Part shown: positions 1 to 64,000 of the stretch, one piece after another
Layout: each line of letters begins with the position of its first letter
How positions within the stretch are numbered: the first letter of the stretch is position 1
IMG/VR virus record: IMGVR_UViG_3300025000_002059
Location: 23,960-87,959 of that record
Source: a virus
Reading direction: 5' to 3' (one strand)
Length of the DNA: 64,000 bases
Notes under the pieces: generated by a model
Seen by the model: the letters and a program-made list of their open reading frames with translations, nothing else
Told to the model about the DNA's origin: nothing
The model's database searches: none
Program-made: the position numbers and the translations under genes

Positions 1-1
1 T

Positions 2-322
2 ACTGTAAATATTGCAGATTTATTAAATGCTAGTTGGGGATCTGCAACAAAAATCGGGACAGTGACATTAGGATCAACATTCGTCACAGAATTAAAAGTT
101 GGAACGACAGGATTAAGTGGCAGACATACATTATATCTAACCAATGATTCATCACGTTTATTTTATGTCAAGAATACAACCAATTTGAATTCATCGGATG
201 GGTTATTGGTCAACTCAGGTGTGGCTGCAACTATAAAATTAGATCCGGATCAGAATCAAAAAGTATATGGTATTACATTTACTGGATCGGCATCAATTAA
301 AGTCATGGAGATGAAGAATTGA
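2..322 (+). CDS. C-terminal part of a virion protein (partial)
   Basis: The reading frame is open to the left edge, so the gene begins before the window; an internal GTG at 62 is probably not its start. The visible 106 residues are Thr/Ser/Asn-rich, as in beta-structured tail or fibre proteins, and end with a Lys-Met-Glu-Met-Lys-Asn tail. It is followed 22 bp later by a family of three virion-like paralogues, so it probably belongs to the late structural operon. No specific family is recognised. Confidence 0.6.
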   Translation, partial: TVNIADLLNASWGSATKIGTVTLGSTFVTELKVGTTGLSGRHTLYLTNDSSRLFYVKNTTNLNSSDGLLVNSGVAATIKLDPDQNQKVYGITFTGSASIKVMEMKN

Positions 323-344
323 TAAAGGAAGGAGATGGTTAATT

Positions 345-830
345 ATGGTCTTTGAACTAAATCAATTCAGAGAAACACCTTATGACCTTCAATTTGTGTT
401 TGTTGGAAAAATGTATCAATGGCAATATAATACAACGTTTGGATCTGGCGTTACTAATTATCAAATTCATACTAGCTCAAACGTATTAACACACCTAACC
501 AATAGAACAATCCGAACAGCAAGTACGAGTATTAATATCCAATTTATTGAATTACCAGTATTTGTATCTACTGGTACAACACTCTTGCCAGCTTATGATG
601 TTAACAGGATATCGGCAACGACTCCAACGCTTGCAATTTATAGTAATCCAAGTGCAACAAGTGGTACTGTTATTGAAAATATTGATCTTATTGCAGGCGA
701 GAAATGGAACCAAGTCGCTACTGAATTTATCTTGAATCAGGGAGCCGATTACCTTATCCGGGTCAGTAATACTGCATTAACGGCACAAAGTGTTGATTTT
801 AATTATGTTTGGTACGAATCGAGTAATTAA
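345..830 (+). CDS. Virion-like protein, paralogue 1 of 3
   Basis: 161 residues with a good ribosome site (AAGGAAGGAG) before the ATG. It shares a signature with the next two genes: FRETPY near residue 7, a conserved VFVGK, a central DVNR(I/T)SA segment, and a C-terminal VWYES ending. The composition (Thr, Ser, Asn, Val, no charged clusters) suggests a beta-sandwich decoration, fibre or baseplate protein. The exact role is unknown; the position in the late operon before holin is the main support. Confidence 0.65.
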   Translation: MVFELNQFRETPYDLQFVFVGKMYQWQYNTTFGSGVTNYQIHTSSNVLTHLTNRTIRTASTSINIQFIELPVFVSTGTTLLPAYDVNRISATTPTLAIYSNPSATSGTVIENIDLIAGEKWNQVATEFILNQGADYLIRVSNTALTAQSVDFNYVWYESSN

Positions 831-854
831 AAAGAGAGGGGATGCTTAAAAAAG

Positions 855-1349
855 ATGATCGCTCCATCAATGGAACTTAGATCTTTTCGGGATACACCTC
901 TTAATACTCAAAAAATATTTGAATCTGAAGTATTTAAGACAACTTATAGATTTACAACAGGCGGTGATATCGAATATGAGTTAATAACTGCTGCAAGTAA
1001 AGATGTTCATATCACAAATATGATTATTACAGCAGAGTCAAGTGTCACGACATTTTTGCTTGTCGAAAATGGGGCTGCTGTAGATGGGACAACAGTCGGT
1101 ATACCAACTATTTATAACACAGATAGAACTTCGGCAACTACCAATGGATCGAGAATCCTTGCAGCACCAACGACCGGGGCTGGAACTATTTTAATTGACG
1201 CTAATTTAATATCGTTTGATTCTTGGGAGAATGATTGGCCGGAACTTATACTTCCCAGAAATACAAAGTATGTTCTTAAGTATGTTCATACCGGAGTACA
1301 GGCGGCTTCCGTGACAACATCTTTAGTGTGGTATGAAACCGACATGTGA
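855..1349 (+). CDS. Virion-like protein, paralogue 2 of 3
   Basis: 164 residues, same architecture as its neighbours: SFRDTP near the N-terminus, NTDRTSATT in the middle and LVWYETDM at the end. It is the most divergent of the three (it lacks the VFVGK block, having IFESEVF instead). The ATG has a GAGAGGGGATG ribosome site upstream. It is probably a surface or fibre component that diversified after tandem duplication. Confidence 0.65.
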   Translation: MIAPSMELRSFRDTPLNTQKIFESEVFKTTYRFTTGGDIEYELITAASKDVHITNMIITAESSVTTFLLVENGAAVDGTTVGIPTIYNTDRTSATTNGSRILAAPTTGAGTILIDANLISFDSWENDWPELILPRNTKYVLKYVHTGVQAASVTTSLVWYETDM

Positions 1350-1401
1350 AAACTTCTTTCATAAGAAAGGGGAGAGGGGAGAGGGGAGCTGAGATAAAAC
1401 T

Positions 1402-1896
1402 TTGATTAATCCTATGATATTAAAAACATTTAGGGAAACGCCTTATAATTTACAATTTATTTTTGTCGGTAAGTATTTTAAGTTTCAACAAAAACTCACA
1501 GTTGCTCCTGTAACTAGAGTAAATATCGAAATCAAGACTGGGGCTACTCAAATTGTTCATTTTTTAGAAAGAAATGTGAGGATTATATCTTCCGTGTCAA
1601 CTGTCTCAGTCGGATATGAACTTTACGAAAATTCTACTACCACAACTGTTGCAAGTTACCCCATATTTAATGTGGATAGAACATCATCAAATGTATCGAC
1701 AGTTAGTATCGCAACATGCACATTTACTGCCATAGGTAACAATTTAGAAGCATATGTAATTAGGAATGGGCAGGCTCATCAAAGATCGAAGGAATTGATT
1801 TTAAAACCTAGTACAACATACATGATATCTTTTGTTACTGCCGCATCCACGGCACAAATTGATATCAATTATATTTGGTATGAATCTGATAATTAA
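1402..1896 (+). CDS. Virion-like protein, paralogue 3 of 3
   Basis: 164 residues beginning at a TTG (an ATG four codons later is the alternative start). TFRETPYNLQFIFVGK near the N-terminus and NYIWYESDN at the C-terminus are nearly identical to paralogue 1, while the middle (TTTTVASYPIFNVDRTSSN) is more diverged. This pattern of conserved ends and a variable centre suits an exposed virion protein. A run of GAGGGGAGAGGGGAG precedes the start. Confidence 0.65.
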   Translation: MINPMILKTFRETPYNLQFIFVGKYFKFQQKLTVAPVTRVNIEIKTGATQIVHFLERNVRIISSVSTVSVGYELYENSTTTTVASYPIFNVDRTSSNVSTVSIATCTFTAIGNNLEAYVIRNGQAHQRSKELILKPSTTYMISFVTAASTAQIDINYIWYESDN

Positions 1897-1922
1897 AAAT
1901 TAAAAGTAAAGGAGTTTTCAAA

Positions 1923-2420
1923 ATGGCAAACACAGTATTTAACACATTTAAAAAGTTTTCAGTTGGTTCGTCAAGTGGAGCATTTAAAAAAATCACGTTA
2001 CTCACGGATACGATTAAAGTAGCATTGGTAACTTCTGGTTATTCTGTTGATCCAGATGATAATCTTTTTTCAGATGGCACCACTTCAGATGCAGCATCCT
2101 ATGAATTTAATAATTCGACTGGTGGGTATGCCGGGGGTATTGGCGGATCAACAGGTAGGAAAACGTTAGCATCTAAAACTATGACGCAAGACAACACCAA
2201 TAATCGAGCTGTATTTGATGCCGCAGATATAACTTGGACATCCATTAATGCTGGTACTGCTGGAGCAGCAATTTTGATCAGGGAAGGTGGAGCTGGGACA
2301 ACTACGAGCGATACCGGAACAACTATGATTTGTTACATTGATAGTGGATTCCCTGTTGTGACCAATGGTGGGGATTTAACTATTAGTTGGTCAACGGCAG
2401 GGATCGTTGATTTGACTTAG
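1923..2420 (+). CDS. Putative phage structural protein (tail/decoration type)
   Basis: 165 residues. The layout matches a family common in tailed phages: a stretch like TDTIKVALVTS near residue 28, a Gly-rich turn followed by KTLASKTMT, then a DAADITWTSI segment, an AAILIREGG strand and a C-terminal LTISWSTAGI strand. The family is usually annotated as a virion structural protein of unknown detailed role. It is preceded by AAAGGAGTTTTC and followed by a terminator-like hairpin, so it ends this virion block. Confidence 0.7.
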   Translation: MANTVFNTFKKFSVGSSSGAFKKITLLTDTIKVALVTSGYSVDPDDNLFSDGTTSDAASYEFNNSTGGYAGGIGGSTGRKTLASKTMTQDNTNNRAVFDAADITWTSINAGTAGAAILIREGGAGTTTSDTGTTMICYIDSGFPVVTNGGDLTISWSTAGIVDLT

Positions 2421-2477
2421 TTCTATTATTTAAAGCTATACCCACAAGAACTCATCGCCGATTATAACCGACAAAAA

Positions 2478-2505
2478 AGAACCGTGGAATTATTTCCACG
2501 GTTCT
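2478..2505. terminator. Perfect 12-bp hairpin, likely bidirectional terminator
   Basis: AGAACCGTGGAA pairs with TTCCACGGTTCT around a TTAT loop. An A-run lies on the left (2473-2478), giving a U-tract for leftward transcripts, but no U-tract follows on the right. It sits just after the virion gene ending at 2420. Confidence 0.6.
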
Positions 2506-2548
2506 AAGTATGCATAAATTGAAAAAATCCTTGAGAGAAGTTGATTAA

Positions 2549-2896
2549 ATGCTTTATTTCTCTATGTCTGAAATGATAGGCAAATCATCTTCAGAGTTCA
2601 ATGAAATAGTTGAGAATCTTATGCCTGATTCATATATCGTCTTTGAACATACTGGATGCTATATGTGTAAAGGGTGTGATTTCTGTACGGTGAGTTCTCC
2701 ATCTACGTCTATAGTGATGAGAAAATCAGAATGGAGATTAGTTTCAAAAAATATGTTCAATACTGAAGCGGAAGCTCAGGAGTATAGTGATCTTACTTCT
2801 AATGCAACACCTATGTTTACCTGTAATTCATTCACGTTTATAAGATCAGGAAGCACAGAAATTCTTAATTGTGTTTCGATTTGGATGAAAAATTAA
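2549..2896 (+). CDS. Small Cys-containing protein of unknown function
   Basis: 115 residues. It has a CYMCKGCDFC cluster near residue 37 and two later cysteines (CNSF, NCVS), so it may bind metal or form disulfides. No family is recognised. The start at 2549 has only a weak ribosome site (GAGAGAAG about 14 bp upstream). It lies between a terminator-like hairpin and the large LamG adhesin, so it could be independently transcribed. Confidence 0.55.
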   Translation: MLYFSMSEMIGKSSSEFNEIVENLMPDSYIVFEHTGCYMCKGCDFCTVSSPSTSIVMRKSEWRLVSKNMFNTEAEAQEYSDLTSNATPMFTCNSFTFIRSGSTEILNCVSIWMKN

Positions 2897-2944
2897 AACT
2901 CCATCCACCTTCCCAAAATATTGAAGAAAGGAGGTAATTCCTTT

Positions 2945-4555
2945 ATGAGCGATTTTCCTTTCGGAACTTATTTAGGATATAAATTCAATGGAGCTAATAG
3001 TTATGCACAGGTACCAGATAATGTAGCAATAGATCCAACTACTTACATTACAATTGAATGTCGATTTGCGCTTACCGTTCCTCTTCCATCACAAAGTTTT
3101 AATGCTGTTGAACTTGTACAAAAGATGGATGTTACAGTTACCACCAAAACTGGGTATGCAGTTTATTTAACAAAAGGCGGATCGTTAGTTTTTCTTCTCA
3201 AGGAATCAAATGATAGCACCTATAGGCAATTAGTATTTAGTGTTGGAACTACTTTCGATGATTTAAGATTACATGTTGTCACTTGTGTATACGATGGTTC
3301 CCATATCATAGCATATACCGATGGAGTCTTTGGGAGTCAAGTCGTTGCAACGGGATCAATCCAACAGGATACTGGTCAAAGTCTTAATATTGGTGGATTT
3401 AGAATAGGAACCAGTCCACCAAATACGAATTTCTTTAACGGTTTTATTGATGAAGTAAGAATATGGGATACGGCTAGGACACCAACGGAAATTAGTGATA
3501 ATGCTTGGAATCAACTTACTGGTGCTGAATCTGGACTAGTTGGGTATTGGAAATTTAATGAAAATAGCGGTACAGTGGCAACGGATTCATCGCCATCGGG
3601 AAATGATGGAACACTTTCCAACACTAAGCGATTAGCCTTAAATTATACTCCAGCAGTTGATGCTAATTTTTCAGCACAAAATCCTACATTAATTTTTGAT
3701 CAGATCGTTTCACCAACTGCATCTGTATCAACTTTTATAGCTTCCAATCCTACATTAATTTTTGATCAGACTGTTTCGCCAACTGCATCAGTCGCAACTT
3801 TTTCTGCTCAAGATCCAATAATTAAAGAAACGATTCAGGCAAGTCCTGCATCGGCAACATTCTCCATCCCAAACGCAACGATAATTGCCGGAGCTGTTAC
3901 GATTCAGGCAAGTCCTGCATCGGCAACATTCTCCATCCCAAACGCAACGATAATTGCCGGAGCTGTTACGATTCAGGCAAATCCTGCCTTTGCAGCTTTT
4001 ACGGCAAATTCAATTAAGGTAAATCTTGTTATCGAACCTAGCCCTTCAATAATAAATTTCGTCGTTGGAACTCCAACGATTAGATTAACTCAGCAAGCAA
4101 TGCCAAGTGTCATAACTTTAGCGTTACCACCACCGACTATCACAGTGGGAGCAGTAACGGTTCAAGCTACCCCAGCAGTAGCTACTTTTTCAGCCAATGC
4201 TATAACAACAACACTCACCATAAGCACTACCCCAGCAGTAGCTACTTTTTCAGCTAATTCACCAACTATCACAGTGGGAGTAGTAACGGTTCAAGCTACC
4301 CCAGCAGTAGCTACTTTTTCAGCTAATTCACCAACTATCACAGTGGGAGCAGTAACGGTTCAAGCTACCCCAGCAGTAGCGCTATTTACATTGCCAACTC
4401 CAACTATATTAATGGATCAAATAGTATTTCCTGATCCAGCGATAGCAACATTTAGTATTCCAACTCCCACAGTATTTGTTGTTAGAATTACGATCAGTTT
4501 CGGAGTTAAGATATTTAATGAGATCAATTACCATGTCATTATCGAAAATAGTTGA
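2945..4555 (+). CDS. LamG/concanavalin-like adhesin with C-terminal beta repeats
   Basis: 536 residues from the ATG after AAAGGAGG (2929-2937); an upstream in-frame TTG at 2921 precedes the ribosome site and is unlikely. Residues ~10-220 form a LamG/ConA-like jellyroll (YLGYKFNGANSY, VTCVYDGSHIIAYTDG, FFNGFIDEVRIWDTART, GLVGYWKFNENSG), typical of tail proteins that bind glycans. The rest is made of short strands of the type ATPAVATFSANSPTI repeated about ten times. The repeats include a 69-bp tandem duplication (3832-3900 and 3901-3969). Probably a tail fibre or adhesin that meets the host surface. Confidence 0.8.
   Translation: MSDFPFGTYLGYKFNGANSYAQVPDNVAIDPTTYITIECRFALTVPLPSQSFNAVELVQKMDVTVTTKTGYAVYLTKGGSLVFLLKESNDSTYRQLVFSVGTTFDDLRLHVVTCVYDGSHIIAYTDGVFGSQVVATGSIQQDTGQSLNIGGFRIGTSPPNTNFFNGFIDEVRIWDTARTPTEISDNAWNQLTGAESGLVGYWKFNENSGTVATDSSPSGNDGTLSNTKRLALNYTPAVDANFSAQNPTLIFDQIVSPTASVSTFIASNPTLIFDQTVSPTASVATFSAQDPIIKETIQASPASATFSIPNATIIAGAVTIQASPASATFSIPNATIIAGAVTIQANPAFAAFTANSIKVNLVIEPSPSIINFVVGTPTIRLTQQAMPSVITLALPPPTITVGAVTVQATPAVATFSANAITTTLTISTTPAVATFSANSPTITVGVVTVQATPAVATFSANSPTITVGAVTVQATPAVALFTLPTPTILMDQIVFPDPAIATFSIPTPTVFVVRITISFGVKIFNEINYHVIIENS
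3832..3969 (+). repeat. 69-bp in-frame tandem duplication in the adhesin gene
   Basis: Two essentially identical 69-bp units, starting GATTCAGGCAAGTCC at 3832 and again at 3901, encode 23 residues each. A third, diverged unit starts at 3970. Identity at the DNA level indicates a recent slippage or unequal exchange. Confidence 0.85.
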
Positions 4556-4567
4556 GGTGATGAAAAT

Positions 4568-4864
4568 ATGAAAGTGGGGGACGTGGGAGCACTCTTGATT
4601 TTCACGATTACTGATCCATCGGATACAGTCGTTGATCTAACAGGAGCAACAACGATTTCGTTATGTATCTATAATGGGCAATCGGTATCGAGTAATCCGA
4701 TGATGTTTTATAATGCCACAGGGGGACAATTATCATATCTTGTGGTCGCTGGGGATCTTCCCACGACTGGTGTTTATAAATTTGAAGTTCATGTAGGATT
4801 TGCGGGAGGTAGTGAATTTACATCGAGCAGAACATTTGATGTTGTGCAGCCAACTCTTTGTTAA
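4568..4864 (+). CDS. BppU-like / Ig-like small baseplate protein
   Basis: 98 residues. The segment LIFTITDPSDTVVDLTGA followed by an alternating strand pattern and ending EFTSSRTFDVV is typical of the N-terminal domain of upper-baseplate proteins of Gram-positive phages. It lies directly downstream of the adhesin and upstream of holin. Assignment rests on pattern only; a generic Ig-like virion domain is the alternative. Confidence 0.6.
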   Translation: MKVGDVGALLIFTITDPSDTVVDLTGATTISLCIYNGQSVSSNPMMFYNATGGQLSYLVVAGDLPTTGVYKFEVHVGFAGGSEFTSSRTFDVVQPTLC

Positions 4865-4891
4865 AAAAAAAGAGAAGGAGGAAGATGTTCT

Positions 4892-5173
4892 ATGGATATC
4901 ATTATTAATGCTAATGATTGGCAGCTTATTATATTTTTTGTCCCAATCATTGTGGCATTAACAGAAGTTTTCAAGAAAATGGGATTGGATAAAAAATATT
5001 TTCCGGTTTCAAATATCATCTTAGGGATATTGGCAGCCTATTTCTTCGTTCCCACTGGCGAACAGGATATAGCATTAGCCGTTCTGATAGGAATAATAAT
5101 CGGATTATCGGCTAGTGGCCTATATTCAAGTGGAAAATCTACCATTGAGGAAGTCAAAAATGGCAAAAGTTAA
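4892..5173 (+). CDS. Holin
   Basis: 93 residues with two or three predicted membrane segments (roughly residues 11-29, 40-56 and 62-80) separated by a short charged loop (KKMGLDKKYFP), and a charged, cytoplasmic C-terminus (STIEEVKNGKS). Length and topology fit small phage holins, which form the membrane lesions that release or activate the endolysin. It has an AGAAGGAGGAAG ribosome site and is the last gene before a strong terminator. The amidase encoded at 42.35 kb is the likely partner. Confidence 0.75.
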   Translation: MDIIINANDWQLIIFFVPIIVALTEVFKKMGLDKKYFPVSNIILGILAAYFFVPTGEQDIALAVLIGIIIGLSASGLYSSGKSTIEEVKNGKS

Positions 5174-5200
5174 AGGCGGCATTTAGCCGCCTTTTTTATT
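5172..5200 (+). terminator. Rho-independent terminator of the late operon
   Basis: AAAGGCGGC pairs with GCCGCCTTT around an ATTTA loop and is followed by a T-rich tail. It begins at the stop of the holin gene and separates it from the convergent leftward block. Confidence 0.9.
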
Positions 5201-5213
5201 TTTCAATGTTAAT

Positions 5214-5477
5214 TTATTCATTTGCTGCAGCGACTATATGGAATTGACGATTGGTAAAATATTGTTCTATTTTTTCATCACTAGTAGACATTTTTGATTC
5301 CATTCTCGAAAGGGTAAAACTTGTCTTATCATGATCAGCTTTATTAACCTCAGTCAAGTGCTCTAGAGTCTTCAATATTTGGGTATTTTCTTTAACTTGG
5401 GATTCCAAACTATCGAACCGGGAATTCATTTTTTCAAATTGAGCTAAGACCAGTTCCTGAAACTTTTCATTATCCAT
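5214..5477 (-). CDS. Coiled-coil protein, MDNEKFQ paralogue 1
   Basis: 87 residues, starting MDNEKFQELVLAQFEKM and followed by heptad-like sequence (FDSLESQVKENTQILKTLEHL), so largely coiled coil. The sequence starts like the two genes upstream in this leftward transcript and has the same GGAGGATAAAAA ribosome site. Families of this type in Firmicute phages and chromosomes are of unknown function. The C-terminus is unlike the other two copies. Confidence 0.7.
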   Translation of the reverse strand: MDNEKFQELVLAQFEKMNSRFDSLESQVKENTQILKTLEHLTEVNKADHDKTSFTLSRMESKMSTSDEKIEQYFTNRQFHIVAAANE

Positions 5478-5504
5478 TTTTTATCCTCCTGATTTGTTAC
5501 AGCT

Positions 5505-5783
5505 TCAAAATGCAGATATGGATCTTTGTTTGCGTTTTACAATTAAATCCACGACATCATTCTCGTTATCTATTAATTGTTTAGTCCGCAAAGCAATTAT
5601 ATCAATATTTCTATCAACATTATCAAATCTAATATCATGATCGATTTGTTTTTCCTTTATGATACATAGATCATTTTCCATCTTCTCAAAGCGCTGGTCC
5701 ATCTTTTTTTCCATCTTCTCAAAGCGCTGGTCAATCTTCTCAAATTGCTTTAAGACTAAATCCTGAAATTTTTCATTATCCAT
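5505..5783 (-). CDS. Coiled-coil protein, MDNEKFQ paralogue 2
   Basis: 92 residues: MDNEKFQDLVLKQFEKI, then a tandem copy of a short QRFEKME block (residues ~19-38), then a conserved DHDIRFDNVDRNIDII heptad region and a basic tail (KRKQRS). The duplicated block is visible in the DNA as two near-identical stretches around 5680-5725. Coiled-coil oligomerisation is likely. Function unknown. Confidence 0.7.
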   Translation of the reverse strand: MDNEKFQDLVLKQFEKIDQRFEKMEKKMDQRFEKMENDLCIIKEKQIDHDIRFDNVDRNIDIIALRTKQLIDNENDVVDLIVKRKQRSISAF

Positions 5784-5821
5784 TTTTTTATCCTCCTATA
5801 ATTTGATTTAGCTGCCTTTTT

Positions 5822-6118
5822 TTATTCCCCTTCCATGACAAGAGAGAATTTTTTCTTAGAAAAATAATTTGTAACATCATCCTTGTTAGGTTCTCTTTGT
5901 AATCCTCTAATCTGAATAGCAACGAGTTCAATTTCGTCATGATGTTGCCTAGCGTGTTTGTCGAGTTTATCTAACTGATAAGAATTTGCAGAAAATTGTT
6001 GCTGTATTTCTCCGAAATGCCTTACTACTATTTCCTGAAATTTTTCATTACTTTCCAGTTTTTTATCAATTTTATCAAGCCTTTCAAGAATCAGTTCCTG
6101 AAATTTTTCATTATCCAT
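5822..6118 (-). CDS. Coiled-coil protein, MDNEKFQ paralogue 3
   Basis: 98 residues: the MDNEKFQELILERLDKIDKK segment is followed by a second copy of NEKFQEIVV (residues ~24-32), then DKLDKHARQHHDEIELVAIQ and a basic end (FSKKKFS). It is the first gene after the promoter at 6147-6175. The three tandem paralogues probably arose by local duplication. Confidence 0.7.
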   Translation of the reverse strand: MDNEKFQELILERLDKIDKKLESNEKFQEIVVRHFGEIQQQFSANSYQLDKLDKHARQHHDEIELVAIQIRGLQREPNKDDVTNYFSKKKFSLVMEGE

Positions 6119-6136
6119 CTTTTATCCTCCTATACT

Positions 6137-6175
6137 TTGTCCAATTATTATAGCATATTGAAGCGGGATATGTTG
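6137..6175 (-). promoter_or_regulatory. Leftward promoter with downstream GGACAA box
   Basis: On the minus strand TATAAT (6147-6152) is followed 4 bp later by GGACAA (6137-6142), then the AGGAGG ribosome site of the first coiled-coil gene. The -35 region overlaps one arm of the inverted repeat at 6158-6172 and has no good consensus. Confidence 0.55.
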
Positions 6176-6248
6176 ACCATGTGTGTTCCATATGCACTGC
6201 ATTAGCCACGTCTACACACTCCGTCATTTTTCATATCCCGCGCTTCAA
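6158..6248. ncRNA. Long inverted repeat, possible small structured RNA
   Basis: TTGAAGCGGGATATG (6158-6172) pairs with CATATCCCGCGCTTCAA (6232-6248), leaving a two-base bulge. Inside, GTGTGT (6181-6186) pairs with ACACAC (6214-6219). The element lies between promoter P1 and the coiled-coil genes, so a leftward P1 transcript would contain it. No known RNA family is recognised. Confidence 0.45.
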
Positions 6249-6256
6249 CTATATAC

Positions 6257-6293
6257 AGTTTAACATTATTCTATGAATTATGCAATACATATA
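6257..6293 (-). promoter_or_regulatory. Early promoter P1 of a seven-copy family
   Basis: On the minus strand TTGCAT (6280-6285), a 17-bp spacer, then TAAACT (6257-6262). The shared upstream element TATATGTATTGCAT covers the -35. It would transcribe the inverted-repeat element and the coiled-coil genes. Confidence 0.7.
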
Positions 6294-6668
6294 TCAAGTA
6301 CAATTACTTCCATTACGAGCTTTAAAATTACTTGATATCATCCCAATTCTTGCCCGGCTAATTTCCTGAGCAGCAGCATCAATTTTAGTTATCATTTCTT
6401 CTCCCCTATTAATTTTAAGGCCACAGATTCTACAGTAATTTGCACCGGGACCGTGTTCTTCATTTCGGCACCGTGGGCATTCATGCACCAGCATGAAGGT
6501 ACCTTCATTTATTTCTTTGTTCATATTGGTAAGGCGAGCAGCGATCCTTCTGTATAATTCCAACTTTTCCTGCAGCCCAGCCAGTAATGATTCATCCGGG
6601 GAGAAGGATATCTTAAATTCCAAATCTTCAATATAGGTTAGATAACGAGCGATATCAACTTTCAGCAT
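6294..6668 (-). CDS. Zinc-ribbon protein of unknown function
   Basis: 124 residues. An N-terminal helical region (LTYIEDLEFKI...LQEKLELYRRIAARL) is followed by a zinc ribbon, CPRC at residue ~64 and CRIC at ~79, with NEEHGPGANY between. The C-terminus is helical and ends NGSNCT. Probably a small nucleic-acid or protein-binding factor. It is the last gene of the P2 transcript. Confidence 0.65.
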   Translation of the reverse strand: MLKVDIARYLTYIEDLEFKISFSPDESLLAGLQEKLELYRRIAARLTNMNKEINEGTFMLVHECPRCRNEEHGPGANYCRICGLKINRGEEMITKIDAAAQEISRARIGMISSNFKARNGSNCT

Positions 6669-6693
6669 CTAAAATATCCCTCTACCTTTCAGA

Positions 6694-6894
6694 TTAATAG
6701 ACTTTCATAATCCGGTACTTTTTATTGAATTTTATCAAGTCCCAGCTTTCGCTCTTTTCGCCGATCTTTAATGTTTGATTGTCATCATTGAATCCCAGAA
6801 CTGGTTTAGTCCAGACTAAATCATGGTGATTATTTATTGCGTAAACTTCAAATTCAATCTTTAATGTTTTACGATTAACGGCTAATTCCATCAT
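6694..6894 (-). CDS. Small hypothetical protein
   Basis: 66 residues, mixed alpha/beta pattern (ELAVNRKTLKIEFEVYAIN, KFNKKYRIMKVY), no recognised family. The start has two tandem ATG codons with AGGAGATGG about 10 bp upstream, and the site overlaps the end of the neighbouring 58-residue gene. Confidence 0.55.
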   Translation of the reverse strand: MMELAVNRKTLKIEFEVYAINNHHDLVWTKPVLGFNDDNQTLKIGEKSESWDLIKFNKKYRIMKVY

Positions 6895-6909
6895 TTGCGA
6901 GCCATCTCC

Positions 6910-7086
6910 TTATTCATTCCAATCTTCATCGATTTCGTTTTCATCACAATAATCGGTGTATTCATTTTTTATATCTTCCCAAACGGTAGAAATGTCTTCC
7001 TCCGAATGACCACGAACAATCATATTTTCTCTCATAAGTTGATACGGATAATAGTTATTCTCGATTCGCCATTCCCTGAATCCCAT
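6910..7086 (-). CDS. Small acidic hypothetical protein
   Basis: 58 residues read directly from the minus strand: it begins MGFREWRIENNYYPYQLM, continues with VRGHSEEDISTVWEDIKNEY and ends DENEIDEDWNE. A perfect CGGAGG lies 8 bp before the ATG. A longer reading frame on the opposite strand here is only its shadow. Function unknown; the acidic, compact form is common among early phage host-takeover proteins (inference). Confidence 0.65.
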   Translation of the reverse strand: MGFREWRIENNYYPYQLMRENMIVRGHSEEDISTVWEDIKNEYTDYCDENEIDEDWNE

Positions 7087-7112
7087 TTTGTTTTCCTCCG
7101 TTCGTCATATAC

Positions 7113-7262
7113 TTATTCGCTGATTGCATCAATCCGGATGAAGTTATCTTTATCTTGGAGTTTTGCGATGAATTTATCCAGCGCAGCCCGCGTTTTGAAT
7201 TCCTTTTCTTTTCCGACCATTTGATCTTTGCGATTTATTTCAATCCATTTTATAGCTAACAT
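7113..7262 (-). CDS. Small basic hypothetical protein
   Basis: 49 residues beginning MLAIKWIEINRKDQMVGK, then KEFKTRAALDKFIAKLQDKD and ending IRIDAISE. An AGGAATG ribosome site precedes the ATG. It is the first gene after promoter P2. No family recognised. Confidence 0.6.
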   Translation of the reverse strand: MLAIKWIEINRKDQMVGKEKEFKTRAALDKFIAKLQDKDNFIRIDAISE

Positions 7263-7303
7263 TTTTCATTCCTGCCTTTCGTCCTGTCCCCTTCGACATC
7301 TGT

Positions 7304-7342
7304 ATATTAACATTATTCTATGATTTATGCAATACATATATC
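7304..7342 (-). promoter_or_regulatory. Early promoter P2
   Basis: TTGCAT (7327-7332), 17-bp spacer, TAATAT (7304-7309) on the minus strand, followed by ACAGATGTCG and GGGGACAGG. The spacer AAATCATAGAATAATGT nearly matches P1. Drives the four small genes down to 6294. Confidence 0.7.
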
Positions 7343-7390
7343 ATTTAGTAATGATCTATTTTTTGGCTATTAATCTTTTTGTGCTTAAAA

Positions 7391-7420
7391 GCGGAGCGCC
7401 TGTGGTTCAGGAAGCTCCGC
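7391..7420 (-). terminator. Terminator of the DUF932 gene
   Basis: GCGGAGC pairs with GCTCCGC, with an inner CCTG/CAGG stem; on the minus strand the hairpin is followed by TTTT. It lies 10 bp after the stop codon. Confidence 0.8.
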
Positions 7421-7430
7421 CTTATTTTGT

Positions 7431-8282
7431 TTAGCATGCTTTGATTTTTGCCATTTCGTCTGCGAGGATCCAGAGTGCCCGGTTTAGTTTTACATTGCCA
7501 TCTATGGAGTTTACAGCCCTTGTCGTTGCCCTTCTTCCACTTGCGGACCGTCCACTTTGTCCACCACGAATTAGATTCTCTTGCACCACGTTAAACTTTG
7601 TCCATAAGTCTGATTGCCTATCTTCTTGGCGCTTTATTGCTAGTAACTGATTGGGAAGGATTGGTGCGCTACTTTCTCGCCATTGTCCTTCTTCGACTTC
7701 ATCCTTGTCATATTTTAAGGCTAATGAAGCTTTAGCAAAGGCTTCCTGCTCTTTTACGCTCATAGGTATTTGCTTCATTCTTTCCATGCTTTCATTCGCT
7801 AGATCGAATTCATTCATGATACGGAAAGCACCTTCTACAACATTATCAACGATATTTCCCTTATGGAGAACTCTGATATCCTCTACAATATCGCCAGTGA
7901 TCATTCCGTTTGAGCAAATGTGGCGGATCATTCCGGATACCATTCTGTAGCTACTTGTTCCATCGTGTGAATTAATCAATACAATTTCATTCGATTCAGT
8001 CCTTGTGATTCCATCCATTTTACGGAACCGCATTAGATGCTTAGTAAATTCCGCCTTACCCTCGATTCTGCTTCTTCCCTGTGCTACAGCGAAGGGGAAA
8101 AATCCTTCTTTTCTAAGACCTTCTACGACTTCGATTGTGGGAATGTAAGTGTACCGTGCGGACCTTGATTCATGTTTTTCTACTGCGAAGATCGATGGCG
8201 CTACTCTGAAAAGTTGTTCATTGTCCATTGGTCTGTCCATTGTGATAATTCCTGCTCCACCCATTCTGGTTTGTATTGTCAT
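7431..8282 (-). CDS. DUF932 phage/plasmid protein
   Basis: 283 residues. Features of the DUF932 family (phage and plasmid proteins such as YfjQ/YafZ): LFRVAPSIFAVEKHESRSARYTYIPT with the conserved Ser-X-Tyr region near residue 25-50, GFFPFAVAQGRSRI, HLMRFRK, and VLINSHDGTSSYRMVSGMIRHICSNGM. Family function is not established; members often sit near antirestriction or recombination genes. It forms a one-gene transcript with its own operator-bearing promoter and terminator. The length is about normal for the family. Confidence 0.8.
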   Translation of the reverse strand: MTIQTRMGGAGIITMDRPMDNEQLFRVAPSIFAVEKHESRSARYTYIPTIEVVEGLRKEGFFPFAVAQGRSRIEGKAEFTKHLMRFRKMDGITRTESNEIVLINSHDGTSSYRMVSGMIRHICSNGMITGDIVEDIRVLHKGNIVDNVVEGAFRIMNEFDLANESMERMKQIPMSVKEQEAFAKASLALKYDKDEVEEGQWRESSAPILPNQLLAIKRQEDRQSDLWTKFNVVQENLIRGGQSGRSASGRRATTRAVNSIDGNVKLNRALWILADEMAKIKAC

Positions 8283-8336
8283 TTTATTTTCCTCCTATTT
8301 ATTTATATATTTTACTTTTTTTTCAACACCACATCT

Positions 8337-8367
8337 GTAGTATACCATAATTGTTGACATTGTCAAC
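8337..8367 (-). promoter_or_regulatory. Promoter with palindromic operator
   Basis: On the minus strand TTGACA then TATACT with a 16-bp spacer. The -35 lies inside a perfect 7+1+7 palindrome, GTTGACANTGTCAAC (8353-8367). This is a good operator candidate, perhaps for one of the phage XRE repressors. Confidence 0.7.
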
Positions 8368-8384
8368 AGTATTATAAAAAAAGT

Positions 8385-8639
8385 TTACAATCCAATTTTG
8401 GCCAAAATCAAATTTTCATAATCCGGACCATCTCCGGCACAAATAAAGGACTTCTTCTGGTAGAAATTATCCTTCAGCCAATAGATTTTCTTCTGGACCT
8501 CCCAACTAATATCGTTGTTCCCCGCCATGATCGCGAAAGCTTTATCAAAAGAATTTTTTGCAGCTATCTTATTATCATTTCGCATATGTCTGGATGAATT
8601 ATTCAAGGCCCGGATTATCAAGATTTCATTTTTGTTCAT
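8385..8639 (-). CDS. Hypothetical helical protein
   Basis: 84 residues: LIIRALNNSSRHMRNDNKIAAKNSFDKA, then an ISWEVQKKIYWLKDNF helix and a C-terminal GDGPDYENLILAKIGL. The basic helical pattern might bind nucleic acid, but no family is recognised. It is second in the P3 transcript. Confidence 0.55.
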   Translation of the reverse strand: MNKNEILIIRALNNSSRHMRNDNKIAAKNSFDKAFAIMAGNNDISWEVQKKIYWLKDNFYQKKSFICAGDGPDYENLILAKIGL

Positions 8640-8662
8640 TTCAATCTACCTCGCTTTTGTTT

Positions 8663-8824
8663 TTATTTTCGCGACTTCGAATTTTTTCCCATTTCATATG
8701 CTTTTTCCAGCATTTCTTTGAGTGTCCATATCGATATTTCATGGAAATCAAAGCTATCGGAATTTCTAGTTTCTAAGGTTTCAATTCCAGCAATTTTTGC
8801 GATTTCTAATAATTTATTTTCCAT
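8663..8824 (-). CDS. DUF6900-like small protein
   Basis: 53 residues from the ATG preceded by GAGGGAAATAAAAA; the longer frame to 8902 runs into promoter P3 and is not the start. The pattern IETLETRNSDSFDFHEISIW followed by LKEMLEKAYEMGK matches what I recall of the DUF6900 family (LETRNSD-DFH-W-LEAAY-G). Members are common in phages and plasmids; function unknown. Confidence 0.65.
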   Translation of the reverse strand: MENKLLEIAKIAGIETLETRNSDSFDFHEISIWTLKEMLEKAYEMGKNSKSRK

Positions 8825-8868
8825 TTTTTTATTTCCCTCGCTTTTTGTTTTTTCTTGACCACATGTGT

Positions 8869-8908
8869 ATATTAACTCTAAAACATGATTATTGCAATAC
8901 ATATATCA
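8869..8908 (-). promoter_or_regulatory. Early promoter P3
   Basis: TTGCAA (8892-8897), 17-bp spacer ending TTTTAGAGT, TAATAT (8869-8874) on the minus strand, then ACACATGTGGTCAAG. Drives the DUF6900-like gene and the gene at 8385. Confidence 0.7.
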
Positions 8909-8969
8909 TGTTAATACTCATCCATATGTTGTCAATCGCAACATGGAGAAAAAGAAAACAAAGAGATAT

Positions 8970-9203
8970 TTACTCTTTGTTTCCTTTGGCGCTGGTGGAG
9001 CCGTTTAATGATAACCACTGGAGGATTTGATTCTTAGTCCAGAATGGACGTTTACCAACATGGGTGGCGGGCTTTGGCAGCTTCCCGCGTTCTAGGTAGA
9101 CTGATACTTTTCGACGGTCCCAGCCGATGAGTAGCCCGACTTCCGTGGTGCCCAATAGTTCAGGTAGTGCAGAAACTTCTTCCATGATTTTATCTTCGTT
9201 CAT
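8970..9203 (-). CDS. MerR/excisionase-type helix-turn-helix protein
   Basis: 77 residues. LLGTTEVGLLIGWDRRKVSVYLERGKLPKPA is a winged-helix DNA-binding motif of the AlpA/excisionase (HTH_17) type, with RPFWTKNQILQWLS as the wing and following helix. Such proteins act as small transcription regulators or recombination directionality factors. A partner for the tyrosine recombinase at 25.5 kb is possible but unproved. Confidence 0.75.
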   Translation of the reverse strand: MNEDKIMEEVSALPELLGTTEVGLLIGWDRRKVSVYLERGKLPKPATHVGKRPFWTKNQILQWLSLNGSTSAKGNKE

Positions 9204-9212
9204 TTATATCCC

Positions 9213-9455
9213 TCATTTAAATTTTATAAGATTTTTATCTTTCAAGGCAGAAACGATACGTTCACATTTTTCCTCGGTCGATAAACAGCATTCAAGATAA
9301 ATTCCTATCTTTTGAAACTTCCAAAGATTTGCCCGGATTCGGTCAAGAAATTGATCGAGTGAAGCGAATTGTTCTGGGTCGAATGTGTTCTCCCAATAGG
9401 TTGTCATGATATCTATGGCTGGGGTGCCTTGCTCAAATTCAAGTGTTTCATCCAT
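9213..9455 (-). CDS. Hypothetical protein
   Basis: 80 residues, helical (FDPEQFASLDQFLDRIRANLWKF; STEEKCERIVSALKDKNLI). It is co-transcribed with the HTH gene 9 bp downstream. No family recognised. Confidence 0.55.
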   Translation of the reverse strand: MDETLEFEQGTPAIDIMTTYWENTFDPEQFASLDQFLDRIRANLWKFQKIGIYLECCLSTEEKCERIVSALKDKNLIKFK

Positions 9456-9482
9456 TTCAAAATACCTTCTTTCTACTTCATA

Positions 9483-9512
9483 AGCTTAACATTTTTGTCG
9501 CGTTTGTCAACA
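9483..9512 (-). promoter_or_regulatory. Promoter with TTGACA -35
   Basis: On the minus strand TTGACA (9505-9510) with TAAGCT (9483-9488) 16 bp later. The -35 region GTTGACA repeats half of the operator found at 8353-8367, suggesting shared control. Confidence 0.45.
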
Positions 9513-9535
9513 TGGAAAGAATGGGAAGGGTGAGC

Positions 9536-9561
9536 CAGAAGCCCGCCTAAGCGGGTCTTCT
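9536..9561 (-). terminator. Hairpin at the end of the amidoligase gene
   Basis: AGAAG-CCCGC pairs with GCGGG-CTTCT around CTAA, overlapping the stop codon of the gene. There is little U-tract, so its strength is uncertain. Confidence 0.45.
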
Positions 9562-10431
9562 GCCACTCCGGAAGGAACTATCCCCTTCAAGGTTTTTCAT
9601 CAAGTGGAGCCGCGCTGTGGCGAACTCTGGGCCAATCATCCCTAGACGGAGCAGCCAGCATCTGAATGAATATTTGGCATTTTCAGTTTGGCTTTTGCTG
9701 GCCTTGCTGGACTTTTGGCAGATTGCCTGAGCAGATACTGCGAGACAAAACTGAATATAAGATTTGATTTTTCCAGCATGGAGTGTTGCGTTGAAATAGC
9801 GGAACTCGACAGTCGAAGCATACCAGACATTGTGGAGATTTAGGCCATGATACCGAGTTGAATTATAATGGCCGGATGAATGTGTTCCTTCATACCAGAT
9901 ATTGCCGAGTGTTTCTAGGTCGTTGGGTTTGATTTGATTAATGCCATTTACCAGATTTTGTTCAACTGGCTTACAATAGGAGATTTTACGATTGTAGTTT
10001 ACGCCAAAAGCTTCGAATATGAGGTCTTCTTTTGAGTAGACGATGTTTATAAGATTGCGGAGCGTTTTAGCATTGTGGGCATCTTTGCCAACATGGATAT
10101 GAATTCCGCATGAATTATTTACGACTGCGCCACCTTTGCGAAGGAGACGAACAATTTCTTGTAGGGTTTCGATATCGCCATAGTTCAGGATTGGAGTAAC
10201 TAATTCGCAAGAATAATCCCGGCTGGCTGCTGCGCCACTTTTCAGCATTGTGGCGATTGAGCCATCGGAGACAATTTTCCATGTTCGACCTGAGTTATCG
10301 CGGGCATTCGTTCCCATCGTTCCATTTCCAAAATATTGACCAATTATATTAGCTGCCTGCTGGCGTGTGATTCCGGTAAATTCAATTTCAACTCCAAATG
10401 TTTGATTTTTAATTACTGCTAAATTTTCCAT
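9547..10431 (-). CDS. Amidoligase-family enzyme (COOH-NH2 ligase type)
   Basis: 294 residues from the ATG after GGGAGTGGACATAAAA; the frame upstream to 10515 lies in promoter P4. The FGVEIEFTG motif at residues ~12-20, WKIVSDGS near 50, CELVTPIL near 78 and GIHIHVGKDAHN near 115 are hallmarks of the glutamine-synthetase-fold amidoligase family (Amidoligase_2). These enzymes are predicted to form amide or isopeptide bonds using ATP. In phage and bacterial clusters they commonly occur with a gamma-glutamyl cyclotransferase; one is encoded at 12.67 kb. Substrate unknown; modification of a host or phage protein is plausible. Confidence 0.85.
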   Translation of the reverse strand: MENLAVIKNQTFGVEIEFTGITRQQAANIIGQYFGNGTMGTNARDNSGRTWKIVSDGSIATMLKSGAAASRDYSCELVTPILNYGDIETLQEIVRLLRKGGAVVNNSCGIHIHVGKDAHNAKTLRNLINIVYSKEDLIFEAFGVNYNRKISYCKPVEQNLVNGINQIKPNDLETLGNIWYEGTHSSGHYNSTRYHGLNLHNVWYASTVEFRYFNATLHAGKIKSYIQFCLAVSAQAICQKSSKASKSQTENAKYSFRCWLLRLGMIGPEFATARLHLMKNLEGDSSFRSGRRPA

Positions 10432-10481
10432 TTTTATGTCCACTCCCTGCTGTTTTTTGTTGTGTGCCTTGCCACATCTGT

Positions 10482-10545
10482 ATATTAACTCTAAAACATG
10501 ATTTATGCAATACATAAATCAAAGTAGTGTGCATCCAATTTGTTG
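10482..10545 (-). promoter_or_regulatory. Early promoter P4 with upstream operator-like block
   Basis: TTGCAT (10505-10510), 17 bp, TAATAT (10482-10487) on the minus strand, then ACAGATGTGGCAAGG. Upstream, a 25-bp block around 10521-10545 (containing GCATCCAATTTGTTGCA) is almost identical to one upstream of P5, so it is probably a regulator site. Confidence 0.7.
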
Positions 10546-10551
10546 CAAAAA

Positions 10552-10573
10552 AAGAAGGCTTTTTCAGCCTTCA
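10552..10573 (-). terminator. Rho-independent terminator
   Basis: GAAGGCT pairs with AGCCTTC; on the minus strand the stem is followed by a run of seven T. It ends the transcript of the membrane protein at 10606. Confidence 0.85.
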
Positions 10574-10605
10574 GATGGAATACCCTATTTTGATTTATTT
10601 ATTTT

Positions 10606-11169
10606 CTACAGTGATTCGTAAGCTTTCATTTGAAGATTATATTCAAACTGGACCATCTGGAAGTCATTGTCCCACTTGGAGATTGCCCTGACCAGAGTAT
10701 CATGTTTAACTTTTGAGTCAATCTTGATCCCCTTCAGCGCAACGTAAGCTTTTGTCTGAAGATCAGTTTCAAACTTAATCATCTGGTAGTCAGTACCCCA
10801 TTTTCCTGTTGCGGCACTCTTGATAACAGCTGTAACATTATTTGCATCCATTTCTGATACAGGATTAGTGTATGTCGGGGATGATTCTGCTACTGGGGCC
10901 GGGTCCGGAGCCGGAACTGGAGCCGGAACTGGAGTAGGAGCCGGAACTGGAGTAGGAGCCGGAGTAGGAGCCGGAGCATTGTCTACAACTTTTGTTTCGT
11001 TATTCGGTGTCTTTGTTTCCTGATTTTCATTGGAACCAATCGATATCAAAGTTAGGAGACAAATAAATAATACACCAAGTGCCTGTTTCCTGTTTTTTAT
11101 TTTATAGAATTTACCTCGAATTAAGGATACCATACCAACTATGAATGTTATTACTGCTAAAAATCCCAT
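10606..11169 (-). CDS. Membrane-anchored protein with Pro/Ala linker and repeated C-terminal domain
   Basis: 187 residues. Two N-terminal hydrophobic segments (residues ~2-17 and ~29-45) flank a basic loop (KFYKIKNRKQ). A Thr-Pro-Ala-Pro-Val-Pro linker (~67-93) follows; its DNA is a slippage-prone repeat. The C-terminal half has two copies of a ~30-residue motif (KWGTDYQMIKFETDLQTKAY; KWDNDFQMVQFEYNLQMKAY). Likely an envelope protein whose repeats face outward or inward across a spacer. A superinfection-exclusion role would fit but is not shown. Confidence 0.65.
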   Translation of the reverse strand: MGFLAVITFIVGMVSLIRGKFYKIKNRKQALGVLFICLLTLISIGSNENQETKTPNNETKVVDNAPAPTPAPTPVPAPTPVPAPVPAPDPAPVAESSPTYTNPVSEMDANNVTAVIKSAATGKWGTDYQMIKFETDLQTKAYVALKGIKIDSKVKHDTLVRAISKWDNDFQMVQFEYNLQMKAYESL

Positions 11170-11236
11170 TATTTTTTCCCCCTTAAATTTTTACTCTTTT
11201 ATCTTCCATTATCTTTTCTCATTTTAGCCCACTTTC

Positions 11237-11317
11237 TCAATTACGATACCTATAAATTTCATACGATTCTCCCACGGCATCACACATTTTCTGAAGTTCA
11301 TCCCTTGTGACTTTCAC
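11237..11317 (-). CDS. Possible 26-residue peptide
   Basis: GTG start overlapping the stop of the Cys-rich gene (AAGTGA), giving VKVTRDELQKMCDAVGESYE and a short tail RYRN. Translational coupling is plausible, but the length is marginal. Confidence 0.35.
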   Translation of the reverse strand: MKVTRDELQKMCDAVGESYEIYRYRN

Positions 11318-11472
11318 TTGAAATATCCCTCGTCTTTTATGAAGTCCCGGCAATTGATCCCGCCATACTTTTCCTCTTCGCAAGCAGCGCTGCAGCCGTA
11401 CTGGTATCCCCAGAGACATCCGGAGCACTTCGGGACCAGATGATATTTCTTCGAACTTTTTACCAATTTCAT
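11314..11472 (-). CDS. Small cysteine-rich protein
   Basis: 52 residues read in a frame different from the longest one here: MKLVKSSKKYHLVPKCSGCL, then WGYQYGCSAACEEEKYGGINC and RDFIKDEGYFK. Five cysteines (two CxxC-like sets) point to zinc binding. AAAGGAAATGG precedes the ATG. The longer overlapping frame ending at 11237 lacks any such pattern and is probably spurious in its first two thirds. Confidence 0.55.
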   Translation of the reverse strand: MKLVKSSKKYHLVPKCSGCLWGYQYGCSAACEEEKYGGINCRDFIKDEGYFK

Positions 11473-11561
11473 ATTTACCATTTCCTTTCATAGTTGCCAT
11501 TGTCAACATGTGGGCACAAATATTGAATATTTCAGTTTGTTTTCCCTTCGTCCACATTTAC

Positions 11562-11625
11562 AGTTTAGCTCTAAATAATGAATGTTGCAACACGTTTTTC
11601 ATAGTAGTTTGCATCCAATTTGTTG
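11562..11625 (-). promoter_or_regulatory. Early promoter P5 with upstream operator-like block
   Basis: TTGCAA (11585-11590), 17 bp, TAAACT (11562-11567) on the minus strand, then GTAAATGTGGAC. The block at 11601-11625 repeats that upstream of P4 with one change. Confidence 0.7.
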
Positions 11626-11645
11626 CATTTTGATTCTCAAATTTC

Positions 11646-11834
11646 TCAACCCCACATTCCACATGATGAATTGAATCTTTCCTCGGCTTCCTCTAGTGTT
11701 TCAGCCCCATACTTTCCCCAATAATAACCAATTTCATTCATAGATTCAGCACATACAAGATAAGGGTAATTACCTTCTACTTGGAATATATATTTTTTGC
11801 ATTTTCCCTCGACTTCTTCTTTAATTATTTTCAT
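11646..11834 (-). CDS. Hypothetical protein
   Basis: 62 residues from the ATG (MKIIKEEVEGKCKKYIFQVE) that follows AGAAAGGTGG; a GTG four codons earlier overlaps the ribosome site. The C-terminal ETLEEAEERFNSS helix and two cysteines are visible. No family recognised. Last gene of the P6 transcript. Confidence 0.55.
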   Translation of the reverse strand: MKIIKEEVEGKCKKYIFQVEGNYPYLVCAESMNEIGYYWGKYGAETLEEAEERFNSSCGMWG

Positions 11835-11854
11835 CTTATTTTCCACCTTTCTAA

Positions 11855-12067
11855 TTAAAACAAATTTTGATGTTCTTTAAGGATGGCATTCATTTCTGAC
11901 TTGATCTTGAATAATTTTATTTCGTTGGCATTGAAGGAAGCAACGTCCCCAGAATATCTAGCCATGAATCCTTTGAGTGAGGGTTTCGCGCTGCCCATTT
12001 CCTTTTTGTAGCTTTTGCCAACCAAGGCCCTATATTTTGCGATTCTTTCTAAATCGAATTTATCCAT
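11855..12067 (-). CDS. Hypothetical helical protein
   Basis: 70 residues from MDKFDLERIAKYRALVGKSY, preceded by a perfect GGAGG; an earlier in-frame ATG at 12142 lies inside the next gene. It contains GFMARYSGDVASFNANEIKL and ends KEHQNLF. Function unknown. Confidence 0.6.
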   Translation of the reverse strand: MDKFDLERIAKYRALVGKSYKKEMGSAKPSLKGFMARYSGDVASFNANEIKLFKIKSEMNAILKEHQNLF

Positions 12068-12069
12068 TT

Positions 12070-12237
12070 TTACATTTCCTCCTTTACTTCTTCGCAAGAA
12101 ATTATTTTGTAACCAGAAGATCCAGCGCATGGCTTTCTGCAAATGAAACCAACTTCAAACTTGACTGATGTTGTTTCGGTGTAGAGTTTTCCCTTAAGGG
12201 TTCCACTTGTAAATTCTCTCGTTACGATATATTTCAT
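12070..12237 (-). CDS. Hypothetical protein with beta-barrel pattern
   Basis: 55 residues from MKYIVTREFTSGTLKGKLY, preceded by AAAGGTGG. The pattern of short strands ending YKIISCEEVKEEM resembles small SH3-like phage proteins. The start at 12282 proposed by the longest frame would lie between P6 and the ribosome site. Confidence 0.6.
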   Translation of the reverse strand: MKYIVTREFTSGTLKGKLYTETTSVKFEVGFICRKPCAGSSGYKIISCEEVKEEM

Positions 12238-12288
12238 TTTTTTATTTACCACCTTTGCGTTTTTTTGTTTTCCCTTGTCCACATCTGT

Positions 12289-12328
12289 ATATTAACATTA
12301 TTATATGAATTACGCAATACATTATTCA
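12289..12328 (-). promoter_or_regulatory. Early promoter P6
   Basis: TTGCGT (12312-12317), 17 bp, TAATAT (12289-12294) on the minus strand, then ACAGATGTGGACAAGGG. This copy shows the GGACAA box in full. Confidence 0.7.
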
Positions 12329-12400
12329 ATAATAATAAGACTTAAATTCTTCCATATAAAAAGGGTCTTTTGTAATTTATTGTTGGTTAAGTGACAACTA

Positions 12401-12431
12401 AAAGAACCCGTTGATCTACATTCAACGGGTT
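12401..12431 (-). terminator. Rho-independent terminator
   Basis: AACCCGTTGA pairs with TCAACGGGTT around a 7-nt loop; on the minus strand CTTTTAG follows. It ends the P7 transcript after the gene at 12466. Confidence 0.75.
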
Positions 12432-12465
12432 AAATACATAAAATCCTTAAGTGAGAAACTAAAAA

Positions 12466-12672
12466 TTATTGTTTTGTCCGATTATTGATTCTGTTTAAAT
12501 GTTTTTCATGTAAGCCATTTCCAAAACCATTATTCTCATCTTTCCAAGTGTACCAGAACCCATGTTCAGTATTTTTTATCCCCATAATAACATGTGTTGT
12601 TACGTGACCTCCTGCCCAATTAGCATTCACAGTTTCTCCAATTTTATATTTTGCCGTTTTATTATTATCCAT
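12466..12672 (-). CDS. Hypothetical small protein (SH3-like pattern)
   Basis: 68 residues: KYKIGETVNANWAGGHVTTHVIMGI suggests a small beta-barrel (SH3/KOW-like), followed by EHGFWYTWKDENNGFG. Its start overlaps the GGCT stop. No family recognised. Confidence 0.55.
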   Translation of the reverse strand: MDNNKTAKYKIGETVNANWAGGHVTTHVIMGIKNTEHGFWYTWKDENNGFGNGLHEKHLNRINNRTKQ

Positions 12673-13180
12673 TTACTTTCTCTCCTTCACGTTCCCAAGC
12701 TTGGAACCAAGAATTTATGGATCGCTCGGAAGCGCCAACACAAAGCAGCGTTTCCTTCAAGCCATCGAGACGGATACCAAAATCTTTATAGCCTTGGACA
12801 ATGGAGTTTAAGTAGCTGGCACCGATCGGATCCACCTTCATCCCTTTCTTTACAATCCAGTAGGTTATAGCTCGCCGGGCATGACCATTCTCGTCAACGA
12901 CTTCCACGATTCCCCGGTCATAAAGTCGCGGGTAGCCTTCATACTTATCAAGCGCCTTCAGGCATTCCGGTGTGATTAACCAAAGCCCACCTTCCACGCC
13001 AAGAGTAGCGGAACCTTGCTCCGGGAAGATAGTAGCTACTCCACCAAGGAAGCCAAGCTCGGCACCTCCTAGCGAAGCTGAACAGAGTTTCCTTGCAGCC
13101 GGGCAGCGCTTCTTCATTTGAGCGACATTAAGGTTTGATCCATAACTAAAGTAAAGCATATTATCTTTGGATATTTTCAT
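12665..13180 (-). CDS. Gamma-glutamyl cyclotransferase-like (AIG2/GGCT) protein
   Basis: 171 residues. LYFSYGSNLNVAQMKKRCP is the diagnostic YGSNL substrate-binding loop, followed by the GLWLITPECLKALDKYEGYP region containing the catalytic Glu (in the KYEG turn). GGCT-fold enzymes release 5-oxoproline from gamma-glutamyl amides or open isopeptide links. Within the same promoter family as the amidoligase, it could reverse or edit the amide bonds that enzyme forms (inference). Length is normal for the family. Confidence 0.85.
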   Translation of the reverse strand: MKISKDNMLYFSYGSNLNVAQMKKRCPAARKLCSASLGGAELGFLGGVATIFPEQGSATLGVEGGLWLITPECLKALDKYEGYPRLYDRGIVEVVDENGHARRAITYWIVKKGMKVDPIGASYLNSIVQGYKDFGIRLDGLKETLLCVGASERSINSWFQAWEREGEKVNG

Positions 13181-13203
13181 TTTTATTTACCAACTTTCTT
13201 AAT

Positions 13204-13458
13204 TTATATTTCCTGAATCCAATCCATATCATCGAAGCTTGTGAATCCGCCAGCCTTTAGGATTTCCTGCAGCGCCTTTTTCCCGCCAACTGGGATATAA
13301 GGAATGAAGGTTTCGTCGCTTTCAAATTTAAGATAGCCCAGTCTTGGAACAAAGAATGCAAAGCCTTTTGAGATTTCAGTGTATCCTCCCGGACAAGTAA
13401 ACTTTTTGCCTTTCACGTTGACTATTTGGATTGTATTTTTAATTTCTGCTGTTGTCAT
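13204..13458 (-). CDS. Hypothetical protein
   Basis: 84 residues from the ATG (MTTAEIKNTIQIVNVKGKKF) after AAAGGTGG. GFAFFVPRLGYLKFESDETFIP and GGKKALQEILKAGGF are visible; the fold looks alpha/beta. First gene after P7. Function unknown. Confidence 0.6.
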   Translation of the reverse strand: MTTAEIKNTIQIVNVKGKKFTCPGGYTEISKGFAFFVPRLGYLKFESDETFIPYIPVGGKKALQEILKAGGFTSFDDMDWIQEI

Positions 13459-13503
13459 TTTCAATTTCCACCTTTCAGCTTGTTTTCCCCTTGCCACATT
13501 TAC

Positions 13504-13542
13504 AGTTTAACTCTGAATGATGATTATTGCAATACATATATC
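13504..13542 (-). promoter_or_regulatory. Early promoter P7
   Basis: TTGCAA (13527-13532), 17 bp, TAAACT (13504-13509) on the minus strand, then GTAAATGTGGCAAGG. It diverges from the rightward promoter at 13570. Confidence 0.7.
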
Positions 13543-13569
13543 AAATAAAATATTATCCAATTATGAACA

Positions 13570-13621
13570 TTGCCGTACTAGATGTAGTACGATATAATAG
13601 AAGCAGGGGAGGGACAACAAC
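13570..13621 (+). promoter_or_regulatory. Rightward promoter of the toxin-antitoxin operon
   Basis: TTGCCG (13570-13575), 17-bp spacer, TATAAT (13593-13598). GTACTAGATGTAGTAC in the spacer is a near-palindrome and may be an operator. GGGGAGGGACAACA precedes the ATG. Confidence 0.75.
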
Positions 13622-13861
13622 ATGAGGATTTGCATTGATAATACGGATGTTGAGTACAACCTTACCATTGGAAAGGAATACGAGGGAATTGATGACGATG
13701 GGCAATTAGTTAATGTCATAGACGATACAGGATTCATGGAGACTTATGTCGTAGAACGATTTGAGAAAAAGGGAAAGAACGATTTTATAAAAGGGGATGT
13801 TAAAAATAGAAATCACAGAAAAACACCTGAGAACAGTTTGCAAAATAGGACAAGAACATGA
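13622..13861 (+). CDS. Small hypothetical protein
   Basis: 79 residues. The first ~50 (ICIDNTDVEYNLTIGKEYEG, ETYVVERFEKKGK) look like a real small beta protein and follow a strong ribosome site. The C-terminal part overlaps the next gene by 65 bp and reads as low-complexity basic sequence, so the true end or a past frameshift is uncertain. Confidence 0.5.
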   Translation: MRICIDNTDVEYNLTIGKEYEGIDDDGQLVNVIDDTGFMETYVVERFEKKGKNDFIKGDVKNRNHRKTPENSLQNRTRT

Positions 13862-14015
13862 CTGTTGCCGATATCTTGTAGTCGGATCGAAAGGATTTGA
13901 GTGTGTTAAACACACCAGAATAGCAACGGAGCTAGACTATCGGGTAAGAGAAAACAAAATGGTCGCTCAAGGTGATAATTGCGTAGGCTATATAATCGTA
14001 GGAGGTGATCAATAA
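13797..14015 (+). CDS. Small Cys-containing hypothetical protein
   Basis: 72 residues with CKIGQEHDCCRYLVVGSKGF and a C-terminal VGYIIVGG. GGGG lies directly before the ATG, so translation may depend on coupling with the overlapping upstream gene. It is 2 bp upstream of the antitoxin. Function unknown. Confidence 0.5.
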   Translation: MLKIEITEKHLRTVCKIGQEHDCCRYLVVGSKGFECVKHTRIATELDYRVRENKMVAQGDNCVGYIIVGGDQ

Positions 14016-14017
14016 AT

Positions 14018-14278
14018 ATGAAAGTAATACCGATATCAAGAGCGAGAGATAACATCTACCAAATCGTAGAAGAAGCCGTGAAGTTTAGCGAGCCAGTCGA
14101 AATCAGCTCGAAGAAAGGTGATGTGGTTATAGTTTCAAAAGCGGACTGGGGAAGCATTCAGGAAACTTTATACTTGATGTCATTTCCAAAGCTGTGGCAG
14201 GACATCGTGGATGCTCACAATACACCACTAGACGAACTTTTCACCTTGGAGGACTTGGGATGGAATTTGGATGAGTAA
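14018..14278 (+). CDS. yefM: YefM/Phd-family antitoxin
   Basis: 86 residues. ISRARDNIYQIVEEAVKFSEPVEISSKKGDVVIVSKADW is the Phd/YefM DNA-binding core, and the C-terminal TLYLMSFPKLWQDIVDAHN region is the toxin-binding helix. It should neutralise the adjacent YoeB-type toxin and repress its own operon. The stop overlaps the toxin start by 8 bp, the usual coupled arrangement. The AGGAGG site is strong. Confidence 0.9.
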   Translation: MKVIPISRARDNIYQIVEEAVKFSEPVEISSKKGDVVIVSKADWGSIQETLYLMSFPKLWQDIVDAHNTPLDELFTLEDLGWNLDE

Positions 14279-14528
14279 CTATGAAGTAAGATTCAGCAAC
14301 AGAGCAAAAAAAGATGCTCTAAAATTAGAGCAATCCAATCTTGACGATAAAGCTAAGGAGTTAGTAAAAATAATTAAAAGTAACCCCTACCAAAACCCGC
14401 CACCGTTTGAAAAGCTGGCAGGCGGGGATTATTCTAGAAGAATTAATATTCAGCATCGCTTAGTTTATTATGTTTTGAGGGAAGAACGAATAATTGTTGT
14501 GACATCGATGTGGACGCATTATGAATGA
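14271..14528 (+). CDS. yoeB: Txe/YoeB-family toxin (ribosome-dependent mRNA interferase)
   Basis: 85 residues, the normal length. The family core is intact: PPFEKLAGGDYSRRINIQHR followed by LVYYV and the C-terminal MWTHYE. Family members (YoeB) cut mRNA in the ribosomal A site using Glu, Arg, His and Tyr residues in this core; equivalents are visible (E in FEKL, RR, H in QHR, terminal HY). On a phage it may stabilise a plasmid-like prophage or block competing phages. Confidence 0.92.
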   Translation: MSNYEVRFSNRAKKDALKLEQSNLDDKAKELVKIIKSNPYQNPPPFEKLAGGDYSRRINIQHRLVYYVLREERIIVVTSMWTHYE

Positions 14529-14543
14529 AAGAAGGATTAAGGA

Positions 14544-15017
14544 ATGAATAGACACCAGCTAGAAAAAATATACGAGGTCAATGGTCTAAAAGATTACAAG
14601 CTAAAGCACCCCACGGACCTGATAAGGACCCATGGGATTGATTATATTGCGGTCGACGGATTCGACCGACTCGACGAAGCGAACAAGCTTTTATATGCAG
14701 AGTTTATCGTTAATTTTTTTAACTGTTTGGGCATGGAGAGCCGGGCAACGCTGGTGCCCAAGGGTATCTACTACGTCGAGGACGTGGACTTTTCAGTCAA
14801 AGAAAACCCGGATGACGAATACCGCATTGCGTCAGGTGGCCGCGTGATGGCCATCGATCGCAACGGACTTAAAACAGTGCACCGCACATGGACTGACCCA
14901 GACTACGCACACCTTGACGCGACAGAGAGCAAGCCTAAACAATACCTTAGATTCGAGTATGAGAACGAAGGCCGGGAAGTATGGCAGCATATTATAGATC
15001 CCAAAACGTGGTACTAA
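14544..15017 (+). CDS. Hypothetical phage protein
   Basis: 157 residues with AAGGATTAAGGA upstream. KHPTDLIRTHGIDYIAVDGF, FNCLGMESRATLVPKGIYYV and QYLRFEYENEGREVWQHI are visible; the codon use is more GC-rich than neighbours, possibly a separate acquisition. No family recognised. It ends the toxin-antitoxin transcript. Confidence 0.6.
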   Translation: MNRHQLEKIYEVNGLKDYKLKHPTDLIRTHGIDYIAVDGFDRLDEANKLLYAEFIVNFFNCLGMESRATLVPKGIYYVEDVDFSVKENPDDEYRIASGGRVMAIDRNGLKTVHRTWTDPDYAHLDATESKPKQYLRFEYENEGREVWQHIIDPKTWY

Positions 15018-15020
15018 AAC

Positions 15021-15067
15021 AAAAAAAGCATTCCTGCGCCATTCAATCGGCTAAGGAATGCTTTTTT
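15021..15067 (+). terminator. Rho-independent terminator
   Basis: AGCATTCCT pairs with AGGAATGCT with flanking A and T runs that extend the stem, then TTTTTT. Likely bidirectional because A-runs precede it. Confidence 0.9.
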
Positions 15068-15106
15068 AATGGAAAAGACTAGGTATATTATTACCAACTA
15101 CTTGTC

Positions 15107-15320
15107 CGAAACATGTGATATAATGGCGGAAAGAAGAATAAAGCGAAAACCTCCAAGGACGGTAATCCTTGAAGGCTTTCTGGTCGAAGCATTGCCACCA
15201 GCAACGCTAAGATTTCAATATGGGAAATTGATACTTTTATTATATCATTTCATGGTACAAAGTATCAAGGTAAATATTTGGAATTTTAAGCTGTCTGGCG
15301 AATGCGTTAGATAGCTTTTT
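15107..15320 (+). promoter_or_regulatory. Structured leader or small RNA with three hairpins
   Basis: A TGTGATATAATGG -10 at about 15118 is followed by three stems. CCTCCAAGGA pairs with TCCTTGAAGG (15150-15175). TTGATACTTT pairs with AAAGTATCAA (15228-15268). AAGCTGTCT pairs with AGATAGCTT and is followed by T-rich sequence (15288-15320), a terminator-like end just before the ribosome site of the next gene. This could be an attenuator or a separate RNA; no known riboswitch is recognised. Confidence 0.5.
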
Positions 15321-15340
15321 ATATTTGGAGGAAAGATGAG

Positions 15341-15616
15341 ATGTTGATGAAAATATCCAAGGATCAAAATTTAAGCATAGAAGCAAAGGGATTATATTTA
15401 TATTTCTATTCATTTACGAAAAGTGGTCATGATGAATTTCCTTATGTAGGAGAGATACTTGAGGATTTAGGGATAAGCAAAACTAGATATTATAAGCATT
15501 TAAAATTATTGATTAATTCAGGGTATTTGAGACTAGGGCAAGATAAATTATCTGGAAAATATATAAGTAATTTTTATGAAGTTGTAATGAAGTATTCATT
15601 GGAGGGTAACAGATAA
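15341..15616 (+). CDS. Winged-helix replication/regulatory protein (HTH_36-like)
   Basis: 91 residues. ISKDQNLSIEAKGLYLYFYS followed by GISKTRYYKHLKLLINSGYLRLG is the winged helix-turn-helix seen at the N-terminus of phage and plasmid initiators and DnaD-like proteins. Here only that domain is present. GGAGG lies 10 bp upstream, and its stop overlaps the start of the next gene. Confidence 0.7.
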   Translation: MLMKISKDQNLSIEAKGLYLYFYSFTKSGHDEFPYVGEILEDLGISKTRYYKHLKLLINSGYLRLGQDKLSGKYISNFYEVVMKYSLEGNR

Positions 15617-16008
15617 TGTTTAGATTACCCAAACCGCAGAAAAATTATACAGAGGTGCCCAATGTAGTTTTTGATTTAGTAATTCCAAATATAACAAATC
15701 TTTCTGCATTGAAATGTTATCTTATTCTCATAAGAAAAACTTGGGGATGGGGTAAAATTGGTGATTGGATTTCAATGTCGCAAATAGTTAAATTAACAAA
15801 ACTTGCACGGTCTAGTGCTGTTGTAGGAATGAAATGGTTAGAAGATAATGGATACATCTGGTCAGCAAAAGCTGGAATTCCGGGAAAAGAAAAAATTATG
15901 TATTTCTTGTGTTCAGAGGAAAATGAACTCATGGAAAGATCAGTTAAAGAAGGAATAATAAAGCCGGATAAATTATTTGAGCTTATGATGAAAGAACGAA
16001 AAGAATGA
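15616..16008 (+). CDS. Phage replication protein O-like, N-terminal wHTH domain
   Basis: 130 residues. YTEVPNVVFDLVIPNITNLSALKCYLILIRKTWGWGK and MSQIVKLTKLARSSAVVGMKWLEDNGYI form the winged helix of the phage replication O / initiator family. The gene is immediately followed by two perfect DnaA boxes in direct repeats, so it may bind there as an initiator. It lacks a C-terminal helicase-loading domain. Confidence 0.75.
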   Translation: MFRLPKPQKNYTEVPNVVFDLVIPNITNLSALKCYLILIRKTWGWGKIGDWISMSQIVKLTKLARSSAVVGMKWLEDNGYIWSAKAGIPGKEKIMYFLCSEENELMERSVKEGIIKPDKLFELMMKERKE

Positions 16009-16009
16009 G

Positions 16010-16097
16010 TTATCCACAACCAGTCCGGAATTCGGATAGGTATACTTATCCACAACCAGTCCGAATTCAATACCCCCCCAGTCCGGAATTCGGACAC
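16010..16097 (+). other. Candidate replication origin with DnaA boxes
   Basis: Two perfect DnaA boxes, TTATCCACA (16010-16018 and 16046-16054), 36 bp apart. Each is followed by an ACCAGTCC-GAATTC palindromic block; a third copy of the block without a DnaA box is at 16079-16095 (GTCCGGAATTCGGAC). Direct repeats of DnaA box plus palindrome directly after an initiator-like gene are typical of a phage or plasmid origin. Confidence 0.7.
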
Positions 16098-16164
16098 ACA
16101 AAAGAAACCTATACAAGGTTTATACATCCTAATAATAATGAGAAAAAACTAAGGAGAAAAATTA

Positions 16165-16554
16165 ATGGAACCATACACAAAGGAAATGATCACATGGGCA
16201 CGGCACTTGGATGTGGTCAAGCTGAGAAAGAGAATCGGATACTTGCCCGGATACGTTGTGCTTAGGCTATACCAAAACTTAACTGAAGATGAGAAGGAAG
16301 AAGTGAGAATCAATGTAGGTTTCTCCAAGGACCGCAAGCGATTTTACATAAGAGTAATCGAGAGAGGTGTTAAACTTTCAGAAGTTGGTGACGGAAGGGG
16401 AAGGATGGCAAAAACATTCTGTCTTCAGGCGATAAGGCGTCAATTTGGAGATGAGATCATCGGAGAGTACAAACTGCTCGAAGAAGCCGGATTTGACGAT
16501 GATAAAATCCTAGCTTTTGAAAAAATAGAAGAGTCGGAATTAGACGAAATATAG
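16165..16554 (+). CDS. Hypothetical protein near the origin
   Basis: 129 residues after AAGGAGAAAAATTA. TWARHLDVVKLRKRIGYLPG, EEVRINVGFSKDRKRFYIRV and an acidic tail (EKIEESELDEI) are visible. No family recognised; the position right of the origin repeats suggests a replication role but nothing in the sequence proves it. Confidence 0.6.
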   Translation: MEPYTKEMITWARHLDVVKLRKRIGYLPGYVVLRLYQNLTEDEKEEVRINVGFSKDRKRFYIRVIERGVKLSEVGDGRGRMAKTFCLQAIRRQFGDEIIGEYKLLEEAGFDDDKILAFEKIEESELDEI

Positions 16555-16574
16555 GAGATAATGAAAATAATTTC

Positions 16575-16612
16575 CGTTGATGAAAATTCTTACACATGGT
16601 ATACTAGGACAA
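16575..16612 (+). promoter_or_regulatory. Promoter with GGACAA box
   Basis: GGTATACT (TATACT about 16598-16603) is followed one base later by GGACAA. It precedes the gene at 16641 and probably serves the partition operon. Confidence 0.6.
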
Positions 16613-16640
16613 GATACAGAATTGAAAGGAAGTTGAATTA

Positions 16641-17045
16641 ATGTCAAAATTTGAAGGCTTGGATAGTTTGTTCGAATTAATTAGTAATTCAATAACAGAT
16701 TCGCAGTATGACAAGGTGACAATCGGTAAGATTTCAGAAAATCTTAGGGTTCGATTTGCTAAGATGGGCAAGGAAAAAGAAATGATCGCAAGGGAAATGA
16801 AGACTAGAAAAGAAATACTCGAAGCGGAAATGGAGCTGAAACTATTCAAGGAATTCAGTGAACGAATAGAAGCGCACAGTGACGAAAAGGATGCTTGCTG
16901 GCTGGCGGCATCTAGGGAACTAAATATTCCAGAGGAAGGACGTTATTCTTGTAATTTCAAAGACGGAACGATTAGCGAGAAAGTGACCAAAAAAGATGTG
17001 CCAGATAATCCATTCACGAATCCAAATAAGAAGAAAAGATGGTAA
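16641..17045 (+). CDS. Hypothetical helical protein
   Basis: 134 residues. A long central helix (RVRFAKMGKEKEMIAREMKTRKEILEAEMELKLFKEF) suggests coiled coil; the C-terminus is basic (PNKKKRW). Only 3 bp separate it from the XRE gene, so it is the first gene of the partition operon. Function unknown. Confidence 0.6.
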   Translation: MSKFEGLDSLFELISNSITDSQYDKVTIGKISENLRVRFAKMGKEKEMIAREMKTRKEILEAEMELKLFKEFSERIEAHSDEKDACWLAASRELNIPEEGRYSCNFKDGTISEKVTKKDVPDNPFTNPNKKKRW

Positions 17046-17048
17046 AAC

Positions 17049-17246
17049 ATGATCAATATGATGCTTGCGAGAAGAAGGAGTAAGCTAACCCAGAAGCAAC
17101 TAGCTAAAAAAGTGGGGATAAGCAACATCCAAATAAGCCGATTCGAGACTGGAATATCGAGTCCAAAAGCGGATTTGCTACAGAAAATAGCGGTTGAGCT
17201 TGGAGTTAGTCTGGATTACCTAATGCAAGGGAGAAATGAAGAATGA
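17049..17246 (+). CDS. XRE-family (Cro/CI) regulator
   Basis: 65 residues, a single helix-turn-helix domain: RRRSKLTQKQLAKKVGISNI and QISRFETGISSPKADLLQKI, then a typical LGVSLDYLMQG end. Probably controls the downstream partition operon or the GGACAA promoter. The stop overlaps the next start. Confidence 0.85.
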   Translation: MINMMLARRRSKLTQKQLAKKVGISNIQISRFETGISSPKADLLQKIAVELGVSLDYLMQGRNEE

Positions 17247-17542
17247 TGCTAGTTAATGGAACTCCGGCTATTGCAGATATTAAGAGTCAGTGTTCAATTA
17301 TTCCCGGATTTGAATTTAACTACATCGCTTACAAGGGGAAAGTATTGTGGAGCACGGTATCGGCATCGCTTGATGATTATTTCATTTATCTTTATGACGG
17401 ACCAAATTATAAAAATGGGTGGGATCCATATACGGTAGCCTGCGTAGATGAACACGGTGATCTGTTTTACTACGGTCGCTGGACGAAATTAAAAAATGCA
17501 CTTGCATGGCTTGCGGATCCAAACATGCCAGAAAGGGACTAA
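17243..17542 (+). CDS. Hypothetical protein
   Basis: 99 residues: SIIPGFEFNYIAYKGKVLWS, DDYFIYLYDGPNYKNGWDPY, CVDEHGDLFYYGRWTKLKNALAWL. The start overlaps the XRE gene stop (ATGATG). No family recognised. Conserved-looking aromatic residues suggest a real small folded protein. Confidence 0.6.
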   Translation: MMLVNGTPAIADIKSQCSIIPGFEFNYIAYKGKVLWSTVSASLDDYFIYLYDGPNYKNGWDPYTVACVDEHGDLFYYGRWTKLKNALAWLADPNMPERD

Positions 17543-17547
17543 AGCAA

Positions 17548-18309
17548 TTGGAGACACTAGCGGTAATAAACCAAAAGGGCGGCGTAGCCAAAACTACAAC
17601 GAGCGTGAATATGGCGGCCATAATAGCCGCCATGGGATTCAAGACATTACTTATTGATGTGGATCCGCAAGCTAATCTTTCCCAATCCTTGGGCATTGTT
17701 GCCTTTGATATGGGAACACCTAATCTTTTCGAGGATCCGAAAATAACACTTAGCAAGTGCGTTAATGAAACAAGCATAACGAAATTATCCATTATTCCAT
17801 CGGACCTATCACTAGCACAAGTTGAATGGGAACTTTTGAAAACATTTAAAGGCACCAATACTTCTATTCTGCGAGACAAGATCAAGGCAAGTGAGGAAGA
17901 ATTTGATTATTGCATTATCGACTGCCCGCCAAGCTTAGGAATTTTCAGCCTTAATGCGCTCATTGCAGCGGACCGTGTGCTTATCCCGGTTGGTCTTGAT
18001 CCGTTCGGATTGATTGGAATAAAGTATCTAGTGAGCACGATCACTGATATCAGAATGAGTATAAACAAGCATCTCAAAATTCTGGGCATTGCACGGACCA
18101 TGTGGGATATGCGGCAGAGACTTGGACGAGAAATCAGCGAAAGTATGGAAAAGGATTATCCGGGAAAAGTCCTTGAGACGATTATAAAAATGAATGTAAG
18201 CGTCAAGGAAAGTGCTGTTGCCCAAATGCCACTGGTCATTTATGAGCCAAATGCTCCGGCTGCGCTGCAATACATTCAATTAACGAATGAAGTGTTACAG
18301 AGATGGTGA
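17548..18309 (+). CDS. parA: ParA-type partition ATPase
   Basis: 253 residues from a TTG preceded by AAAGGG; an upstream ATG at 17506 lies inside the previous gene. LAVINQKGGVAKTTTSVNMA is the deviant Walker A with signature lysine, LLIDVDPQANLS is Walker A', and YCIIDCPPSLGIFSLNAL is Walker B. These ATPases position DNA by forming ATP-dependent gradients on the nucleoid, driven by a centromere-binding partner. The RHH gene overlapping its 3' end is the likely partner. This indicates an extrachromosomal state at some stage. Confidence 0.92.
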   Translation: METLAVINQKGGVAKTTTSVNMAAIIAAMGFKTLLIDVDPQANLSQSLGIVAFDMGTPNLFEDPKITLSKCVNETSITKLSIIPSDLSLAQVEWELLKTFKGTNTSILRDKIKASEEEFDYCIIDCPPSLGIFSLNALIAADRVLIPVGLDPFGLIGIKYLVSTITDIRMSINKHLKILGIARTMWDMRQRLGREISESMEKDYPGKVLETIIKMNVSVKESAVAQMPLVIYEPNAPAALQYIQLTNEVLQRW

Positions 18310-18584
18310 GAAAACAGGGTAGGCCAAATATTCAAGCAATGCTGGAAGGAATCGATCTGGATAATAAGGAAGTACAGGAAGAAAAGCCAGATAAGTCAGA
18401 GGTAGAAGCGATAGCTGAACCGGACTTAAATGAAAAACTAAAGCGATGCTATGTAGTAACAGGATTTCATCTTGAAAAAATAATGCTTCTAAAGACCAAA
18501 AAATACAGAAAATATGATATGAGCGAAATTGTCTGTATGGCGATTGATTCATTTTTTGAAAAAGAAATGAACGGAGAGAAGTAA
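18303..18584 (+). CDS. Ribbon-helix-helix centromere-binding protein (ParB/ParG-like)
   Basis: 93 residues. The N-terminus (RKQGRPNIQAML and an acidic, flexible linker) is followed by a C-terminal RHH fold: KRCYVVTGFHLEKIMLLKTK then MSEIVCMAIDSFFEKEM. An unstructured N-terminus plus C-terminal RHH is the plan of ParG/omega-type partners that stimulate ParA and bind repeated centromere sites. It overlaps parA by 7 bp. The nearby 36-bp repeat arrays are a possible target, so far untested. Confidence 0.75.
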   Translation: MVRKQGRPNIQAMLEGIDLDNKEVQEEKPDKSEVEAIAEPDLNEKLKRCYVVTGFHLEKIMLLKTKKYRKYDMSEIVCMAIDSFFEKEMNGEK

Positions 18585-18590
18585 TACAAT

Positions 18591-19349
18591 ATGATTGAAG
18601 AAATAGATGACCAAATATTTACCATGACAAGTGATCTCTCGGATGAAGAACTGGTCGATTTTGCAGCTGGGATATTTAAGAGCAATTGGAAAACATCATA
18701 CGATTACCAGAAAACGGATCCTATTATATTTCAAAGCTTGCCGATCGATGGGAAAATACTTAAGCATACCGATTTTTTGTCTTCGGCTGTTTATATATCA
18801 GAACTAACACAAAAGGCATTATCCTATAGATGGAATGAGATAGGAGGTCTAGCCGGGAAAGAACTGAAGGAGTGGGATGCCAATGGCGGCCTTTGTATTT
18901 ATCTATCCATTTTGCATTTTTGTTTACTGCTGGAAAGCAAAGCCGTAAAAGAGAATGAACTATGCTTAGTCCAAGGATTTTATAGGCATCCAACACACGG
19001 AATACTCAGTATATTCTCAAATCTGGGAACTCAATGCGGAGTTCATGCCTTTATAAGCGTTCAGGGAGCGGTTGTTGATTTTTCGATACAGCAAGAAGCA
19101 TCAACGTTCGAATTTGGAGAAAAAGAATTCATTATTGGCGATATCCCAGATGAGATGGAGATGGTCGGCTGGACAGAAGGAAAGCATTTAGTCAAGCAAT
19201 ATGCGCGTGAGATAGCCCGGAGCAGCGGACTTAATTATTTTGAATGGATTGAACAGCACAAAATCAATTCATATAAACTTGCAAGCAAAGAACTTAACAA
19301 AGAGCTTGTAAGGCTTAAAAGATTATATAAAAGTTTGGAGGATGAATGA
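18591..19349 (+). CDS. Hypothetical protein with possible Cys-His-Asp arrangement
   Basis: 252 residues. The central part has GGLCIYLSILHFCLLL (Cys at the start of a helix), QGFYRHPTHG, then CGVHAFISVQGAVVDFSIQQ, an order (Cys, His, Asp) seen in papain/transglutaminase-like folds. The match is only a pattern, so enzymatic activity is not claimed. The C-terminus is helical (KINSYKLASKELNKELVRLK). It is co-transcribed with partition genes. Confidence 0.55.
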   Translation: MIEEIDDQIFTMTSDLSDEELVDFAAGIFKSNWKTSYDYQKTDPIIFQSLPIDGKILKHTDFLSSAVYISELTQKALSYRWNEIGGLAGKELKEWDANGGLCIYLSILHFCLLLESKAVKENELCLVQGFYRHPTHGILSIFSNLGTQCGVHAFISVQGAVVDFSIQQEASTFEFGEKEFIIGDIPDEMEMVGWTEGKHLVKQYAREIARSSGLNYFEWIEQHKINSYKLASKELNKELVRLKRLYKSLEDE

Positions 19350-19352
19350 GCG

Positions 19353-20408
19353 ATGGCTAGGAAAAAGAATGAAGAAGAAGTCACCCTAACCAATCAGGAA
19401 ATGATTCAAAAAGAAGAGCGCCATAGAAAAGATTTAGAAAATAAACTAAAGGCATCGGAAGCATCAGCGGAAGATCAGAAACAATTTACTCCCTTGGTCA
19501 AACTTACTAAGGATTTAAGAAGCGCAAGCCGGACATTGAATCCACAAGAAGCCCGGTATCTAGTGGACAGGTACTACCAAATCCAACAATACCGGACCAG
19601 CGCCAAGAATCAGATTAGAGCATCGGAAAGCGAAGAACCAAATGAAGTTATTGTCTGGTTTGCAGAGAACTTTGAGGAACTGGAGAAGAACATAAAAAAG
19701 GCGCTGGATGCTTATACGAGTAGTCATCCGGTCGGAGCTTGGGCCAAATCGGTGATCGGCGTAGGTCCGACATTCGCAGCCGGGCTTCTAGCGCACATTG
19801 ATGCGAAGAAAGCACCAACAGCCGGAGCCGTGTGGAGTTACGCAGGATATAATCCAAGTGTTGAATGGTTAAAAGGTCAGAAGCGTCCATGGAATGCTGA
19901 TTTAAAAAAACTATGTTATCTCATAGGTGAATCATTTGTAAAGGTTTCCAATAATCCTAAAGATATCTATGGTAAATTATATCGCCAAAGAAAAGATCAG
20001 GAGATAGCGAAGAATATAGCGGGAGAATTTGCGGAACAAGCAATATCAAAGCTGGAGAAATTCAAGATAGGTAAAGATACTGATGCTTACATATGGTATG
20101 CAGGATGTCTGACTGAAGATAAAGCCAGAGCAATTCTTCTGGGTGAAAAATCCGGATCAGCCAAAAGTCTAGCGGGAGAAAAGGATTCTGGGATTCGTAT
20201 GCTTCCACCAGCACATATCAACGAGCGGTCCAAGCGATATGCTGTTAAAATATTCCTAGCCCATTTTCATGAGGTCTTATTTGAATATGAATTTGGGACC
20301 AAGCCACCAAATCCATATGCTATCTCAATCCTGGGACATGCACATAAGCTGGAAGTTCCAAACTATGAAGTATTTAAAAAAGCGATGGAAGAAGATCCGT
20401 CACTATAG
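19353..20408 (+). CDS. Protein with IS110-type Transposase_20 (HhH) domain, no DEDD nuclease
   Basis: 351 residues. Residues ~130-195 match the C-terminal Transposase_20 domain of IS110/IS116 transposases: VIGVGPTFAAGLLAHID, GAVWSYAGYNPSVEWLKG and DLKKLCYLIGESFVKV. The N-terminus is charged helix (KEERHRKDLENKLKASEASA) instead of the RuvC-like DEDD domain, and the serine expected in a catalytic Tnp domain is not evident. The C-terminus has KRYAVKIFLAHFHEVLFEYE and PYAISILGHAHKLEVPNY, a pattern seen in phage homologues. It is probably a DNA- or RNA-binding protein. Array 1 begins about 30 bp after its stop. Confidence 0.75.
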   Translation: MARKKNEEEVTLTNQEMIQKEERHRKDLENKLKASEASAEDQKQFTPLVKLTKDLRSASRTLNPQEARYLVDRYYQIQQYRTSAKNQIRASESEEPNEVIVWFAENFEELEKNIKKALDAYTSSHPVGAWAKSVIGVGPTFAAGLLAHIDAKKAPTAGAVWSYAGYNPSVEWLKGQKRPWNADLKKLCYLIGESFVKVSNNPKDIYGKLYRQRKDQEIAKNIAGEFAEQAISKLEKFKIGKDTDAYIWYAGCLTEDKARAILLGEKSGSAKSLAGEKDSGIRMLPPAHINERSKRYAVKIFLAHFHEVLFEYEFGTKPPNPYAISILGHAHKLEVPNYEVFKKAMEEDPSL

Positions 20409-20439
20409 CCAAGTTACTTTGATTTTAAACAAAGCCATT

Positions 20440-21148
20440 GAGCGAACCATCAGACAAGAGAGTATCAACAATAGAAGAGTGAGCCAACAAGCGTGAGCTA
20501 ATTGCATCCCATAAAAGCGAGCCACTAACCATGAATTATGCAACGAAAGAAAGCGAGCCATAGCAACAGATTACCCCATCTCGACGAGAGCGAGCCAATG
20601 GTCTATGAAAGCAGAATTGACCATCAAACAAGAGTGAACCGTGTGCAAAGATTGTATCAATTAGGAGAAGTGAGTCATTAGATTAGAATAGCACCATATC
20701 CGCAAAGCGAGCCGTTAGATCAGAAATTTATTTTATTCATTCCCATTGAGTGAGCCAAGAGCCAAGGTATACGAAAGCACCAACAACAACGAGCGAGTCA
20801 TCCGATATGAAATTAGATACAAATGCGTTGAGCGATCCAAAATGAATTGTAGCGAAACAAAGCGAACCATGGGTATGGAGAAATACCATTTATCTCCGAG
20901 TGAACCAAAAAATTAGAATAAATCGCCAAAGTAGAGTGAGCCATATGAAATAGATTAAATCACACTCTAAGAGCGAGCCAAGCTAACTTAATATAAAATG
21001 AACGAACCAGAATGCTTGATTGGGACAAAAATAACGAGTGAGCCACTAAAGGGAATTATAATATTTAATCAAAAAATGCAATGAGCGAAACAAAATATTT
21101 TGATCGAACCATTATAAAGGAGATATTCCGGGGATAACGAGTGAGTCA
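20440..21148 (+). repeat. Array 1a: 36-bp repeats with 10-bp RARYGARYCA motif
   Basis: Motif ends fall at 20449, 20486, 20524, 20560, 20597, 20641, 20677 and 20714, so spacing is 36-38 with one 44. Halfway (18 bp) lies a weaker motif, such as GAGAGTATCA ending 20467, GATTGTATCA ending 20659 and ATAGCACCA ending 20695. The intervening 8-bp segments are not conserved. All units point right. Stops occur in all frames over the stretch. About 20 units by length. Confidence 0.9.
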
Positions 21149-21151
21149 TGC

Positions 21152-21444
21152 AGGAAAGCGTGATGGGATGTTGGCTTAGAAGCAGCCATGGCTGGAAGGC
21201 TGATTGCTTTATGCAATCCATCTAAGGAGTGGGGCGATGGCTATTTGTGACTTGATTGTTTTTCCACATTATTAGCAATCTGAACCCGATGAGGGAAAAT
21301 GAATGTGGTAGTGTTACGATGATACCGATGCATTTGTAGTGACAAGGTAACATAAAAGCTGCAAATGAAGGAAAGCGTATAGCTTGGGAGTTGCTTTAGA
21401 GTTACACTTGGTTATCCCTTTTGGCGTAATAGCACACCATCACA
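21152..21444 (+). ncRNA. Structured RNA module resembling the 23S rRNA GTPase-associated centre
   Basis: From 21166, 24 bases are identical to bacterial 23S rRNA helix 43; they start GGATGTTGGCTTAGAAGCAG and end CCAT. TGGCT (21172-21176) pairs with AGCCA (21184-21188) around the TAGAAGC loop that holds A1067 in E. coli. GCGTAATAGC at 21424-21433 equals the helix 44 loop (A1095). GTGATGG (21160-21166) pairs with CCATCAC (21437-21443) to close the element. The ~230-nt insert has CCACATT/AATGTGG, GATTGC/GCAATC and CATTTGTAG/CTGCAAATG stems, and TGTTAC/GTAACA crosses the last as a pseudoknot. A second, imperfect helix 44 copy (GAAAGCGTATAGCT) is at 21371-21384. No protein is encoded. Confidence 0.7.
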
Positions 21445-22304
21445 TGAGTCATGCGGAATGATTGAACGAAATAGTGAGTGAACCATCAATAATGACCGGA
21501 ACATTGTGTCAGAGTGAGCCACGATATAAGAATAGCAACATTAATAGTTGGAGCGAACCAATCAAGCCGAAAATTAACATTCCCTATGAGTGAGTCAGGT
21601 ATATTTATGAAAAATATGAACGAGTCGAAGGAAGTAAGGGTACCAATCTCATAGAGCGAGCCATAAGGAATAATGGCAACATCACAGGAAAGCGAACCAC
21701 TAATAGCGAGTTACATCATTATACGAGAGTGAACCGTCAGAAGCGAAACTAAGTATCATATATTCAGAGTGAATCGGGATATTGGAGAGCACCACACATA
21801 CTGAGTGAATCAGGACTATGGAAAGCAGCAGATAAGCCGAGTGAGCCGAATAATGGGATAGCACCACGCTGGTTAAGCGAGCCATTGAAGGAAATAGGAT
21901 CAGAAATGCAGAGCGAGCCGCAGGATGTAAAAGCACAATAAAAAGAGAGCGAGCCAGACCAACCGAAAGCAGTATTGAGCGAGAGCGAGCCAGAGGAAAA
22001 AGATTAATTCATTGCAGGACAACGAGCCATAACTACAGATTAACGACAAGATTATAAGAGCGAACCAAAATCACGCTTAAATAAAATTGAAACATTAGCG
22101 AGTGAGTCATAGGACTTGATTGAATCACCCCATCGGAGCGATCCATATTAAGCGAGAATAACCAGCGTAGGTTGAGTGAGCCAAATGGAAGCGAGAGTAC
22201 CAATTGCATAGAGTGAGCCAGAACTGGTGATTAAAATCATTAATGCGAGAGCGAACCATGGCAAGAGAGGACCACAAATATAGAGTGATTCAAAAGCGAG
22301 GAAT
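21445..22304 (+). repeat. Array 1b: continuation of 36-bp repeats
   Basis: Same motif and orientation as array 1a, about 24 units by length (for example GAGTGAGCCA near 21515 and AAGCGAACCA near 21690). Half-unit motifs such as GATAGCACCA and GAGAGCACCA remain visible at 18 bp. It runs into the ribosome site of the embedded gene at 22310. Confidence 0.9.
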
Positions 22305-22309
22305 TATCG

Positions 22310-22594
22310 ATGAGAGATTTAATCAGTTATGATGAGATGCTAGAAAACAAGGATAAGCTAAAAACCATATTCCTCGATTTCAAGGCACGGTATTATGCTT
22401 TGGGCAAGAAGCAGAATGGAAAATTTAAAACGAGTGATCTTGACCGATTAATCCGGGAGACGATCGCAGAATTAAAAGGCAAAGAAAAACTTATTGCCGA
22501 AGGATTTCTGGAATTCGTGCTGGGATTTTTATTCAACAGCTCGTGGGATTCTACGAAGGCTTTTAATTCTGTAGATAAAATGTTTAACTGGTAG
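22310..22594 (+). CDS. Hypothetical protein embedded in array 1
   Basis: 94 residues: SYDEMLENKDKLKTIFLDFK, KTSDLDRLIRETIAELKGKE and GFLEFVLGFLFNSSW. Composition and a GCGAGGA ribosome site support a real gene; that site is also a remnant of the array motif. The array stops before it and resumes about 35 bp after it. No family recognised. Confidence 0.6.
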   Translation: MRDLISYDEMLENKDKLKTIFLDFKARYYALGKKQNGKFKTSDLDRLIRETIAELKGKEKLIAEGFLEFVLGFLFNSSWDSTKAFNSVDKMFNW

Positions 22595-22629
22595 ATAAAT
22601 TTAGCCAAAACAGATGATAGTATCACGGC

Positions 22630-23030
22630 ATCCAAGCGAACCATTGACTATCGCCGGAAAGCGAGCCAATTCACACGACTAAAAACAAGATACTGAAGCG
22701 AACCAGAGGAAAAGACTATTTCATTACAGGAAAGTGAGCCGGACCAATTGATAAATACATTAAATGAGAGTGAGCCACGGTTAGGGACAATTTCAATTAT
22801 TAGAAGCGAGTCAAACAGATAAGATTTCCATTTAAAGAGAGCGATCCATTTCAGATGACAGTAACAGCCTTTACGAGTGAGCCAGAAAATAGGATAGCAT
22901 CATTATGCGAAAGCGAGCCAAGTGCATGAAGATATAAACCATTAAACGAGATCGAACCAGTAGACAAGGAAAGTATCATGATCATAAAGTGAGCCAAACA
23001 CCATGATTAGTAACATTATGGACAAGCGGA
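22630..23030 (+). repeat. Array 1c: 36-bp repeats
   Basis: About 11 units. Well-formed examples: GAGTGAGCCA then GATAGCATCA 18 bp later then AAGCGAGCCA 18 bp later (around 22875-22920). Same orientation. Confidence 0.88.
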
Positions 23031-23057
23031 CTAATACACCCTTGGGAGGTGGAACGA

Positions 23058-23495
23058 TTGGACCACGAAATATCATACCCAGAAAAGAAATGTCCCGGAT
23101 GCGGAAATGATAATCTACTGGATGGACCGCGAGGTGGACTATCTCAAAATGTCTTATGCCCGGAATGCCAAAGAGAATGGAACTATGGACCATTTGGGTA
23201 TGAAGAAATCAGCCCGGCACGAACATACTTATACCGAGTTGTGTCTCCAAAACTTGATCTGCGGATCATCCCAGTAGGATGCAAGCCGGGATGCTGTGGG
23301 GAAACATATCCATGCATTGATGAGGTAGCCATGATTATAGAACAGGGCAATCTTGCCTTTATGATTCACGGCGAGCACGTTAAGGAGCAGTTAGAGAAAC
23401 TAGAATACAGAATTGATGTAACGAGTCATAACAACATACCGATTGGAATGTATATATCTGAAAAGGGATCAAAAAGCGTGTACGAAAGATTTTAG
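23058..23495 (+). CDS. Zinc-ribbon protein embedded in array 1
   Basis: 145 residues from a TTG five bases after GGGAGGTGG. An N-terminal zinc ribbon has CPGCGNDNLL near residue 12 and CPECQREWNYG near 34. A second Cys cluster, GCKPGCCGETYPC, is near residue 77. The C-terminal half is alpha/beta (VAMIIEQGNLAFMIHGEHV). Likely nucleic-acid or protein binding. Its placement inside the array suggests a functional link but does not prove one. Confidence 0.65.
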   Translation: MDHEISYPEKKCPGCGNDNLLDGPRGGLSQNVLCPECQREWNYGPFGYEEISPARTYLYRVVSPKLDLRIIPVGCKPGCCGETYPCIDEVAMIIEQGNLAFMIHGEHVKEQLEKLEYRIDVTSHNNIPIGMYISEKGSKSVYERF

Positions 23496-23514
23496 CCAGC
23501 ACATGAGAAAATCC

Positions 23515-23745
23515 AGAGATCGTGAGCGAATCAATTGATGAAAAAAGCAACATTACTCCGGAGTGAACCGATTGAAATGATGATCCATTGACCAAGAGTG
23601 AGCCAATATCTATGAGCCACCCAATTTAAAGTAGCGAGCCATCCCAAAGGATTTTTCAATTCCACGGAAGCGAGCCATTATAAGGCGATATTTCAGTCCA
23701 CGGGAGCGATCCAATTCACCAGTCTAATATTTCTTGGAGTGAAAA
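23515..23745 (+). repeat. Array 1d: 36-bp repeats
   Basis: About six units (GAGTGAACCG, GAGTGAGCCA, AAGCGAGCCA, GAGCGATCCA). Half motifs include ATATTTCAGT-type variants. It ends at the ribosome site of the next gene. Confidence 0.85.
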
Positions 23746-23752
23746 TATTTTT

Positions 23753-24127
23753 ATGGATAGACTGCGAAATGAGCGAAAGGCCAACGGTTTATGTGCTCAA
23801 TGTGGAACTAAACTTGATAGGATTGGGAGATATTGCAAAAAATGCAATACTTCAGGGAATATTAATAAGCACAAACGTTGCCTAAAGCTTTATGCAATCG
23901 GTTTATGTACTACTTGCGCTGAGCCATTAGACAGAGATGGTTGGTTTTGCTCAAGGTGTGCAAACAACTTAAAACTTAGGGCAAGAGTTAGAGACACAGA
24001 AAGAAGATTAAAAGGATTATGCGTTCAGTGTGGCGCTTGGGCAGATGGGTATTCCTATTGCCAACGCTGCAGGGATATGAGGATGGAGAGATATCACTCA
24101 AAGAAAAGGTCCATTCACCAAGAGTGA
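23753..24127 (+). CDS. Triple zinc-ribbon protein embedded in array 1
   Basis: 124 residues made of three tandem Cys4 units: GLCAQCGTKLDRIGRYCKKC, GLCTTCAEPLDRDGWFCSRC and GLCVQCGAWADGYSYCQRC, joined by basic linkers (NKHKRCLKL; RARVRDTERRLK). The whole protein is strongly basic, suggesting nucleic-acid binding. GGAGTGA, an array-motif derivative, serves as ribosome site. Its repeated binding units would suit a repeated target, such as the array around it (inference). Confidence 0.7.
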   Translation: MDRLRNERKANGLCAQCGTKLDRIGRYCKKCNTSGNINKHKRCLKLYAIGLCTTCAEPLDRDGWFCSRCANNLKLRARVRDTERRLKGLCVQCGAWADGYSYCQRCRDMRMERYHSKKRSIHQE

Positions 24128-24355
24128 GTGAGCCAATATTGGATTTTTACATTAGAGAAAGAGCGAATCAAACAGATATTATTTTTCAGATACCAAGAGT
24201 GAGCCAATTATGATGACAGAAACAACCCAAGAAAGCGAGTCAATGAATACGAACTTTATCAACAGATATGAAGCGAGCCATAACAATGAAGTATAACCAT
24301 CATCCAAGAGCGAGCCTAAGCAATTGATCACCCCACACTCACTGAGCGATTGAAG
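24120..24355 (+). repeat. Array 1e: last part of array 1
   Basis: About six units (GAGTGAGCCA, GAGCGAATCA, GAGTGAGCCA, AAGCGAGTCA, AAGCGAGCCA, GAGCGAGCCT), overlapping the 3' end of the triple zinc-ribbon gene. The repeats fade before the ribosome site of the next gene. Confidence 0.85.
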
Positions 24356-24367
24356 GAGTAAAATAAA

Positions 24368-24496
24368 ATGGATGCCCTACTATTCCTGATGGCTTTAGGG
24401 AATTTCATAGCATTTCATAGAGCAATGAACGAGCGCGAACTTAACCTTACATATTTATTTTCAGCTCTAGTATTCTTCATGCTACTTATAATTTAA
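24368..24496 (+). CDS. Small membrane protein
   Basis: 42 residues: MDALLFLMALGNFIAFHRAM, a short charged turn NERELN, then LTYLFSALVFFMLLII. Two hydrophobic segments form a hairpin-type small membrane protein. GAAGGAG precedes the ATG. Function unknown. Confidence 0.55.
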   Translation: MDALLFLMALGNFIAFHRAMNERELNLTYLFSALVFFMLLII

Positions 24497-24510
24497 GGAG
24501 GTGATGATAC

Positions 24511-24678
24511 TTGGGATGGCTAAAAACGAAAACTCATAGAGATGGGAGCGTAAGTTATTTCAGCGACCAAGAAAATAAATGGATTGAGTATGTTAGGGAA
24601 ATCCCCCAGAAGGAATTAAGTAAGATGACAAAGGAAGAGCAGCAGAGAATGCTCAAATTCTTAAGTAAACACAACTGA
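24511..24678 (+). CDS. Small hypothetical protein
   Basis: 55 residues from a TTG after a perfect AAGGAGGTGATG ribosome site: starts MGWLKTKTHRDGSVSYFSDQ and continues IPQKELSKMTKEEQQRMLKF. The strong site and protein-like composition support it. No family recognised. Confidence 0.6.
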   Translation: MGWLKTKTHRDGSVSYFSDQENKWIEYVREIPQKELSKMTKEEQQRMLKFLSKHN

Positions 24679-24695
24679 ATGGAAGAAGGTATTTG

Positions 24696-24971
24696 ATGGC
24701 GAAATACTTCAGACATGAAAACGGAATTACCGTCAGCGAATTTCAAATGTTAATCATTTTCTTAAACCGGAGCTGCGATTATCAGATTGCACTCCGGATC
24801 GTTCGTGATGAATTAAGCGCCAAGAAGGAAAAGAATCGATACTGGATTGTTGGCCATGAGCAAGCATGGAATTATTTTCATATAAATTTAAGCGAATCAT
24901 TGAAGAGAAGAAACATCGGCAGTATGGATGAATTACTGGAGAGCGCAAAAGAAAACTTAAGGAAGCGATAA
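24696..24971 (+). CDS. Hypothetical protein
   Basis: 91 residues after GAAGAAGG: RHENGITVSEFQMLIIFLNR, RYWIVGHEQAWNYFHINL, SMDELLESAKENLRKR. Helical, no family recognised. Confidence 0.55.
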   Translation: MAKYFRHENGITVSEFQMLIIFLNRSCDYQIALRIVRDELSAKKEKNRYWIVGHEQAWNYFHINLSESLKRRNIGSMDELLESAKENLRKR

Positions 24972-24985
24972 GGAGAAAGATAAAA

Positions 24986-25330
24986 ATGTTTTTTAAGCTT
25001 TGCAATCATAGAGAAATTGATCCAGATGAAAGACTTAGTGTTATTATTGGAAGTGGATCGGATGATGAATTTGAAACTCACAATCCTTTAAATTTATTTG
25101 GGGCAATTATTAATGATTATGATCCGGATTCAGGTGTTCCGATTATTCCTCTTGTCGTTGGACAAATTAGTCCGGGAATGTTGATGTCTTATCTATCGGC
25201 CATGACAACAATTGCTGTCGAGATGTTAAAGGATACAGATATACCGAGAGAAGTATTAAAGGAATTATTGCAAAGAGCTGTTGATGAAGGACTGAATGGA
25301 AAAATTGTTCCGTGCAAGTGCCAGAACTAG
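24986..25330 (+). CDS. Hypothetical protein
   Basis: 114 residues: SVIIGSGSDDEFETHNPLNLF, a Pro/Val-rich hydrophobic stretch (VPIIPLVVGQISPGMLMSYL), and a helical end with KELLQRAVDEGLNGKIVPCKC. Codon use is AT-rich. Last gene before a terminator. Function unknown. Confidence 0.6.
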   Translation: MFFKLCNHREIDPDERLSVIIGSGSDDEFETHNPLNLFGAIINDYDPDSGVPIIPLVVGQISPGMLMSYLSAMTTIAVEMLKDTDIPREVLKELLQRAVDEGLNGKIVPCKCQN

Positions 25331-25356
25331 CCGATAGAGATATCGGCTTTTATTTT
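25330..25356 (+). terminator. Rho-independent terminator
   Basis: GCCGATA pairs with TATCGGC around GAGA, followed by TTTTATTTTG. It overlaps the stop of the gene at 24986. Confidence 0.9.
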
Positions 25357-25364
25357 GTTCAAAT

Positions 25365-25493
25365 ATGAATGTAACAAAATATGTGAATTGTTACATTGGG
25401 GGCTTAAACATGGATGTGGCAAGGATGGTAATAATTGAATGTAACTTAGGGCGTAGAAATGATACATGGAATGTAGTATAATGAAGGACAAGC
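25365..25493 (+). promoter_or_regulatory. Recombinase promoter region with GAATGTAAC repeats
   Basis: GAATGTAAC occurs near 25367 and 25438, its inverse GTTACATT near 25389, and GAATGTAG near 25469, next to TATAAT (25477-25482) and GGACAA (25486-25491). GGATGTGGCAAGG near 25412 echoes the start region of the early promoters. The repeats are probable operators controlling the recombinase. Confidence 0.55.
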
Positions 25494-25521
25494 TTAATAA
25501 AAAGAGAGGAATTAAAAATTC

Positions 25522-26064
25522 ATGAATGTTCAACCAATTAGAGATATTTCCAAAATAGAAGAATTAAAAAATGAACTCCTTAAGATCAGTTACCGAGATT
25601 ATATGATTTTCTCATTTGGAATAAATACTGGATTAAGAATAAGTGATATCTTGAAGTTAAAAGTAAATGATATTAAGGGCAAAAGCCATGTTTCTATCAA
25701 GGAACAAAAAACGGGCAAAACAAAAAAGTTTAAAATACAAAGTCAATTTAAACCGGAAGTTGATAGGTACATACATGGAATGAAAATGACTAATTATTTA
25801 TTTAGAAGTAGAAAAGGAGTAAATAAACCAATTAGTAGGATTCAGTATTATAGGGTGTTAAGGAACGCTGCTGCGCCAATTGGGATTACAGAAATTGGAA
25901 CACATACATTGAGAAAAACATTTGGATATTTTCATTATAAGAAAAACAAGGATGTTGCTATGCTGCAAGAAATATTTAATCATTCTGGACCGAGTGTGAC
26001 CTTGAGATATATAGGGATAAACCAAGAGGAAATAGATGAGTCGATGGAAGGTATGTATTTATGA
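25522..26064 (+). CDS. Tyrosine recombinase, catalytic domain only
   Basis: 180 residues. The catalytic set is visible: Arg in NTGLRISDILKL, Lys near KEQKTGKTKKFK, His-X-X-Arg in THTLRKTFGYF, His in NHSGPSVTLRYIG and a later Tyr nucleophile region (RYIG...MYL). The N-terminal core-binding domain of normal integrases (~350 residues) is absent. Short forms of this type occur in Bacillus and Clostridium plasmids and phages and may resolve multimers rather than integrate. It starts a small operon. Confidence 0.8.
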   Translation: MNVQPIRDISKIEELKNELLKISYRDYMIFSFGINTGLRISDILKLKVNDIKGKSHVSIKEQKTGKTKKFKIQSQFKPEVDRYIHGMKMTNYLFRSRKGVNKPISRIQYYRVLRNAAAPIGITEIGTHTLRKTFGYFHYKKNKDVAMLQEIFNHSGPSVTLRYIGINQEEIDESMEGMYL

Positions 26065-26075
26065 AGGAGGATATT

Positions 26076-26381
26076 ATGAGAAATTTATGGATACCAACAG
26101 CGATAGGAAAACCTACCAATGCAAAAGTTGTTAGGGGACGTGAAAATGTTCCTGCTGGGGATAATTTTGCGTGGTGGAGTTGTCATTTTGAGTATAGAAG
26201 TAAGGATATATGTGAAGCATTTATATTTGAACAATTACAAGAGAAATATAGTCTTGGATTCGGACAACAAGAATTATGGAATATTATTGAACGTGATTAT
26301 ACTGCTGAAGAAGTCTATGTTAAAAATGTAAATCATCCTAATTATAACGAAGAATCAGATGATATCGTATTTGAAGATTAA
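26076..26381 (+). CDS. Hypothetical protein
   Basis: 101 residues from the ATG following AAGGAGGATATT; an earlier in-frame ATG overlaps the recombinase stop. GDNFAWWSCHFEYRSKDICE, LGFGQQELWNIIERDY and an acidic tail are visible. No family recognised. Confidence 0.55.
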   Translation: MRNLWIPTAIGKPTNAKVVRGRENVPAGDNFAWWSCHFEYRSKDICEAFIFEQLQEKYSLGFGQQELWNIIERDYTAEEVYVKNVNHPNYNEESDDIVFED

Positions 26382-26405
26382 GACACATTAGGAGATGAGA
26401 TAAAT

Positions 26406-26627
26406 ATGCAAAACAGAATCAAGCCGGAGCTAGATAGATTACGGAGCACTTGGTGTGATCTTCCGGATTATATCTACACAGAAAAATATGAACAAGCACT
26501 AACGGAATGGATCATGAAACATGTGGCCAACGGCAGAACGGATATTGAAACACTTATCCTGTATGCGCTGCATCACGAAACCGGGGATAAGCTGCCTTAC
26601 TTTCCATTCGATCGAACAGAGGTGTAG
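26406..26627 (+). CDS. Hypothetical protein
   Basis: 73 residues: PELDRLRSTWCDLPDYIYTE, KYEQALTEWIMKHVANGRTD and LPYFPFDRTEV. Helical; AGGAGATGAG precedes the start. Function unknown. Confidence 0.55.
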   Translation: MQNRIKPELDRLRSTWCDLPDYIYTEKYEQALTEWIMKHVANGRTDIETLILYALHHETGDKLPYFPFDRTEV

Positions 26628-26630
26628 CAC

Positions 26631-27053
26631 TTGGAAACCATGTATCAAGCAATTAAGAGAACGCGCGAAAAATACAGGGACTGTGAAATCGAAGTGGATC
26701 CGATCTATAAAGAGCACACCATAAATCGCGTTTATCCAAAAGGATGCTTCGAGAAAAGCTGGGAATACATTTCAATGAAAATTCATTTACCAGAAGTTAA
26801 ATTAATCCATGGTTCCTGCTTGGCTATTGATCGGATCCGGATCCATCATGCATGGATAGAGATCGGGCCTGACATTTTATTTGAGGGTGTATTCCAGAGA
26901 TTCTACGATCGCGAGAAATATTATGTCGCTAGAAGCTTGATTAAGCATTTTGAGTATGATTTTGCTGAGACAATGAAATGGTCTTTGGAATCCAAACACA
27001 AAGGACCATGGCAATTCCCGGAGCAGGAATCATGCTTTGATTTTTTATTATAA
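26631..27053 (+). CDS. Hypothetical protein
   Basis: 140 residues from a TTG 3 bp after the previous stop (ribosome site GAGGTG). YRDCEIEVDPIYKEHTINRV, HHAWIEIGPDILFEGVFQRF and WQFPEQESCFDFLL are visible. Alpha/beta pattern, no recognised family. Confidence 0.55.
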   Translation: METMYQAIKRTREKYRDCEIEVDPIYKEHTINRVYPKGCFEKSWEYISMKIHLPEVKLIHGSCLAIDRIRIHHAWIEIGPDILFEGVFQRFYDREKYYVARSLIKHFEYDFAETMKWSLESKHKGPWQFPEQESCFDFLL

Positions 27054-27070
27054 CAGGGGAGGAAATGAAG

Positions 27071-27268
27071 ATGGAAAAGGGCGATTATATCAAGACACCT
27101 AGATTTTTGACAGTAAAAATTGCAGATGTATTTGAGGACATTAAAACAGCTAGGGAGCAGGGTTATAAAGAACCGACTTATTACGACGATGAAAATTATG
27201 AAATCTCAGGAAAACATATCGGAACTAACAGGATGATTTTTGCAGCAATAAAAAAACCCGGCAAATAA
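27071..27268 (+). CDS. Hypothetical protein
   Basis: 65 residues from the second of two ATGs, correctly spaced after GGGGAGG. It includes TVKIADVFEDIKTAREQGYK and ends IKKPGK. It converges with the radical SAM gene, with no gap between the stops. Confidence 0.5.
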   Translation: MEKGDYIKTPRFLTVKIADVFEDIKTAREQGYKEPTYYDDENYEISGKHIGTNRMIFAAIKKPGK

Positions 27269-28018
27269 TCACCGAGTCAGAACGTCCCTATATTTACCGC
27301 TGATATTATCTTCCAGTCCACATTTATTGCAATCTCCAATTTTCAGGGATTTTATATTATCAAATAATATTTTAGGATTATCTCTCACTGTCCCGATCTG
27401 GAAGCATTCGTCAGTTTCACCAATATGAACCCCACCGTTAATATCTATGGAAGGTATACAAAATTTTTGAAGTTTAAATTCATAAAATTCCATAAGATCT
27501 TGAAAACTTGTAATGTGTCCAGATCGTATGATACTCCGCGCATTAAAGCATTTTGGGTAAGTAATTTTAATTTCCATATCATCCATACACAGGTTATTTG
27601 TTACTGCTCTGCCGATTGGAAATAAATGATTTATTTCAGTTATATAGCATAGATTCTCATGTTCGATCACTGGGACACCTTGAGGATAGAACCTTTTATC
27701 ATTCGTAATCTGGATCATGATGCCCAAGCTGAGTATTTCTTTTGCATACTGTTTATTGTGTAGAAACATGCCATTACTTGCTATTATCAATAATTCTGGA
27801 CGTTCCATTTTTCTTTTTAACAATTCAACTATCTCGATGAACTGCGGGTGCTCGCTTGGTTCGCCACCAGTCAGAAGAATCATTTTTGCACCTGTTTTTG
27901 GAATAAACTTAAGAGAATCCCGGAAATTATCAAAATCCATATGTTTCCCGTTCGGGGAAGCATTATCAAAACAATGCGTACAGTTCATATTGCATTTATT
28001 GGTTATTCGTAGAATCAA
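27269..28018 (-). CDS. Radical SAM protein
   Basis: 249 residues from a TTG after AAAGGAGG. CNMNCTHC at residues ~9-16 is the CxxxCxxC iron-sulfur motif, followed by LLTGGEPSEHP (SAM-binding GGE) and IIASNGMFL. The C-terminal half has additional cysteines (CFNARS, CIPSIDINGG, CFQIG, CNKCG) that could ligate an auxiliary cluster as in SPASM/twitch enzymes. Substrate unknown; no precursor peptide is evident beside it. It runs against the flanking rightward genes, as expected for a late-acquired cargo gene. Confidence 0.8.
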   Translation of the reverse strand: MILRITNKCNMNCTHCFDNASPNGKHMDFDNFRDSLKFIPKTGAKMILLTGGEPSEHPQFIEIVELLKRKMERPELLIIASNGMFLHNKQYAKEILSLGIMIQITNDKRFYPQGVPVIEHENLCYITEINHLFPIGRAVTNNLCMDDMEIKITYPKCFNARSIIRSGHITSFQDLMEFYEFKLQKFCIPSIDINGGVHIGETDECFQIGTVRDNPKILFDNIKSLKIGDCNKCGLEDNISGKYRDVLTR

Positions 28019-28044
28019 TTAAGGAACCTCCTTTTATTATTAAT

Positions 28045-28078
28045 AAGTCCTAGCTAAAAAAATAGCTAGGACTTTATT
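28045..28078. terminator. Perfect 12-bp hairpin terminator
   Basis: AAGTCCTAGCTA pairs with TAGCTAGGACTT around six A, with T-rich sequence on both sides. It can end leftward transcripts from the repressor gene and shields the radical SAM gene. Confidence 0.8.
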
Positions 28079-28185
28079 TCGACATTCTAACAGAATTTAT
28101 TAATCTTACAAACTGGGACAAAGAGGAATATAATAGGAGTACACTTCGTCAGCCTTCGAGAATAAAACGTAGGAGGTATTGCCCA

Positions 28186-28332
28186 TTGGGAACGGAAATA
28201 ACAGTAAATGAATTACGAATTATGTTATCTGATAGCGAGCTAATGAAAGACCTTCCAATCTCAAAAGAAATGATCGATTTCATAGTTGAGCTGATAAAAA
28301 ATAAAGCGGAGATGGAATCTACGACTACTTAG
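28186..28332 (+). CDS. Small hypothetical protein
   Basis: 48 residues from a TTG after AGGAGGTATTG: MGTEITVNELRIMLSDSELM, then PISKEMIDFIVELIKNKAEM and ESTTT. A TATAAT at about 28130 preceded by a GGGACAAAG sequence lies upstream. It overlaps the 3' end of the convergent repressor gene by 8 bp. Confidence 0.5.
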   Translation: MGTEITVNELRIMLSDSELMKDLPISKEMIDFIVELIKNKAEMESTTT

Positions 28333-28687
28333 ATGATTTGATTTTGGTTAAGACGGAGATGTACTCGATGAGTGTATCTACCGTTTTTTTATCAATTGTG
28401 TCATTGGGCCTTACTAGACCAGATTCCCGCAGCTTAATCAAGAGATAGTCAATAGCTTCTTCTTCCTGCCTGAATCCAGAAACACCCATAAGGTAATCAA
28501 CTGATACTTTGAACAGTTTAGCGATCTTACTTACCATATCCAGACTTGGTTCTCTTGATCCGGCTTCCCAGTGACCGACCGCACCTTTTGAAACTCCTAG
28601 CACCTTCGCTAAGTCCGGCTGCGTTATGTCCGATTCTCGCCGGAGCGCCTTTAAGCGTTTCATAAAATATGTATTACGATTTTCCAC
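28325..28687 (-). CDS. XRE-family repressor (CI-like)
   Basis: 120 residues. N-terminal helix-turn-helix: LRRESDITQPDLAKVLGVSKG and AVGHWEAGSREPSLDMVSKI, then FKVSVDYLMGV. The C-terminal ~45 residues are helical and lack a LexA-like cleavage domain, so induction would need an antirepressor. It diverges from a Cro-like gene across a repeat-rich switch region. This is the usual lysogeny switch layout. Confidence 0.85.
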   Translation of the reverse strand: MENRNTYFMKRLKALRRESDITQPDLAKVLGVSKGAVGHWEAGSREPSLDMVSKIAKLFKVSVDYLMGVSGFRQEEEAIDYLLIKLRESGLVRPNDTIDKKTVDTLIEYISVLTKIKSSK

Positions 28688-28769
28688 TGTTCTCTTCTGC
28701 CTTTCCGTTTTTAATTTCTATGTGAGTTTCTTACAGAATAGAAGAACTATTCTTCGTTATTATATGACA

Positions 28770-28925
28770 AAAATAGAAATAGGACAAGACTACTAATAGG
28801 ACTAATTTACTATAAATTATAGGTAATATTTCCTATTAATGTTATTTAAGTATACATTCTGTATTCTTATCTGGTCGATAAACGTCATATTTGGTTGATA
28901 TTCTTCCATTTTGGTGGTATAATCA
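28770..28925. promoter_or_regulatory. Lysogeny switch region with operators
   Basis: Rightward promoter TTGATA (28895-28900), 17-bp spacer, TATAAT (28918-28923). Direct repeats CTGGTCGATA (28871), TTGGTTGATA (28891) and TTGGTGGTAT (28911) lie exactly 20 bp apart across it, good operators. A GGACAAGACTACTAATAGGACTA block (about 28779-28801) and an AT-rich dyad (TAGGTAATATTTCCTA, about 28821-28836) probably belong to the repressor promoter. Confidence 0.65.
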
Positions 28926-28943
28926 CATTAAGGAGGTGAGGAA

Positions 28944-29216
28944 ATGCTTATAAACGAACAAGAGTTCAAGGCGCGAATCGAGTATGCAAGAGCATTATCA
29001 AACTACAGTAAGACGGAATTAGCAAGCAAAATCAACATGCCGCCAAGCACATTTAGGCGCAAAATGGATAAGCCATCACGATTAACGCTCGAAGAATTTT
29101 TTATTCTGACGGAAGCGCTACCAAACGGAGTTTTAATTGAATATCTCAAAGAAGAAATAGGAATTAAGGCATTAAAAAAAGTCCCCAAAAAAGGGACTAG
29201 AAAAGAAGTTTCATAA
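28944..29216 (+). CDS. Cro-like helix-turn-helix protein
   Basis: 90 residues: FKARIEYARALSNYSKTELASK and NMPPSTFRRKMDKPSRLTLEEF form a helix-turn-helix of the XRE/Cro type; the C-terminus is basic (KALKKVPKKGTRKE). AAGGAGGTGAGG precedes the ATG. It is the first gene right of the switch and probably represses the lysogenic promoter. Confidence 0.75.
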   Translation: MLINEQEFKARIEYARALSNYSKTELASKINMPPSTFRRKMDKPSRLTLEEFFILTEALPNGVLIEYLKEEIGIKALKKVPKKGTRKEVS

Positions 29217-29286
29217 AATTATTATATCACAGCATGTCCAGCATGGTTAAAGAGAAGTAATGAGAAATTTATGGGAGGATAATATA

Positions 29287-30237
29287 ATGGCGGCAATTTC
29301 ATTGGCATCAACTAGGAACATGACGAGAGAGCAATGGTTGGAGGTCCGGAAACTTGGGATTGGTGGCTCGGACGTTTCTGCTATCGCCGGAATGAATCGA
29401 TGGAAAAGCCCAATCGAGGTCTGGATGGAAAAGACCGGGCAACTTGAATCTAAAGAACTTGGCGAAGCGGCCTATTGGGGAACCATGCTCGAAGATGTTG
29501 TGGCAAGAGAATACGCAAAGAGATCTGGGCTCAGAGTACAGAAGCGAAATGCGATTCTCCAGCATCCAAAGCACACCTTCATGCTTGCTAACGTCGACCG
29601 GATAATTCACGACAAGGATCGCGGACGTGGAATCCTTGAATGTAAAACGACGAACGAGTACAAAAAAGGAGAATGGGAAGAAGAAAAAATTCCCGAAGAA
29701 TACGCGATTCAGGTCCATCATTACCTAGCCGTTACCGGATTACAATTTGCTAGAATTGCGGTCCTGATCGGGGGGAACAAATTCGAGATTAAAGATATCG
29801 AGCGGGATGAAGAGATCATTGATTATCTGGTGAAGATCGAGAGCGACTTCTGGCAGATGGTCCAGAGCAATACCCCGCCAGAGATGGACGGATCAAACTC
29901 AGCCACAGAACTTTTAAAATACCTTTACCCGAACTCTAACCAATCATCAATTGAACTTCCACAAGCCGGAAGCATGGTCGAAGAATTCCTGATGCTGCAA
30001 GAAATGGAGAAGACCATAGGCACCAAGAAGGATTCAATCGCCAATCAAATTAAACAAATGATGGGAGAGAATGAGACAGCCTACACGCTCACCCACAAGA
30101 TCGGATGGAAATCATTAATCACCAACAGATTTGATACTAACAGATTTAAAACAGCGCACAAAGACTTGTACAAAGAATTTGTGAACGAGACACCATCGCG
30201 AAGATTCACAGTCGGAGATATTAAAAAATTGAAATAG
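29287..30237 (+). CDS. YqaJ-family exonuclease (viral recombinase)
   Basis: 316 residues from the ATG after GGGAGGATAATATA; an ATG at 29260 precedes the ribosome site. WLEVRKLGIGGSDVSAIAGMN, WGTMLEDVVAREYA, then the PD-(D/E)XK core: MLANVDRI, GILECKTTN (E-X-K) and QVHHYLAVTG. These enzymes degrade one strand of duplex ends so that RecT can anneal the other. The partner RecT follows directly. Confidence 0.92.
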   Translation: MAAISLASTRNMTREQWLEVRKLGIGGSDVSAIAGMNRWKSPIEVWMEKTGQLESKELGEAAYWGTMLEDVVAREYAKRSGLRVQKRNAILQHPKHTFMLANVDRIIHDKDRGRGILECKTTNEYKKGEWEEEKIPEEYAIQVHHYLAVTGLQFARIAVLIGGNKFEIKDIERDEEIIDYLVKIESDFWQMVQSNTPPEMDGSNSATELLKYLYPNSNQSSIELPQAGSMVEEFLMLQEMEKTIGTKKDSIANQIKQMMGENETAYTLTHKIGWKSLITNRFDTNRFKTAHKDLYKEFVNETPSRRFTVGDIKKLK

Positions 30238-30250
30238 GGGGATTTGAGCA

Positions 30251-31192
30251 ATGGCAGGATTGAAAGGAAAACTAGCCGATAAGGCAAATGGGACCAGTGT
30301 GGTAAAGAAGGAACTACCAAAGGCAACATTCAGTAACTTCCTAGCCCAAGATGGGGTAAAGGCGAAGATCAACCAGATCGTCGGCGGTAAAGACGGTCAG
30401 AGATTCATCACAGCGATTCTTTCAGCGGTCAGCACGAACCCGTTACTCGCCGACTGCGACCATGGAACCATACTAAGCTGCGCATTGCTGGGAGAGAGCC
30501 TAAAGCTTTCACCCAGCCCGCAACTTGGGCAATACTACATGGTGCCATTTGACGATAATAAGAATAATAGAAAAACAGCCCAGTTTATAATTGGGTATAA
30601 GGGCATGGTGCAACTTGCCGTGCGATCTGGATACTACAAGAAAATAAATGTTATCGCCATTAAAGAGGGAGAATTACAGCACTTCGATCCACTCAATGAA
30701 GAAATTTCCTGCCTTTTGATTGATGATGAGGATGCCCGCGAACGAGCCAAGACCATCGGATACTACGCGATGTTCGAATACATGAATGGATTTAGGAAAG
30801 TCATGTACTGGAGCAAGGCTAAGATGGAGGCCCATGCACTACAATACTCAGCCGGATTCCGAGCGGACCGGAAGAAGGGAAACTCATACACCTTCTGGAG
30901 TAAAGACTTTGATGGGATGGCCTTTAAAACAATGTTGAGACAACTCTTGTCCAAATGGGGTATAATGTCAATAGACTTACAGACAGCCTACGAAAGAGAC
31001 ATGGGGACTATAAGAGAAGATGGGACCGTCGAATTTGTGGATAACGTAGAGGACATAGAATCAAACGAGACAAAGCCAGAACAGCAGCAAGAGCAGGCGG
31101 ACCAAGCAGGGCAGCCGGAGACAGGGCAGGATGGGCAGCAGGCGGAACAACCGGATATTAGCCGGGAGCAGGACCAGACACCCGCAGAGTAA
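30251..31192 (+). CDS. recT: RecT single-strand annealing protein
   Basis: 313 residues. LLADCDHGTILSCALLGESL, LGQYYMVPF, QFIIGYKGMVQLAVRSGYY, then KDFDGMAFKTMLRQLLSKWG are conserved blocks of the RecT family. RecT coats single strands and anneals complementary DNA during phage recombination or circularisation. The last ~55 residues are a Gln/Glu/Pro-rich disordered tail, longer than usual. It forms the YqaJ-RecT pair. Confidence 0.95.
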   Translation: MAGLKGKLADKANGTSVVKKELPKATFSNFLAQDGVKAKINQIVGGKDGQRFITAILSAVSTNPLLADCDHGTILSCALLGESLKLSPSPQLGQYYMVPFDDNKNNRKTAQFIIGYKGMVQLAVRSGYYKKINVIAIKEGELQHFDPLNEEISCLLIDDEDARERAKTIGYYAMFEYMNGFRKVMYWSKAKMEAHALQYSAGFRADRKKGNSYTFWSKDFDGMAFKTMLRQLLSKWGIMSIDLQTAYERDMGTIREDGTVEFVDNVEDIESNETKPEQQQEQADQAGQPETGQDGQQAEQPDISREQDQTPAE

Positions 31193-31204
31193 GGAGATCG
31201 AGAA

Positions 31205-31378
31205 ATGTTCATGACCGTAGATATTATCCTTCAGGAGTTGGAGATCAGGATCAATAAATTGAAAGAATTCGAAACTGAAGCTTTAGAAATAAAAGATGTT
31301 GATCTTTACCGATTCACTAAGACAAGGCGGACCGAGTATGAATCATTCAAAAACTGGATAGAAGCGAGGAATAATTAA
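31205..31378 (+). CDS. Small helical protein
   Basis: 57 residues: MFMTVDIILQELEIRINKLK, then FTKTRRTEYESFKNWIEARN. AAGGAGATCGAG precedes the ATG. Helical, probably coiled coil; function unknown. Last gene of the recombination operon. Confidence 0.6.
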   Translation: MFMTVDIILQELEIRINKLKEFETEALEIKDVDLYRFTKTRRTEYESFKNWIEARNN

Positions 31379-31388
31379 TTAAAAAAAG

Positions 31389-31434
31389 AAAAATGCCCAT
31401 TAGATTTATAAATTAAATCCTTGGGCATTTTTTG
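31389..31434 (+). terminator. Rho-independent terminator
   Basis: AAAAATGCCCA pairs with TGGGCATTTTT around an AT-rich loop, with a T tail. It ends the YqaJ-RecT operon. Confidence 0.88.
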
Positions 31435-31435
31435 T

Positions 31436-31458
31436 ATTATAATTCTAATTGGACAAAG
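31436..31458 (+). promoter_or_regulatory. Promoter with GGACAA box
   Basis: TATTATAAT directly after the terminator, then GGACAA about 7 bp downstream. It serves the gene at 31481. Confidence 0.55.
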
Positions 31459-31480
31459 TTAAGAAGGGCGGGCCAAAGGA

Positions 31481-31810
31481 ATGAAACAAAAATGCGATCC
31501 ACATAAATGTATTGGAAATTTTGAATGTGAAAAATGCCCAGCTAGATGGACACCGAAGGATCCGGACTGTAAAGATTCGTTAATGTATAACTGTGATAAT
31601 TATAAATCTTGTGATGAGTGTTATGGTAATAAACCTAATACTTGGCCGCGCAAGGATAATATTAACATATTACTTAACTTATCAACCAAAGAAAAGGTTA
31701 TGGCATTTGATTCGATGGTTAAAAGATACGTTTCGGCAAAAAATCACCTTGATATGGAAATTTGGATAGCGAATGTGCTTAGTTTTTACATCAAGAAATA
31801 CTTAAAATAG
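31481..31810 (+). CDS. Cysteine-rich protein
   Basis: 109 residues. The N-terminal half has nine cysteines (CDPHKCIGNFECEKC; CKDS; CDNYKSCDEC) that probably bind zinc; the C-terminal half is helical (STKEKVMAFDSMVKRYVSAK). No family recognised. It converges with the RHH-like gene. Confidence 0.6.
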   Translation: MKQKCDPHKCIGNFECEKCPARWTPKDPDCKDSLMYNCDNYKSCDECYGNKPNTWPRKDNINILLNLSTKEKVMAFDSMVKRYVSAKNHLDMEIWIANVLSFYIKKYLK

Positions 31811-31815
31811 AAACT

Positions 31816-31998
31816 TTATTGAAGAGATTTCATTCTTACATAATCAGAGGGATTTGTTTTTTCAAGACTTGCACGTTCAGTAATTAATTCCCACTCTTTA
31901 TCGCTAAACCGGATGGGATGTGTAAGGCGAGGTTCATTAACTCTTTTACGACCAGCGCCAATCCGTCTACCACCGCGAGTTTTTAGAGTTTCAGACAT
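31816..31998 (-). CDS. Small RHH/AT-hook-like DNA-binding protein
   Basis: 60 residues. RGGRRIGAGRKR is the Arg/Gly AT-hook-like motif typical of phage and plasmid regulators, followed by an RHH pattern (THPIRFSDKEWELITERAS, SDYVRMKSL). The ribosome region GGGAGGGACAAC is the same as that of the gene at 13622. Probably a regulator. Confidence 0.7.
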   Translation of the reverse strand: MSETLKTRGGRRIGAGRKRVNEPRLTHPIRFSDKEWELITERASLEKTNPSDYVRMKSLQ

Positions 31999-32114
31999 AA
32001 TGTTGTCCCTCCCTTTTTATGTTTATTGTAATGCATAATTCAACATAAAGCAAGAGACAAAATAAGGTGCCCAGATGGCAAGTCTAGGCACCAGAGAAAA
32101 AGGAGGAATGAGCA

Positions 32115-32648
32115 ATGACTATAAAAGTACCACGGCAATGGCTTTGTATGGGGAAAACTCAGATATTGAATAATATGTTTGAGCCGATTCAAAATAGACC
32201 AGATGCGGTCCTAAAACCATATGGCGGGCTTTGGGTATCTCCATATGTACGGAATGGGAAATATAAAAGTCACTGGCACGAATGGTGTGAACAGAATAAA
32301 TTTATGACAAGCACCGAAGGAACGATAATAAGACTCCAAGATAATCTAAATGTCTATATAATAAATTCGCAAATTGACTTAATGAAACTTATAGAAGAAG
32401 TTGGAGAATATAATCCATTTCTGGGATTAGGCTTTGAGCCATGGAAAACGATAGATTTTGAAGAAGCAGCCAAACGATATGATCTGATTTATTTAACAAG
32501 GCAAGGATTAAATTGCACTAGACTTCCATTTATGAATCAGAAATTTAACTTATATACATGGGATGTATCTTGCGCGATTTTATTTCATTTTGGGTGCATA
32601 AAAGGGCAATTCCCTACGAAGGTACGCGCTCCTGAAGAGTTAGACTAA
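32115..32648 (+). CDS. Conserved phage/bacterial protein, possible ADP-ribosyltransferase-like fold
   Basis: 177 residues. The pattern KPYGGLWVSPY, then SHWHEWCEQNKF, NVYIINSQIDL, FEEAAKRYDLIYLTRQGLNC and LYTWDVSCAILF recalls a widespread family of hypothetical proteins (K-GGLW-S, W-WC, YD-LT-G--TR, LY-WD). An ADP-ribosyltransferase-like fold is a possible reading of the GLW/YD-LT pattern, but this is an inference without structural support. It overlaps the convergent gene by 35 bp. Confidence 0.5.
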   Translation: MTIKVPRQWLCMGKTQILNNMFEPIQNRPDAVLKPYGGLWVSPYVRNGKYKSHWHEWCEQNKFMTSTEGTIIRLQDNLNVYIINSQIDLMKLIEEVGEYNPFLGLGFEPWKTIDFEEAAKRYDLIYLTRQGLNCTRLPFMNQKFNLYTWDVSCAILFHFGCIKGQFPTKVRAPEELD

Positions 32649-33666
32649 TCTCAAAATCACTTTCTTGGCCTTCAACAAATAATTCCAAGCGCGTGAAAAG
32701 AGATTTAATCTGGTCTGCTCTATAAATATTTTTAAGAGATATTCTGAGTAATTCAATTTCAGGTTTTTTGACTTCAACCAAAGTTAATTGACTTGGAGGA
32801 ATTTCTTCTTGATCCATCTTATCAACTACTTCCTCTTTTTTCACTATTGCATTTTCATTGCTTGGTGGAACTAGGGGAACCACTTTCTTTACACGTTCCT
32901 TGTATTTACGTTTAGGAGGTGTAGTTTCTGAATTAGCAGCAGCACCTTGGCCTTCAGCAGAGTCAGCAGCTGCTTTATCATTATCCCTTTTCGTCTGTGC
33001 TTGATTCAGTCTATTGTCTCTAAAATTACGCAATACATCTAAAGCATCATCACCAACTAAAATTTGCTTTCCTTTCCGGGCAACTTTAAAATTCCATGAT
33101 AGTTCTGATAATTGAGCGGGAGCACAATCAAGACCTTTGAGTATTTCAGTCGTTGTATGAAGTCTCCTTAATTCAGCGTAGATCTTTTGACCTTCTTTAT
33201 ATTCAATAGCGTTGAGTTCGGAGACTTTTATCCATTCTCCATATTGTATCCTTTTCATCCAATCCAAATTAAAAATACAAGATAATTCTAATATTTGCTC
33301 TAAAGAACAGTCTAATGCATTTTGTAATTCAACTATGTCATATATTTTCCTGAGTTCATTATAAACTTGAGCACCATCTTGAATAGGTAATTCTTTAAGT
33401 TCATCAATCGTAATTTGTTCTCTACTTTTTACCTTCTCCATTAATTCCAACAATTTCATCTCCCTTAGAGTTGTGATAAAACAAGGACCAGCACCCATAA
33501 TTAATCGTCTTTGAAATTTATCAGGTTCCTGTTCGGATGGCATTTTGACGGATTCATGTTTACGGAGCCGGGCGGCCCTACCGTGAATACCATTTCCAGT
33601 CTTTTTCTTTTCCCTGACATCCTGATTAAAAATCCATTCAACATCTTCGTTATAGATCCCAATCAC
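32614..33666 (-). CDS. Phage protein with N-terminal basic motif and repeated helical region
   Basis: 350 residues. The N-terminus (NQDVREKKKTGNGIHGRAAR, KHESVKMPSE) resembles a motif found at the start of several Firmicute phage proteins. Two related ~60-residue units follow (IQDGAQVYNELRKIYDIVEL; YKEGQKIYAELRRLHTTTEI), each paired with a LDCS/LDCA turn. A low-complexity linker rich in Ala/Lys/Pro precedes an acidic C-terminus. It may regulate gene expression, but no function is established. Confidence 0.55.
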   Translation of the reverse strand: MIGIYNEDVEWIFNQDVREKKKTGNGIHGRAARLRKHESVKMPSEQEPDKFQRRLIMGAGPCFITTLREMKLLELMEKVKSREQITIDELKELPIQDGAQVYNELRKIYDIVELQNALDCSLEQILELSCIFNLDWMKRIQYGEWIKVSELNAIEYKEGQKIYAELRRLHTTTEILKGLDCAPAQLSELSWNFKVARKGKQILVGDDALDVLRNFRDNRLNQAQTKRDNDKAAADSAEGQGAAANSETTPPKRKYKERVKKVVPLVPPSNENAIVKKEEVVDKMDQEEIPPSQLTLVEVKKPEIELLRISLKNIYRADQIKSLFTRLELFVEGQESDFEISLTLQERVPS

Positions 33667-33769
33667 ATCCTGTCAAATTCGACATTTCATTTCTTACATT
33701 TTAAATATACTTCAATTTATAGACCATGTCCACATTTTGTATATTTCATAATATGACAAATTATTTTGT

Positions 33770-33823
33770 TTTATTTTTATGCTATACTTGGGACAAGTTT
33801 ATTTATATTTGAGGTGGTTATGA
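33770..33823 (+). promoter_or_regulatory. Promoter with GGACAA box
   Basis: GCTATACT (TATACT about 33782-33787) followed 2 bp later by GGGACAAG. It precedes the ATG at 33824 with ribosome site TGAGGTGG. Confidence 0.6.
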
Positions 33824-34030
33824 ATGGCTTTGACACTTTGGTCCGGCAGAGGAACATGGGAAGGCTGGAAAATACGGAAGCAATATCAAGGCTGCAAATT
33901 TGGAGAGTCCGTCCTTGTGGATCCCGATGGAGTGCCATACAGTCCCAGCGATATACTAGCGAGCAGAAATTCTGCAAATCTTTCTGAAAAAGAGAAAATT
34001 AATAAAAGCAATAAATCGATAAAGGAATAA
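33824..34030 (+). CDS. Hypothetical protein
   Basis: 68 residues: MALTLWSGRGTWEGWKIRKQ, KFGESVLVDPDGVPYSPSDI and a basic, low-complexity tail (EKEKINKSNKSIKE) that runs into the octamer repeats. The first ~50 residues look genuine. Function unknown. Confidence 0.55.
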   Translation: MALTLWSGRGTWEGWKIRKQYQGCKFGESVLVDPDGVPYSPSDILASRNSANLSEKEKINKSNKSIKE

Positions 34031-34460
34031 ATCCATAAATCCATATAAGAATATATCGATACATCCATAAAGGAATATTTGCTGAAGATTCTATTTAATA
34101 GACAGAATGAAAGAATTGGATTTTGTTTATAAGTTTAGGATTTTATGTAAATATTCCATTTTTTAGTGATTGCGTATCGATATCCATATATCAATATATC
34201 CATATATCCATACGGAGCATAATTATCGTAAGAATCAATTCCTGATCGCGACGAGTAGCCTAACATTTTCTGTCAAATTGTCTAAGAGTGTATTCCTATC
34301 CATATATCAATACATCCATATATCAATACAAGAGGGACTTATGGACCAAATATGTAATTTAATGGATTCTTTCAAATTGTAGGCAAACAGAATATTCTCA
34401 AATCTATACATCAATAAATCCATATTTCCATAAATCAATATATCGATAAATCAATACAGA
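34014..34460 (+). repeat. AT-rich octamer repeat region (possible origin or AT-rich unwinding element)
   Basis: Four clusters (about 34014-34075, 34178-34217, 34298-34340, 34400-34460) consist of variants of ATATCCAT/AAATCAAT in an 8-bp period, for example ATCCATATATCAATACATCC. Between the clusters the sequence is AT-rich without genes. Such iterons plus the following dyads suggest an origin, unwinding region or regulator target. Confidence 0.65.
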
Positions 34461-34461
34461 C

Positions 34462-34543
34462 CATTTTCGTGAGATCACGAAAATGATAAAAATATAACCA
34501 TATAAGTTATAAACGGCAATTATAACTCATACGGTTATATTTT
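34462..34543. promoter_or_regulatory. Two consecutive large inverted repeats
   Basis: CATTTTCGTGA (34462-34472) pairs with TCACGAAAATG (34475-34485). Directly after it AAAATATAACC (34489-34499) pairs with GGTTATATTTT (34533-34543), enclosing AGTTATAA/TTATAACT. The perfect dyads end the octamer region. They could be operators, cruciforms or bidirectional terminators. Confidence 0.65.
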
Positions 34544-34570
34544 CGATTTTATGGATATTTATGGAAATTA

Positions 34571-34732
34571 TCAGGGGTAATAATTAGAACATCGCTGGCA
34601 GACTTCCTCATCAAAATTTTCCCGGTAACAGAATTTATCTTGGTTATATCGACAAACGAGAAAAAATTCTTTTCCAGTTAAGCAGAGTGGGGATCCGCAG
34701 CCAAGCGGAAAATCATCGCACCCATCGCACAT
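34571..34732 (-). CDS. Small zinc-ribbon-like protein next to array 2
   Basis: 53 residues read directly: MCDGCDDFPLGCGSPLCL, then VCRYNQDKFCYRENFDEEVC and QRCSNYYP. Eight cysteines in CxxC-like pairs imply zinc binding. AGGGATG lies about 12 bp upstream. It is transcribed away from array 2. Array 1 also contains zinc-ribbon genes. Confidence 0.6.
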   Translation of the reverse strand: MCDGCDDFPLGCGSPLCLTGKEFFLVCRYNQDKFCYRENFDEEVCQRCSNYYP

Positions 34733-34747
34733 TTCATTTTCACATCC

Positions 34748-34776
34748 CTATGCTATAATAATTACATAGGACAAGT
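34748..34776 (+). promoter_or_regulatory. Promoter directing transcription into array 2
   Basis: TATAAT (34754-34759) and GGACAA (34769-34774) lie 36 bp before the first array unit. The -35 is weak. The same TATAAT/GGACAA combination precedes several genes, so array 2 is probably transcribed. Confidence 0.55.
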
Positions 34777-34810
34777 ATAAGCCATGAACTGCGATTAAAT
34801 CAATTATTGT

Positions 34811-36970
34811 AAGCGAGCCAAGAATAGAGATTTTACAGAATTTTGAGCGAGTCAACTAGGTAGATTTTTTCAAATGTCCAAAGCGAACCAAAGCGCTTGA
34901 GAGCGCCAAAATTGGCAAGTGAACCATCAGTAGCAATAGTGCCAAACTATCAGAGTGAGCCAAAGTATTTGAGTTAAAATCATAAAAAGGTAAGTGAGTC
35001 ATCGAACCAGATTATAAACATTGAAGAATAGCGAACCATTTTTGATTAAGAGAGTGAGTCAAAGTTTCCGATCGTACCTAAGTAAGGGAGCGAGTCCAAA
35101 GGTTTTTCAGTGTACCAGAAAGAGGGAGCGAGTCATACCAAACAGAAAAAAGAACGAACCACGAACATAGACTTATTCATTTTACGAGAGTGAGCTAATA
35201 ATGCCGATAGCAACAAAAACAGTGAACGAGCCAAGAATACTGAGAGTACCATATTTCGAGAGCGAGCCAGTAAGATGGGTATTTCCAAAAAAGAGAAGCG
35301 AGCCAAGAACTCTGATATCCCAGACCAAGCAAGCGAGTCAAGGTTTCCGACCATACCCAAACGTAAGGGATCGAGTCAAGGTTTCCGAGTGCACCGAAAT
35401 TAGGGATCGAGACATGATAGCTGATTTAATCGTAAATAATGATCGTTTCAATCCACGCACCAGAAATGAGGTGCGACAATAAATATAAGTGAGCCAGCTG
35501 CATTGAGATTACCAATGTAGAGAAGCGAACCAACGAATGTGATTAGTTTACAATTGAAGAGTGAACCACACGATAAGATGTCACCGTATGTTTGGAGTGA
35601 GCCAAAGAATTAAAAAAACATTATATGCAAGCGAACCAAAAACCTTAGACAATATCAAACCCCAAGAGTGAGTCAAGCTTTCCGAGAGGTCCAGAACGGA
35701 TGAACGAATCATGTTTCGTGAGAGCACCAGAAACATGGAGTGAGCCAAGAACACTGAGATACCAATTGCGAGAGAGCGAGCCAATAACTACGATCGATCA
35801 CTGAAAAGAAGCGAACCAGTGTTGCTGGATTTGAGCAAAGTCTCTGAGTGAGTCATGGAGACAGGATAAGATCCAAATATGTCATGACTTTCTATTAGTC
35901 GTGTGGGATTGAAACATAGCTGCTAAACGAGCCAAAATATAGAATAGCAACATTAATAGTGGAGCGAACCATGGCGAATGATAATGACAATTTCCATTGA
36001 GTGAACCATTAGGAATGAGAGAACCAGTTAAATGAGTGAACCATGTATCGTGAAAAATTTCAAGCGTTACGAGTGAGCCAACAGAGTTAATCATTACAAT
36101 TGTTCAGAGCGAATCATTAAACTTGATTGTATCAGAGGTTAGAAGTGAATCAATGGGACGGAGAGTACCACAAACCATTAGTGAGCCATTCAATCGGAGA
36201 GCACCGTAAAGAACGAATCATAAGCGGCGAAAGAATCAGAACCTCGAAGTGAACCATGTATTGTGATATTTCATAATCTGTGAAGTGAGCCATCATTAGG
36301 GATTGTTTCAATTATTAGGAGTGAACCACTTTTTGTGAGAAACACAGCGATATAAGGGTGAGCCAAGAACACCGACAGTCAACAAAGCCACAAAGCGAAC
36401 CAATGTTGGAGAGAGCACCGTGCCATTCGAGTGAACCGATGTCGCACCATTTTTAAACAGAGCGAGCCAATGACGATGGAGAGCACCATGATCACGGAGC
36501 GAACCACCATTAGGGATAGTAACATATTTTTGGAGTGAGCCGAGGATACTGACATTTAAACCAGATGGAAAGAGTGAGCCAAAGTATCCGAATACAACAA
36601 CCTTCTAGAGCGAGTCACCCCACAAGAGCACACCCATGTCCGTTAAGCGATCCATCAAGGCATAGAGCACCATCAAGCATGAGTGAATCGACATTCGTGA
36701 GATACCCAATACTTGTGAGTGAGCCAGCATATCTGAATATTTCAATAGTCGTGAGTGAGCCACTGCCGCAAGATAATACCATGTCCATAGAGCGATCCAC
36801 TACGCAAGATAGCACCACAACTGTAGAGTGAACCATCGGGGAGAATTAATCATCGGTTAGAAGTGAGTCATTAAACTTGATAGCACCATATCCGCAAATC
36901 GAGCCAATCATGCTGAATATTTCAATGAGCCAGAGTGATCCAATTATTTAGATCGAATCAATAAATCTGA
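34811..36970 (+). repeat. Array 2: 36-bp repeats with RARYGARYCA motif
   Basis: About 60 units in one orientation. Measured motif ends 35197, 35233, 35269, 35305, 35340, 35378 and 35414 give spacings 36, 36, 36, 35, 38 and 36. A half-unit motif lies 18 bp from each (GAGAGTACCA ends 35251, midway between 35233 and 35269). The second half of each unit often reads TGAGAGNACCA or ATATTTCA. All frames contain stops; short open stretches with SEP or ARS every 12 residues are by-products of the period. Confidence 0.92.
35415..35486 (+). other. Non-repeat insert with GC hairpin inside array 2
   Basis: Here the array is interrupted: the next motif end comes 82 bp after the previous one. The insert contains CGCACC pairing with GGTGCG around an 8-nt loop (about 35456-35475). 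It may be a processing site, a small insertion or a decayed unit. Confidence 0.4.
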
Positions 36971-37130
36971 GTGACCAAAAATGAACAAAGAAGTCTTACA
37001 ATATGGCAACATATGTGATAATGTATGGATAAGCCAACGCTGCTGGCGAACTTGACTAGAGTACCAGATGCCAGCAAAACGAGTCGACAATGATGAGTGA
37101 CCAACAATAATGAGCGTAAAAATTGAACAA
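36971..37130 (+). repeat. Degenerate end of array 2
   Basis: Motif copies are weaker (GAGTGACCAA near 36970 and 37096, GAGCGTAAA near 37112). TGCTGGC (about 37042) can pair with GCCAGCA (about 37071), giving a stem around a diverged unit. Confidence 0.5.
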
Positions 37131-37136
37131 AAAAAT

Positions 37137-37253
37137 GACCTTCGCGGAGTTTGCACCTCCCGAAAGTCGTGGCTAAAGACCAAACTCTTTAGACTTGAAA
37201 TTTAAATCTAAGGACGGAACCCTTAGACTTAAGTACTTAATTTGGATTAAGTA
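37137..37253 (+). ncRNA. Four-hairpin element at the end of array 2
   Basis: Four stems follow one another. GAC-CTTCG-GGAG pairs with CTCC-CGAA-GTC around TTTGCAC (37137-37168, with bulges). CTAAAGA pairs with TCTTTAG (37173-37192). TCTAAGG pairs with CCTTAGA around ACGGAAC (37207-37227). TACTTAA pairs with TTAAGTA (37234-37253). The regular 7-bp stems and 6-7-nt loops indicate a structured RNA, probably the 3' domain of the array 2 transcript. Confidence 0.55.
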
Positions 37254-37322
37254 TAACAAAGGATACTCAACGAATCAAGGGGGACAAGGGTAGTATCATT
37301 TGTAATATTTTCAAATAAAAGT

Positions 37323-37362
37323 AAAGTCGGGTCAGTATCTTTAGCTGGCCCGGCTTTTTTTG
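37323..37362 (+). terminator. Rho-independent terminator downstream of array 2
   Basis: AAAGTCGGGTCAG pairs with CTGGCCCGGCTTT (two G-U pairs) around a 9-nt loop, followed by seven T. Together with the promoter at 34754 it would define a noncoding transcript of about 2.6 kb. Confidence 0.88.
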
Positions 37363-37475
37363 TTTCCCAAAAATTACAAGGTGAAAGAATTGGAGGGACA
37401 ATAGTTTTCTATCTATCGAGCGTCCGTCAGATTGTATATAATTTAGTTACTCACCTAAAAAATGGGGGGAGAGTC

Positions 37476-37724
37476 ATGGAGGTTTCAGTAAGAGCCAAAG
37501 AAATATATAAATTTATCGAAAATTTTAATGGCCACCCAATTTTTATAGACATCATGACCATCGATCTGGGAGATAGGGGGACGGTTAGGTTTGCATTGTG
37601 TGAATTAATAGATGTTGGATCCGTAAAACCTGTAAGGGCTAAAAATAAATTTGATAATATTTACCAAGTCGAGTATCACATTATCAATAACAATGATCCA
37701 ACAAGTGAATCATTCTGGAAATAA
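37476..37724 (+). CDS. Hypothetical protein (wHTH-like)
   Basis: 82 residues: RAKEIYKFIENFNGHPIFID, GTVRFALCELIDVGSVKPVR and DNIYQVEYHI. The order helix-helix-helix-wing is consistent with a small winged helix, but the match is weak. GGGGGGAG precedes the ATG. It starts the replication operon. Confidence 0.55.
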   Translation: MEVSVRAKEIYKFIENFNGHPIFIDIMTIDLGDRGTVRFALCELIDVGSVKPVRAKNKFDNIYQVEYHIINNNDPTSESFWK

Positions 37725-37742
37725 ATATGGGGAGGGGAATTT

Positions 37743-38084
37743 ATGATTAATGAATTGGAATTACTTTCAAAGAAAGAATTTTTAGAATTGGATATCGAAG
37801 ATTTTAAATCATTATGGAGGGAACTAAAGGGTGAGATCTTGGATAAGAGGGACTTATATCAAAGATGCGATCCAGAGAAGTATGAAAGAGAATTGCATAT
37901 TCTCCAATCCGTATTAAAGGCAATGGATCTAGCTGTGTCAGTTAAGATAACTGAAAGAAGAATAAAGGATAAAGTTTGCCAGTTTTGCAGAAATACAGAA
38001 CTTGACACCAGAGGATATGGTACCTTGTGTACAAATTGTTTTAATGAGTATGAAGAGAGAATGGGCAGGAGGATTGTAAAATGA
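37743..38084 (+). CDS. Zinc-ribbon protein of the replication operon
   Basis: 113 residues. Helical N-terminus (FKSLWRELKGEILDKRDLYQ) and a C-terminal zinc ribbon, CQFCRNTELDTRGYGTLCTNC. The stop overlaps the next start (ATGA). GGGGAGGGG precedes the start. Function unknown. Confidence 0.65.
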   Translation: MINELELLSKKEFLELDIEDFKSLWRELKGEILDKRDLYQRCDPEKYERELHILQSVLKAMDLAVSVKITERRIKDKVCQFCRNTELDTRGYGTLCTNCFNEYEERMGRRIVK

Positions 38085-38911
38085 ATGATGTCACTTCAAC
38101 ATTTCGACCAGCAGTATTTCCGGCAGACATAATGTATGACGAAAATCTTACCTCAAGTCAGAGACTAATACTGATTGTTTTATTCACTTACACGAACGCA
38201 CATACTAATACAGCTTTTCCAAGTTATCAAACGATAGCCGAACGGTCTGGATTTGAAAGGAGGACATGTATAAAATTAGTCGATGAATTAATAACTAAGG
38301 GATACATCGAAAAGCAAGAAAATTACACAAAAACAAAAGGTGGAAAACCTAATCAGACATCAAATTTATACACGCTACACTTTAAGGAGAGACAAGTAGG
38401 TAGTGATTTTAAATCACTAGGGGGTAGTGATTTAAAATCACTAGGGGTAGTGAACGACGATCACCGGGGTAGTGATTTAAAATCACCCAAACTATCCATA
38501 GGAACTATCCATTGTGATCTTAATAATAATGATGAGGAAAAAATCGAAAACGAAGACTTTAAAAAATCGGTTCATCTCTGGGAAAATATCATGGGTAATG
38601 CAATTTCAGGAGTCGAAAATGATTATATCGACGAATGGATATCACAATTTAATATGCCATTCGAAATGGTGAAGGAAGCAGTTGATCGCATGATTGCGTT
38701 GAATATAAGACCAAGGAATATCAGATATGTCGATTCAATAACAAGAGGATGGCATAAGTCCGGGATCAAAACATTACAAGCGGCAAAAGAGGAAGTTCTT
38801 GATCGTGAAGCTAGTAAATTAAAAAAGAGACAAGGGAATAAGCCATTAAAACAGGGAGAGCAGAAGCCAGTAGAGCCATCTAGCTCAAAATACGATAAGT
38901 TTTACCTTTAA
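38081..38911 (+). CDS. Replisome organiser / DnaD-like initiator with origin iterons in the gene
   Basis: 276 residues. Residues ~1-105 form a winged helix (DIMYDENLTSSQRLILIVLF, QTIAERSGFERRTCIKLVDE, GYIEKQENYTK). Residues ~160-240 form a DnaD-type C-terminal domain (FKKSVHLWENIMGNAISGVE, FEMVKEAVDRMIALNIRPRN). The linker has the repeated peptide GSDFKSLG/GSDLKSLG encoded by iterons at 38400-38488. As in other phages with the origin inside the initiator gene, the protein probably binds these repeats and recruits the DnaC-type loader encoded next. Confidence 0.9.
   Translation: MNDVTSTFRPAVFPADIMYDENLTSSQRLILIVLFTYTNAHTNTAFPSYQTIAERSGFERRTCIKLVDELITKGYIEKQENYTKTKGGKPNQTSNLYTLHFKERQVGSDFKSLGGSDLKSLGVVNDDHRGSDLKSPKLSIGTIHCDLNNNDEEKIENEDFKKSVHLWENIMGNAISGVENDYIDEWISQFNMPFEMVKEAVDRMIALNIRPRNIRYVDSITRGWHKSGIKTLQAAKEEVLDREASKLKKRQGNKPLKQGEQKPVEPSSSKYDKFYL
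38400..38488 (+). other. Candidate phage replication origin: palindromic iterons in the initiator gene
   Basis: Three copies of GTAGTGATTTNAAATCAC (about 38399-38418, 38425-38442, 38470-38487), each containing the palindrome GTGATTTAAAATCAC-like core, and one diverged copy (GTAGTGAACGACGATCACC) between. Repeats inside an initiator gene are characteristic of lambda-type origins. Confidence 0.8.
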
Positions 38912-38931
38912 ACGAAGGGCCGTGATTAGCA

Positions 38932-39702
38932 TTGACTAACGGTTTTGAACGAATCATTGAGAACTTAAGACTAAAGCATGAAGCATTTAAGGCAAGCAAT
39001 ACACAGCCCATGGAGCCGATAAACTACGAGTGCTCGATTTGTGAGGACCGGGAAATCGTTTTGATCGAGCAGGAAGATGGTTCAGTTTCAGCACGAAACT
39101 GTCAATGCAAAGCACAGAAGATCCAGCGACGAATGTTCAAAGCATCGGGACTGACCGAAGAACAAGCTTTGATGACGATAGATGACTATAACGTTTCACC
39201 AGATACCATGAAGATGTACCAGATGACGAAAAATTATTTATGCGGACAATCATGGCGGGAAGGCAAAGGATTTGCACTGGTCGGAAGTGTGGGAGCAGGC
39301 AAGACGATGCTGGCACAGATCATCGCAAGCGAGATCATGCGCGACATGAAGACCGTGATCTTTATCCCAACGACAAGCCTGATGGCTGAACTTTTGGCAG
39401 CCCAATTTTCAAATGACAAATCAGAATTTGAGCAGCGTATAGACAAGTTAATCAAAGCTGATGTTGTTATTTTTGACGATATAGGAAAAGAGAAACCTAC
39501 GGAATGGGTCCAGAATCAATATTTTAGAATCATCGACGGTCGCTACAACAACCGGAGAGCAACCGGATATACATCGAATTATGATTTTGATCGATTAGCA
39601 GATCGGTTTTCTGAATTTGGGGATGCGATCATATCCCGGATCATAGCGATGACGCGAGATTATGTAGTCAATGTTAAGGCCAAGGATTACAGATTGAAAT
39701 AA
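38932..39702 (+). CDS. dnaC: DnaC-like helicase loader ATPase
   Basis: 256 residues from a TTG. An N-terminal zinc ribbon (CSICEDRE, NCQCKAQ) is followed by the AAA+ core: FALVGSVGAGKTMLAQIIA (Walker A), VVIFDDIGKEKPTEWVQNQY (Walker B) and a C-terminal region ISRIIAMTRDYVVNVKAKDYR with sensor arginines. It loads the host replicative helicase at the phage origin. It directly follows the initiator gene. Confidence 0.92.
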   Translation: MTNGFERIIENLRLKHEAFKASNTQPMEPINYECSICEDREIVLIEQEDGSVSARNCQCKAQKIQRRMFKASGLTEEQALMTIDDYNVSPDTMKMYQMTKNYLCGQSWREGKGFALVGSVGAGKTMLAQIIASEIMRDMKTVIFIPTTSLMAELLAAQFSNDKSEFEQRIDKLIKADVVIFDDIGKEKPTEWVQNQYFRIIDGRYNNRRATGYTSNYDFDRLADRFSEFGDAIISRIIAMTRDYVVNVKAKDYRLK

Positions 39703-39989
39703 GGGAGCGGATCACATGTCAGAAATTGAACAAAAAAAAGCCAGCACACACTAATAATGTACTGACAAAGGGAAGAAAAACGACAGACCACGATACCATC
39801 AACAATATTCAGTCATATATGGGATTCCGCAATGCCATATAGACAAGCATAATGATACCAATAATTTGAAATTTTGTCCAACTAAAAATATTCCATTTGT
39901 AGTAATATAAAGGTAGGACAAAATAATAAATTCTAAGGGCACATATTAACGGTACAAGCGTTCAGGATTAATGATTAGGGGGAAAGGTA
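39703..39989 (+). other. Intergenic region with a promoter candidate
   Basis: Contains GTAATATAAAGG followed by GGACAA (39917-39922) and, further left, a weak CATATATGG/CCATATAG stem (about 39815-39843). Only a 12-codon reading frame with a weak start (39717) is seen. No other feature. Confidence 0.45.
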
Positions 39990-40298
39990 ATGAGGACATT
40001 CATTGAGAACAAAGAGCGGGCAGACATGGATATTATTGTCGACTCATTTATTCATGACTTAAACATCTACGAGATGACATCCATGCCGATCATTACGATT
40101 TATAACAATATCACGAAAGACTATCCCGGAAAATTTGTAGCACGATTATTCATGATTGAACCGGGCGAAATTAAATACACAAGATATATTATGTTGTCAG
40201 ATGATTTATCCAAGATATGGAAAGAAATCCCGCCAAATATGACTAGGATGCTGCCGCACCCGAAAGATGATCCAGTGGTTCTTGAGACATGGCTATAA
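39990..40298 (+). CDS. Hypothetical protein
   Basis: 102 residues after GGGGGAAAGG: MDIIVDSFIHDLNIYEMTSM, PIITIYNNITKDYPGKFVAR and LSDDLSKIWKEIPPNM. Alpha/beta; it resembles small phage proteins of unknown role. First gene after a GGACAA promoter. Confidence 0.6.
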   Translation: MRTFIENKERADMDIIVDSFIHDLNIYEMTSMPIITIYNNITKDYPGKFVARLFMIEPGEIKYTRYIMLSDDLSKIWKEIPPNMTRMLPHPKDDPVVLETWL

Positions 40299-40328
40299 TT
40301 AGCGAAGCTACAGGAAGGGATGGATGCA

Positions 40329-40826
40329 ATGGATCTTATCGCAGAAAAGGAAATACTCCGGAGAGCTATTCTTGATTATGGAAAAGTACCGCAAAAGATA
40401 AAAGCGATCGAGGAATTAGCCGAACTCATACATGCTTTATCCATTGGTAACCCCAAAATGATAGCAGAAGAAATGGCAGATGTGTCTATCATGCTTGAGC
40501 AATTGAAGCTGATTTATAATAATGCTGCGGAAGTTGAAGGTTATCGTTCGGAACGGGCAAAGAAAGCAACAAGGAAAACAAAGCCGCCGATCGAAGAGTT
40601 ATCGAAATTAATCCAAGTGATAGCCAAGAATAATGACTTATGCCTTGTAGCAGAAAAAATAGCAGATACCTATTTGATGATTGAAATATTGAAAACTACC
40701 TATCACAATGCTAAGAAAGTGGAAGGATATCGTAAGTACAAGCTCGAACGGCTAAATTATCGGCTACTCAATTTGGAATCGCAAATTGAGAATGAGGGGG
40801 GAGAATGCATTGGAGCGAATGGATAG
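40329..40826 (+). CDS. MazG-like protein with duplicated domain
   Basis: 165 residues from the ATG spaced 8 bp after AGGAAGGG. The first unit has IKAIEELAELIHAL then MIAEEMADVSIMLEQLKLIY, the E-X-X-E...E-X-X-D metal-binding pattern of MazG-type nucleotide pyrophosphohydrolases. The second unit repeats this plan with changes (PIEELSKLIQVI; VAEKIADTYLMIEILKTTYH), so it may be structural only. Such enzymes hydrolyse NTPs and may alter alarmone or nucleotide pools during infection. Confidence 0.7.
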   Translation: MDLIAEKEILRRAILDYGKVPQKIKAIEELAELIHALSIGNPKMIAEEMADVSIMLEQLKLIYNNAAEVEGYRSERAKKATRKTKPPIEELSKLIQVIAKNNDLCLVAEKIADTYLMIEILKTTYHNAKKVEGYRKYKLERLNYRLLNLESQIENEGGECIGANG

Positions 40827-41103
40827 AGATAAGGAGATACGAGAAATGAAGAAAAAAATTAATCTTCAGCTTTTATTATCAATTATCGTAACCATTAGTC
40901 TAGGACATTTAATACCTATGGACTTCAAAGTGGTCTACGGATTTTGTGCTGGAATTGGAGTAGGGGTGTTTTTGTTCCCAAGATTGCTAGAAGCACGGAT
41001 AAGGGATGACATCAATAAGATGTGGCGGCGCAGTAATGACAACGAATGGAAAATATGGATAACAGATCACCATGATGACTCTAAGGAGATCAAGGATGTT
41101 TAA
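40810..41103 (+). CDS. Small two-span membrane protein
   Basis: 97 residues from a TTG after GGGGGGAG. A basic N-terminus (MDRDKEIREMKKK) is followed by hydrophobic segments (LQLLLSIIVTISLGHLI; VVYGFCAGIGVGVFLFP) and a charged tail (RRSNDNEWKIWITDHHDD). Overlaps the previous gene. Membrane role unknown. Confidence 0.6.
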   Translation: MERMDRDKEIREMKKKINLQLLLSIIVTISLGHLIPMDFKVVYGFCAGIGVGVFLFPRLLEARIRDDINKMWRRSNDNEWKIWITDHHDDSKEIKDV

Positions 41104-41398
41104 TATTGTGGAGTTAGATTCTCCTTTAAGGGGAACTAGGGCTTTTCGTGTGGGGGGATGCACCATCATGGTTGGGGTAGAGATGGGGTTGTGGCATTTA
41201 TCGATATCACACCCAGATAAATATCCAGATTGGGATATTATAAAATTCGTGCGATATTCCTTCTGTCCCAAGAACATAACGATGGCAATGCTACTTCCTC
41301 CGCCGGAAAATTATGTAAATGTCCATAAAAATTGCTTCCATCTTTGGGAAGTACAAGATGATCGAGGCAAGAAGAAATCAAGGATCCTAATTCCATAA
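41096..41398 (+). CDS. DUF7694-like phage protein
   Basis: 100 residues from the ATG after AAGGAGATCAAGG. LWHLSISHPDKYPDWDIIKF, then MAMLLPPPENYVNVHKNCFH and LWE follow the W/H-S-S, P-W, M-LP--YVN-H--F-L-E plan of a phage family I associate with DUF7694. Function unknown; common in early or middle phage operons. Confidence 0.7.
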   Translation: MFNIVELDSPLRGTRAFRVGGCTIMVGVEMGLWHLSISHPDKYPDWDIIKFVRYSFCPKNITMAMLLPPPENYVNVHKNCFHLWEVQDDRGKKKSRILIP

Positions 41399-41409
41399 TG
41401 GGCGGGGCG

Positions 41410-41604
41410 ATGATCGGAGAGTGCCCGGTCTGTCAAGATATTATCTGGGAGAGCGATGACTGGGTATTGGATAAATTCTACATGAAGCACCGGGAATGCG
41501 ATTCTGCTTTAATGGAGGATGTGGCACTCAAGCTTTCAAGGCTATCTCGGGAGCAGAAAATAAGAATGCTAATTTTCCTTGAATCAATCACGGAAGAAGA
41601 ATAA
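41410..41604 (+). CDS. Small zinc-binding protein
   Basis: 64 residues from MIGECPVCQDIIWESDDWVL with a second HRECDS site, so CPVC plus H/C ligands. The C-terminus is helical (LKLSRLSREQKIRMLIFLES). The preceding GGCGGGGCG is the ribosome site. Function unknown. Confidence 0.6.
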   Translation: MIGECPVCQDIIWESDDWVLDKFYMKHRECDSALMEDVALKLSRLSREQKIRMLIFLESITEEE

Positions 41605-41744
41605 GGAATAAAAGAATACGCACAGGAACAAAACGAAAGAAATGCCAAGGTGTAATTTTTATTTCAAAATCATTCTTACAGATTGTAGTAGTTTTGTATT
41701 GATTTATTGATAGGAATAAAGGAATACGCTGGGGGTGAGGGGCG

Positions 41745-42107
41745 ATGGCAAAAAAAACTGTGATCTGCCCATCAGAAGAACGAGAACAATTTGTCGTGGT
41801 GCAATGGATGGAACTTAAAAGAATCACATTTATACATGTTCCGAATGAAGGGAAAAGGAGCAGATTAGCCGGAGCAAAACTGAAAGCGCAGGGACTTAAG
41901 CCGGGGTTTCCAGACTTACTTATTTTTGATATTCCACCAAAACGTCCGGGATACCGGGGAGTCGCAATCGAGATGAAAAAACTTGATGGCCGGGCAACGG
42001 ATATGCAGAAGGAATGGCTGAAAAAATTAAGGGAGCTGGGATGGTTTGCCTTGGTATGCGAGGGAGCAGATAAGGCAATCAAGGCGCTGGAAGAATTGGG
42101 ATTTTAA
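41745..42107 (+). CDS. VRR-NUC domain nuclease
   Basis: 120 residues: the whole protein is one PD-(D/E)XK domain. QFVVVQWMELKRITFIHVPN, LKPGFPDLLIFDIPPKRPGY (catalytic D) and GVAIEMKKLDG (E-X-K), then MQKEWLKKLRELGWFALVCE. Stand-alone VRR-NUC phage proteins are Holliday-junction or flap-structure nucleases. It may resolve recombination intermediates with the YqaJ/RecT system. Confidence 0.88.
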   Translation: MAKKTVICPSEEREQFVVVQWMELKRITFIHVPNEGKRSRLAGAKLKAQGLKPGFPDLLIFDIPPKRPGYRGVAIEMKKLDGRATDMQKEWLKKLRELGWFALVCEGADKAIKALEELGF

Positions 42108-42132
42108 TTAAAAGGAGATGAGGAATAGGTGT

Positions 42133-42321
42133 ATGGAGATTGATAAGAAGTGTGGCAATTGCGGACATCTTCTCCCATTGAAGGGAACCGTAGCGGAAAA
42201 AATGTGGCAGGCAGAACTCACTAAGGGTGTTTGTGAATGTAATGGAAAGCAAATGAATGGATCGCTTTTGGCAGGATGTACATTATGGTGCGATAGAACT
42301 GTGCCAAGAAACAAACCCTAA
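42133..42321 (+). CDS. Small cysteine-rich protein
   Basis: 62 residues from MEIDKKCGNCGHLLPLKGTV (an upstream ATG is too close to AAAGGAG). CGNC, VCEC, GCTLWC suggest zinc binding. Similar one-domain proteins are common in phage early-middle operons. Function unknown. Confidence 0.55.
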   Translation: MEIDKKCGNCGHLLPLKGTVAEKMWQAELTKGVCECNGKQMNGSLLAGCTLWCDRTVPRNKP

Positions 42322-42351
42322 AACTATGGATAGCTAGGGGAGGGATAAAAA

Positions 42352-43194
42352 TTGATAAAGATTTGTCTTGATCCGGGCCACTGCTCTTATGGAAGTGATT
42401 ATGGAGCGGAGGGCAATAATCTAAAGGAATCGGACTTAACGCTAGATATCGCCTTGAAACTCCGGGACATTTTAGTAGGACGGAATTTTGATGTTATGTT
42501 GACAAGAGAGGGAGACTTGGTTAAGGGGCTACAGGAAGGTTATACCTTAAATGAATCCTTACAGAGACGATGTGATATCGCAAATGCTTTCCAAGCGAAC
42601 ATCTTTATTTCTATACACATTAACAGTGTTGATATTACTAGCCCAAGCGGTGTGGAAATTCTTGTGGCTGGCTTTGGTGGTGAAGCTCAAAAAATAGCTG
42701 AAAAGATACTTCCATATTTGGTCGGAATGGGACTAAAAAATAGACATGTAAAAACCCAGAATGTCTATGTTTTACAAGATGGACACACGGCAATGCCCGC
42801 AATCCTAACGGAAAACGGATTCATAAGCAATGCCCAAGATGCGGCGAGATTAGCGAACCCGACATTTCGTCAGAAGATAGCCATTGCTCATGCAGAAGGA
42901 ATCATAGAATATTTTGATCAGGGAGGAAGCGACATGTTGAAAATTGCCATACTTAAATTTACCAAAAATGATGATTGGGCGGCTGAAGATGTCGATGCCA
43001 AGCATGGAGGGATCGCCAACTTCACCCGTTATGGCACAGACAAGATTATTCCATCAGAAGCACTTCAGGCGGAACAACTAATTGTAATTGGGGGACCAAC
43101 AACCGGGCACAAGAATGAGATTCTTCTTTCAGGTAAAGACAAATATGAAACGGCTGCAAAGGTCGATGTATATTTAAAAACTGGTCAACACTAG
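42352..43194 (+). CDS. N-acetylmuramoyl-L-alanine amidase endolysin
   Basis: 280 residues from a TTG after AGGGGAGGG. Residues ~1-190 are Amidase_3: ICLDPGHCSYGSDYGAEGNN (zinc His and E), QRCDIANAFQANIFISIHIN (zinc His), and MPAILTENGFISNAQDAARL (catalytic Glu). Residues ~195-280 resemble cell-wall-binding repeats of the CW_binding_2 type (AEQLIVIGGPTTGH, KYETAAKVDVYL). The enzyme cuts the amide bond between muramic acid and the stem peptide. It lies far from holin in this linear window but would be close to the late region in order of expression. Confidence 0.92.
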   Translation: MIKICLDPGHCSYGSDYGAEGNNLKESDLTLDIALKLRDILVGRNFDVMLTREGDLVKGLQEGYTLNESLQRRCDIANAFQANIFISIHINSVDITSPSGVEILVAGFGGEAQKIAEKILPYLVGMGLKNRHVKTQNVYVLQDGHTAMPAILTENGFISNAQDAARLANPTFRQKIAIAHAEGIIEYFDQGGSDMLKIAILKFTKNDDWAAEDVDAKHGGIANFTRYGTDKIIPSEALQAEQLIVIGGPTTGHKNEILLSGKDKYETAAKVDVYLKTGQH

Positions 43195-43217
43195 AAAATT
43201 TTAACACATTGCCATGG

Positions 43218-43246
43218 CAGGCTGAGAATAAAGCCTGTTTTTTTAT
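43218..43246 (+). terminator. Rho-independent terminator
   Basis: CAGGCT pairs with AGCCTG around an 8-nt loop, followed by seven T. It follows the amidase gene. Confidence 0.85.
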
Positions 43247-43264
43247 TTGGAAGTTATTAACATG

Positions 43265-43285
43265 TTATCTACAGATTGTGGATAA
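43265..43285. other. Pair of DnaA-box-like sites
   Basis: TTATCTACA (43265-43273) and TGTGGATAA (43277-43285, the reverse of TTATCCACA) face each other across 3 bp. A GATAAAAT then GGACAA (about 43355-43362) promoter follows, before the gene at 43391. The sites may couple expression to host DnaA. Confidence 0.5.
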
Positions 43286-43390
43286 GTAGTTAATTTATGA
43301 ACACTATAATGTAATTAGGGATACTAAGTGACAGAAAGATAAATATAGGATAAAATAGGACAAGGAATTAAATGGAAGGAGTTCAGGAGA

Positions 43391-44758
43391 ATGAATGAGC
43401 AGCTCAAGGTCCAATATATCCCGATTGAGGAACTGAAAAATTGGGATGAAAATCCTAGAATTAACGACGAGGCAGCTGGAAAACTCACAAAACTAATCGA
43501 GGTTCATGGATTCATAAATCCGGTAATTGTCACTCCGGACATGAAAGTTAGAGCGGGACACACCAGAATAAAAGCAGCTAAATTAATGGGCATCAAAAAA
43601 GTTCCAGCCATGATCGTCGAGTTTGATTCCGAAGAGCAAGCGCAAGCATTCTCCTTGGCGGATAATAAAGCTGGGGAATGGGCAGAATGGGACTTCAAGA
43701 AATTAGTGGATATTTTACTTAGGCTTGATGTTGGCGATTTCGATATGGATATTACAGGATTCCAAATGGATGAAATAGAGGACATGGTTAATAAGTTTGG
43801 AGAACGTCCCATAAGTGAAGAAGAAGAATTCGATGCCGAAGAAGAAGTCGATAAAATAGAGTCAGCCTTCACATTACCGGGAGACATCTGGACAATTGGG
43901 AAGCACAGACTTATATGCGGCGATGCAACGAAACTATCCGATATCAAGACACTGGTCGGAAAGCAGGACATAAGCTTAGTTATTACGGATCCGCCATACA
44001 ATGTAAATTATGTGGGCAAAGTTGGATCAATTATGAATGATAATATGGGCAACGATAAGTTCTATGAATTCTTATTGGATTCTTTTAAAAACATGGAATG
44101 GGCGCTGCAAAAGGGATCGCCATTTTATATATTTCATGCCGATTCCGAAGGTTTAACATTCAGAAAAGCGCTGCAGGATTCCGGACTTATCCTTCATCAA
44201 GTTTTAGTGTGGGTAAAAAACACCTTCGTCATGGGACACAACGACTATCACTGGCAGCACGAACCAATTATTTATGGATGGAAAGAAGGAGCGGCACACC
44301 CATGGCACGGATTTAGGGACAAAGCAACCGTGATAGATGACGGAGTTATTGACATCGAAGTTATGAAAAAGGCTGAGTTATTAGATTTTGTAAAAGAAAT
44401 GATAGATAAGATTGATACGACTGTGCTCCGGGAAAATAAGCCCGGACGCAATGCCGATCACCCGACCATGAAACCACTTCCACTGATACGGAAATTGATG
44501 CTTAATTCATCACGAGTCCACCAAGCAGTTTTCGATCCATTTCTGGGGAGCGGATCAACACTCATAGCATCCGAACAATTAGAGCGGATTTGCCTTGGTT
44601 CAGAACTTGATCCAAAATACTGCGATGTGATAGTAAAGCGATATATAAAATTTAAGAGCAGGGATACGAGAGGAATAAAACTAATGAGAAATGGGAAAGG
44701 GATAGATCTGGATATAATCTTAAACAATTGGTGCAATGAGCTGGCGGCAGATGAATAA
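43391..44758 (+). CDS. ParB-like domain fused to DNA methyltransferase (DPPY type)
   Basis: 455 residues. Residues ~5-95 are a ParB/Srx-type domain (IPIEELKNWDENPRINDEAA, VRAGHTRIKAAKLMGIKKVP). Residues ~170-430 are an N6-adenine/N4-cytosine methyltransferase: ITDPPYNVNYVG (catalytic motif IV) and QAVFDPFLGSGSTLIASEQL (motif I, SAM binding), with DHPTMKPLPLIRKLM between. This fusion is common in Firmicute phages and is thought to methylate phage DNA to escape restriction. Recognition sequence unknown. It begins the packaging region. Confidence 0.93.
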   Translation: MNEQLKVQYIPIEELKNWDENPRINDEAAGKLTKLIEVHGFINPVIVTPDMKVRAGHTRIKAAKLMGIKKVPAMIVEFDSEEQAQAFSLADNKAGEWAEWDFKKLVDILLRLDVGDFDMDITGFQMDEIEDMVNKFGERPISEEEEFDAEEEVDKIESAFTLPGDIWTIGKHRLICGDATKLSDIKTLVGKQDISLVITDPPYNVNYVGKVGSIMNDNMGNDKFYEFLLDSFKNMEWALQKGSPFYIFHADSEGLTFRKALQDSGLILHQVLVWVKNTFVMGHNDYHWQHEPIIYGWKEGAAHPWHGFRDKATVIDDGVIDIEVMKKAELLDFVKEMIDKIDTTVLRENKPGRNADHPTMKPLPLIRKLMLNSSRVHQAVFDPFLGSGSTLIASEQLERICLGSELDPKYCDVIVKRYIKFKSRDTRGIKLMRNGKGIDLDIILNNWCNELAADE

Positions 44759-44784
44759 ATAATCGGGAAGGGGGGAATGCCGCG

Positions 44785-45198
44785 ATGGGTTCAATAGAAA
44801 ACGAATATGAAGATCTTCATGAACTCAAAGCGCAAATCGAAGTTCTTAAATCAGAATTAGTCTCCCTTGAAGAAACAGGAATATCTGCGATGCGCTTAGA
44901 TAAAGTTGGAACAAGCTATAATATTTCAAAGCCAACAGAAACAGATGCCTTGGGAGTCATTGAGAAGAGATCCTTTATTCAGCGAAAAATTATTGTCATG
45001 CAACAACGTGTTGAGATATTGGAAAATGCACTTAAGGCATTAACACCCTATGAATTTGAAATTATCACTAGAAAAATCATCGATAACGAACCATTTTATA
45101 GAATTTGTGGTGATTTAAAGGTAAGCGAGCGAAATGCAAGACGCACAAAAGCCCGCGCATTACAAAAGCTGGAACGCACGATTTATAATCAAAAATAA
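44785..45198 (+). CDS. RinA/ArpU-type late transcription regulator
   Basis: 137 residues. N-terminal coiled coil (EDLHELKAQIEVLKSELVSL), then a sigma-region-4-like helix-turn-helix (ALKALTPYEFEIITRKIIDN; RICGDLKVSERNARRTKARA). Proteins of this kind (RinA, ArpU) activate late gene transcription near the small terminase gene, which is where this gene lies. Ribosome site GGGAAGGGGGG. Confidence 0.75.
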   Translation: MGSIENEYEDLHELKAQIEVLKSELVSLEETGISAMRLDKVGTSYNISKPTETDALGVIEKRSFIQRKIIVMQQRVEILENALKALTPYEFEIITRKIIDNEPFYRICGDLKVSERNARRTKARALQKLERTIYNQK

Positions 45199-45352
45199 GG
45201 TTTGTCATGGTTTTGTCCGGTTTTTGGCAGGGTTTTGGCAGGCTTCTGCCTGTTTACAGTCTGTATGAAACATGTTATATTTAAGATGGAATAAATAGAC
45301 AAGACTACAAAACGGCTACTTTTAGCCGTTTTTTTATGTTCCAAAATAGGGC
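45199..45352 (+). promoter_or_regulatory. Pre-terS intergenic region: repeats, terminator, possible packaging site
   Basis: GGTTTTGTCCGG, TTTTGGCAGGG and TTTTGGCAGGC form direct repeats at about 45210-45245, and GGCAG/CTGCC pairs there. AACGGCTA pairs with TAGCCGTT (45311-45330) and is followed by TTTTTTT, a clear terminator. Direct repeats beside terS are candidate pac/cos or late-activator sites. Confidence 0.55.
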
Positions 45353-45364
45353 GAGGTGTTAAAT

Positions 45365-45850
45365 ATGCCCAAAGAAGTAGGAAGACCAGTCAAAATCAAT
45401 CCGACAATACAGGCAGAGCTTGTCAAAATGATTCAAGCTGGGAATTACATGGAAACAGCGGCAGCATTTGTGGGCATTTCTATTTCAACAATGAGAGATT
45501 GGATTAGAAGGGGAGAGCGGGAAGCACAAAGATTCATAGATGATCCGAAAGCGCGACCGATAAAATCAGAAACACCATTTATGGAATTTTCGGCAGCTAT
45601 TAAAAAAGCCCAAGCTGCAGCGGAAATCCGGGACGTGATTATAATCGGCGATGCAGCGCGAGAATCATGGCAAGCGGCAGCATGGCGGCTAGAACGAAAA
45701 TACCCGGAAAAGTGGGGCAGAAAAGATCGCCATGAAGTAAGTGGTCCTTCTGGTGGGCCAGTTCAAATAGAGGAAATCAGAGAAAAGCTATTCCGGAAGT
45801 TCAGTGACATAAAGCCGGAACCAGAACAAAAACAAGAAGGGACTGATTGA
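45365..45850 (+). CDS. terS: Terminase small subunit
   Basis: 161 residues from the ATG after GGGCGAGGTGTTAAAT. N-terminal helix-turn-helix (IQAELVKMIQAGNYMETAAA, GISISTMRDWIRRGEREAQR), then FMEFSAAIKKAQAAAEIRDV and the late part WQAAAWRLERKYPEKWGRKD typical of TerS proteins in this family. It recognises phage DNA for packaging. Unusually, the large subunit is encoded 13.7 kb away. Confidence 0.88.
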   Translation: MPKEVGRPVKINPTIQAELVKMIQAGNYMETAAAFVGISISTMRDWIRRGEREAQRFIDDPKARPIKSETPFMEFSAAIKKAQAAAEIRDVIIIGDAARESWQAAAWRLERKYPEKWGRKDRHEVSGPSGGPVQIEEIREKLFRKFSDIKPEPEQKQEGTD

Positions 45851-45851
45851 A

Positions 45852-46055
45852 CTGAATCCAATTATTGAAAACAACTTCAAGTATCATGCGCCAAAAGACG
45901 GACAACCAGAAATGTATGTAGAGATTAGAGAAAAGGCAAAAGAGTTTGCTTATTTGATTGATCGACTGTGTCCAGTGTGCCGGGAAAGATCCACGGCTAT
46001 GACGAAGCTGGAAGAATCCGTGATGTGGGCCAATGCAGCAATAGCGAGGGAATAG
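45852..46055 (+). CDS. acb2: Acb2 (Vs.4)/Tad1-like anti-CBASS sponge protein with non-ATG start
   Basis: About 67 residues. NNFKYHAPKDGQPEMYVEIR, then AKEFAYLIDRLCPVCRERST and AMTKLEESVMWANAAIARE match the Acb2 plan (YH-P--GQ--Y--IR--AKE-A--I---P-SRE-S-A-TKLEE--MWANA-IAR). Acb2 hexamers bind and hide cyclic di- and trinucleotides that CBASS and related defences use as alarms. No ATG, GTG or TTG is available in frame, so the start is probably the CTG at 45852 (or the nearby ATT), about 10 bp after AAGAAGGGA. One serine of the SRE motif is replaced by cysteine. Confidence 0.8.
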   Translation: MNPIIENNFKYHAPKDGQPEMYVEIREKAKEFAYLIDRLCPVCRERSTAMTKLEESVMWANAAIARE

Positions 46056-46083
46056 AGATGGATGGAGATTAGAGGGGGAGCAG

Positions 46084-46857
46084 TCAGGTGCCATTGATTC
46101 TTAGTTGTTCGCGCAATAATTGAAGTTCTTTCCTATCTGTCATATGATCCCTCACATTATCTCCTTGTGTTCCTAGTCTTAGATTATCGGGATCATTATT
46201 TAACTTATCTCCGTCACGATGCCTAACGACAATTCCCGGTTGTATCGCTTTAGTTCCATATTTTTGTAATGCAATTAAGCGATGTTCATAATAATAATTT
46301 CTGTGAATCTTTAGATGTTTTTTAGCCAATTCTCGAAGTTCTGGTGTGAGATTATCTTTATGAATTTCTCTGTATCCATTTGTAATCATAATGCCATTAT
46401 TTTTTTTTGGATGTTCCTGATATTTTTTAGAACAAGACATACATTTAGTATTTAAGTCATGTCTTAACGATTGAACATTTTTCCATCGTTCCTCACCGCA
46501 ATGAGGACAATAGGATAATATGCAATGTAATCTTTTCTTTCCAATTTCATAAAGATACATTCCCTGCCTACGATAATTAACAATTATCATCTTTTTGTGA
46601 TCATCAAATTCCCCTATGAAACAATATTTGGTTCTTGGGAGATGACGATGTTCAGAGCAGTATGTCTTGCGTTCTCTGACGGAATTAGAAAATACTGATT
46701 TATGAATATATCTTCCAAATCCACAATAAGGGCAGATAGCCCAAAGTTTATTTCCTTTAGTAAGTGAAAAATCAAAAAGTTGTTCAGATTGCATATTAAA
46801 AATGATATCCATATTAAATTCTTCAACAATATAGTGTTGAGTATTTTTTTTAAACAT
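46084..46857 (-). CDS. HNH homing endonuclease
   Basis: 257 residues from the ATG after GGAAAGG. Several Cys pairs (CPYCGFG, CPHCGEERW, CMSCSKKY) are followed by the HNH nuclease core: YEHRLIALQKYGTKAIQPG, IVVRHRDGDKLNNDPDNLRL and GTQGDNVRDH (H, N and H ligands present). It is inserted opposite to all neighbours, as free-standing homing endonucleases often are near terminase genes. It probably spreads itself and may have helped the adjoining cargo move. Confidence 0.85.
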   Translation of the reverse strand: MFKKNTQHYIVEEFNMDIIFNMQSEQLFDFSLTKGNKLWAICPYCGFGRYIHKSVFSNSVRERKTYCSEHRHLPRTKYCFIGEFDDHKKMIIVNYRRQGMYLYEIGKKRLHCILSYCPHCGEERWKNVQSLRHDLNTKCMSCSKKYQEHPKKNNGIMITNGYREIHKDNLTPELRELAKKHLKIHRNYYYEHRLIALQKYGTKAIQPGIVVRHRDGDKLNNDPDNLRLGTQGDNVRDHMTDRKELQLLREQLRINGT

Positions 46858-46941
46858 TAAATTAATCCTTTCCACCGAATACTTAAGTATACCATACGAT
46901 ATAATTAAGTATTAGTGGAAATAAAAGGAGTTAATAAATTG

Positions 46942-47898
46942 ATGATCGCAGATAAGACGATTTTAATCACAGGTGGTACAGGAACTTTTGGTCAAAAATA
47001 TACAGAATGGCTAATAAAACATAAGGGAGTAAAACGAATTATTATATTTTCTAGAGATGAATTAAAGCAACATGATATGAAACAAAAATTTAAAGATGAG
47101 CGAATACGTTATTTTATAGGTGATGTAAGAAATCAAAATCGATTAGAAAGGGCATTCAATGAAGTAGATATTGTAATTCATGCTGCAGCACTAAAGCAAG
47201 TCCCAGCTTGCGAGTATAATCCTTGGGAAGCAGTCCAAACAAATGTAATCGGAACACAGAATATAATCGAGGCATCTATTAATAAAAAAGTTAGTAGATG
47301 TCTTTTGCTCAGTACAGATAAAAGCTGCATGGCTTCAAACACATATGGAAAAACAAAAGCTCTAGCCGAATCTTTATTTATAAACGGCAATGCATATGCG
47401 AGCGGGACCAAGACCAGATTCAGTTGTGTTCGTTATGGAAACGTTACCGGATCGCGGGGAAGCATAATCCCTTTGATGGAAAAGCTTCGGGACAGCGGAC
47501 AGCCGATCACTATCACCGATGATCGGATGACAAGATTCTGGCTGGAACCTGAAAGGGCATGTGAAATAGTTTCGTCAGCAATTCAGATGATGTATGGCGG
47601 GGAAATATTTATACCCAAAATACCCAGTGTTCGAATTTTAGATTTGAAGCAGGCTATAGCGCCAGAGTCAGAGATTAAATTTATTGGGATCCGGGAAGGC
47701 GAAAAACTGCATGAGTCCTTAATAAGCGAGCAGGAAGCACCGATGACGATCGATGCCGGGGAGTTCTATGTTATAGAAAGCCCGCAAGATTGGTTCCAGA
47801 GAGGACGCATAAAAGGAATTCATTTTGAAAAGGAAAGATATGTAAGTAATGAAAATGAAAACTTTCTTAGCATTGAAGAAATTCAGGCTGGGATTTAG
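46942..47898 (+). CDS. pseB: UDP-GlcNAc 4,6-dehydratase (PseB/LegB-like)
   Basis: 318 residues from an ATG after AAAAGGAG (a TTG one codon before is possible). TILITGGTGTFGQKYTEWLI is the NAD(P)-binding Rossmann start, FSRDELKQHDM is typical of the PseB group, and HAAALKQVPACEYNPWEAV then LLLSTDKSCMASNTYGKTKA hold the D-K and Y-X-X-X-K catalytic residues. The enzyme makes the 4-keto-6-deoxy UDP sugar that starts nonulosonic acid (pseudaminic/legionaminic) synthesis. The usual NP(I/M)N before YG is replaced by CMASN. First gene of the sugar cargo. Confidence 0.88.
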   Translation: MIADKTILITGGTGTFGQKYTEWLIKHKGVKRIIIFSRDELKQHDMKQKFKDERIRYFIGDVRNQNRLERAFNEVDIVIHAAALKQVPACEYNPWEAVQTNVIGTQNIIEASINKKVSRCLLLSTDKSCMASNTYGKTKALAESLFINGNAYASGTKTRFSCVRYGNVTGSRGSIIPLMEKLRDSGQPITITDDRMTRFWLEPERACEIVSSAIQMMYGGEIFIPKIPSVRILDLKQAIAPESEIKFIGIREGEKLHESLISEQEAPMTIDAGEFYVIESPQDWFQRGRIKGIHFEKERYVSNENENFLSIEEIQAGI

Positions 47899-47927
47899 TC
47901 AACCGAGCTGAGAGCACCATGAGAAGC

Positions 47928-48226
47928 GAACGAACCATGGAACAAGAAAAAAGCGTTATGTAGAAGTGAGCCAAATTTAAAGAGTGTACCAATGAACATG
48001 AACGAACCAAAAGGTCGGACTGAAACAATTCAAAAGAGTGAGCTATCTTGAATGGATTGAGACATTGAATGGGAGCGAACCAAAATCATTAAAAAATCAT
48101 GTTTAGTGAGTGAGCCAAACGAATGGAGAGCACCGCATTATAAGAGCGAACCATATAGATGGAGAATCCCAAATAGCAAGAAGTGAGCCAATACTCCTGA
48201 GAGTACCACATTCCGAGAGCGAGCCA
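47928..48226 (+). repeat. Array 3: 36-bp repeats
   Basis: Nine units. Motif ends 47937, 47973, 48009, 48045, 48082, 48117, 48153, 48190 and 48226, spacings 36, 36, 36, 37, 35, 36, 37 and 36. A half motif, GAGTACCA, ends at 48208, exactly midway between the last two. Same orientation as arrays 1 and 2. It fills the gap between the dehydratase and the next ParB-methyltransferase. Confidence 0.93.
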
Positions 48227-48258
48227 TGACGATGAGATAAACATTAGAAGGTGAGCGT

Positions 48259-49464
48259 TTGATTTTGAATCAAATTATAATTGATGAAGAATTTAAAGGT
48301 TTGTGCCCGGCGCTTTCAGCAGAAGAGCGGAAGCAACTGGAGAAAAACATCATCGAGGAAGGATGCCGGGATGCCTTAGTAATCTGGAAAAACATAATCA
48401 TTGATGGGCATAATCGATATGAAATTTGTATTCGAAATTCTATTGAATATAAGACGGTCGAAATGGATTTTCCAGATAGGGAATCAGTAATTGATTGGAT
48501 AATTAATAATCAATTAGGGAGAAGGAATTTAACGAAGGAAGCCCAGAGCTATTTAAGAGGTTTGCAATATTCGAGGGAAAAGAAGAAACCGGGAGCACCC
48601 GAAGGAAACAAAAATGCAGAAAAACAAATAGATAATAATTTATCAATTGTTTCTGGTAATTCCACTGCTCAAAGACTAGCGGAACAACACAATGTCACCC
48701 ATCAAACGATAAAAAATGATGAAAAATATGCCAAAGCAATCGATACCATAACCGAGGAATTAGGCGAAGATGTAAAGGAAAAAATACTTAGCCATGAAAT
48801 TAATGTTACCAAGAAAGACATAGCACAACTAGCAAAGTGGGAATCGGAACAACGACAAAAAGTTATTGCCATGATCGTAAAACAAGAAGCAAAAGGTGTC
48901 AGGGATGCGATTATTAGACTAAATAAAGAAAAAGCCAAGGCATTAAATGAGACGCCAATCGCCACACCTAAAGGAAAATATAAAGTCATAGAAATTGATC
49001 CACCATGGAAAATGAATGGAGAAGAAGCAAAATCACAAGTTATGCAATATCCACTAATGGACATGGAAGAACTTAAAAAATTAAAAAGTGTTATTGATGA
49101 GATGGCAGACGAAAACTGTCATCTTTATTTATGGGCAATAAATCCCATGCTACCCGAAGCTTTTGAACTTATGGAAGTATGGGGTTTTAAATATAAAACA
49201 TGTATTACATGGATTAAATCTAATGGATTTGGGACTGGTCATTATTTTAGAGGACAGACCGAGCATGTTTTATTTGGTATAAGAGGAAAATTAAATACTT
49301 TGGAAAATGATCAAGCAAACTATTTAGAAGCACCAAGAACAAAACATTCAGAAAAACCGGAAAAATTTTATGAAATAGTTGAACGAATGTCTCCTGAACC
49401 AAGGATTCGTTTATTTGCAAGAGCACAGAGAGATGGCTGGGTGTCATGGGGGAATGAGATATGA
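48259..49464 (+). CDS. ParB-like domain fused to MT-A70 adenine methyltransferase
   Basis: 401 residues. Residues ~15-95: ParB-like (ALSAEERKQLEKNIIEEGCR, IIDGHNRYEICIRNSIEYKT). A middle linker has an HTH-like stretch (STAQRLAEQHNVTHQTIKND). Residues ~235-395: MT-A70 family with VIEIDPPWKMNG (DPPW motif), HLYLWAINPMLPEAFELMEV and EHVLFGIRGK. It probably methylates N6 of adenine in phage or host DNA. This is the second ParB-methyltransferase fusion in the window, and array 3 ends 32 bp upstream of it. Confidence 0.9.
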   Translation: MILNQIIIDEEFKGLCPALSAEERKQLEKNIIEEGCRDALVIWKNIIIDGHNRYEICIRNSIEYKTVEMDFPDRESVIDWIINNQLGRRNLTKEAQSYLRGLQYSREKKKPGAPEGNKNAEKQIDNNLSIVSGNSTAQRLAEQHNVTHQTIKNDEKYAKAIDTITEELGEDVKEKILSHEINVTKKDIAQLAKWESEQRQKVIAMIVKQEAKGVRDAIIRLNKEKAKALNETPIATPKGKYKVIEIDPPWKMNGEEAKSQVMQYPLMDMEELKKLKSVIDEMADENCHLYLWAINPMLPEAFELMEVWGFKYKTCITWIKSNGFGTGHYFRGQTEHVLFGIRGKLNTLENDQANYLEAPRTKHSEKPEKFYEIVERMSPEPRIRLFARAQRDGWVSWGNEI

Positions 49465-49829
49465 CGATTGAAAATCGAGATGCATATATGAATAATATAT
49501 GGGATTGGAAAATTCTTGATGGATGCTTTGGGAGTACTAGTATAAAACCAATGGATATAGATGGTCATGTTGAAAGAAAAGGAAAGCATTTATTTATAGA
49601 GACAAAGTCTCCCAATGTTCCTGTAAAAACTGGGCAATGGCTTTCGTTTAAGAGTCTTGTTGAAAATCATGGTTTTATGGGAATAATCGTTTGGGGATCT
49701 AAAGATGTGCCAGAAGAAATGCAGGTTTTGTATCCGAATAAACCTGTTGAAGAATCGCAAAAACGAAAAGCTGATATCATTGATCTTCGGAGAGTTGTAT
49801 CGTGGTGGTTCGATAAAGTTGATAATTAA
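49461..49829 (+). CDS. Conserved phage protein, nuclease-like fold
   Basis: 122 residues, overlapping the previous stop. FGSTSIKPMDIDGHVERKGKH, LFIETKSPNVPVKTGQWLSF resemble a D...E-X-K arrangement (MDIDG, FIETK), as in PD-(D/E)XK or VRR-NUC-type nucleases. The family is common in phages and usually unnamed. Function inferred only from the motif. Confidence 0.6.
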   Translation: MTIENRDAYMNNIWDWKILDGCFGSTSIKPMDIDGHVERKGKHLFIETKSPNVPVKTGQWLSFKSLVENHGFMGIIVWGSKDVPEEMQVLYPNKPVEESQKRKADIIDLRRVVSWWFDKVDN

Positions 49830-49844
49830 GAAGGGGAGAGGAAC

Positions 49845-50927
49845 ATGATTCCCTATGCAAGACACAAACTGCAGGCCGAAGACATGATGGAAGTCTTAAG
49901 AATACTTCAAAGTCCAAGCATCACCCAAGGACCGATGATCGAATGGTTTGAGGATGTATTCAGGAAATCGGTCGGAGCGAACTATGCCATAGCGGTAACG
50001 AGCGGGACCGCAGCACTTCATGCGGCACTCATGGCAGCCGAGATCGGACCGGGCGATGAAGTAATAGTGCCATCAATGACCTTTGTCGCAACGGCAAACG
50101 CTGTCAGATACCTTAATGCAATTCCAGTATTCGCAGACGTTGACGAAGAAACGCTGCTTATTAATTACCAAGATGTCGAGTCAAAAATAACCCAAAAGAC
50201 AAAAGCAATTATAACGATGGATTATGCTGGGCAGCCAGCAGATTATGATGAATTCAGAGAACTAGCTGACAGGTACCATTTAATATTAATAGCTGATGCC
50301 TGCCATTCACTGGGAGCAACATATAAAGACGAAAAGGTAGGAACGCTGGCCGATTTGAATTGCTTTAGCTTACACGCCACCAAGCTTATAACGAGTGGTG
50401 AAGGTGGAGTCATAACAACACCTTATAAAAAATATTACGACCGGATGCGAGCATTTAGAGATCATGGAAGAGTTAATGGTGAGATGCAGTATCTGGGATT
50501 TAATTATAGAATGACAAACTTTCAAGCTGGCCTATGTATTCACCAGATCGAACGAATAGAAAGTCTTGTAGAGAAGAGACAAGAACTAGCCAATATTTAT
50601 GAAGATGCACTAAAAGATTTAGACATTAGATTATTAAAACAGAAGGAAGACAGAATAAGTGCCCGGCACATATTTGTAATTAAGACAGATTTTCAGAAAG
50701 AATTTATAGTCAAGTTATCCGATTATGGAATCGGAACTCAAATTCATTATAAGCCAGTCAATCTACAACCGTTTTATAATAGTCCGGGATCGACACCGAT
50801 CGCAGAAAACATGTGGACAAAGATGATTACAATCCCACTTTATACGGAATTGAGTGATGAAGAACAAATAACTGTTATAAGAGCGCTCCATACTGCAGAT
50901 GCCAAACATAAGAAAGAAGATAGATAG
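49845..50927 (+). CDS. pseC: PLP-dependent aminotransferase, DegT/DnrJ/EryC1 family (PseC/LegC-like)
   Basis: 360 residues. AVTSGTAALHAALMAAEIGP, DEVIVPSMTFVATANAVRYL, ADACHSLGATYKDEKVG, and NCFSLHATKLITSGEGGVIT (PLP lysine in HATK) are the family blocks. It would transfer an amino group to the 4-keto sugar made by the dehydratase. It is followed by a terminator-like hairpin, and the spacing suggests a separate transcript from the sigma gene. Confidence 0.9.
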   Translation: MIPYARHKLQAEDMMEVLRILQSPSITQGPMIEWFEDVFRKSVGANYAIAVTSGTAALHAALMAAEIGPGDEVIVPSMTFVATANAVRYLNAIPVFADVDEETLLINYQDVESKITQKTKAIITMDYAGQPADYDEFRELADRYHLILIADACHSLGATYKDEKVGTLADLNCFSLHATKLITSGEGGVITTPYKKYYDRMRAFRDHGRVNGEMQYLGFNYRMTNFQAGLCIHQIERIESLVEKRQELANIYEDALKDLDIRLLKQKEDRISARHIFVIKTDFQKEFIVKLSDYGIGTQIHYKPVNLQPFYNSPGSTPIAENMWTKMITIPLYTELSDEEQITVIRALHTADAKHKKEDR

Positions 50928-50951
50928 AACGAGCAAATCGTTCTCTTTTTG
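50926..50951 (+). terminator. Rho-independent terminator
   Basis: AGAACGA pairs with TCGTTCT around GCAAA, followed by CTTTTTG. It starts at the aminotransferase stop codon. Confidence 0.78.
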
Positions 50952-50970
50952 TTTGGAGGGGGAATTTAAT

Positions 50971-51552
50971 ATGGCAAAGATGACGGAAGAACAACAGAAG
51001 TTGGTAGAAGATAACATAAATCTAGCCCGGTACATGGCAATAAAATGGGTTAAACAAGGAGTTAGAAATTTTGAATACGATGAAATATTTTCGATGTTTT
51101 CATATGCGCTTTGTAAGGCAGCAAAGAGCTATGATTCGTTGAGAGGTGCGAGTTTTGCAACTTATGCTGCACGGTGTATGGATAACGAAATCAAAATGGG
51201 ATTCAGGAAAAAAGGTAGAAACGGCGGAGAAGATTCACAAACGAATTTTGAAGATCCGATCCATGTTGATACTGAAGGAAATCCTTTAACATTGAATGAT
51301 GTTTTCGCTAATAATGATCACATGGAATACGACAAAGTCATAGATACAATGTACGCGAAGGAAGCATTTAAGATATTGCGACCAAGAGAAGTTCAAATCT
51401 TGAAAAAGAAATTCTTTGAAGACACAACCCAGCGGGAAACAGCGAACAGTATGAATATTTCCCAGTCATACGTCAGCCGATTAGAGAAAAGAATTCTTAG
51501 AAAATTACATGACTGGGATAAAGATTTAAATAAAACACAGGAAGTATCCTGA
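50971..51552 (+). CDS. Sporulation-type sigma factor (SigE/SigK-like)
   Basis: 193 residues from the ATG after GGAGGGGG; an upstream in-frame ATG is inside the aminotransferase gene. Region 2: MAIKWVKQGVRNFEYDEIFS, GASFATYAARCMDNEIKMGF. The following FEDPIHVDTEGNPLTLNDVF segment parallels the F-EPL-ID--GN-L-L-DV segment after region 2 of SigE/SigK. Region 4: LRPREVQILKKKFFEDTTQR then NISQSYVSRLEKRILRKLHD. The protein lacks any pro-sequence. It could redirect host RNA polymerase, perhaps to mother-cell or phage promoters. Confidence 0.85.
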   Translation: MAKMTEEQQKLVEDNINLARYMAIKWVKQGVRNFEYDEIFSMFSYALCKAAKSYDSLRGASFATYAARCMDNEIKMGFRKKGRNGGEDSQTNFEDPIHVDTEGNPLTLNDVFANNDHMEYDKVIDTMYAKEAFKILRPREVQILKKKFFEDTTQRETANSMNISQSYVSRLEKRILRKLHDWDKDLNKTQEVS

Positions 51553-51577
51553 AATATTTAGCGGGGGTAAAATTCAT

Positions 51578-52651
51578 TTGAAGATTATAAGTGATCTAAA
51601 AAAGACGATTTCAATTGCCCATAAAAAAATCGGAGAGAATAGTCCGGTTTTCATTGTTGCAGAAACTGGTGTAACAGCGAACGGATCCGTAGACATTGCC
51701 AAGGCATTGATCGACGAAGCAAAACTGGCCGGAGCCGATGCTGTTAAATTTCAGACAATCGACTGCGACGATTTCATGAGCGATAAAAGCGTGATGTACA
51801 AATATGAGACAACGGACGGTCCCAAGGAAGAGAATATGTACGAGATGCTAAAGAAGCATCAATTCACTCCACAGGAACTGATCGAGATCAGCGACTACGC
51901 AAAGGAACGAGACATCATATTCTATTTGTCTGTAGATTCTATCCGGAGCGTTGACTGGGCAGAAGCAGCCGGATCAGCAGCCTACAAAATCGGATCATGG
52001 GACTTAAGGAATTATCCACTAATCGAAAAAGTCATAAGCACTGGAAAATCTATACAGATTGATTTAGGACCGGTTATTATTGGAGAAATTACCCAATTAG
52101 TTGACTATCTGGACGAGCGGGGAGCCAAGGAAGCCGTGCTCGTTTATTGCAGCCACGCCAGTGAAATAGAGAACTTAAACTTGCAGAGCATAACATACCT
52201 AAGTGAAGCGCTGGGAATTCCAATGGGATACTCAGCGGACACCCGGAACATCATACCAGATGTTATAGCCGTTACTTTAGGTGTAAAATTCATCGAGAAA
52301 AGATTGACGATCAGCCGCAACAATCCGGGTCACCATCACATAAAAGCGCTTGAGCCTATAGAATTCAGGGAATGGGTCCAAGCGATCAGAAAAGCAGAAA
52401 AAGCACTAGGAAAAAAACAACTCAAGCCATCGATTGAAGACTTGCGCGGGAAGAGTTCATACTTCACCAGCATCGTAGCAACCAGAGACATAATAGAGAA
52501 TGAGACGATAACTAAGGATATGCTGTGTGCCAAACGACCGGGAACCGGGATATCGCCATTATATATTGACCAAATGATCGGCAGGAAGACAAAGCGATTG
52601 ATCAAGGAAAATGAAGTCATCCAGTGGGAGGATTGGGGAGCTTTTGCATGA
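51578..52651 (+). CDS. neuB: NeuB-family nonulosonic acid synthase 1 (PseI/LegI-like)
   Basis: 357 residues from a TTG after GCGGGGG. FIVAETGVTANGSVDIAKAL and DAVKFQTIDCDDFM are the start of the NeuB TIM barrel; CSHASEIENLN, MGYSADTRNIIPDVIAV, EKRLTISRNNPGHHH hold the active-site residues. The C-terminal SAF domain (YFTSIVATRDIIENETITKD, KRPGTGISP) is complete. These enzymes condense a 6-carbon sugar with phosphoenolpyruvate to give the 9-carbon acid. The barrel start differs from copy 2 (ETGVTANGS versus ETGLNHNGK), so substrate may differ. Confidence 0.9.
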   Translation: MKIISDLKKTISIAHKKIGENSPVFIVAETGVTANGSVDIAKALIDEAKLAGADAVKFQTIDCDDFMSDKSVMYKYETTDGPKEENMYEMLKKHQFTPQELIEISDYAKERDIIFYLSVDSIRSVDWAEAAGSAAYKIGSWDLRNYPLIEKVISTGKSIQIDLGPVIIGEITQLVDYLDERGAKEAVLVYCSHASEIENLNLQSITYLSEALGIPMGYSADTRNIIPDVIAVTLGVKFIEKRLTISRNNPGHHHIKALEPIEFREWVQAIRKAEKALGKKQLKPSIEDLRGKSSYFTSIVATRDIIENETITKDMLCAKRPGTGISPLYIDQMIGRKTKRLIKENEVIQWEDWGAFA

Positions 52652-53679
52652 TTATCGACATTGACGGAAAAGTGATAAGCAAACGATACCCGCCTTTTTT
52701 GATCGCTGAAACAGGCTTGAACCATAATGGAAAGATTGACCTAGTCTATCGCATGATTGCTGTAGCGAAAGCAGCCGGAGTCGATGCAATAAAATTCCAA
52801 ACTTATAAAACTGACGAATTCTGTAACCGAGATTCGGAACTTTATGAAATATTCAAGGAATGCGAGCTTAGGCAGGATGACTGGGAGTCCATCAAGAAAA
52901 TGTGTGATGACCTCAAAATCACATTCCTTTCAACGCCACAAAATTATTCTGACTTAGAAATACTTTTGAAGCTGGGTATGAAGGCGATAAAGATAGGGGC
53001 GGACGATCTAAATAATATCCCATTAATCCGGCAGTATGCCCAGAGCAGACTACCGATTATTTTATCGTGTGGCATGGCTTACGGAGTCGAGATAGAAGGG
53101 GCCATTAATACCATCAATAGAGATTATCAAAATTACCCAATTATTTTATTACATTGCACATCACTATATCCGGCAGAAGCAAGAGATGTAAGCATCAAAA
53201 AGCTAGGGACCATCGCCAGATCATATCCAAATTGCATAACGGGTTATTCAGATCACACGGTCGGAAACACTGCAGCCGTGATGGCTGTCGCGCTAGGAGC
53301 GAAAGTATTCGAGACGCACTTCACGCTAGACAATGAAATGTTGGGTCCGGATCATAAATTCAGTAAAAATCCGAACGATCTGAAAGATTGGGTCAAGGCA
53401 ATCCGGCAAGCACACATGATGCTGGGACAGCCAGAACTAAAGCCAACCGAGAAGGAACACGAAATGCGGCGTATGGCTAGGCGCAGCTTAACAGCACTAG
53501 AAGATATAGAAAAGGACGAAATATTCACCAAACAGAATGTTGGGCTTAGGAGGCCGGGGACAGGAATTCCGCCAGCTTCCCTGAGCATTTATATCGGGGC
53601 AACGGCAAGTAGAAAAATACATGCTGGGGAGCAATTACAGAGAGACGATATTATTCATTCCAGAGAGAAGGAGGAATAA
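52648..53679 (+). CDS. neuB: NeuB-family nonulosonic acid synthase 2
   Basis: 343 residues from the ATG overlapping the previous stop (ATGA), with GGGAGG upstream. FLIAETGLNHNGKIDLVYRM and DAIKFQTYKTDEF are classic NeuB; LHCTSLYPAEARDVSIKKLG, TGYSDHTVGNTAAVMAVALG and ETHFTLDNEMLGPDHKFS are the active-site blocks. A complete SAF domain follows (ARRSLTALEDIEKDEIFTKQ, RRPGTGIPP). It is closer to canonical NeuB/LegI than copy 1. Two synthases in one cluster suggest two different acids or a divided role. Confidence 0.92.
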   Translation: MIIDIDGKVISKRYPPFLIAETGLNHNGKIDLVYRMIAVAKAAGVDAIKFQTYKTDEFCNRDSELYEIFKECELRQDDWESIKKMCDDLKITFLSTPQNYSDLEILLKLGMKAIKIGADDLNNIPLIRQYAQSRLPIILSCGMAYGVEIEGAINTINRDYQNYPIILLHCTSLYPAEARDVSIKKLGTIARSYPNCITGYSDHTVGNTAAVMAVALGAKVFETHFTLDNEMLGPDHKFSKNPNDLKDWVKAIRQAHMMLGQPELKPTEKEHEMRRMARRSLTALEDIEKDEIFTKQNVGLRRPGTGIPPASLSIYIGATASRKIHAGEQLQRDDIIHSREKEE

Positions 53680-53683
53680 GGGA

Positions 53684-53989
53684 ATGGAAGAAACTATTGG
53701 TTTTGGTTCGGAATTGGGGAATGAAGTATTAAAGAGGTTAAATAATAAACGGAAAATTAATGACTATTGCCTTAATATGGCAGTATCTAAATGCCAAGTT
53801 TCTCTGGCTAAATTCGATTTAATGGAGCATACGGTACGAAATATGATCGGAATGATGCAGGAGAAAGTAGAGAGTGAAAATTCGATGGAAGAAGGAACGT
53901 TTATATACATGACCAAGAGCGAGAAGACAACTGAAGATGAAATTCTAATAACATTAACAGCTGAAGTGTATATCTTGGATGTGAGTTAA
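53684..53989 (+). CDS. Hypothetical phage protein inside the sugar cluster
   Basis: 101 residues from the ATG after AAGGAGGAATAAGGG. FGSELGNEVLKRLNNKRKIN, SKCQVSLAKFDLMEHTVRNM and a beta C-terminus (DEILITLTAEVYILDV). It shares an overall plan (short beta C-terminus, position after a sugar gene) with the small gene at 57473. No family recognised. Confidence 0.55.
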   Translation: MEETIGFGSELGNEVLKRLNNKRKINDYCLNMAVSKCQVSLAKFDLMEHTVRNMIGMMQEKVESENSMEEGTFIYMTKSEKTTEDEILITLTAEVYILDVS

Positions 53990-54442
53990 ATGGGGAGTTC
54001 GAAAATACTAGAGATGCAGTTATACGCACTCCTAAAGCTGACGAAGAACGATTTTCATCCATTGGTCATTGTTACCGGGGAACCAGAGATAGGTGAGAAC
54101 GTTTATATCGGAGCACTATCGGAGATTAATGCCAAAGATTGCAAAGTAAAAATCGGAAAAAACTGTGATATAGCATCCTTTGTGGCGATCAATGCAGCCG
54201 ATTCACACAAAGAATGCATTGGACTAGCAAAGAAGAATGAGCGGAAAAATATCACGATTGGAAGCAACGTATTCATTGGTTCTCATTCCGTTATTAAGGG
54301 AGGCGCTAAGATCGGGCACCATTCAGTGATCGCAGCCGGGACCATTGTCGATGAATGCAAAATACCTCCCTATTCCCTAGTATGCGGAAATCCAATGGTG
54401 GTAAAGGAAGGCTATTATGAAAAAAATAAGAATTCCCCATAA
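53990..54442 (+). CDS. Hexapeptide-repeat sugar O/N-acetyltransferase
   Basis: 150 residues. Left-handed beta-helix repeats (PEIGENVYIGALSEINAKDC, KVKIGKNCDIASFVAINAAD, ITIGSNVFIGSHSVIKGGAK, IGHHSVIAAGTIVDECKIPP) with the catalytic His in IGHHS or DSH. LVCGNPMVV near the end is typical. It would acetylate an amino sugar in the pathway (the PseH/LegH step). It starts directly after the previous stop and overlaps the following gene by 26 bp. Confidence 0.85.
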   Translation: MGSSKILEMQLYALLKLTKNDFHPLVIVTGEPEIGENVYIGALSEINAKDCKVKIGKNCDIASFVAINAADSHKECIGLAKKNERKNITIGSNVFIGSHSVIKGGAKIGHHSVIAAGTIVDECKIPPYSLVCGNPMVVKEGYYEKNKNSP

Positions 54443-55388
54443 TAGACCAACATTGGGAAAAGAAGAAGTCCGGGCAGCAGCCCGCATTATTGATTCAGGA
54501 TGGATCGCGCAAGGATGGGAAGTACAAGGATTCGAGAAGGATTTATGTGAATTCCTTAATCTTCCATACGGTCATGCGATTATGGTGAGCTCCGGTACCG
54601 CAGCACTATATATCGCCATAAAACACATTCGACTTCAAAATATATCATATCCAATTTATTCATGTTCATCCGTTCGAAACGCTATTATTATGGCAAATTG
54701 CATCCCAATAGCCGAAGACCTGAAAACGATCAATAACTCAGATATTGTTGTCCATACATTCGGAATCCCGGAAACGAGGGATAGTCGAACGAACTATATC
54801 GAGGATGCAGCACAGGCATTAGGCGCGAAAATAGAGAATCAGTTCGTCGGAACGATTGGAACCTATGGAGTGTTTTCATTTTCAGCGACAAAGATTATAA
54901 CGAGCGGTGGGCAAGGCGGAGCTATCGTATCGAGAAACAAGGCAATCATTGATGATATAAGGGATTATCGTCAATTTGATATGCGCAAAGACATGAAAGC
55001 CCGGTTCAACTTTCAAATGACCGACATTAATGCGGCGATCGGGCGTGTGCAATTAAGAAAGCTTAAATTCTTCTTGGAGCGGAGAGAAGAGATATTCAAG
55101 AAATATCAGGACGCAGGATTTAATTTATTACAGAGCAGGGATGCAGCCAAGACGGATGTCAGGTATCGAGCGATTCTAAAGACGGACAAAGCCGAACAGA
55201 TCATAGAAGCATTAGCCGAGCAGGGAATCAGAGCAATTATTCCCATAGAGGAAAGCGAACTGCTAGGTGAAAAGGAACAATTTCCAAAGGCCCTTCAGAA
55301 AACGAAGGGCACACTATCATTACCAATATATCCAACACTAAGTAACAAGGAAGTTGAATTAATCATATCGGTGGTGCAAAAATATTGA
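54417..55388 (+). CDS. DegT-family aminotransferase 2
   Basis: 323 residues, somewhat short. RPTLGKEEVRAAARIIDSGW, VSSGTAALYIAIKHIRL, IEDAAQALGAKIENQFVGTI and VFSFSATKIITSGGQGGAIV (PLP lysine in SATK) are family blocks. It lacks part of the usual small domain. It is a second sugar aminotransferase, paralogous to the gene at 49845 but diverged, again pointing to two products. Overlaps its upstream neighbour. Confidence 0.87.
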   Translation: MKKIRIPHNRPTLGKEEVRAAARIIDSGWIAQGWEVQGFEKDLCEFLNLPYGHAIMVSSGTAALYIAIKHIRLQNISYPIYSCSSVRNAIIMANCIPIAEDLKTINNSDIVVHTFGIPETRDSRTNYIEDAAQALGAKIENQFVGTIGTYGVFSFSATKIITSGGQGGAIVSRNKAIIDDIRDYRQFDMRKDMKARFNFQMTDINAAIGRVQLRKLKFFLERREEIFKKYQDAGFNLLQSRDAAKTDVRYRAILKTDKAEQIIEALAEQGIRAIIPIEESELLGEKEQFPKALQKTKGTLSLPIYPTLSNKEVELIISVVQKY

Positions 55389-56113
55389 AGGTATTGAGTG
55401 CTCATCAACCCACATACTTGCCATATCTTGGACTATTCCATAAGGTAGCATTGGCAGATGAATTTATTCATTTTGATCAAGTCCAATATTGCAGCAGGGA
55501 TTGGATTAATAGAAACAGGATTAAAATTAATGGAGGTGGATTCTTGTGGCTTACAGTGCCAGTATTGAAGTCTGGGCACCGGGAGAAGACGATCGCTGAA
55601 ATGGAGATTAACAACAGTATGCGATGGAGAGATAAACATTGGAAATCTATTTATCTAGCCTATAAAAAATCAAAATATTTCAAGGACTACGCTGATTTCT
55701 TCCGGGAGACTTATCAGATCGAATGGAAATACATCGCGGACTTAAACAAGCACATCTTTAATTGGTTTCTTCAAGTGTTCGAGATCAAAACAAAGATAAG
55801 AGAAGCCAGTGAATTTAATTTTCAAGGAGCCAAGAGCGATCTGGTTCTTGATATGTGCAAGAAAAGAAAAGCAGATCTTTATATTTTCGGATCGGAAGGA
55901 AGAAGCTACGCTGACATTTCATCATTTGAGCGGGCGGATATAAAGCCGTACTTCCAAAAATATGAATACCCAGCGTATTCACAGCTTCATGGTGAGTTTA
56001 TTCCTTATATGAGCGGGATAGATTTAATCTTTAACGAAGGACCAAATGCAAAATATATATTTATGCAAGGAAATGACACAAGAGAAAATATGTGTGGGGG
56101 AATTAGATGCTAA
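55385..56113 (+). CDS. WbqC-family protein
   Basis: 242 residues. It begins MKVLSAHQPTYLPYLGLFHK, then DEFIHFDQVQYCSRDWINRN and NGGGFLWLTVPVLKSGHREK, the signature of the WbqC-like family found in O-antigen and nonulosonic acid clusters. Biochemical role is not firmly known; a transfer to an amino sugar is suspected. It starts at the previous stop and overlaps the methyltransferase. Confidence 0.88.
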   Translation: MKVLSAHQPTYLPYLGLFHKVALADEFIHFDQVQYCSRDWINRNRIKINGGGFLWLTVPVLKSGHREKTIAEMEINNSMRWRDKHWKSIYLAYKKSKYFKDYADFFRETYQIEWKYIADLNKHIFNWFLQVFEIKTKIREASEFNFQGAKSDLVLDMCKKRKADLYIFGSEGRSYADISSFERADIKPYFQKYEYPAYSQLHGEFIPYMSGIDLIFNEGPNAKYIFMQGNDTRENMCGGIRC

Positions 56114-56790
56114 AGTTATTCAAAGAATGTCCCATACCAGAGAAGGAAATCATGTCAAACCTTAATCTTTTTATCAAACGTCAACAATTAACAAGAGTCA
56201 TGTTCATGTACGAGTTATACAAAAAAATCCTGCCATTGCACGGAAATATCATTGAATTTGGAGTTCGATGGGGGCAAGACTTAGTGCTTTTCGAGTGCTT
56301 CAGGGGAATGCTCGAACCATTCAATTATACAAGAAAGATCATCGGATTTGATACGTTCGCAGGATTTCCCAGTGTGACAGAAAATGATCCACATGCCAAA
56401 ATTGGTGATATGGGAGTTACCGAAGGTTATGAAATTTACCTTGATAATTTACTCGATCAGCACGAAAAGGAAAGCCCAATAAGCCAGATCCGGAAACACA
56501 GTCTGGTCAAAGGAGATGTTGTTCAGACGCTTCCTCGATATTTCCATGAACATCAGGAAACGATTATAGCGCTTGCTTACTTTGATTTTGATATCTATGA
56601 GCCTACCAGAATAGCCTTAGAGTTCTGTAAAGATCGACTAATGAAAGGATCAGTCATCGCGTTTGATGAAGCCAATAACGAAAACTGGCCGGGAGAAACG
56701 CTGGCGATTCGTGGTGCTCTTGGAATTGAGAATATTAAACTTGAACGATTCCCATGGTGTCCAACGATGAGTTATATGGTGGTGGAATGA
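56107..56790 (+). CDS. TylF/macrocin O-methyltransferase-like protein
   Basis: 227 residues. NIIEFGVRWGQDLVLFECFR (SAM-binding E-X-G), IIGFDTFAGFPSVTENDPHA, LVKGDVVQTLPRYF and IALAYFDFDIYEPTRIALEF (metal-binding DFD/YEPT) are the TylF pattern. The C-terminus has FDEANNENWPGETLAIRGAL. It probably methylates a sugar hydroxyl. Overlaps neighbours on both sides, showing tight coupling. Confidence 0.85.
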   Translation: MLKLFKECPIPEKEIMSNLNLFIKRQQLTRVMFMYELYKKILPLHGNIIEFGVRWGQDLVLFECFRGMLEPFNYTRKIIGFDTFAGFPSVTENDPHAKIGDMGVTEGYEIYLDNLLDQHEKESPISQIRKHSLVKGDVVQTLPRYFHEHQETIIALAYFDFDIYEPTRIALEFCKDRLMKGSVIAFDEANNENWPGETLAIRGALGIENIKLERFPWCPTMSYMVVE

Positions 56791-57476
56791 TGTTTTCAAA
56801 GGAATGGGAAAACAGATTCAGCCAAGGGAAAAGCCAGTCGACATTTCCATGGACGGACCTAATCAGATATGCGAACAAATTCGGAAAGCCAAGATGGGGA
56901 AATAAAGTCTTGGAACTTGGACCGGGGATAGGGGCAAACATACCATTCTTTCTAGGAAGGGGTATGGATTACTACGCAATCGAGGGAAGCGAATCAGCAG
57001 TAAGATCAATTTTATCCAGATATCCTGAACTTGAAGACAAAGTAATCGTCGGAGACTTTACGCAAAGTCTCTTTTTTGATGGGAAATTTAACATGATCGT
57101 CGATCGAAGTTCAGTCACCCACAACGATACAAAGAGCATTCAGAATACGCTAAAATTGGCAGCAGAAAAACTGGAAGACGATGGACGGTTTATAGGGATT
57201 GATTGGTTTTCATGGGACCACAACGAACGCAGGACCGGGAAAGTTAAAGTGGATGATCCATATACTTATGTTTTTGATTCGGGAAAATTTGAGGAATGTG
57301 GAAGTGTTCATTTCAGTACAGGTGAGCATATCTTTAAACTCTTCAAAGATGCAGGAATGATGTTAGAAATGCTTGAGCACAAGACCATACATCCAAGTAC
57401 CATCGTGAGAAATAAAGTGTCTAGCACTCAAGAAGGAGAAGCGACATGGAATCTATCCGCAAGGAGAAAATTATGA
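56787..57476 (+). CDS. Class I SAM-dependent methyltransferase
   Basis: 229 residues from the ATG overlapping the previous stop. WGNKVLELGPGIGANIPFFL (motif I), YAIEGSESAVRSILSRY (motif II), VIVGDFTQSLFFDGKFNMIV (motif III-like) and FIGIDWFSWDHNERRTGKVK. Typical of small-molecule or sugar methyltransferases in surface polysaccharide clusters. Substrate unknown. Confidence 0.82.
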   Translation: MMFSKEWENRFSQGKSQSTFPWTDLIRYANKFGKPRWGNKVLELGPGIGANIPFFLGRGMDYYAIEGSESAVRSILSRYPELEDKVIVGDFTQSLFFDGKFNMIVDRSSVTHNDTKSIQNTLKLAAEKLEDDGRFIGIDWFSWDHNERRTGKVKVDDPYTYVFDSGKFEECGSVHFSTGEHIFKLFKDAGMMLEMLEHKTIHPSTIVRNKVSSTQEGEATWNLSARRKL

Positions 57477-57730
57477 AAAACTTTAGATTAGGTAGATTTG
57501 AAATTCCAAGAGATGTAATGCTTGATACAACAGAAATTGCTATCGCAATCACAAATGGAATGCTTATCATTCGTGCGGAAATGATGTTCAATACTGATTC
57601 TGTAGAGTATACGGCGATATCACCCATGTTTGATGAGATAGAGAATGGAACAATACCTCCAAGCTATGAGATCATCGTGGAAAAGAAGGATGATGAAATC
57701 AAAGTCAAAGCAATAAGGAAAAGTCCATGA
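57473..57730 (+). CDS. Small hypothetical protein inside the sugar cluster
   Basis: 85 residues from the ATG after AAGGAGAAAATT: FRLGRFEIPRDVMLDTTEIA, IAITNGMLIIRAEMMFNTDS and YEIIVEKKDDEIKVKAIRK. Small beta protein. The stop overlaps the next start (ATGA). Function unknown. Confidence 0.55.
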   Translation: MKNFRLGRFEIPRDVMLDTTEIAIAITNGMLIIRAEMMFNTDSVEYTAISPMFDEIENGTIPPSYEIIVEKKDDEIKVKAIRKSP

Positions 57731-58428
57731 AGACATTAGCGATTATCCCGGCTAGAAGTGGATCAAAGAGACTGGTTCAGAAAAATATGAGAGAAATTAA
57801 TGGGCAGAGTTTACTGGCCCATGCAATTGATACTGCTATCCAAAGCGATGTGTTCTCAGAAATCGTTGTATCGAGCGATTCGAAAGATATATTGGAGAGC
57901 GTCCAACACTTTAATAAAATCGTTTACCATCTTAGGCCACCGAGTCTGAGTGGAGACACGGCTAAACTGAAGACGCTTGTCAGATATCTCATGGAACTTT
58001 ATGCAGCTGAAGAAAACAAGTTCGATATTGTCGCATTGATTATACCGACTTCACCACTTCGGAGATCCGAAGATTTGAGAACGGCAGCGGCACTCATGCG
58101 AAAGAACTATGACAAAATCAATGGAGTCATGAGTGTAGTAAACATGGATCACCCACCGCAGCATACTTTCAGAATTGATTATCAGGGATACATTCAGGCG
58201 ATGTACCCAGAATTCATGGACACGCAATCCCAATTCTTAGAGCAGACATACATACACGATGGCACAATTATCTTCGTAAAGACAGAAAGCTTTCTGAAAT
58301 ATGAAGATTTTTATATGCCAAATGTGATGCCTTATTATATCAATCCGGAAAGATCCATTGACATAAACACTGAATTTGATTTAAAAATAGCTGAATTTTT
58401 AATGGGGGGAAGGAAAAGTGGGAGATAA
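57727..58428 (+). CDS. neuA: CMP-nonulosonic acid cytidylyltransferase (NeuA/PseF/LegF-like)
   Basis: 233 residues. LAIIPARSGSKRLVQKNMRE is the CTP-binding motif, IVVSSDSKDILESV and LRPPSLSGDTA follow, then ALIIPTSPLRRSEDLRTAAA. It activates the nine-carbon acid as CMP sugar for a glycosyltransferase. A single activating enzyme for two synthases implies loose specificity or a common product. Confidence 0.92.
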   Translation: MKTLAIIPARSGSKRLVQKNMREINGQSLLAHAIDTAIQSDVFSEIVVSSDSKDILESVQHFNKIVYHLRPPSLSGDTAKLKTLVRYLMELYAAEENKFDIVALIIPTSPLRRSEDLRTAAALMRKNYDKINGVMSVVNMDHPPQHTFRIDYQGYIQAMYPEFMDTQSQFLEQTYIHDGTIIFVKTESFLKYEDFYMPNVMPYYINPERSIDINTEFDLKIAEFLMGGRKSGR

Positions 58429-58648
58429 GTGGGATCGAAAGACCGGATTCTGCTGTGCAACATGTGCATTCTATGCGCCTAAGACTTTAGAGATCGGACG
58501 ATGCCGAAGAAACGCACCAACGATGAATGGCTATCCTGTTGTTTATGCAAACCACGATTGGTGTGGGGACCACAAACTAGACACCAATCCCAGTAGGGTA
58601 AGATTTGAAGAACAGCAGAAGGAAGTTCAGCCAGAATATAATATTTGA
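58418..58648 (+). CDS. Small zinc-binding phage protein
   Basis: 76 residues from a GTG after GGGGGAAGG. FCCATCAFYAPKTLEIGRCR, RNAPTMNGYPVV and DWCGDHK form a recurrent phage pattern (C-TC-F--------GRCRR-AP and DWCG-H). Likely zinc binding. It overlaps the cytidylyltransferase end and is a phage gene lying within the sugar cargo. Confidence 0.68.
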   Translation: MGDKWDRKTGFCCATCAFYAPKTLEIGRCRRNAPTMNGYPVVYANHDWCGDHKLDTNPSRVRFEEQQKEVQPEYNI

Positions 58649-58668
58649 GTCTGGAAAGAAGTGGATAT

Positions 58669-59373
58669 ATGAGCAATATTCTAATTGTAGCTGCGCATCC
58701 AGACGACGAAATATTAGGATGCGGCGGAATGATGGCTAGGGTTACGCGTTCTGATTCTCAAAGAGTATCAGTCGGATATTTGAGTTACGGACTGACATCG
58801 CGCCAAGAATCAGAAACACTAGCCGAATTCGAGAAGGAAAAAGTTAAGGACCGATCACGAAATGCCATGGAAGCATTGACCGGAATATCAAAACAGGAAA
58901 TGAGAAAGCATCTTAAATTTGCCAATTTTCCAGACAATAAATTTGATACAGTGCCACTTCTTGACATAGTAAAGCAAATTGAGAAGTGGATACAGGAAAT
59001 AAAACCAGATATTATATTCACGCATTCGCAGAAGGATCTAAATATTGACCATTGTCTAACGCACCGAGCGGTCCTCACGGCAACACGACCAATTAAGGGA
59101 AACCACAGTGTCAAGACGATTTATTCTTTTTCAATTCCATCGAGCACAGAGTGGACATTTGGGGCATTCGGAGTATTCGCTCCAAATATCTTTGTAGACA
59201 TTACCGGAATGACAGCAGCTAAAGCTAAAGCATTAAAATGCTACGATACAGAGATTAGACAATTTCCACATCCACGATCGGAAGAATATATGCATTTCCA
59301 AGCTTTTTATATGGGTTCGATCGTTGGAATGGATGAAGCAGAAGGATATGAAATGGTTAGAGGGTTTATTTAA
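58669..59373 (+). CDS. PIG-L/LmbE family deacetylase
   Basis: 234 residues from the ATG after AAGAAGTGG. ILIVAAHPDDEILGCGGMMA is the zinc-binding AHPDDE motif, ITFTHS-type IIFTHSQKDLNIDHCLTHRA supplies the other His residues. The family removes N-acetyl groups from sugars such as GlcNAc. In a nonulosonic acid cluster it may free an amine for another acyl group. Length is normal. Confidence 0.9.
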   Translation: MSNILIVAAHPDDEILGCGGMMARVTRSDSQRVSVGYLSYGLTSRQESETLAEFEKEKVKDRSRNAMEALTGISKQEMRKHLKFANFPDNKFDTVPLLDIVKQIEKWIQEIKPDIIFTHSQKDLNIDHCLTHRAVLTATRPIKGNHSVKTIYSFSIPSSTEWTFGAFGVFAPNIFVDITGMTAAKAKALKCYDTEIRQFPHPRSEEYMHFQAFYMGSIVGMDEAEGYEMVRGFI

Positions 59374-59464
59374 AAATTTAGTGGGGGCGGTTCTAAAGGA
59401 TCCACGAATAGCTTCCGCACTAGTTGGATTCTTGAGTGACGCTAGGGGGACTGCAGCGCAATAA
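59348..59464 (+). CDS. Possible small amphipathic peptide
   Basis: 38 residues overlapping the deacetylase end: MKWLEGLFKNLVGAVLKDPR, then IASALVGFLSDARGTAAQ. GAAGG directly precedes the ATG. Composition is helix-forming and amphipathic. Reality uncertain. Confidence 0.4.
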   Translation: MKWLEGLFKNLVGAVLKDPRIASALVGFLSDARGTAAQ

Positions 59465-59515
59465 GCCGGGCAGAGATGCGCACATTAAATCTTCTCAATT
59501 TGTGGAGATGAAATT

Positions 59516-60847
59516 TTGAGAAAATTAGTAGAGAAACTTAGATTGTTGAGTAGCAGGCAGAAAGAAGAGATTATAAAGAAATTATCAGACGAAGAAATCC
59601 TTGCTCTTTATTATGATTGGGAAGGAGTGTGGTCAAGACCTAGTCAAGTTGAGCCAGCTGGAGACTGGACATACTGGTTGATTCTTGCTGGTAGGGGATG
59701 GGGAAAGACCAAAACAGCAGCAGAATGGATTAGAAAAAGGGTTTGCACATTAGAGTCAAAACACATCGCACTCGTAGCACCAAGGGCATCGGACATTAGG
59801 GACATCATGATAGAGGGACCAAGCGGAATCCTTAATGTATTTCCACCAAATCAAAGACCAAACTATGAGCCATCAAAAAGAAAGATCACATTCCATACCG
59901 GGGCAGTAGCCATAACATACTCCGGAGATGAGCCGGACCAATTGCGGGGACCAAATGTGGATACAGCATGGGTCGATGAATTAGCCAGTATCCCAAAACA
60001 AGAGCAAGTCCTAGATATGATTGCTTTCTGTTTGAGGATTGGTGTTAACCCAAGGTGTGTGATAACCACTACGCCAAGACCAACGAGAACGATCAAACGA
60101 TTAATCCGGGAAGATAATACTTGCATAACGAGAGGGTCCACCTTTGAAAACAGAGATAACTTATCGACTGTTTTTTTTAGTTCAATCATTGAACGCTATA
60201 AAAATACTAGGATTGGAAAGCAAGAATTATATGGAGAAATTCTAGATGACAATCCAAAGGCTTTATGGAAAGAGAAAATAATCGAGGAATCACGAGTTAT
60301 AAAGCATCCGGAATTAAGAAGGATTGTAATCGGAGTCGATCCAGCCGCCACAGCTAATAAAAATTCTGATGAAACAGGAATTATCGCGGTTGGAAAAGGG
60401 AATGATGGTCATTTTTATATCTTGGATGATAAGTCATTGAAGGACAGTCCAGCCGGATGGGGGAAGGCTGTCGTTTCTGTTTATTATAAATACAAGGCAG
60501 ATAGAGTCATAGGTGAAGTCAATCAAGGCGGGGATATGGTCGAATATGTGCTCAAGACCATCGATAGATATGTGAGTTTCAAAGCAATCCATGCGTCAAG
60601 GGGAAAAAAGTTAAGAGCGGAGCCAATAGCAGCACTTTATGAGCAGCATAAATGCCATCATGTAGGTACATTTCCGGACCTCGAAACTCAAATGACAAAC
60701 TGGGATCCGGAGAATGATGTAGAGTCACCTGATCGAGTCGATGCTTTGTGTTGGGCTATCTGGGAACTAATGGACGGTCCCAAGAAACTAAGCAAATACA
60801 ATCCATCTGGAATCGAGGACTTTAAACGAGAGAGTCCTCATATTTAA
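59516..60847 (+). CDS. terL: Terminase large subunit
   Basis: 443 residues from a TTG after GGAGATG. ATPase: WLILAGRGWGKTKTAAEWIR (Walker A-like), PDQLRGPNVDTAWVDELASI (Walker B region) and the coupling motif TTTPRPTRTIKRLIRED. Nuclease: RIVIGVDPAATANKNSDETG (RNase-H-like Asp) and SPDRVDALCWAIWELM. It pumps DNA into the prohead and cuts concatemers. The gene is separated from terS by about 13 kb of sugar and other cargo genes. Confidence 0.95.
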   Translation: MRKLVEKLRLLSSRQKEEIIKKLSDEEILALYYDWEGVWSRPSQVEPAGDWTYWLILAGRGWGKTKTAAEWIRKRVCTLESKHIALVAPRASDIRDIMIEGPSGILNVFPPNQRPNYEPSKRKITFHTGAVAITYSGDEPDQLRGPNVDTAWVDELASIPKQEQVLDMIAFCLRIGVNPRCVITTTPRPTRTIKRLIREDNTCITRGSTFENRDNLSTVFFSSIIERYKNTRIGKQELYGEILDDNPKALWKEKIIEESRVIKHPELRRIVIGVDPAATANKNSDETGIIAVGKGNDGHFYILDDKSLKDSPAGWGKAVVSVYYKYKADRVIGEVNQGGDMVEYVLKTIDRYVSFKAIHASRGKKLRAEPIAALYEQHKCHHVGTFPDLETQMTNWDPENDVESPDRVDALCWAIWELMDGPKKLSKYNPSGIEDFKRESPHI

Positions 60848-60891
60848 ATTTTGGGCAAAATTGAAAATGATTTACAAAAGGAGTTGAGGTA

Positions 60892-61101
60892 ATGGATAAG
60901 CTATTAGAACACTGGCAAGCCATGGCGGTTATAGTACTTGAGGAAAGACAGATAGAAAAAGAGTGTTTGCGAACCAACATTAAGATTGATGTTGTCAAGC
61001 GGATAGCCGATTCAACGTCATGGTCCTTAAGGAAATCATTTGAATTTTGCCTTCGCGAGAAGGAGGGAAATCAAAGATGGCCCTGCCAAATGATCCTTTA
61101 A
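60892..61101 (+). CDS. Small hypothetical protein between terL and portal
   Basis: 69 residues: LEHWQAMAVIVLEERQIEKE, NIKIDVVKRIADSTSWSLRK. It overlaps the portal start by 25 bp. Ribosome site AGGAGTTGAGG. Function unknown. Confidence 0.55.
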   Translation: MDKLLEHWQAMAVIVLEERQIEKECLRTNIKIDVVKRIADSTSWSLRKSFEFCLREKEGNQRWPCQMIL

Positions 61102-62402
61102 ACAAAAACGTAGGTAATCAGAAGATCACGCCACAGATCGCCACAAGGGAACTTGGCCGGACAGGACTTATTGAATATGATGGCTATGTTTATGAAGAAC
61201 AATTAAGGCAGTTATCCAGCTTTGACGTAAGGGTCCGAGTTTACCGGGAAATGTCTGAAAACGATAGTGTTATCGGAGCAATTTTATTTGTCATTGATAT
61301 GCTTATTAGACAGGTAACATGGCGGGTTCAGGCCGGGGGTGGAACTCCAGAGGATGAAGAAGCAAAGAAATTTCTGGAAAGTTGTTTACAGGATATGTCC
61401 TCGACATGGGAAGATACCATATCGGAGATCATGTCCTTTTTAGTTTATGGGTTTTCATACCATGAAATCGTTTACAAAAGGCGGCTGGGAGAAAATAAAG
61501 ATCCAACTAAGAATAGTCGTTTTAATGATGGCCGGATAGGATGGAGAAAAATACCTATCAGAGCACAAGAAACTCTATGGCGCTGGCTATTTGATGATGA
61601 AGGCGGCATTCATGGGATGGTTCAGCTTCCACCACCGGATTATAGAATAAGAACCATACCCATTGAAAAAGCTTTATTATTCAGAACAGCCATCCATAAA
61701 AATAACCCAGAAGGACGATCAATCTTAAGAATTGCCTATCGCACATGGTATATAAAAAAGCGAATAGAAACATTTGAAGCCATCGGAATTGAGCGGGAAT
61801 TGGCCGGATATCCAGTGGTTTATGTTCCGGTTGAATGGACGGACATTAATGCAACACAAGGTGAAAAAGATGCTTATGCCCAAATGAAAAAGCTCGTTAC
61901 CAACATAAGACGCGATGAACAAGAAGGTGCCGTTCTTCCTGCGATTTATGATGAGCAAAATAATCAGTTGGTGCGCTTGGAACTTTTAACGAGCGGCGGT
62001 CGAAGGAACTTTGATACAAGCCAAATTATAACAAGACTAGATCAACGACTTGCCATGACTGTTATGGCAGATTTCATACTTTTGGGGACAGCAACACCGA
62101 ATGGTAGCTTTGCACTGAGTGCAGATAAGACGCGACTCTTCAGTATGGCATTGGGAACATGGCTGGATTCAATAGCCGCAACCTTCAATCGCTATGCAAT
62201 CCCAAGACTATTCTCACTCAATAATTTCAAGTTAGAGAAACTTCCAACATTGGAACATGCCGATATTGATAATCCAGACCTTAAGGATCTTGGAGAGTAT
62301 CTTGGTAAGCTGGCAGGGGCCGGAGCTCCTTTATTCCCAGATGAGGACCTAGAAGATTATCTCAGGGAAGTCGCTGGGATGCCACTTACTAAAAAGGAAT
62401 GA
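61077..62402 (+). CDS. DUF935-type portal protein
   Basis: 441 residues from the ATG after AAGGAGGGAAATC. RVYREMSENDSVIGAILFVI, DMLIRQVTWRVQAGGGTPED and VYGFSYHEIVYKRR are blocks of DUF935/Mu gp29-like portals; FALSADKTRLFSMALGTWLD lies in the stem region. It forms the dodecameric vertex through which DNA enters the capsid. Its stop overlaps the head protein start. Confidence 0.9.
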   Translation: MALPNDPLNKNVGNQKITPQIATRELGRTGLIEYDGYVYEEQLRQLSSFDVRVRVYREMSENDSVIGAILFVIDMLIRQVTWRVQAGGGTPEDEEAKKFLESCLQDMSSTWEDTISEIMSFLVYGFSYHEIVYKRRLGENKDPTKNSRFNDGRIGWRKIPIRAQETLWRWLFDDEGGIHGMVQLPPPDYRIRTIPIEKALLFRTAIHKNNPEGRSILRIAYRTWYIKKRIETFEAIGIERELAGYPVVYVPVEWTDINATQGEKDAYAQMKKLVTNIRRDEQEGAVLPAIYDEQNNQLVRLELLTSGGRRNFDTSQIITRLDQRLAMTVMADFILLGTATPNGSFALSADKTRLFSMALGTWLDSIAATFNRYAIPRLFSLNNFKLEKLPTLEHADIDNPDLKDLGEYLGKLAGAGAPLFPDEDLEDYLREVAGMPLTKKE

Positions 62403-62407
62403 CGGTC

Positions 62408-63325
62408 ATGTTTATATTTAGAGAGCCGAAAATTATCGAGATTTACAAAGAGCGAGCAGAAGATATTGAATGGAGATCATTGCATGGGATAGCGGATCAG
62501 GCAAAGCCGGAGATGATCGAAGCATTCCAAAAAGCCGTAGAGCGGACCAAAGCCGATATGAATCTTACTGAATTAGAGCAAGCAATGCTGATAGCTAATG
62601 TGGAAATTGCTCTTAATACTATTCCGTGGGAAACATTTATTTCTGAACTTGCCAGTATAGGGATAATTTATAAGACTATCTTTGATAGGGCGGGAAATAA
62701 ATCAATCGATTATCTGCCGGATGATATAGAACTTAAGGCAAGTTTTAATACTTTAAATCCTAAATCCTTGGATTATATTAAAGATCACACAGGGGAATTA
62801 ATTGTGGAAATAACTGAGCAAACCCAATTAGCAGTAAGAGCAATAATCAATGATGCGTTTATTGAAGGGTTACATCCTTATCAGTCCGCAAGGGAAATCA
62901 AAAAAATTGTTGGACTTACTGAGCGCCAAGCAAAAGCGGTCAACAATCTCCGAAAGAGTTTGATTATCCAGAAATTATCAGACAAAGTTATCGAACAAAG
63001 AACGAAGGCGTATGCTCGCAGATTGCTTATTTACAGATCAAATAATATTGCGAGAACCGAGACAATCAATGCAGCAAATAGAGGGCAACAAGCGCTATGG
63101 GAACAAACTGAGGAACAAGGATTAATTAATAGGGCAACGGCAAGACGCAAATGGATTACAACACCAGATGATCGTTTGTGTCAGTGGTGTAAGTCATTGG
63201 ATGGAAAAATAGTGGGGTTAGGTGAAGAATTTGGAACACCAATCATTTCAGGGATCAATTATACAGCGCTCACACCAACCTTACATCCGAGTTGTAGGTG
63301 TGCACTTGGCCTAGTTTTTATCTAA
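62408..63325 (+). CDS. Phage Mu gpF-like minor head protein
   Basis: 305 residues from the ATG spaced 10 bp after AAAAAGGA; an ATG at 62399 overlapping the portal stop is the other choice. The C-terminal half is the Mu F/SPP1 gp7 domain: NNIARTETINAANRGQQALW, RKWITTPDDRLCQWCKSLDG and LHPSCRCALGLVFI with conserved Cys and His. It is a minor capsid or DNA-ejection protein placed after the portal as usual. Confidence 0.9.
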   Translation: MFIFREPKIIEIYKERAEDIEWRSLHGIADQAKPEMIEAFQKAVERTKADMNLTELEQAMLIANVEIALNTIPWETFISELASIGIIYKTIFDRAGNKSIDYLPDDIELKASFNTLNPKSLDYIKDHTGELIVEITEQTQLAVRAIINDAFIEGLHPYQSAREIKKIVGLTERQAKAVNNLRKSLIIQKLSDKVIEQRTKAYARRLLIYRSNNIARTETINAANRGQQALWEQTEEQGLINRATARRKWITTPDDRLCQWCKSLDGKIVGLGEEFGTPIISGINYTALTPTLHPSCRCALGLVFI

Positions 63326-63365
63326 AATTAAAAAACCATATTTATTTTAGGGGGGTAAAATTTTT

Positions 63366-63641
63366 ATGGGAACACAGGACCATATTCTAAAAAGAACGAT
63401 TGCTGAAGCTCATTATATCATCGAGAATCGAGCAACCATACGTGAAACGGCAGCAGCTTTCAATGTTAGTAAGAGCACCGTCCACAGAGACGTTAAAAAA
63501 TTTCTAGAGGAATTAGATCTTAATTTATATGGTAAAGTTATCCATATTATAGACATCAATCTTTCAGAGCGACATATGCGAGGTGGGGAAGCAAACAAGC
63601 AGAAGTCGATTGAGCGTCATGCAAAGGCCGTTAATCGATGA
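63366..63641 (+). CDS. spoIIID: SpoIIID-like sporulation transcription regulator
   Basis: 91 residues. IENRATIRETAAAFNVSKST then VHRDVKKFLEELDLNLYGKV is the SpoIIID helix-turn-helix, and INLSERHMRGGEANKQKSIE matches the conserved RH-RGG-AT-K region that follows in SpoIIID. In Bacillus and Clostridium, SpoIIID acts in the mother cell together with SigE and promotes SigK. Finding it in a head-gene operon is unusual. With the SigE/K-like sigma gene at 50971, it suggests interference with sporulation or use of sporulation timing. Confidence 0.88.
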   Translation: MGTQDHILKRTIAEAHYIIENRATIRETAAAFNVSKSTVHRDVKKFLEELDLNLYGKVIHIIDINLSERHMRGGEANKQKSIERHAKAVNR

Positions 63642-63994
63642 AGTATCCGCCAATTATTGCAGTGGATTTCGATGGGACGATTACCAAGGAAAATGACTTT
63701 CCAAACTTAGGTGAACTTATGCCGGGGGCTAAAGAAGTCATAAACGAATTACATTCATACGGATGCATTATCATTTTATGGACCTGTAGAACTGACAGTT
63801 ATCTTGAACAAGCCATAAACTATTGCAACCAATGTGGAATTCATATTGACTATGCGAATCAGAACTATCCATCCATTCAGGGATATGCATACCCCAAAAT
63901 ATATGCCGATTATTATATCGATGATCTAAATATCGGGGGATTCCCCGGATGGCACAATGTCCGAGAAACCATATTCCAACGAGAGGGGTTTTGA
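63638..63994 (+). CDS. HAD-superfamily hydrolase, short BT0820-like form
   Basis: 118 residues. IIAVDFDGTITKEND is HAD motif I (D-X-D nucleophile), IIILWTCRTDSYLEQAI motif II, and YADYYIDDLNIGGFPGW motif IV. The cap domain is minimal. Small stand-alone HAD phosphatases of this group occur in phages; the substrate is unknown. It overlaps the previous stop (ATGA) and ends 6 bp before the window edge. Confidence 0.85.
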   Translation: MKYPPIIAVDFDGTITKENDFPNLGELMPGAKEVINELHSYGCIIILWTCRTDSYLEQAINYCNQCGIHIDYANQNYPSIQGYAYPKIYADYYIDDLNIGGFPGWHNVRETIFQREGF

Positions 63995-64000
63995 TGGGCA

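What the first reader, a model, noticed from the sequence alone, without database searches (positions are those of the whole stretch)
34748..37362. Array 2 has promoter, array, four-hairpin 3' domain and terminator: a candidate 2.6-kb noncoding RNA
TATAAT with a GGACAA box lies 52 bp before the first unit. About 60 units follow, then four consecutive hairpins (37137-37253), then a strong terminator (37323-37362). This is a complete transcription unit without a credible gene, far longer than known phage structured RNAs such as GOLLD or ROOL.
Basis: partly seen in the sequence, partly recalled or inferred. Interest (0 to 1): 0.85.

Follow-up and report, generated by a model that had tools for sequence, protein, structure and literature searches.

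The report
Phage TIGR-Tas dual-guide RNA array
The 2.3-kb repeat array is not one giant folded RNA but a long string of about 60 tiny two-part guide RNAs of the recently described TIGR-Tas kind, which a phage-encoded TasA protein most likely uses to find DNA sequences that are still unknown.

Summary
In detail: a promoter (34751-34759), about 60 repeat units, hairpins and a terminator (37323-37357), with no credible gene. The interpretation changes. Each 36-nt unit is [RAGYGARYCA][N8][GAgagwacCA][N8]. Base 7 of one edge repeat pairs with base 4 of the next (window: GC 55, AT 37, GT 7, AC 1; pooled phage loci: AT 726, GC 491, GT 85, AC 28), and 8 pairs with 3. This is the architecture of TIGR arrays, precursors of 36-nt dual-spacer tigRNAs (Faure et al. 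2025). The phage encodes the partner: ORF 19353-20408 matches TasR and TasH in the PDB by sequence and predicted fold and has no detected nuclease, so it is a TasA. Of 20 array-bearing contigs, 18 encode it, usually just upstream of an array. The N8 stretches are guides, which explains why the array folds no better than shuffles. Array 2 is one of six array segments and lies 14 kb from tasA; its promoter recurs before the matching array in four relatives. Spacer targets were not found. Two extras stand out: a 280-nt structured RNA in array 1 that resembles the 23S rRNA GTPase centre, and CRISPR-repeat look-alikes inside the arrays.

The parts
34751..34775 (+). Promoter of array 2: extended -10 (TGC TATAAT, 34751-34759) and GGACAAG (34769-34775)
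   Evidence: Sequence; same element 52-125 nt before the matching array in relatives G004-G007. Transcription not shown.
34780..37116 (+). Array 2: TIGR dual-repeat array, about 60 units of 36-37 nt (edge repeat RAGYGARYCA, spacer A N8, loop repeat GA-N6-CA, spacer B N8), from 5'-truncated edge AGCCA to 3'-truncated edge GAGCG
   Evidence: definition from PMC12045711
37137..37362 (+). 3' domain of array 2: hairpins and rho-independent terminator (37323-37357)
   Evidence: Fold z -5.2; terminator; conserved in G004 and G007
19353..20408 (+). tasA: 351-aa Nop-domain protein, partner of the guide RNAs, no nuclease domain detected
   Evidence: phmmer to 9mty TasR E 1.4e-12 and TasH E 7e-8; AlphaFold pLDDT 91; top 11 Foldseek PDB hits all TasH/TasR, VIA Z 17.9-19.5; homologue in 74 of about 130 loci and 18 of 20 whole contigs
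20440..22310 (+). Array 1a, directly after tasA: 51 edge repeats, interrupted by the GTPase-centre-like RNA
21162..21441 (+). Embedded structured RNA of about 280 nt with both signature segments of the 23S rRNA GTPase-associated centre (H43 and H44)
   Evidence: 24-nt exact match to E. coli 23S 1055-1078; conserved in L056 and L092, 12 pairs with two-sided changes
22634..23040 (+). Array 1b between small ORFs
23524..23745 (+). Array 1c
24122..24360 (+). Array 1d
47892..48235 (+). Array 3: about 10 units, 27.5 kb from tasA
35445..35477 (-). Solitary type I-C-like CRISPR repeat inside array 2 (antisense to the array transcript)
   Evidence: Sequence; the repeat of a real CRISPR array shares both ends
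35881..35915 (+). Second CRISPR-repeat-like hairpin ending GGGATTGAAAC; its end GATTGAAACA fits the loop-repeat pattern
   Evidence: Sequence
17506..18309 (+). parA, upstream in the same direction as tasA
   Evidence: Pfam AAA_31 E 1.5e-50; gene order kept in L011, L081, L092

Best explanation
Array 2 is a TIGR array of a TIGR-TasA system. One transcript starts at about 34.77 kb and ends at the terminator at 37.36 kb. TasA, with a host RNase, has it cut in the middle of each edge repeat into about 60 tigRNAs of about 36 nt. In each tigRNA the half edge repeats at the two ends form two solitary base pairs (7-4 and 8-3) and the loop repeat forms one (box C-box D, 21-26). A TasA dimer holds one tigRNA and exposes two 8-nt spacers. 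Spacer A pairs with one strand of a DNA target and spacer B with the adjacent stretch of the other strand. TasA has no nuclease, so the most likely effect is to bind and bend the target and block transcription or replication of competing mobile DNA. Shown here: architecture, covariation, partner protein and its predicted fold, promoter and terminator sequence signals and their conservation. Inferred from the published TasR, TasH and TasA systems: expression, processing, DNA binding. Inferred only: what is targeted and why (about 0.45 for action against competing mobile DNA).
For: 36-nt units with two alternating 10-nt repeats and two N8 spacers. Covariation in the window: 99 of 104 adjacent edge repeats pair at 7-4, permutation mean 79.5, maximum 89 in 10,000 permutations. 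Pooled 1363 unit pairs: 7-4, 8-3 and 21-26 all covary as base pairs, GT kept more often than AC, which points to RNA of the + strand. Partner: sequence matches to TasR and TasH, fold matches, co-occurrence in 74 of about 130 loci and 18 of 20 contigs; of the two without it, G018 has its array at the contig end and shares its units with G013, which has tasA beside them. Truncated first and last edges and a terminator as the paper describes. No nuclease domain in Pfam. Array unstructured by energy, in line with the paper's remark that unprocessed arrays form no extended duplexes.
Against: Array 2 is 14 kb from tasA, whereas published arrays are adjacent; but array 1 is adjacent, and the promoter and array recur in four relatives. 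Box D reads GAG instead of the UG of TasR arrays. No RNA data. No convincing target: no excess in 1.2 Mb of related loci, no exact match in own or related genomes. The excess of 1-mismatch self-hits at gap 2 (4 vs 0.4 in this phage, 10 vs 3.6 pooled) is too weak after counting the gaps tried.
Confidence: 0.94

Rival explanations
1. A single giant structured RNA (GOLLD- or ROOL-like) whose repeats are structural modules of one fold.
For: Transcription signals, structured 3' domain, covarying pairs between neighbouring repeats.
Against: Array folds no better than shuffles; spacers show no complementarity to each other at any offset; the pairs act only within a 36-nt unit; unit number and order differ between relatives; no Rfam match; a Tas protein is encoded beside the arrays.
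Confidence: 0.02
2. A rival on function, not on identity: the guide array serves the phage's own maintenance. TasA-tigRNA binds the phage genome or the host chromosome and works with ParA in partition, or regulates phage genes.
For: tasA lies in the same direction behind parA with no recognised ParB next to it; published TasA loci are occasionally in an operon with a ParB homologue; weak excess of 1-mismatch self-targets at the 18-bp footprint, three of them from consecutive units.
Against: No exact self-target in 20 contigs; pooled excess 10 vs 3.6 at one of nine gaps tried; the gene order may be chance.
Confidence: 0.2
3. DNA-level sites (iterons or centromere repeats) bound by a phage protein.
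For: Direct repeats in a phage that carries parA and replication genes.
Against: Base-pair covariation between neighbouring repeats with GU kept over AC calls for RNA pairing; all array repeats lie on one strand; promoter and terminator flank the array.
Confidence: 0.01

Closest known systems
TIGR-Tas, nuclease-free TasA class with dual-repeat arrays (Faure et al., Science 2025, PMC12045711; FpTIGR-TasA)
   Same: [quoted passage not shown] covarying edge pairs; CCA box C; truncated end repeats and terminator; solo Nop-domain protein next to an array; found in phages.
   Different: 8-nt spacers (as in SpTIGR); box D GAG; about 60 contiguous units against 5-15 as most often seen; six segments, two of them 14 and 27.5 kb from tasA, the first with its own conserved promoter; structured RNA and CRISPR-like repeats embedded in the arrays; tasA behind parA.
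SpTIGR-TasH of Salicola phage CGphi29
   Same: 16-nt total spacer length; protein related (31% over 128 aa; PDB match to TasH).
   Different: TasH carries an HNH nuclease; none is detected here.
IS110/IS621 recombinases with bridge RNA
   Same: Related Nop-like RNA-binding fold (VIA Z 12.6-12.8); dual-guide principle.
   Different: No catalytic transposase domain matched; guides in long arrays, not one bridge RNA.
Racr solitary CRISPR repeats (Camara-Wilpert et al. 2023, PMC10651486)
   Same: Single type I-C-like CRISPR repeats in a phage (35445-35477; also in G006).
   Different: Here they sit inside TIGR arrays; one is antisense to the array transcript; no inhibition shown.

Membership tests
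TIGR-Tas | Array of two distinct alternating 8-12-nt repeats separated by 8-12-nt variable spacers, unit about 36 nt | tested here: met
[quoted passage not shown] box C/D pair in the loop repeat | tested here: met
   7-4, 8-3 and 21-26 covary
[quoted passage not shown]
   AGCCA 34780-34784; GAGCG 37112-37116; terminator 37323-37357, after a 3' hairpin domain
TIGR-Tas | Nop-domain Tas protein encoded next to an array | tested here: met
   tasA ends 31 nt before array 1a; PDB TasR/TasH by sequence and fold. Array 2 itself is 14 kb away.
TIGR-Tas, TasA class | Solo Nop protein without HNH or RuvC nuclease | tested here: met
   No HNH or RuvC Pfam match; all-helical model
TIGR-Tas | Array RNA processed into 36-nt tigRNAs in a Tas-dependent way | not testable with these tools
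   Needs RNA sequencing
TIGR-Tas | Spacers A and B guide DNA binding on opposite strands | tested here: inconclusive
   Target search in own genome, relatives and loci gave no convincing match
GOLLD / ROOL and other large ornate RNAs | Match to a family covariance model | tested here: not met
   No Rfam match over the window; with E up to 5 in 33.7-37.5 kb only sub-threshold hits to unrelated families
CRISPR array | One near-identical 25-36-nt repeat with spacers of similar length | tested here: not met
   Two 10-nt repeats with 8-nt spacers
IS110 transposase | DEDD catalytic domain plus Transposase_20 domain | tested here: not met
   No DEDD transposase match; Transposase_20 below cut-off (17.6 vs 21.3)
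Racr (RNA anti-CRISPR) | CRISPR-repeat mimic shown to inhibit Cas proteins | not testable with these tools
   Sequence resemblance only

The most novel reading that the evidence does not exclude
The array transcripts are composite RNAs: besides more than a hundred TasA guides they carry host RNA mimics, namely a copy of the 23S rRNA GTPase-associated centre that would bind ribosomal protein L11, and CRISPR-repeat decoys. The phage would thus combine RNA-guided DNA targeting with RNA decoys against host translation factors and CRISPR defence in one set of transcripts.
Probability: 0.3. Interest if true: 0.85.

Novelty: new member of a known kind. Interest (0 to 1): 0.52.

Why it matters
TIGR-Tas was described in 2025, and its natural targets, spacer origin and the role of nuclease-free TasA are open. 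This phage and four relatives carry about 80-135 edge repeats each, with arrays far from tasA as well as beside it and a conserved promoter before one of the distal arrays. The published survey looked within 5 kb of tas genes, so distal arrays may have been missed. Guide repertoires can be compared across relatives once hosts are known. The embedded GTPase-centre-like RNA and CRISPR-like repeats suggest that array transcripts hold more than guides.

Tried and rejected
Protein-coding tandem repeat: rejected, spacing not in frame, longest ORF at chance. Pairing between spacers: none at any offset. Spacers as rRNA matches, sense or antisense: no enrichment of 8-mers. The resemblance of the edge repeat to 23S domain I (AGTGAACCA) was dropped as chance. 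Targets of the form [A][0-2 nt][revcomp B] in related loci: true pairs equal re-paired controls. Self-targets: excess at gap 2 too weak. Cross-targets among relatives: none. Whether the 252-aa protein before tasA is the published ParB-like partner: no PDB match, no Pfam match, low-confidence model (pLDDT 60), unresolved. Rfam for the GTPase-centre-like element: nothing up to E 5. Several genome contigs pattern hits show one fixed GT pair type only (e.g. L134, L144, L146) and were not taken as TIGR arrays.

Full report
What is there. At 34751-34759 lies an extended -10 promoter (TGC TATAAT) and at 34769 the GGACAAG box. From 34780 to 37116 runs an array of about 60 units on the + strand, followed by hairpins and a strong terminator at 37323-37357. 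There is no credible gene: the longest ORF is no longer than in shuffled sequence. The window lies in an 87,959-base virus record with an exact 6,356-base terminal redundancy, hence a unit genome of 81,603 bases. Five further array segments lie at 20.4-24.4 kb and 47.9-48.2 kb.

Anatomy. Each 36-37-nt unit is RAGYGARYCA, N8, GA-N6-CA, N8. In the 57 pairs of edge repeats spaced exactly 36, position 7 of one repeat covaries with position 4 of the next: GC 27, AT 23, GT 4, TT 3, AC 0. With all pairs spaced 33-40 in the window, 99 of 104 form a standard pair; permutations average 79.5 and never exceed 89. In 1363 unit pairs pooled from related loci the 7-4, 8-3 and 21-26 positions all covary as base pairs. 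GT is kept more often than AC, which fits RNA of the + strand. The N8 stretches are close to random and pair with nothing in the array. The array as a whole is not structured beyond chance.

Relatives. One protein family, median 299 aa, is encoded in 74 of about 130 of these loci. In the window it is the 351-aa ORF 19353-20408, which ends 31 nt before array 1. Among 20 whole contigs with arrays 18 encode it, in most cases with a unit starting within 90 nt of its stop codon. Of the other two, G018 has its array at the contig end and shares its units with G013, where tasA lies next to them; G012 lacks it without such an excuse.

The partner protein. Pfam gives only a sub-threshold IS110 transposase match. 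PDB sequence search gives TIGR-TasR (9mty, E 1.4e-12) and TasH (E 7e-8). An AlphaFold model (pLDDT 91) has TasH and TasR chains as its top 11 Foldseek matches, VIA Z 17.9-19.5, with IS110-type recombinases next at 12.6-12.8 and unrelated helical proteins at 8 or less. No nuclease domain was found.

Identification. [quoted passage not shown] arrays that begin and end with truncated edge repeats and a terminator; edge-repeat pairs supported by covariation; processing in the middle of the edge repeat to 36-nt tigRNAs. In the published TasR structure the edge repeat has a box C/D pair and one further pair, and the loop repeat a box C/D pair; these correspond to 8-3, 7-4 and 21-26 here. The covariation was found before the family was recognised, so it is an independent test.

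Mechanism. By the published work, tigRNAs direct Tas dimers to DNA, with spacer A on one strand and spacer B on the other. The cut rule given there (8-nt 3' overhangs) implies a target of the form [spacer A][gap 0-2][reverse complement of spacer B] (my derivation). TasA lacks a nuclease; blocking transcription or replication of competing DNA is the likeliest use, but this is inference. Targets were sought with re-paired spacers as control. There was no excess in 1.2 Mb of related loci, no exact hit in own or related genomes, and a weak excess of one-mismatch self-hits at gap 2 (4 vs 0.4 in this phage, 10 vs 3.6 pooled) that does not survive correction well. The location behind parA makes a maintenance role a serious rival, the more so as published TasA loci are occasionally in operons with a ParB homologue.

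What is different here. Array 2 is long (paper: most often 5-15 units) and lies 14 kb from tasA. By coordinates, distal arrays lie about 12-14 kb downstream of tasA in G004, G005 and G007 too, and the promoter element recurs before the matching array in all four relatives. Array 1 contains a 280-nt structured RNA with 24 exact bases of 23S rRNA 1055-1078 and, at its other end, GCGTAATAGCnCAC as in H44. It is kept in two relatives at 80-91% identity with compensatory changes, was not found in further viral contigs by one exact 21-base pattern, and is not in Rfam. Array 2 contains a type I-C-like CRISPR repeat (35445-35477) whose first 16 and last 7 bases equal those of most repeats in a genuine CRISPR array of a genome drawn from the family of Paenibacillus helianthi, and a second CRISPR-like hairpin at 35881-35915; relative G006 has one in sense orientation.

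Verdict. Array 2 is a TIGR array, a new member of a known kind with some unusual features. The giant structured RNA reading should be dropped; the transcription-unit reading stands.

Noticed in passing
window 21162-21441; L056 489-773 (-); L092 13286-13575: 280-nt structured RNA inside TIGR array 1 with both signature segments of the 23S rRNA GTPase-associated centre (H43, 24 nt exact; H44 GCGTAATAGC), with compensatory changes among three phages; not in Rfam.
   Followed up: partly
window 35445-35477 (-) and 35881-35915 (+); L024 about 694-732 (+): Single CRISPR-repeat look-alikes (type I-C like) inside TIGR arrays, possible RNA anti-CRISPRs; the end of one doubles as a loop-repeat-like motif.
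   Followed up: partly
G000 1-6356 = 81604-87959 (window 57645-64000): Exact 6,356-base terminal redundancy of the virus record; circular or terminally redundant genome of 81,603 bases.
   Followed up: partly
window 20860, 20898, 20934 (units) with near-matches at window 52973, 49286, 59347: Three consecutive tigRNA units have one-mismatch matches in the phage's own genome at the 18-bp footprint; suggestive but not significant after correction.
   Followed up: yes
window 25477 (+) and about 6152 (-): Further promoter-like sites with the TATAAT...GGACAA element seen before array 2, one upstream of an integrase-like gene (25522); perhaps a shared phage promoter class.
   Followed up: partly
window 18591-19349: 252-aa protein between parA and tasA, found in three relatives, no family match; low-confidence model.
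   Followed up: partly
window 34005-34557: Tandem ATATCCAT/ATCAATA-like short repeats and a long A+T-rich inverted repeat (34476-34557) just upstream of the array 2 promoter.
   Followed up: no
window 43391-44758: Fusion of a ParB-like domain with a DNA methyltransferase.
   Followed up: no
window 23753-24127: Zinc-ribbon protein encoded between array segments 1c and 1d; arrays fill most of the spaces between the small genes here.
   Followed up: no
L129, L133, L142, L145: TIGR-like arrays in records named Enterococcus, Paenibacillus, Spirochaetales and Candidatus Yanofskybacteria; L142 and L145 have a Tas homologue in the locus.
   Followed up: no

What the first reader, a model, noticed from the sequence alone, without database searches (positions are those of the whole stretch)
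47928..48226. Third copy of the 36-bp array with near-exact spacing beside a ParB-methyltransferase gene
Nine units with spacings 36, 36, 36, 37, 35, 36, 37, 36. All three arrays share orientation although separated by tens of kilobases, so they are dispersed members of one system. This short, clean array is the best place to define the unit. It ends 32 bp before a ParB/MT-A70 fusion gene.
Basis: seen in the sequence. Interest (0 to 1): 0.75.

Follow-up and report, generated by a model that had tools for sequence, protein, structure and literature searches.

The report
Phage array of paired RNA guides
The repeat array is a TIGR array, a string of tiny two-part RNA guides for a Tas protein encoded by the same bacterial virus; related viruses keep many of the same guides, which suggests that the guides aim at something that changes little.

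Summary
Observation confirmed: nine edge repeats at 47928-48226 with spacings 36,36,36,37,35,36,37,36, all three arrays on one strand. The array is a dual-repeat TIGR array: 10-nt edge repeat, 8-nt spacer A, 10-nt loop repeat, 8-nt spacer B. Its partner is not the neighbouring methyltransferase but a solo-Nop Tas protein (TasA, 19353-20408), which matches TasR and TasH by sequence and fold. The window holds about 118 guides in three arrays. In 425 neighbouring unit pairs, edge position 7 covaries with position 4 of the NEXT edge (407 of 425 standard pairs; z 139), the inter-edge pair described for TIGR edge repeats. Four related phages keep all three arrays at the same places; two of them lack a detectable MT-A70 gene. 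A quarter to a third of guides are shared between phages whose synonymous sites are saturated (30-34% identical); in shared units the spacers are better kept than the repeats around them. This argues for a stable guide set rather than fast-turning immune memory. No targets were found in own or related phage genomes. The family is known (2025); long-term guide conservation is the new result.

The parts
47897..48257 (+). TIGR array 3 (the finding): ten 36-bp units, truncated edge at both ends; edge (R)A(R)YGARCCA, loop GAnARnACCA, spacers 8 nt
   Evidence: 8 of 8 parsed neighbouring unit pairs keep the inter-edge pair
20440..24353 (+). TIGR array 1, downstream of tasA: 54 parsed units in blocks interrupted by three small ORFs and one structured element
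34811..36968 (+). TIGR array 2: 55 parsed units, between the YqaJ/RecT genes and the DnaD/DnaC-like genes
19353..20408 (+). tasA: 351-aa solo-Nop Tas protein, no nuclease domain found
   Evidence: Transposase_20 weak; PDB TasR 1.4e-12, TasH 7e-8; profile 1.3e-22; Foldseek top ten all TasH/TasR; VIA Z 18.0 / 16.6
18591..19349 (+). 252-aa gene directly before tasA, conserved in four relatives (49-55%), function unknown
   Evidence: no Pfam, PHROGs or PADLOC match; no fold match at E<=0.001 for a pLDDT 65 model; alignment
17506..18309 (+). ParA-like ATPase, first gene of the same gene row
   Evidence: AAA_31 1.5e-50; phrog_164 ParA-like
21156..21446 (+). About 290-nt structured element inside array 1 with 24 nt identical to the 23S rRNA GTPase-associated centre; not part of the TIGR units
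48259..49464 (+). MT-A70 methyltransferase ORF next to array 3: neighbour only, not shown to belong to the system
   Evidence: PF05063 7.4e-28; not detected beside array 3 in G002 and G004

Best explanation
The array is one of three TIGR (Tandem Interspaced Guide RNA) arrays of a phage TIGR-TasA system. Shown here: unit architecture edge 10 / spacer A 8 / loop 10 / spacer B 8; a Tas protein of the solo-Nop (TasA) kind encoded directly before array 1; one orientation; covariation between neighbouring edge repeats that closes each 36-nt RNA unit; conservation of the three array sites and of many spacer pairs in relatives. Inferred from the published family (PMC12045711): the arrays are transcribed on the + strand, cut within each edge repeat into 36-nt tigRNAs, and bound by a TasA dimer; spacers A and B pair with opposite strands of one short DNA site. 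Having no nuclease domain, TasA would bind and bend the site rather than cut it. Inferred from the conservation: the sites lie outside the phage, most likely in a slowly changing genome such as the host's, where the complexes would block or alter transcription or replication. Identity as TIGR-TasA: about 0.97. RNA-guided DNA binding here: about 0.85. Fixed guide set under purifying selection: about 0.6. Host-genome targets: about 0.35.
For: Tas identity. Array architecture. The CGphi29 phage array that sits beside its TasH gene, read here, has edge AAGCGAGCCA and 8-nt spacers, nearly the edge found here (GAGCGAGCCA). Covariation edge_i pos 7 with edge_i+1 pos 4: 407 of 425 standard pairs, z 139, next-best z 25 of 390 tests; no such link within one edge; 22 double changes against 15 single among 85 shared-unit pairs. 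Tas to array: 9 of 9 viral loci with a TasA relative have units close by; lag-36 signal beside tasA in 4 of 5 bacterial-genome loci, weak in the fifth. Array to Tas: 58 of 80 held loci with the array pattern have a Tas relative, 58 of 58 on the same strand and within 1.5 kb. Spacer conservation.
Against: No target was found: own and related phage genomes, 80 other array-bearing loci, E. coli rRNA, and the resident genome of one Acidobacteriaceae prophage for 3 of its 6 guides gave no more matches than permuted or control patterns. The repeats begin with GA, not with the UG (box D) of TasR arrays. Array 3 has no terminator of its own and runs into the next gene. No transcript data exist. The AlphaFold model rests on ten sequences (pLDDT 76.6).
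Confidence: 0.9

Rival explanations
1. A DNA-level array of protein-binding sites, for example a centromere for the ParA/ParB-like proteins or sites for the ParB-methyltransferases.
For: ParA-like gene in the tasA gene row; ParB_N-methyltransferase at 43391 and MT-A70 gene beside array 3; one-strand, non-coding arrays.
Against: A site array does not predict that position 7 of one unit covaries with position 4 of the next, nor that the 8-nt stretches between the motifs are conserved between phages while the motifs drift. The arrays track tasA; no MT-A70 relative is detected in two of the four relatives.
Confidence: 0.03
2. TIGR guides are an adaptive-type memory against rival mobile elements, updated by an unknown route, and shared guides merely reflect recent exchange between phages.
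For: Faure et al. propose inter-element competition as one possible role (PMC12045711, section 10); most guides (about 70%) are not shared between phages.
Against: Shared guides sit mostly in colinear order in corresponding arrays (101 of 105 shared pairs in the same array) and have drifted loop and edge repeats, which recent exchange would have carried along unchanged. No rival-phage targets were seen in 80 array-bearing loci.
Confidence: 0.25
3. Guides regulate the phage's own genome.
For: Arrays are kept at the same three places of the genome by every phage of the group.
Against: 560 guides show no excess of A/B site pairs in own or related genomes in four layouts and gaps -1 to 2, nor any clear distance peak within 60 nt for own genomes (one peak at distance 0 in the same-strand layout, 25 hits, means that halves A and B of a unit resemble each other and was not followed up).
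Confidence: 0.07
4. Non-functional, decaying repeat arrays.
For: Array 1 and array 2 hold degenerate units and irregular spacings.
Against: 95.8% kept inter-edge pairs with compensatory changes and conserved spacers show continuing selection.
Confidence: 0.02

Closest known systems
TIGR-Tas, dual-repeat arrays with TasA (Faure et al. 2025, PMC12045711)
   Same: Alternating edge and loop repeats of 10 nt ending in CCA, 8-nt spacers, 36-nt unit, Nop-domain Tas protein without nuclease, array beside the tas gene, inter-edge pairing, phage genome.
   Different: About 118 units in three arrays, two of them 14 and 27 kb from tasA, against 'most often, 5 to 15' units; many guides conserved between diverged phages; the gene before tasA is not recognisably the ParB-like tasParB.
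Salicola phage CGphi29 TIGR-TasH (SpTIGR)
   Same: Edge AAGCGAGCCA is nearly the edge here; 8+8-nt spacers (paper section 6).
   Different: Effector carries an HNH nuclease; one short array.
IS110-family bridge-RNA transposases (IS621, ISCro4)
   Same: Nop-like RNA-binding fold (Z about 13; profile E 4e-4); explains the Transposase_20 label.
   Different: No DEDD transposase domain matched here; single bridge RNA rather than arrays (PMC12045711 section 10).
CRISPR arrays
   Same: Regular repeats and variable spacers giving many guides.
   Different: Two alternating short repeats, split 8-nt spacers; no Cas gene among the 20 ORFs scanned with Pfam.

Membership tests
TIGR-Tas (dual-repeat type) | Nop-domain Tas protein encoded in the locus | tested here: met
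TIGR-Tas (dual-repeat type) | Alternating 8-12-nt edge and loop repeats with short spacers, about 36-nt unit | tested here: met
TIGR-Tas (dual-repeat type) | Array next to the tas gene | tested here: met
   31 bp lie between tasA and the first edge of array 1; 58 of 58 Tas-bearing array loci within 1.5 kb
TIGR-Tas (dual-repeat type) | Box C (CCA) at the end of both repeats | tested here: met
   edge ends CCA, loop ends mostly CA, often CCA
TIGR-Tas (dual-repeat type) | Box D (UG in TasR arrays; may diverge if edge and loop agree) | tested here: inconclusive
   both repeats begin with GA, not UG; the CGphi29 array beside TasH begins AA
TIGR-Tas (dual-repeat type) | Covarying base pair between the two half edges of one tigRNA | tested here: met
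   407 of 425 standard pairs, z 139
TIGR-Tas (dual-repeat type) | Truncated edges at array ends, then a terminator (typical, not strict) | tested here: inconclusive
   array 3 has truncated edges at both ends; no terminator follows it in the sequence read; a terminator-like site lies about 350 nt after array 2
TIGR-Tas (dual-repeat type) | Processing to 36-nt RNAs bound by the Tas protein | not testable with these tools
   needs RNA sequencing
TIGR-Tas (dual-repeat type) | Spacer A and B pair with opposite strands of one DNA site | tested here: inconclusive
   no target found; binding not testable here
TasA subtype | Nop domain alone, no RuvC or HNH | tested here: met
   Pfam and PHROGs show no nuclease domain; residues 4-60 form one long helix in the model
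tasParB-tasA operon | ParB-like gene in operon with tasA | tested here: inconclusive
   the 252-aa gene before tasA matches no family or fold; a ParA-like gene lies before it
CRISPR-Cas | Single direct repeat and Cas proteins | tested here: not met
   two alternating repeats; no Cas family among the 20 ORFs scanned

The most novel reading that the evidence does not exclude
TIGR-TasA arrays in these phages are not immune memory but a vertically inherited set of about a hundred RNA guides under purifying selection, aimed at stable sites outside the phage, most plausibly the host chromosome: RNA-guided takeover of host DNA without cutting.
Probability: 0.4. Interest if true: 0.88.

Novelty: new member of a known kind. 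Interest (0 to 1): 0.62.

Why it matters
The targets and the purpose of TIGR arrays, TasA above all, are stated as unknown in the founding paper (PMC12045711, section 10). A group of five related phages with 79-118 parsed guides each, many of them conserved while synonymous sites are saturated, turns that into a testable question: whatever these guides pair with must itself be stable. It also gives a comparative-genomics proof of the tigRNA unit (inter-edge covariation) that needs no experiment.

Tried and rejected
Targets in own and related phages: real guide pairs no more frequent than permuted pairs in 16 layout/gap combinations and 24. In one search one layout (A|revcomp B, gap 0) was depleted (5 against 17.9; 0 of 1000 permutations as low); another layout (rcB|A, gap -1) was low too, and the depletion did not repeat in 883 guides of 80 other loci (17 against 16.3). 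It is dropped.

Single-spacer targeting in own genomes: about 5-20% more 8-mer hits than reversed controls on both strands, far from one site per guide; read as composition.

rRNA as target (box C/D analogy): no excess on E. coli 16S/23S/5S. An attempt to get rRNA from 13 Eubacterium-family genomes found none in them.

Coding-phase test of guide variants: no 3-base periodicity.

Exact 16-mer target scans of viral contigs for two conserved guides: 29 and 60 stretches. Many hits are copies of the same phages; by gap 0/1/2 the raw counts are 10/11/8 and 31/7/22, copies not merged, so the second is not clean evidence either way. None of the other guides matched those contigs beyond chance (where the exact hits are there by construction).

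Resident genome of the Acidobacteriaceae KBS 96 prophage: 3 of its 6 guides, up to one mismatch, 0 hits; 15 hits in 14 of 123 genome scans (41 genomes, three patterns), similar to reversed-pattern controls. Host of G000 itself: not identified (searches give mixed signals; a DnaD/DnaC-type loader hints at Bacillota, inference).

Mycobacteriophages with a Tas-like protein (74 of 78 records): no 36-nt periodicity upstream of the gene in phage Pinto, the only one looked at.

A Rfam search of the whole window (gathering cut-offs) found nothing; of 21100-21500 at E<=1 nothing.

Full report
WHAT WAS CHECKED. The array at 47928-48226 is real and as described: nine sites, spacings 36,36,36,37,35,36,37,36, one unbroken run; simulated sequence of the same first-order composition gave a mean of 0.065 sites and never a run above 1 in 2000 copies. 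In the window the motif RAGYGARYCA occurs 93 times on the + strand and never on the - strand. The array is a little longer than given: with the loop repeats and truncated edges at both ends it has ten units, about 47897-48257.

ANATOMY. Aligning 90 edge sites shows a second conserved block exactly 18 bases on. An iterated weight-matrix parse gives edge (G/A)AG(C/T)GA(A/G)(C/T)CA, 10 nt, spacer A of 8 nt, a loop repeat of 10 nt that begins GA and ends CA, and spacer B of 8 nt. The stricter parser finds 118 units in the 88-kb record, 54, 55 and 9 in arrays 1, 2 and 3, all on +; these are lower bounds, since degenerate units are left out. Shuffled array sequence gave 0-3 units in each of 20 shuffles against 132 (an earlier, laxer cut-off that also admits some out-of-phase units).

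THE PARTNER PROTEIN. The ORF at 19353-20408 ends 31 bp before the first edge of array 1. Pfam gives only a sub-threshold Transposase_20 match and PHROGs a family labelled transposase (5e-48). Against solved structures its sequence matches TasR (9mty, 1.4e-12) and TasH (7e-8), with a ten-member profile 1.3e-22 and 1.1e-12, then IS621 4e-4. A model from ten sequences (mean pLDDT 76.6) has as its only Foldseek matches at E<=0.001 ten chains of TasH and TasR; the second aligner gives Z 18.0 for TasH, 16.6 for TasR, about 13 for IS621/ISCro4 and 7.1 for Nop5 (the Nop5 value is within the range of unrelated helical rows). No nuclease domain was found. It is a TasA.

THE FAMILY. The paper that defined TIGR-Tas (PMC12045711; outline, sections 4-10, 24, 44, 49 and passages read) describes this: dual repeats of 8-12 nt, spacers of 8-9 nt in the systems tested, 36-nt tigRNAs cut within the edge repeat, CCA at the repeat ends of TasR arrays, an extra base pair between the two half edges of one tigRNA, solo-Nop TasA. 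The Salicola phage CGphi29 array, which I read downstream of its Tas gene, has edge AAGCGAGCCA and 8-nt spacers. The paper's tasParB, a ParB-like gene in operon with tasA (section 44), is not recognisable here: the gene before tasA (18591-19349) matches no family and no fold, though a ParA-like gene precedes it.

COVARIATION. In five related phages, 425 pairs of neighbouring units were compared at 390 position pairs. Edge_i position 7 with edge_i+1 position 4 stands alone (mutual information 0.665, z 139; the next best is loop 3 - loop 8, z 25; edge_i 8 - edge_i+1 3 has z 12.7): T-A 219, C-G 160, T-G 26, A-T 2, against T-T 14, C-A 3, A-G 1, that is 407 of 425 standard. Within one edge the same two positions are unlinked (C-A 86 times). 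In array 3 all 8 parsed pairs are standard. Among 85 shared-unit pairs with a parsed next edge, the pair is the same in 48, changed on both sides in 22 (21 of them A-T to or from G-C), on one side in 15; these pairs are not independent. This is the pattern expected if the functional unit is an RNA running from one edge into the next, and no DNA-site model predicts it.

RELATED LOCI. From tasA to array: 9 of 9 viral loci with a TasA relative carry units beside it; the first, strict criterion saw 8 of 9, the parser found the ninth, 6 units starting some 34 bp after tasA of G003. Five genome contigs (Eubacterium MAG, three Acidobacteriota, Propionivibrio) show a lag-36 peak, clear and beside tasA in four and weak in L057.

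SYNTENY. G001-G004 (82-88 kb, TasA 75-80% identical) each carry three arrays on one strand, 79-111 parsed units: array 1 after tasA (in G003 a short block there and the rest further on), array 2 between RecT and the DnaC-like gene, array 3 after the PseB-like epimerase. An MT-A70 relative is found near array 3 in G001 (45% over 216 aa) and G003 (25% over 224 aa) and not in G002 and G004. So the array belongs to the place and to tasA, not to the methyltransferase.

CONSERVED GUIDES. Among 560 units, 118 unit pairs differ at no more than 3 of 16 or so spacer positions, against 0, 0 and 1 in letter-shuffled sets. Between phages, 27 of 110, 32 of 108, 31 of 101, 25 of 76 and 31 of 97 units are shared (G000 to G004; units with spacers outside 7-9 nt, two wrap-around duplicates of G003 and the near-copy G010 were dropped). 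Of 105 between-phage pairs, 101 lie in corresponding arrays, mostly in the same order (Spearman 0.76-1.0 in seven of eight comparisons, -0.4 in one with four pairs). To avoid selecting on the outcome, units were paired by one identical spacer and the OTHER spacer was scored: chance-corrected identity 0.78 (95% 0.69-0.87; 57 pairs, 38 families) and 0.75 (0.65-0.85; 59 pairs, 34 families), against 0.45 and 0.51 for loop positions 3-8 and 0.35 and 0.23 for the variable edge positions; 0 of 1000 bootstraps reversed the order of spacer and loop. Four-fold degenerate sites in eight genes are 0.30-0.34 identical between G000 and the others, so neutral identity is nearly gone. Recent exchange would have kept repeats and spacers alike. 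In the 80 other loci most shared guides come from near-identical contigs, but one guide (GAAAGTCG/GCGTTCAA) is kept in L205, L236 and L247 with 2-3 loop differences. About 70% of guides are not shared, so turnover exists as well.

WHAT THE GUIDES AIM AT. Not found. The layout implied by the paper's 8-nt 3' overhangs is spacer A followed by the reverse complement of spacer B (my derivation). No excess over permuted pairs in own or related phage genomes, in 80 array-bearing loci or on E. coli rRNA; no hit in the resident genome for 3 of 6 guides of the KBS 96 prophage. Variation among related guides shows no codon phase. The host of G000 is unknown. Stability of the guides together with absence of phage targets points to a stable outside genome; the host chromosome is the simplest candidate, but this is inference, and the one resident genome tested speaks mildly against it.

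NOVELTY. The system is a new member of the TIGR-Tas kind. I found no statement on conservation of TIGR spacers between related phages in the parts of PMC12045711 that I read ('conserved spacer': 0 occurrences) nor in searches of the open-access library (of PMC12385481 only passages were seen; other papers only as listings). Subscription papers and preprints are not covered.

Noticed in passing
window 21156-21446 (array 1); L017 11326-11616; L039 6998-7296: A structured element of about 290 nt sits between TIGR units and holds GGATGTTGGCTTAGAAGCAGCCAT, identical over 24 nt to E. coli 23S rRNA (GTPase-associated centre, around nt 1062), and near its other end GCGTAATAGC, the next hairpin of that domain, with some 230 nt between. 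Present in G000, G002 (91%) and G003 (80%), not in G001/G004 by blastn; 10 of 78 predicted pairs have a kept double change among three sequences; no Rfam match; an exact-pattern scan of viral contigs found only G002 and G003. Possibly an RNA mimic of the L11-binding region (name of the domain recalled).
   Followed up: partly
window 57645-64000 and start of record G000 (L004 1-6356): The record has an identical 6,356-bp direct repeat at its two ends, so the genome is about 81.6 kb and probably complete, circular or circularly permuted.
   Followed up: yes
phage collection, e.g. Mycobacterium phage Pinto gp70 (L066 5848-6558): 74 mycobacteriophage records carry a Tas-like Nop protein (about 33% over some 113 aa) labelled transposase, DNA-binding or hypothetical; no 36-nt periodicity before the gene in the one phage looked at.
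   Followed up: partly
L056 (Acidobacteriaceae bacterium KBS 96, about 10001-11030): An isolate genome with tasA and a clean six-unit TIGR array (edge GAGCGAGCCA); a tractable natural host for target work.
   Followed up: partly
window 18591-19349: The gene before tasA keeps invariant Cys, His and Asp in the contexts GG-CIY-S, G-HAFI and V-DFSI, which recalls papain- or transglutaminase-like enzymes (recalled, not matched by any tool).
   Followed up: partly
window 22310-22594, 23049-23495, 23753-24127: Three small ORFs, two with zinc-ribbon signatures (one below the Pfam cut-off), interrupt array 1; a relative of 23049 is found in all four relatives near array 1.
   Followed up: partly
window 34005-34460: A separate patch of 8-bp-period AT-rich repeats (ATAAATCC / ATATCCAT) and a long hairpin just before array 2, reminiscent of an origin or regulatory region.
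   Followed up: no
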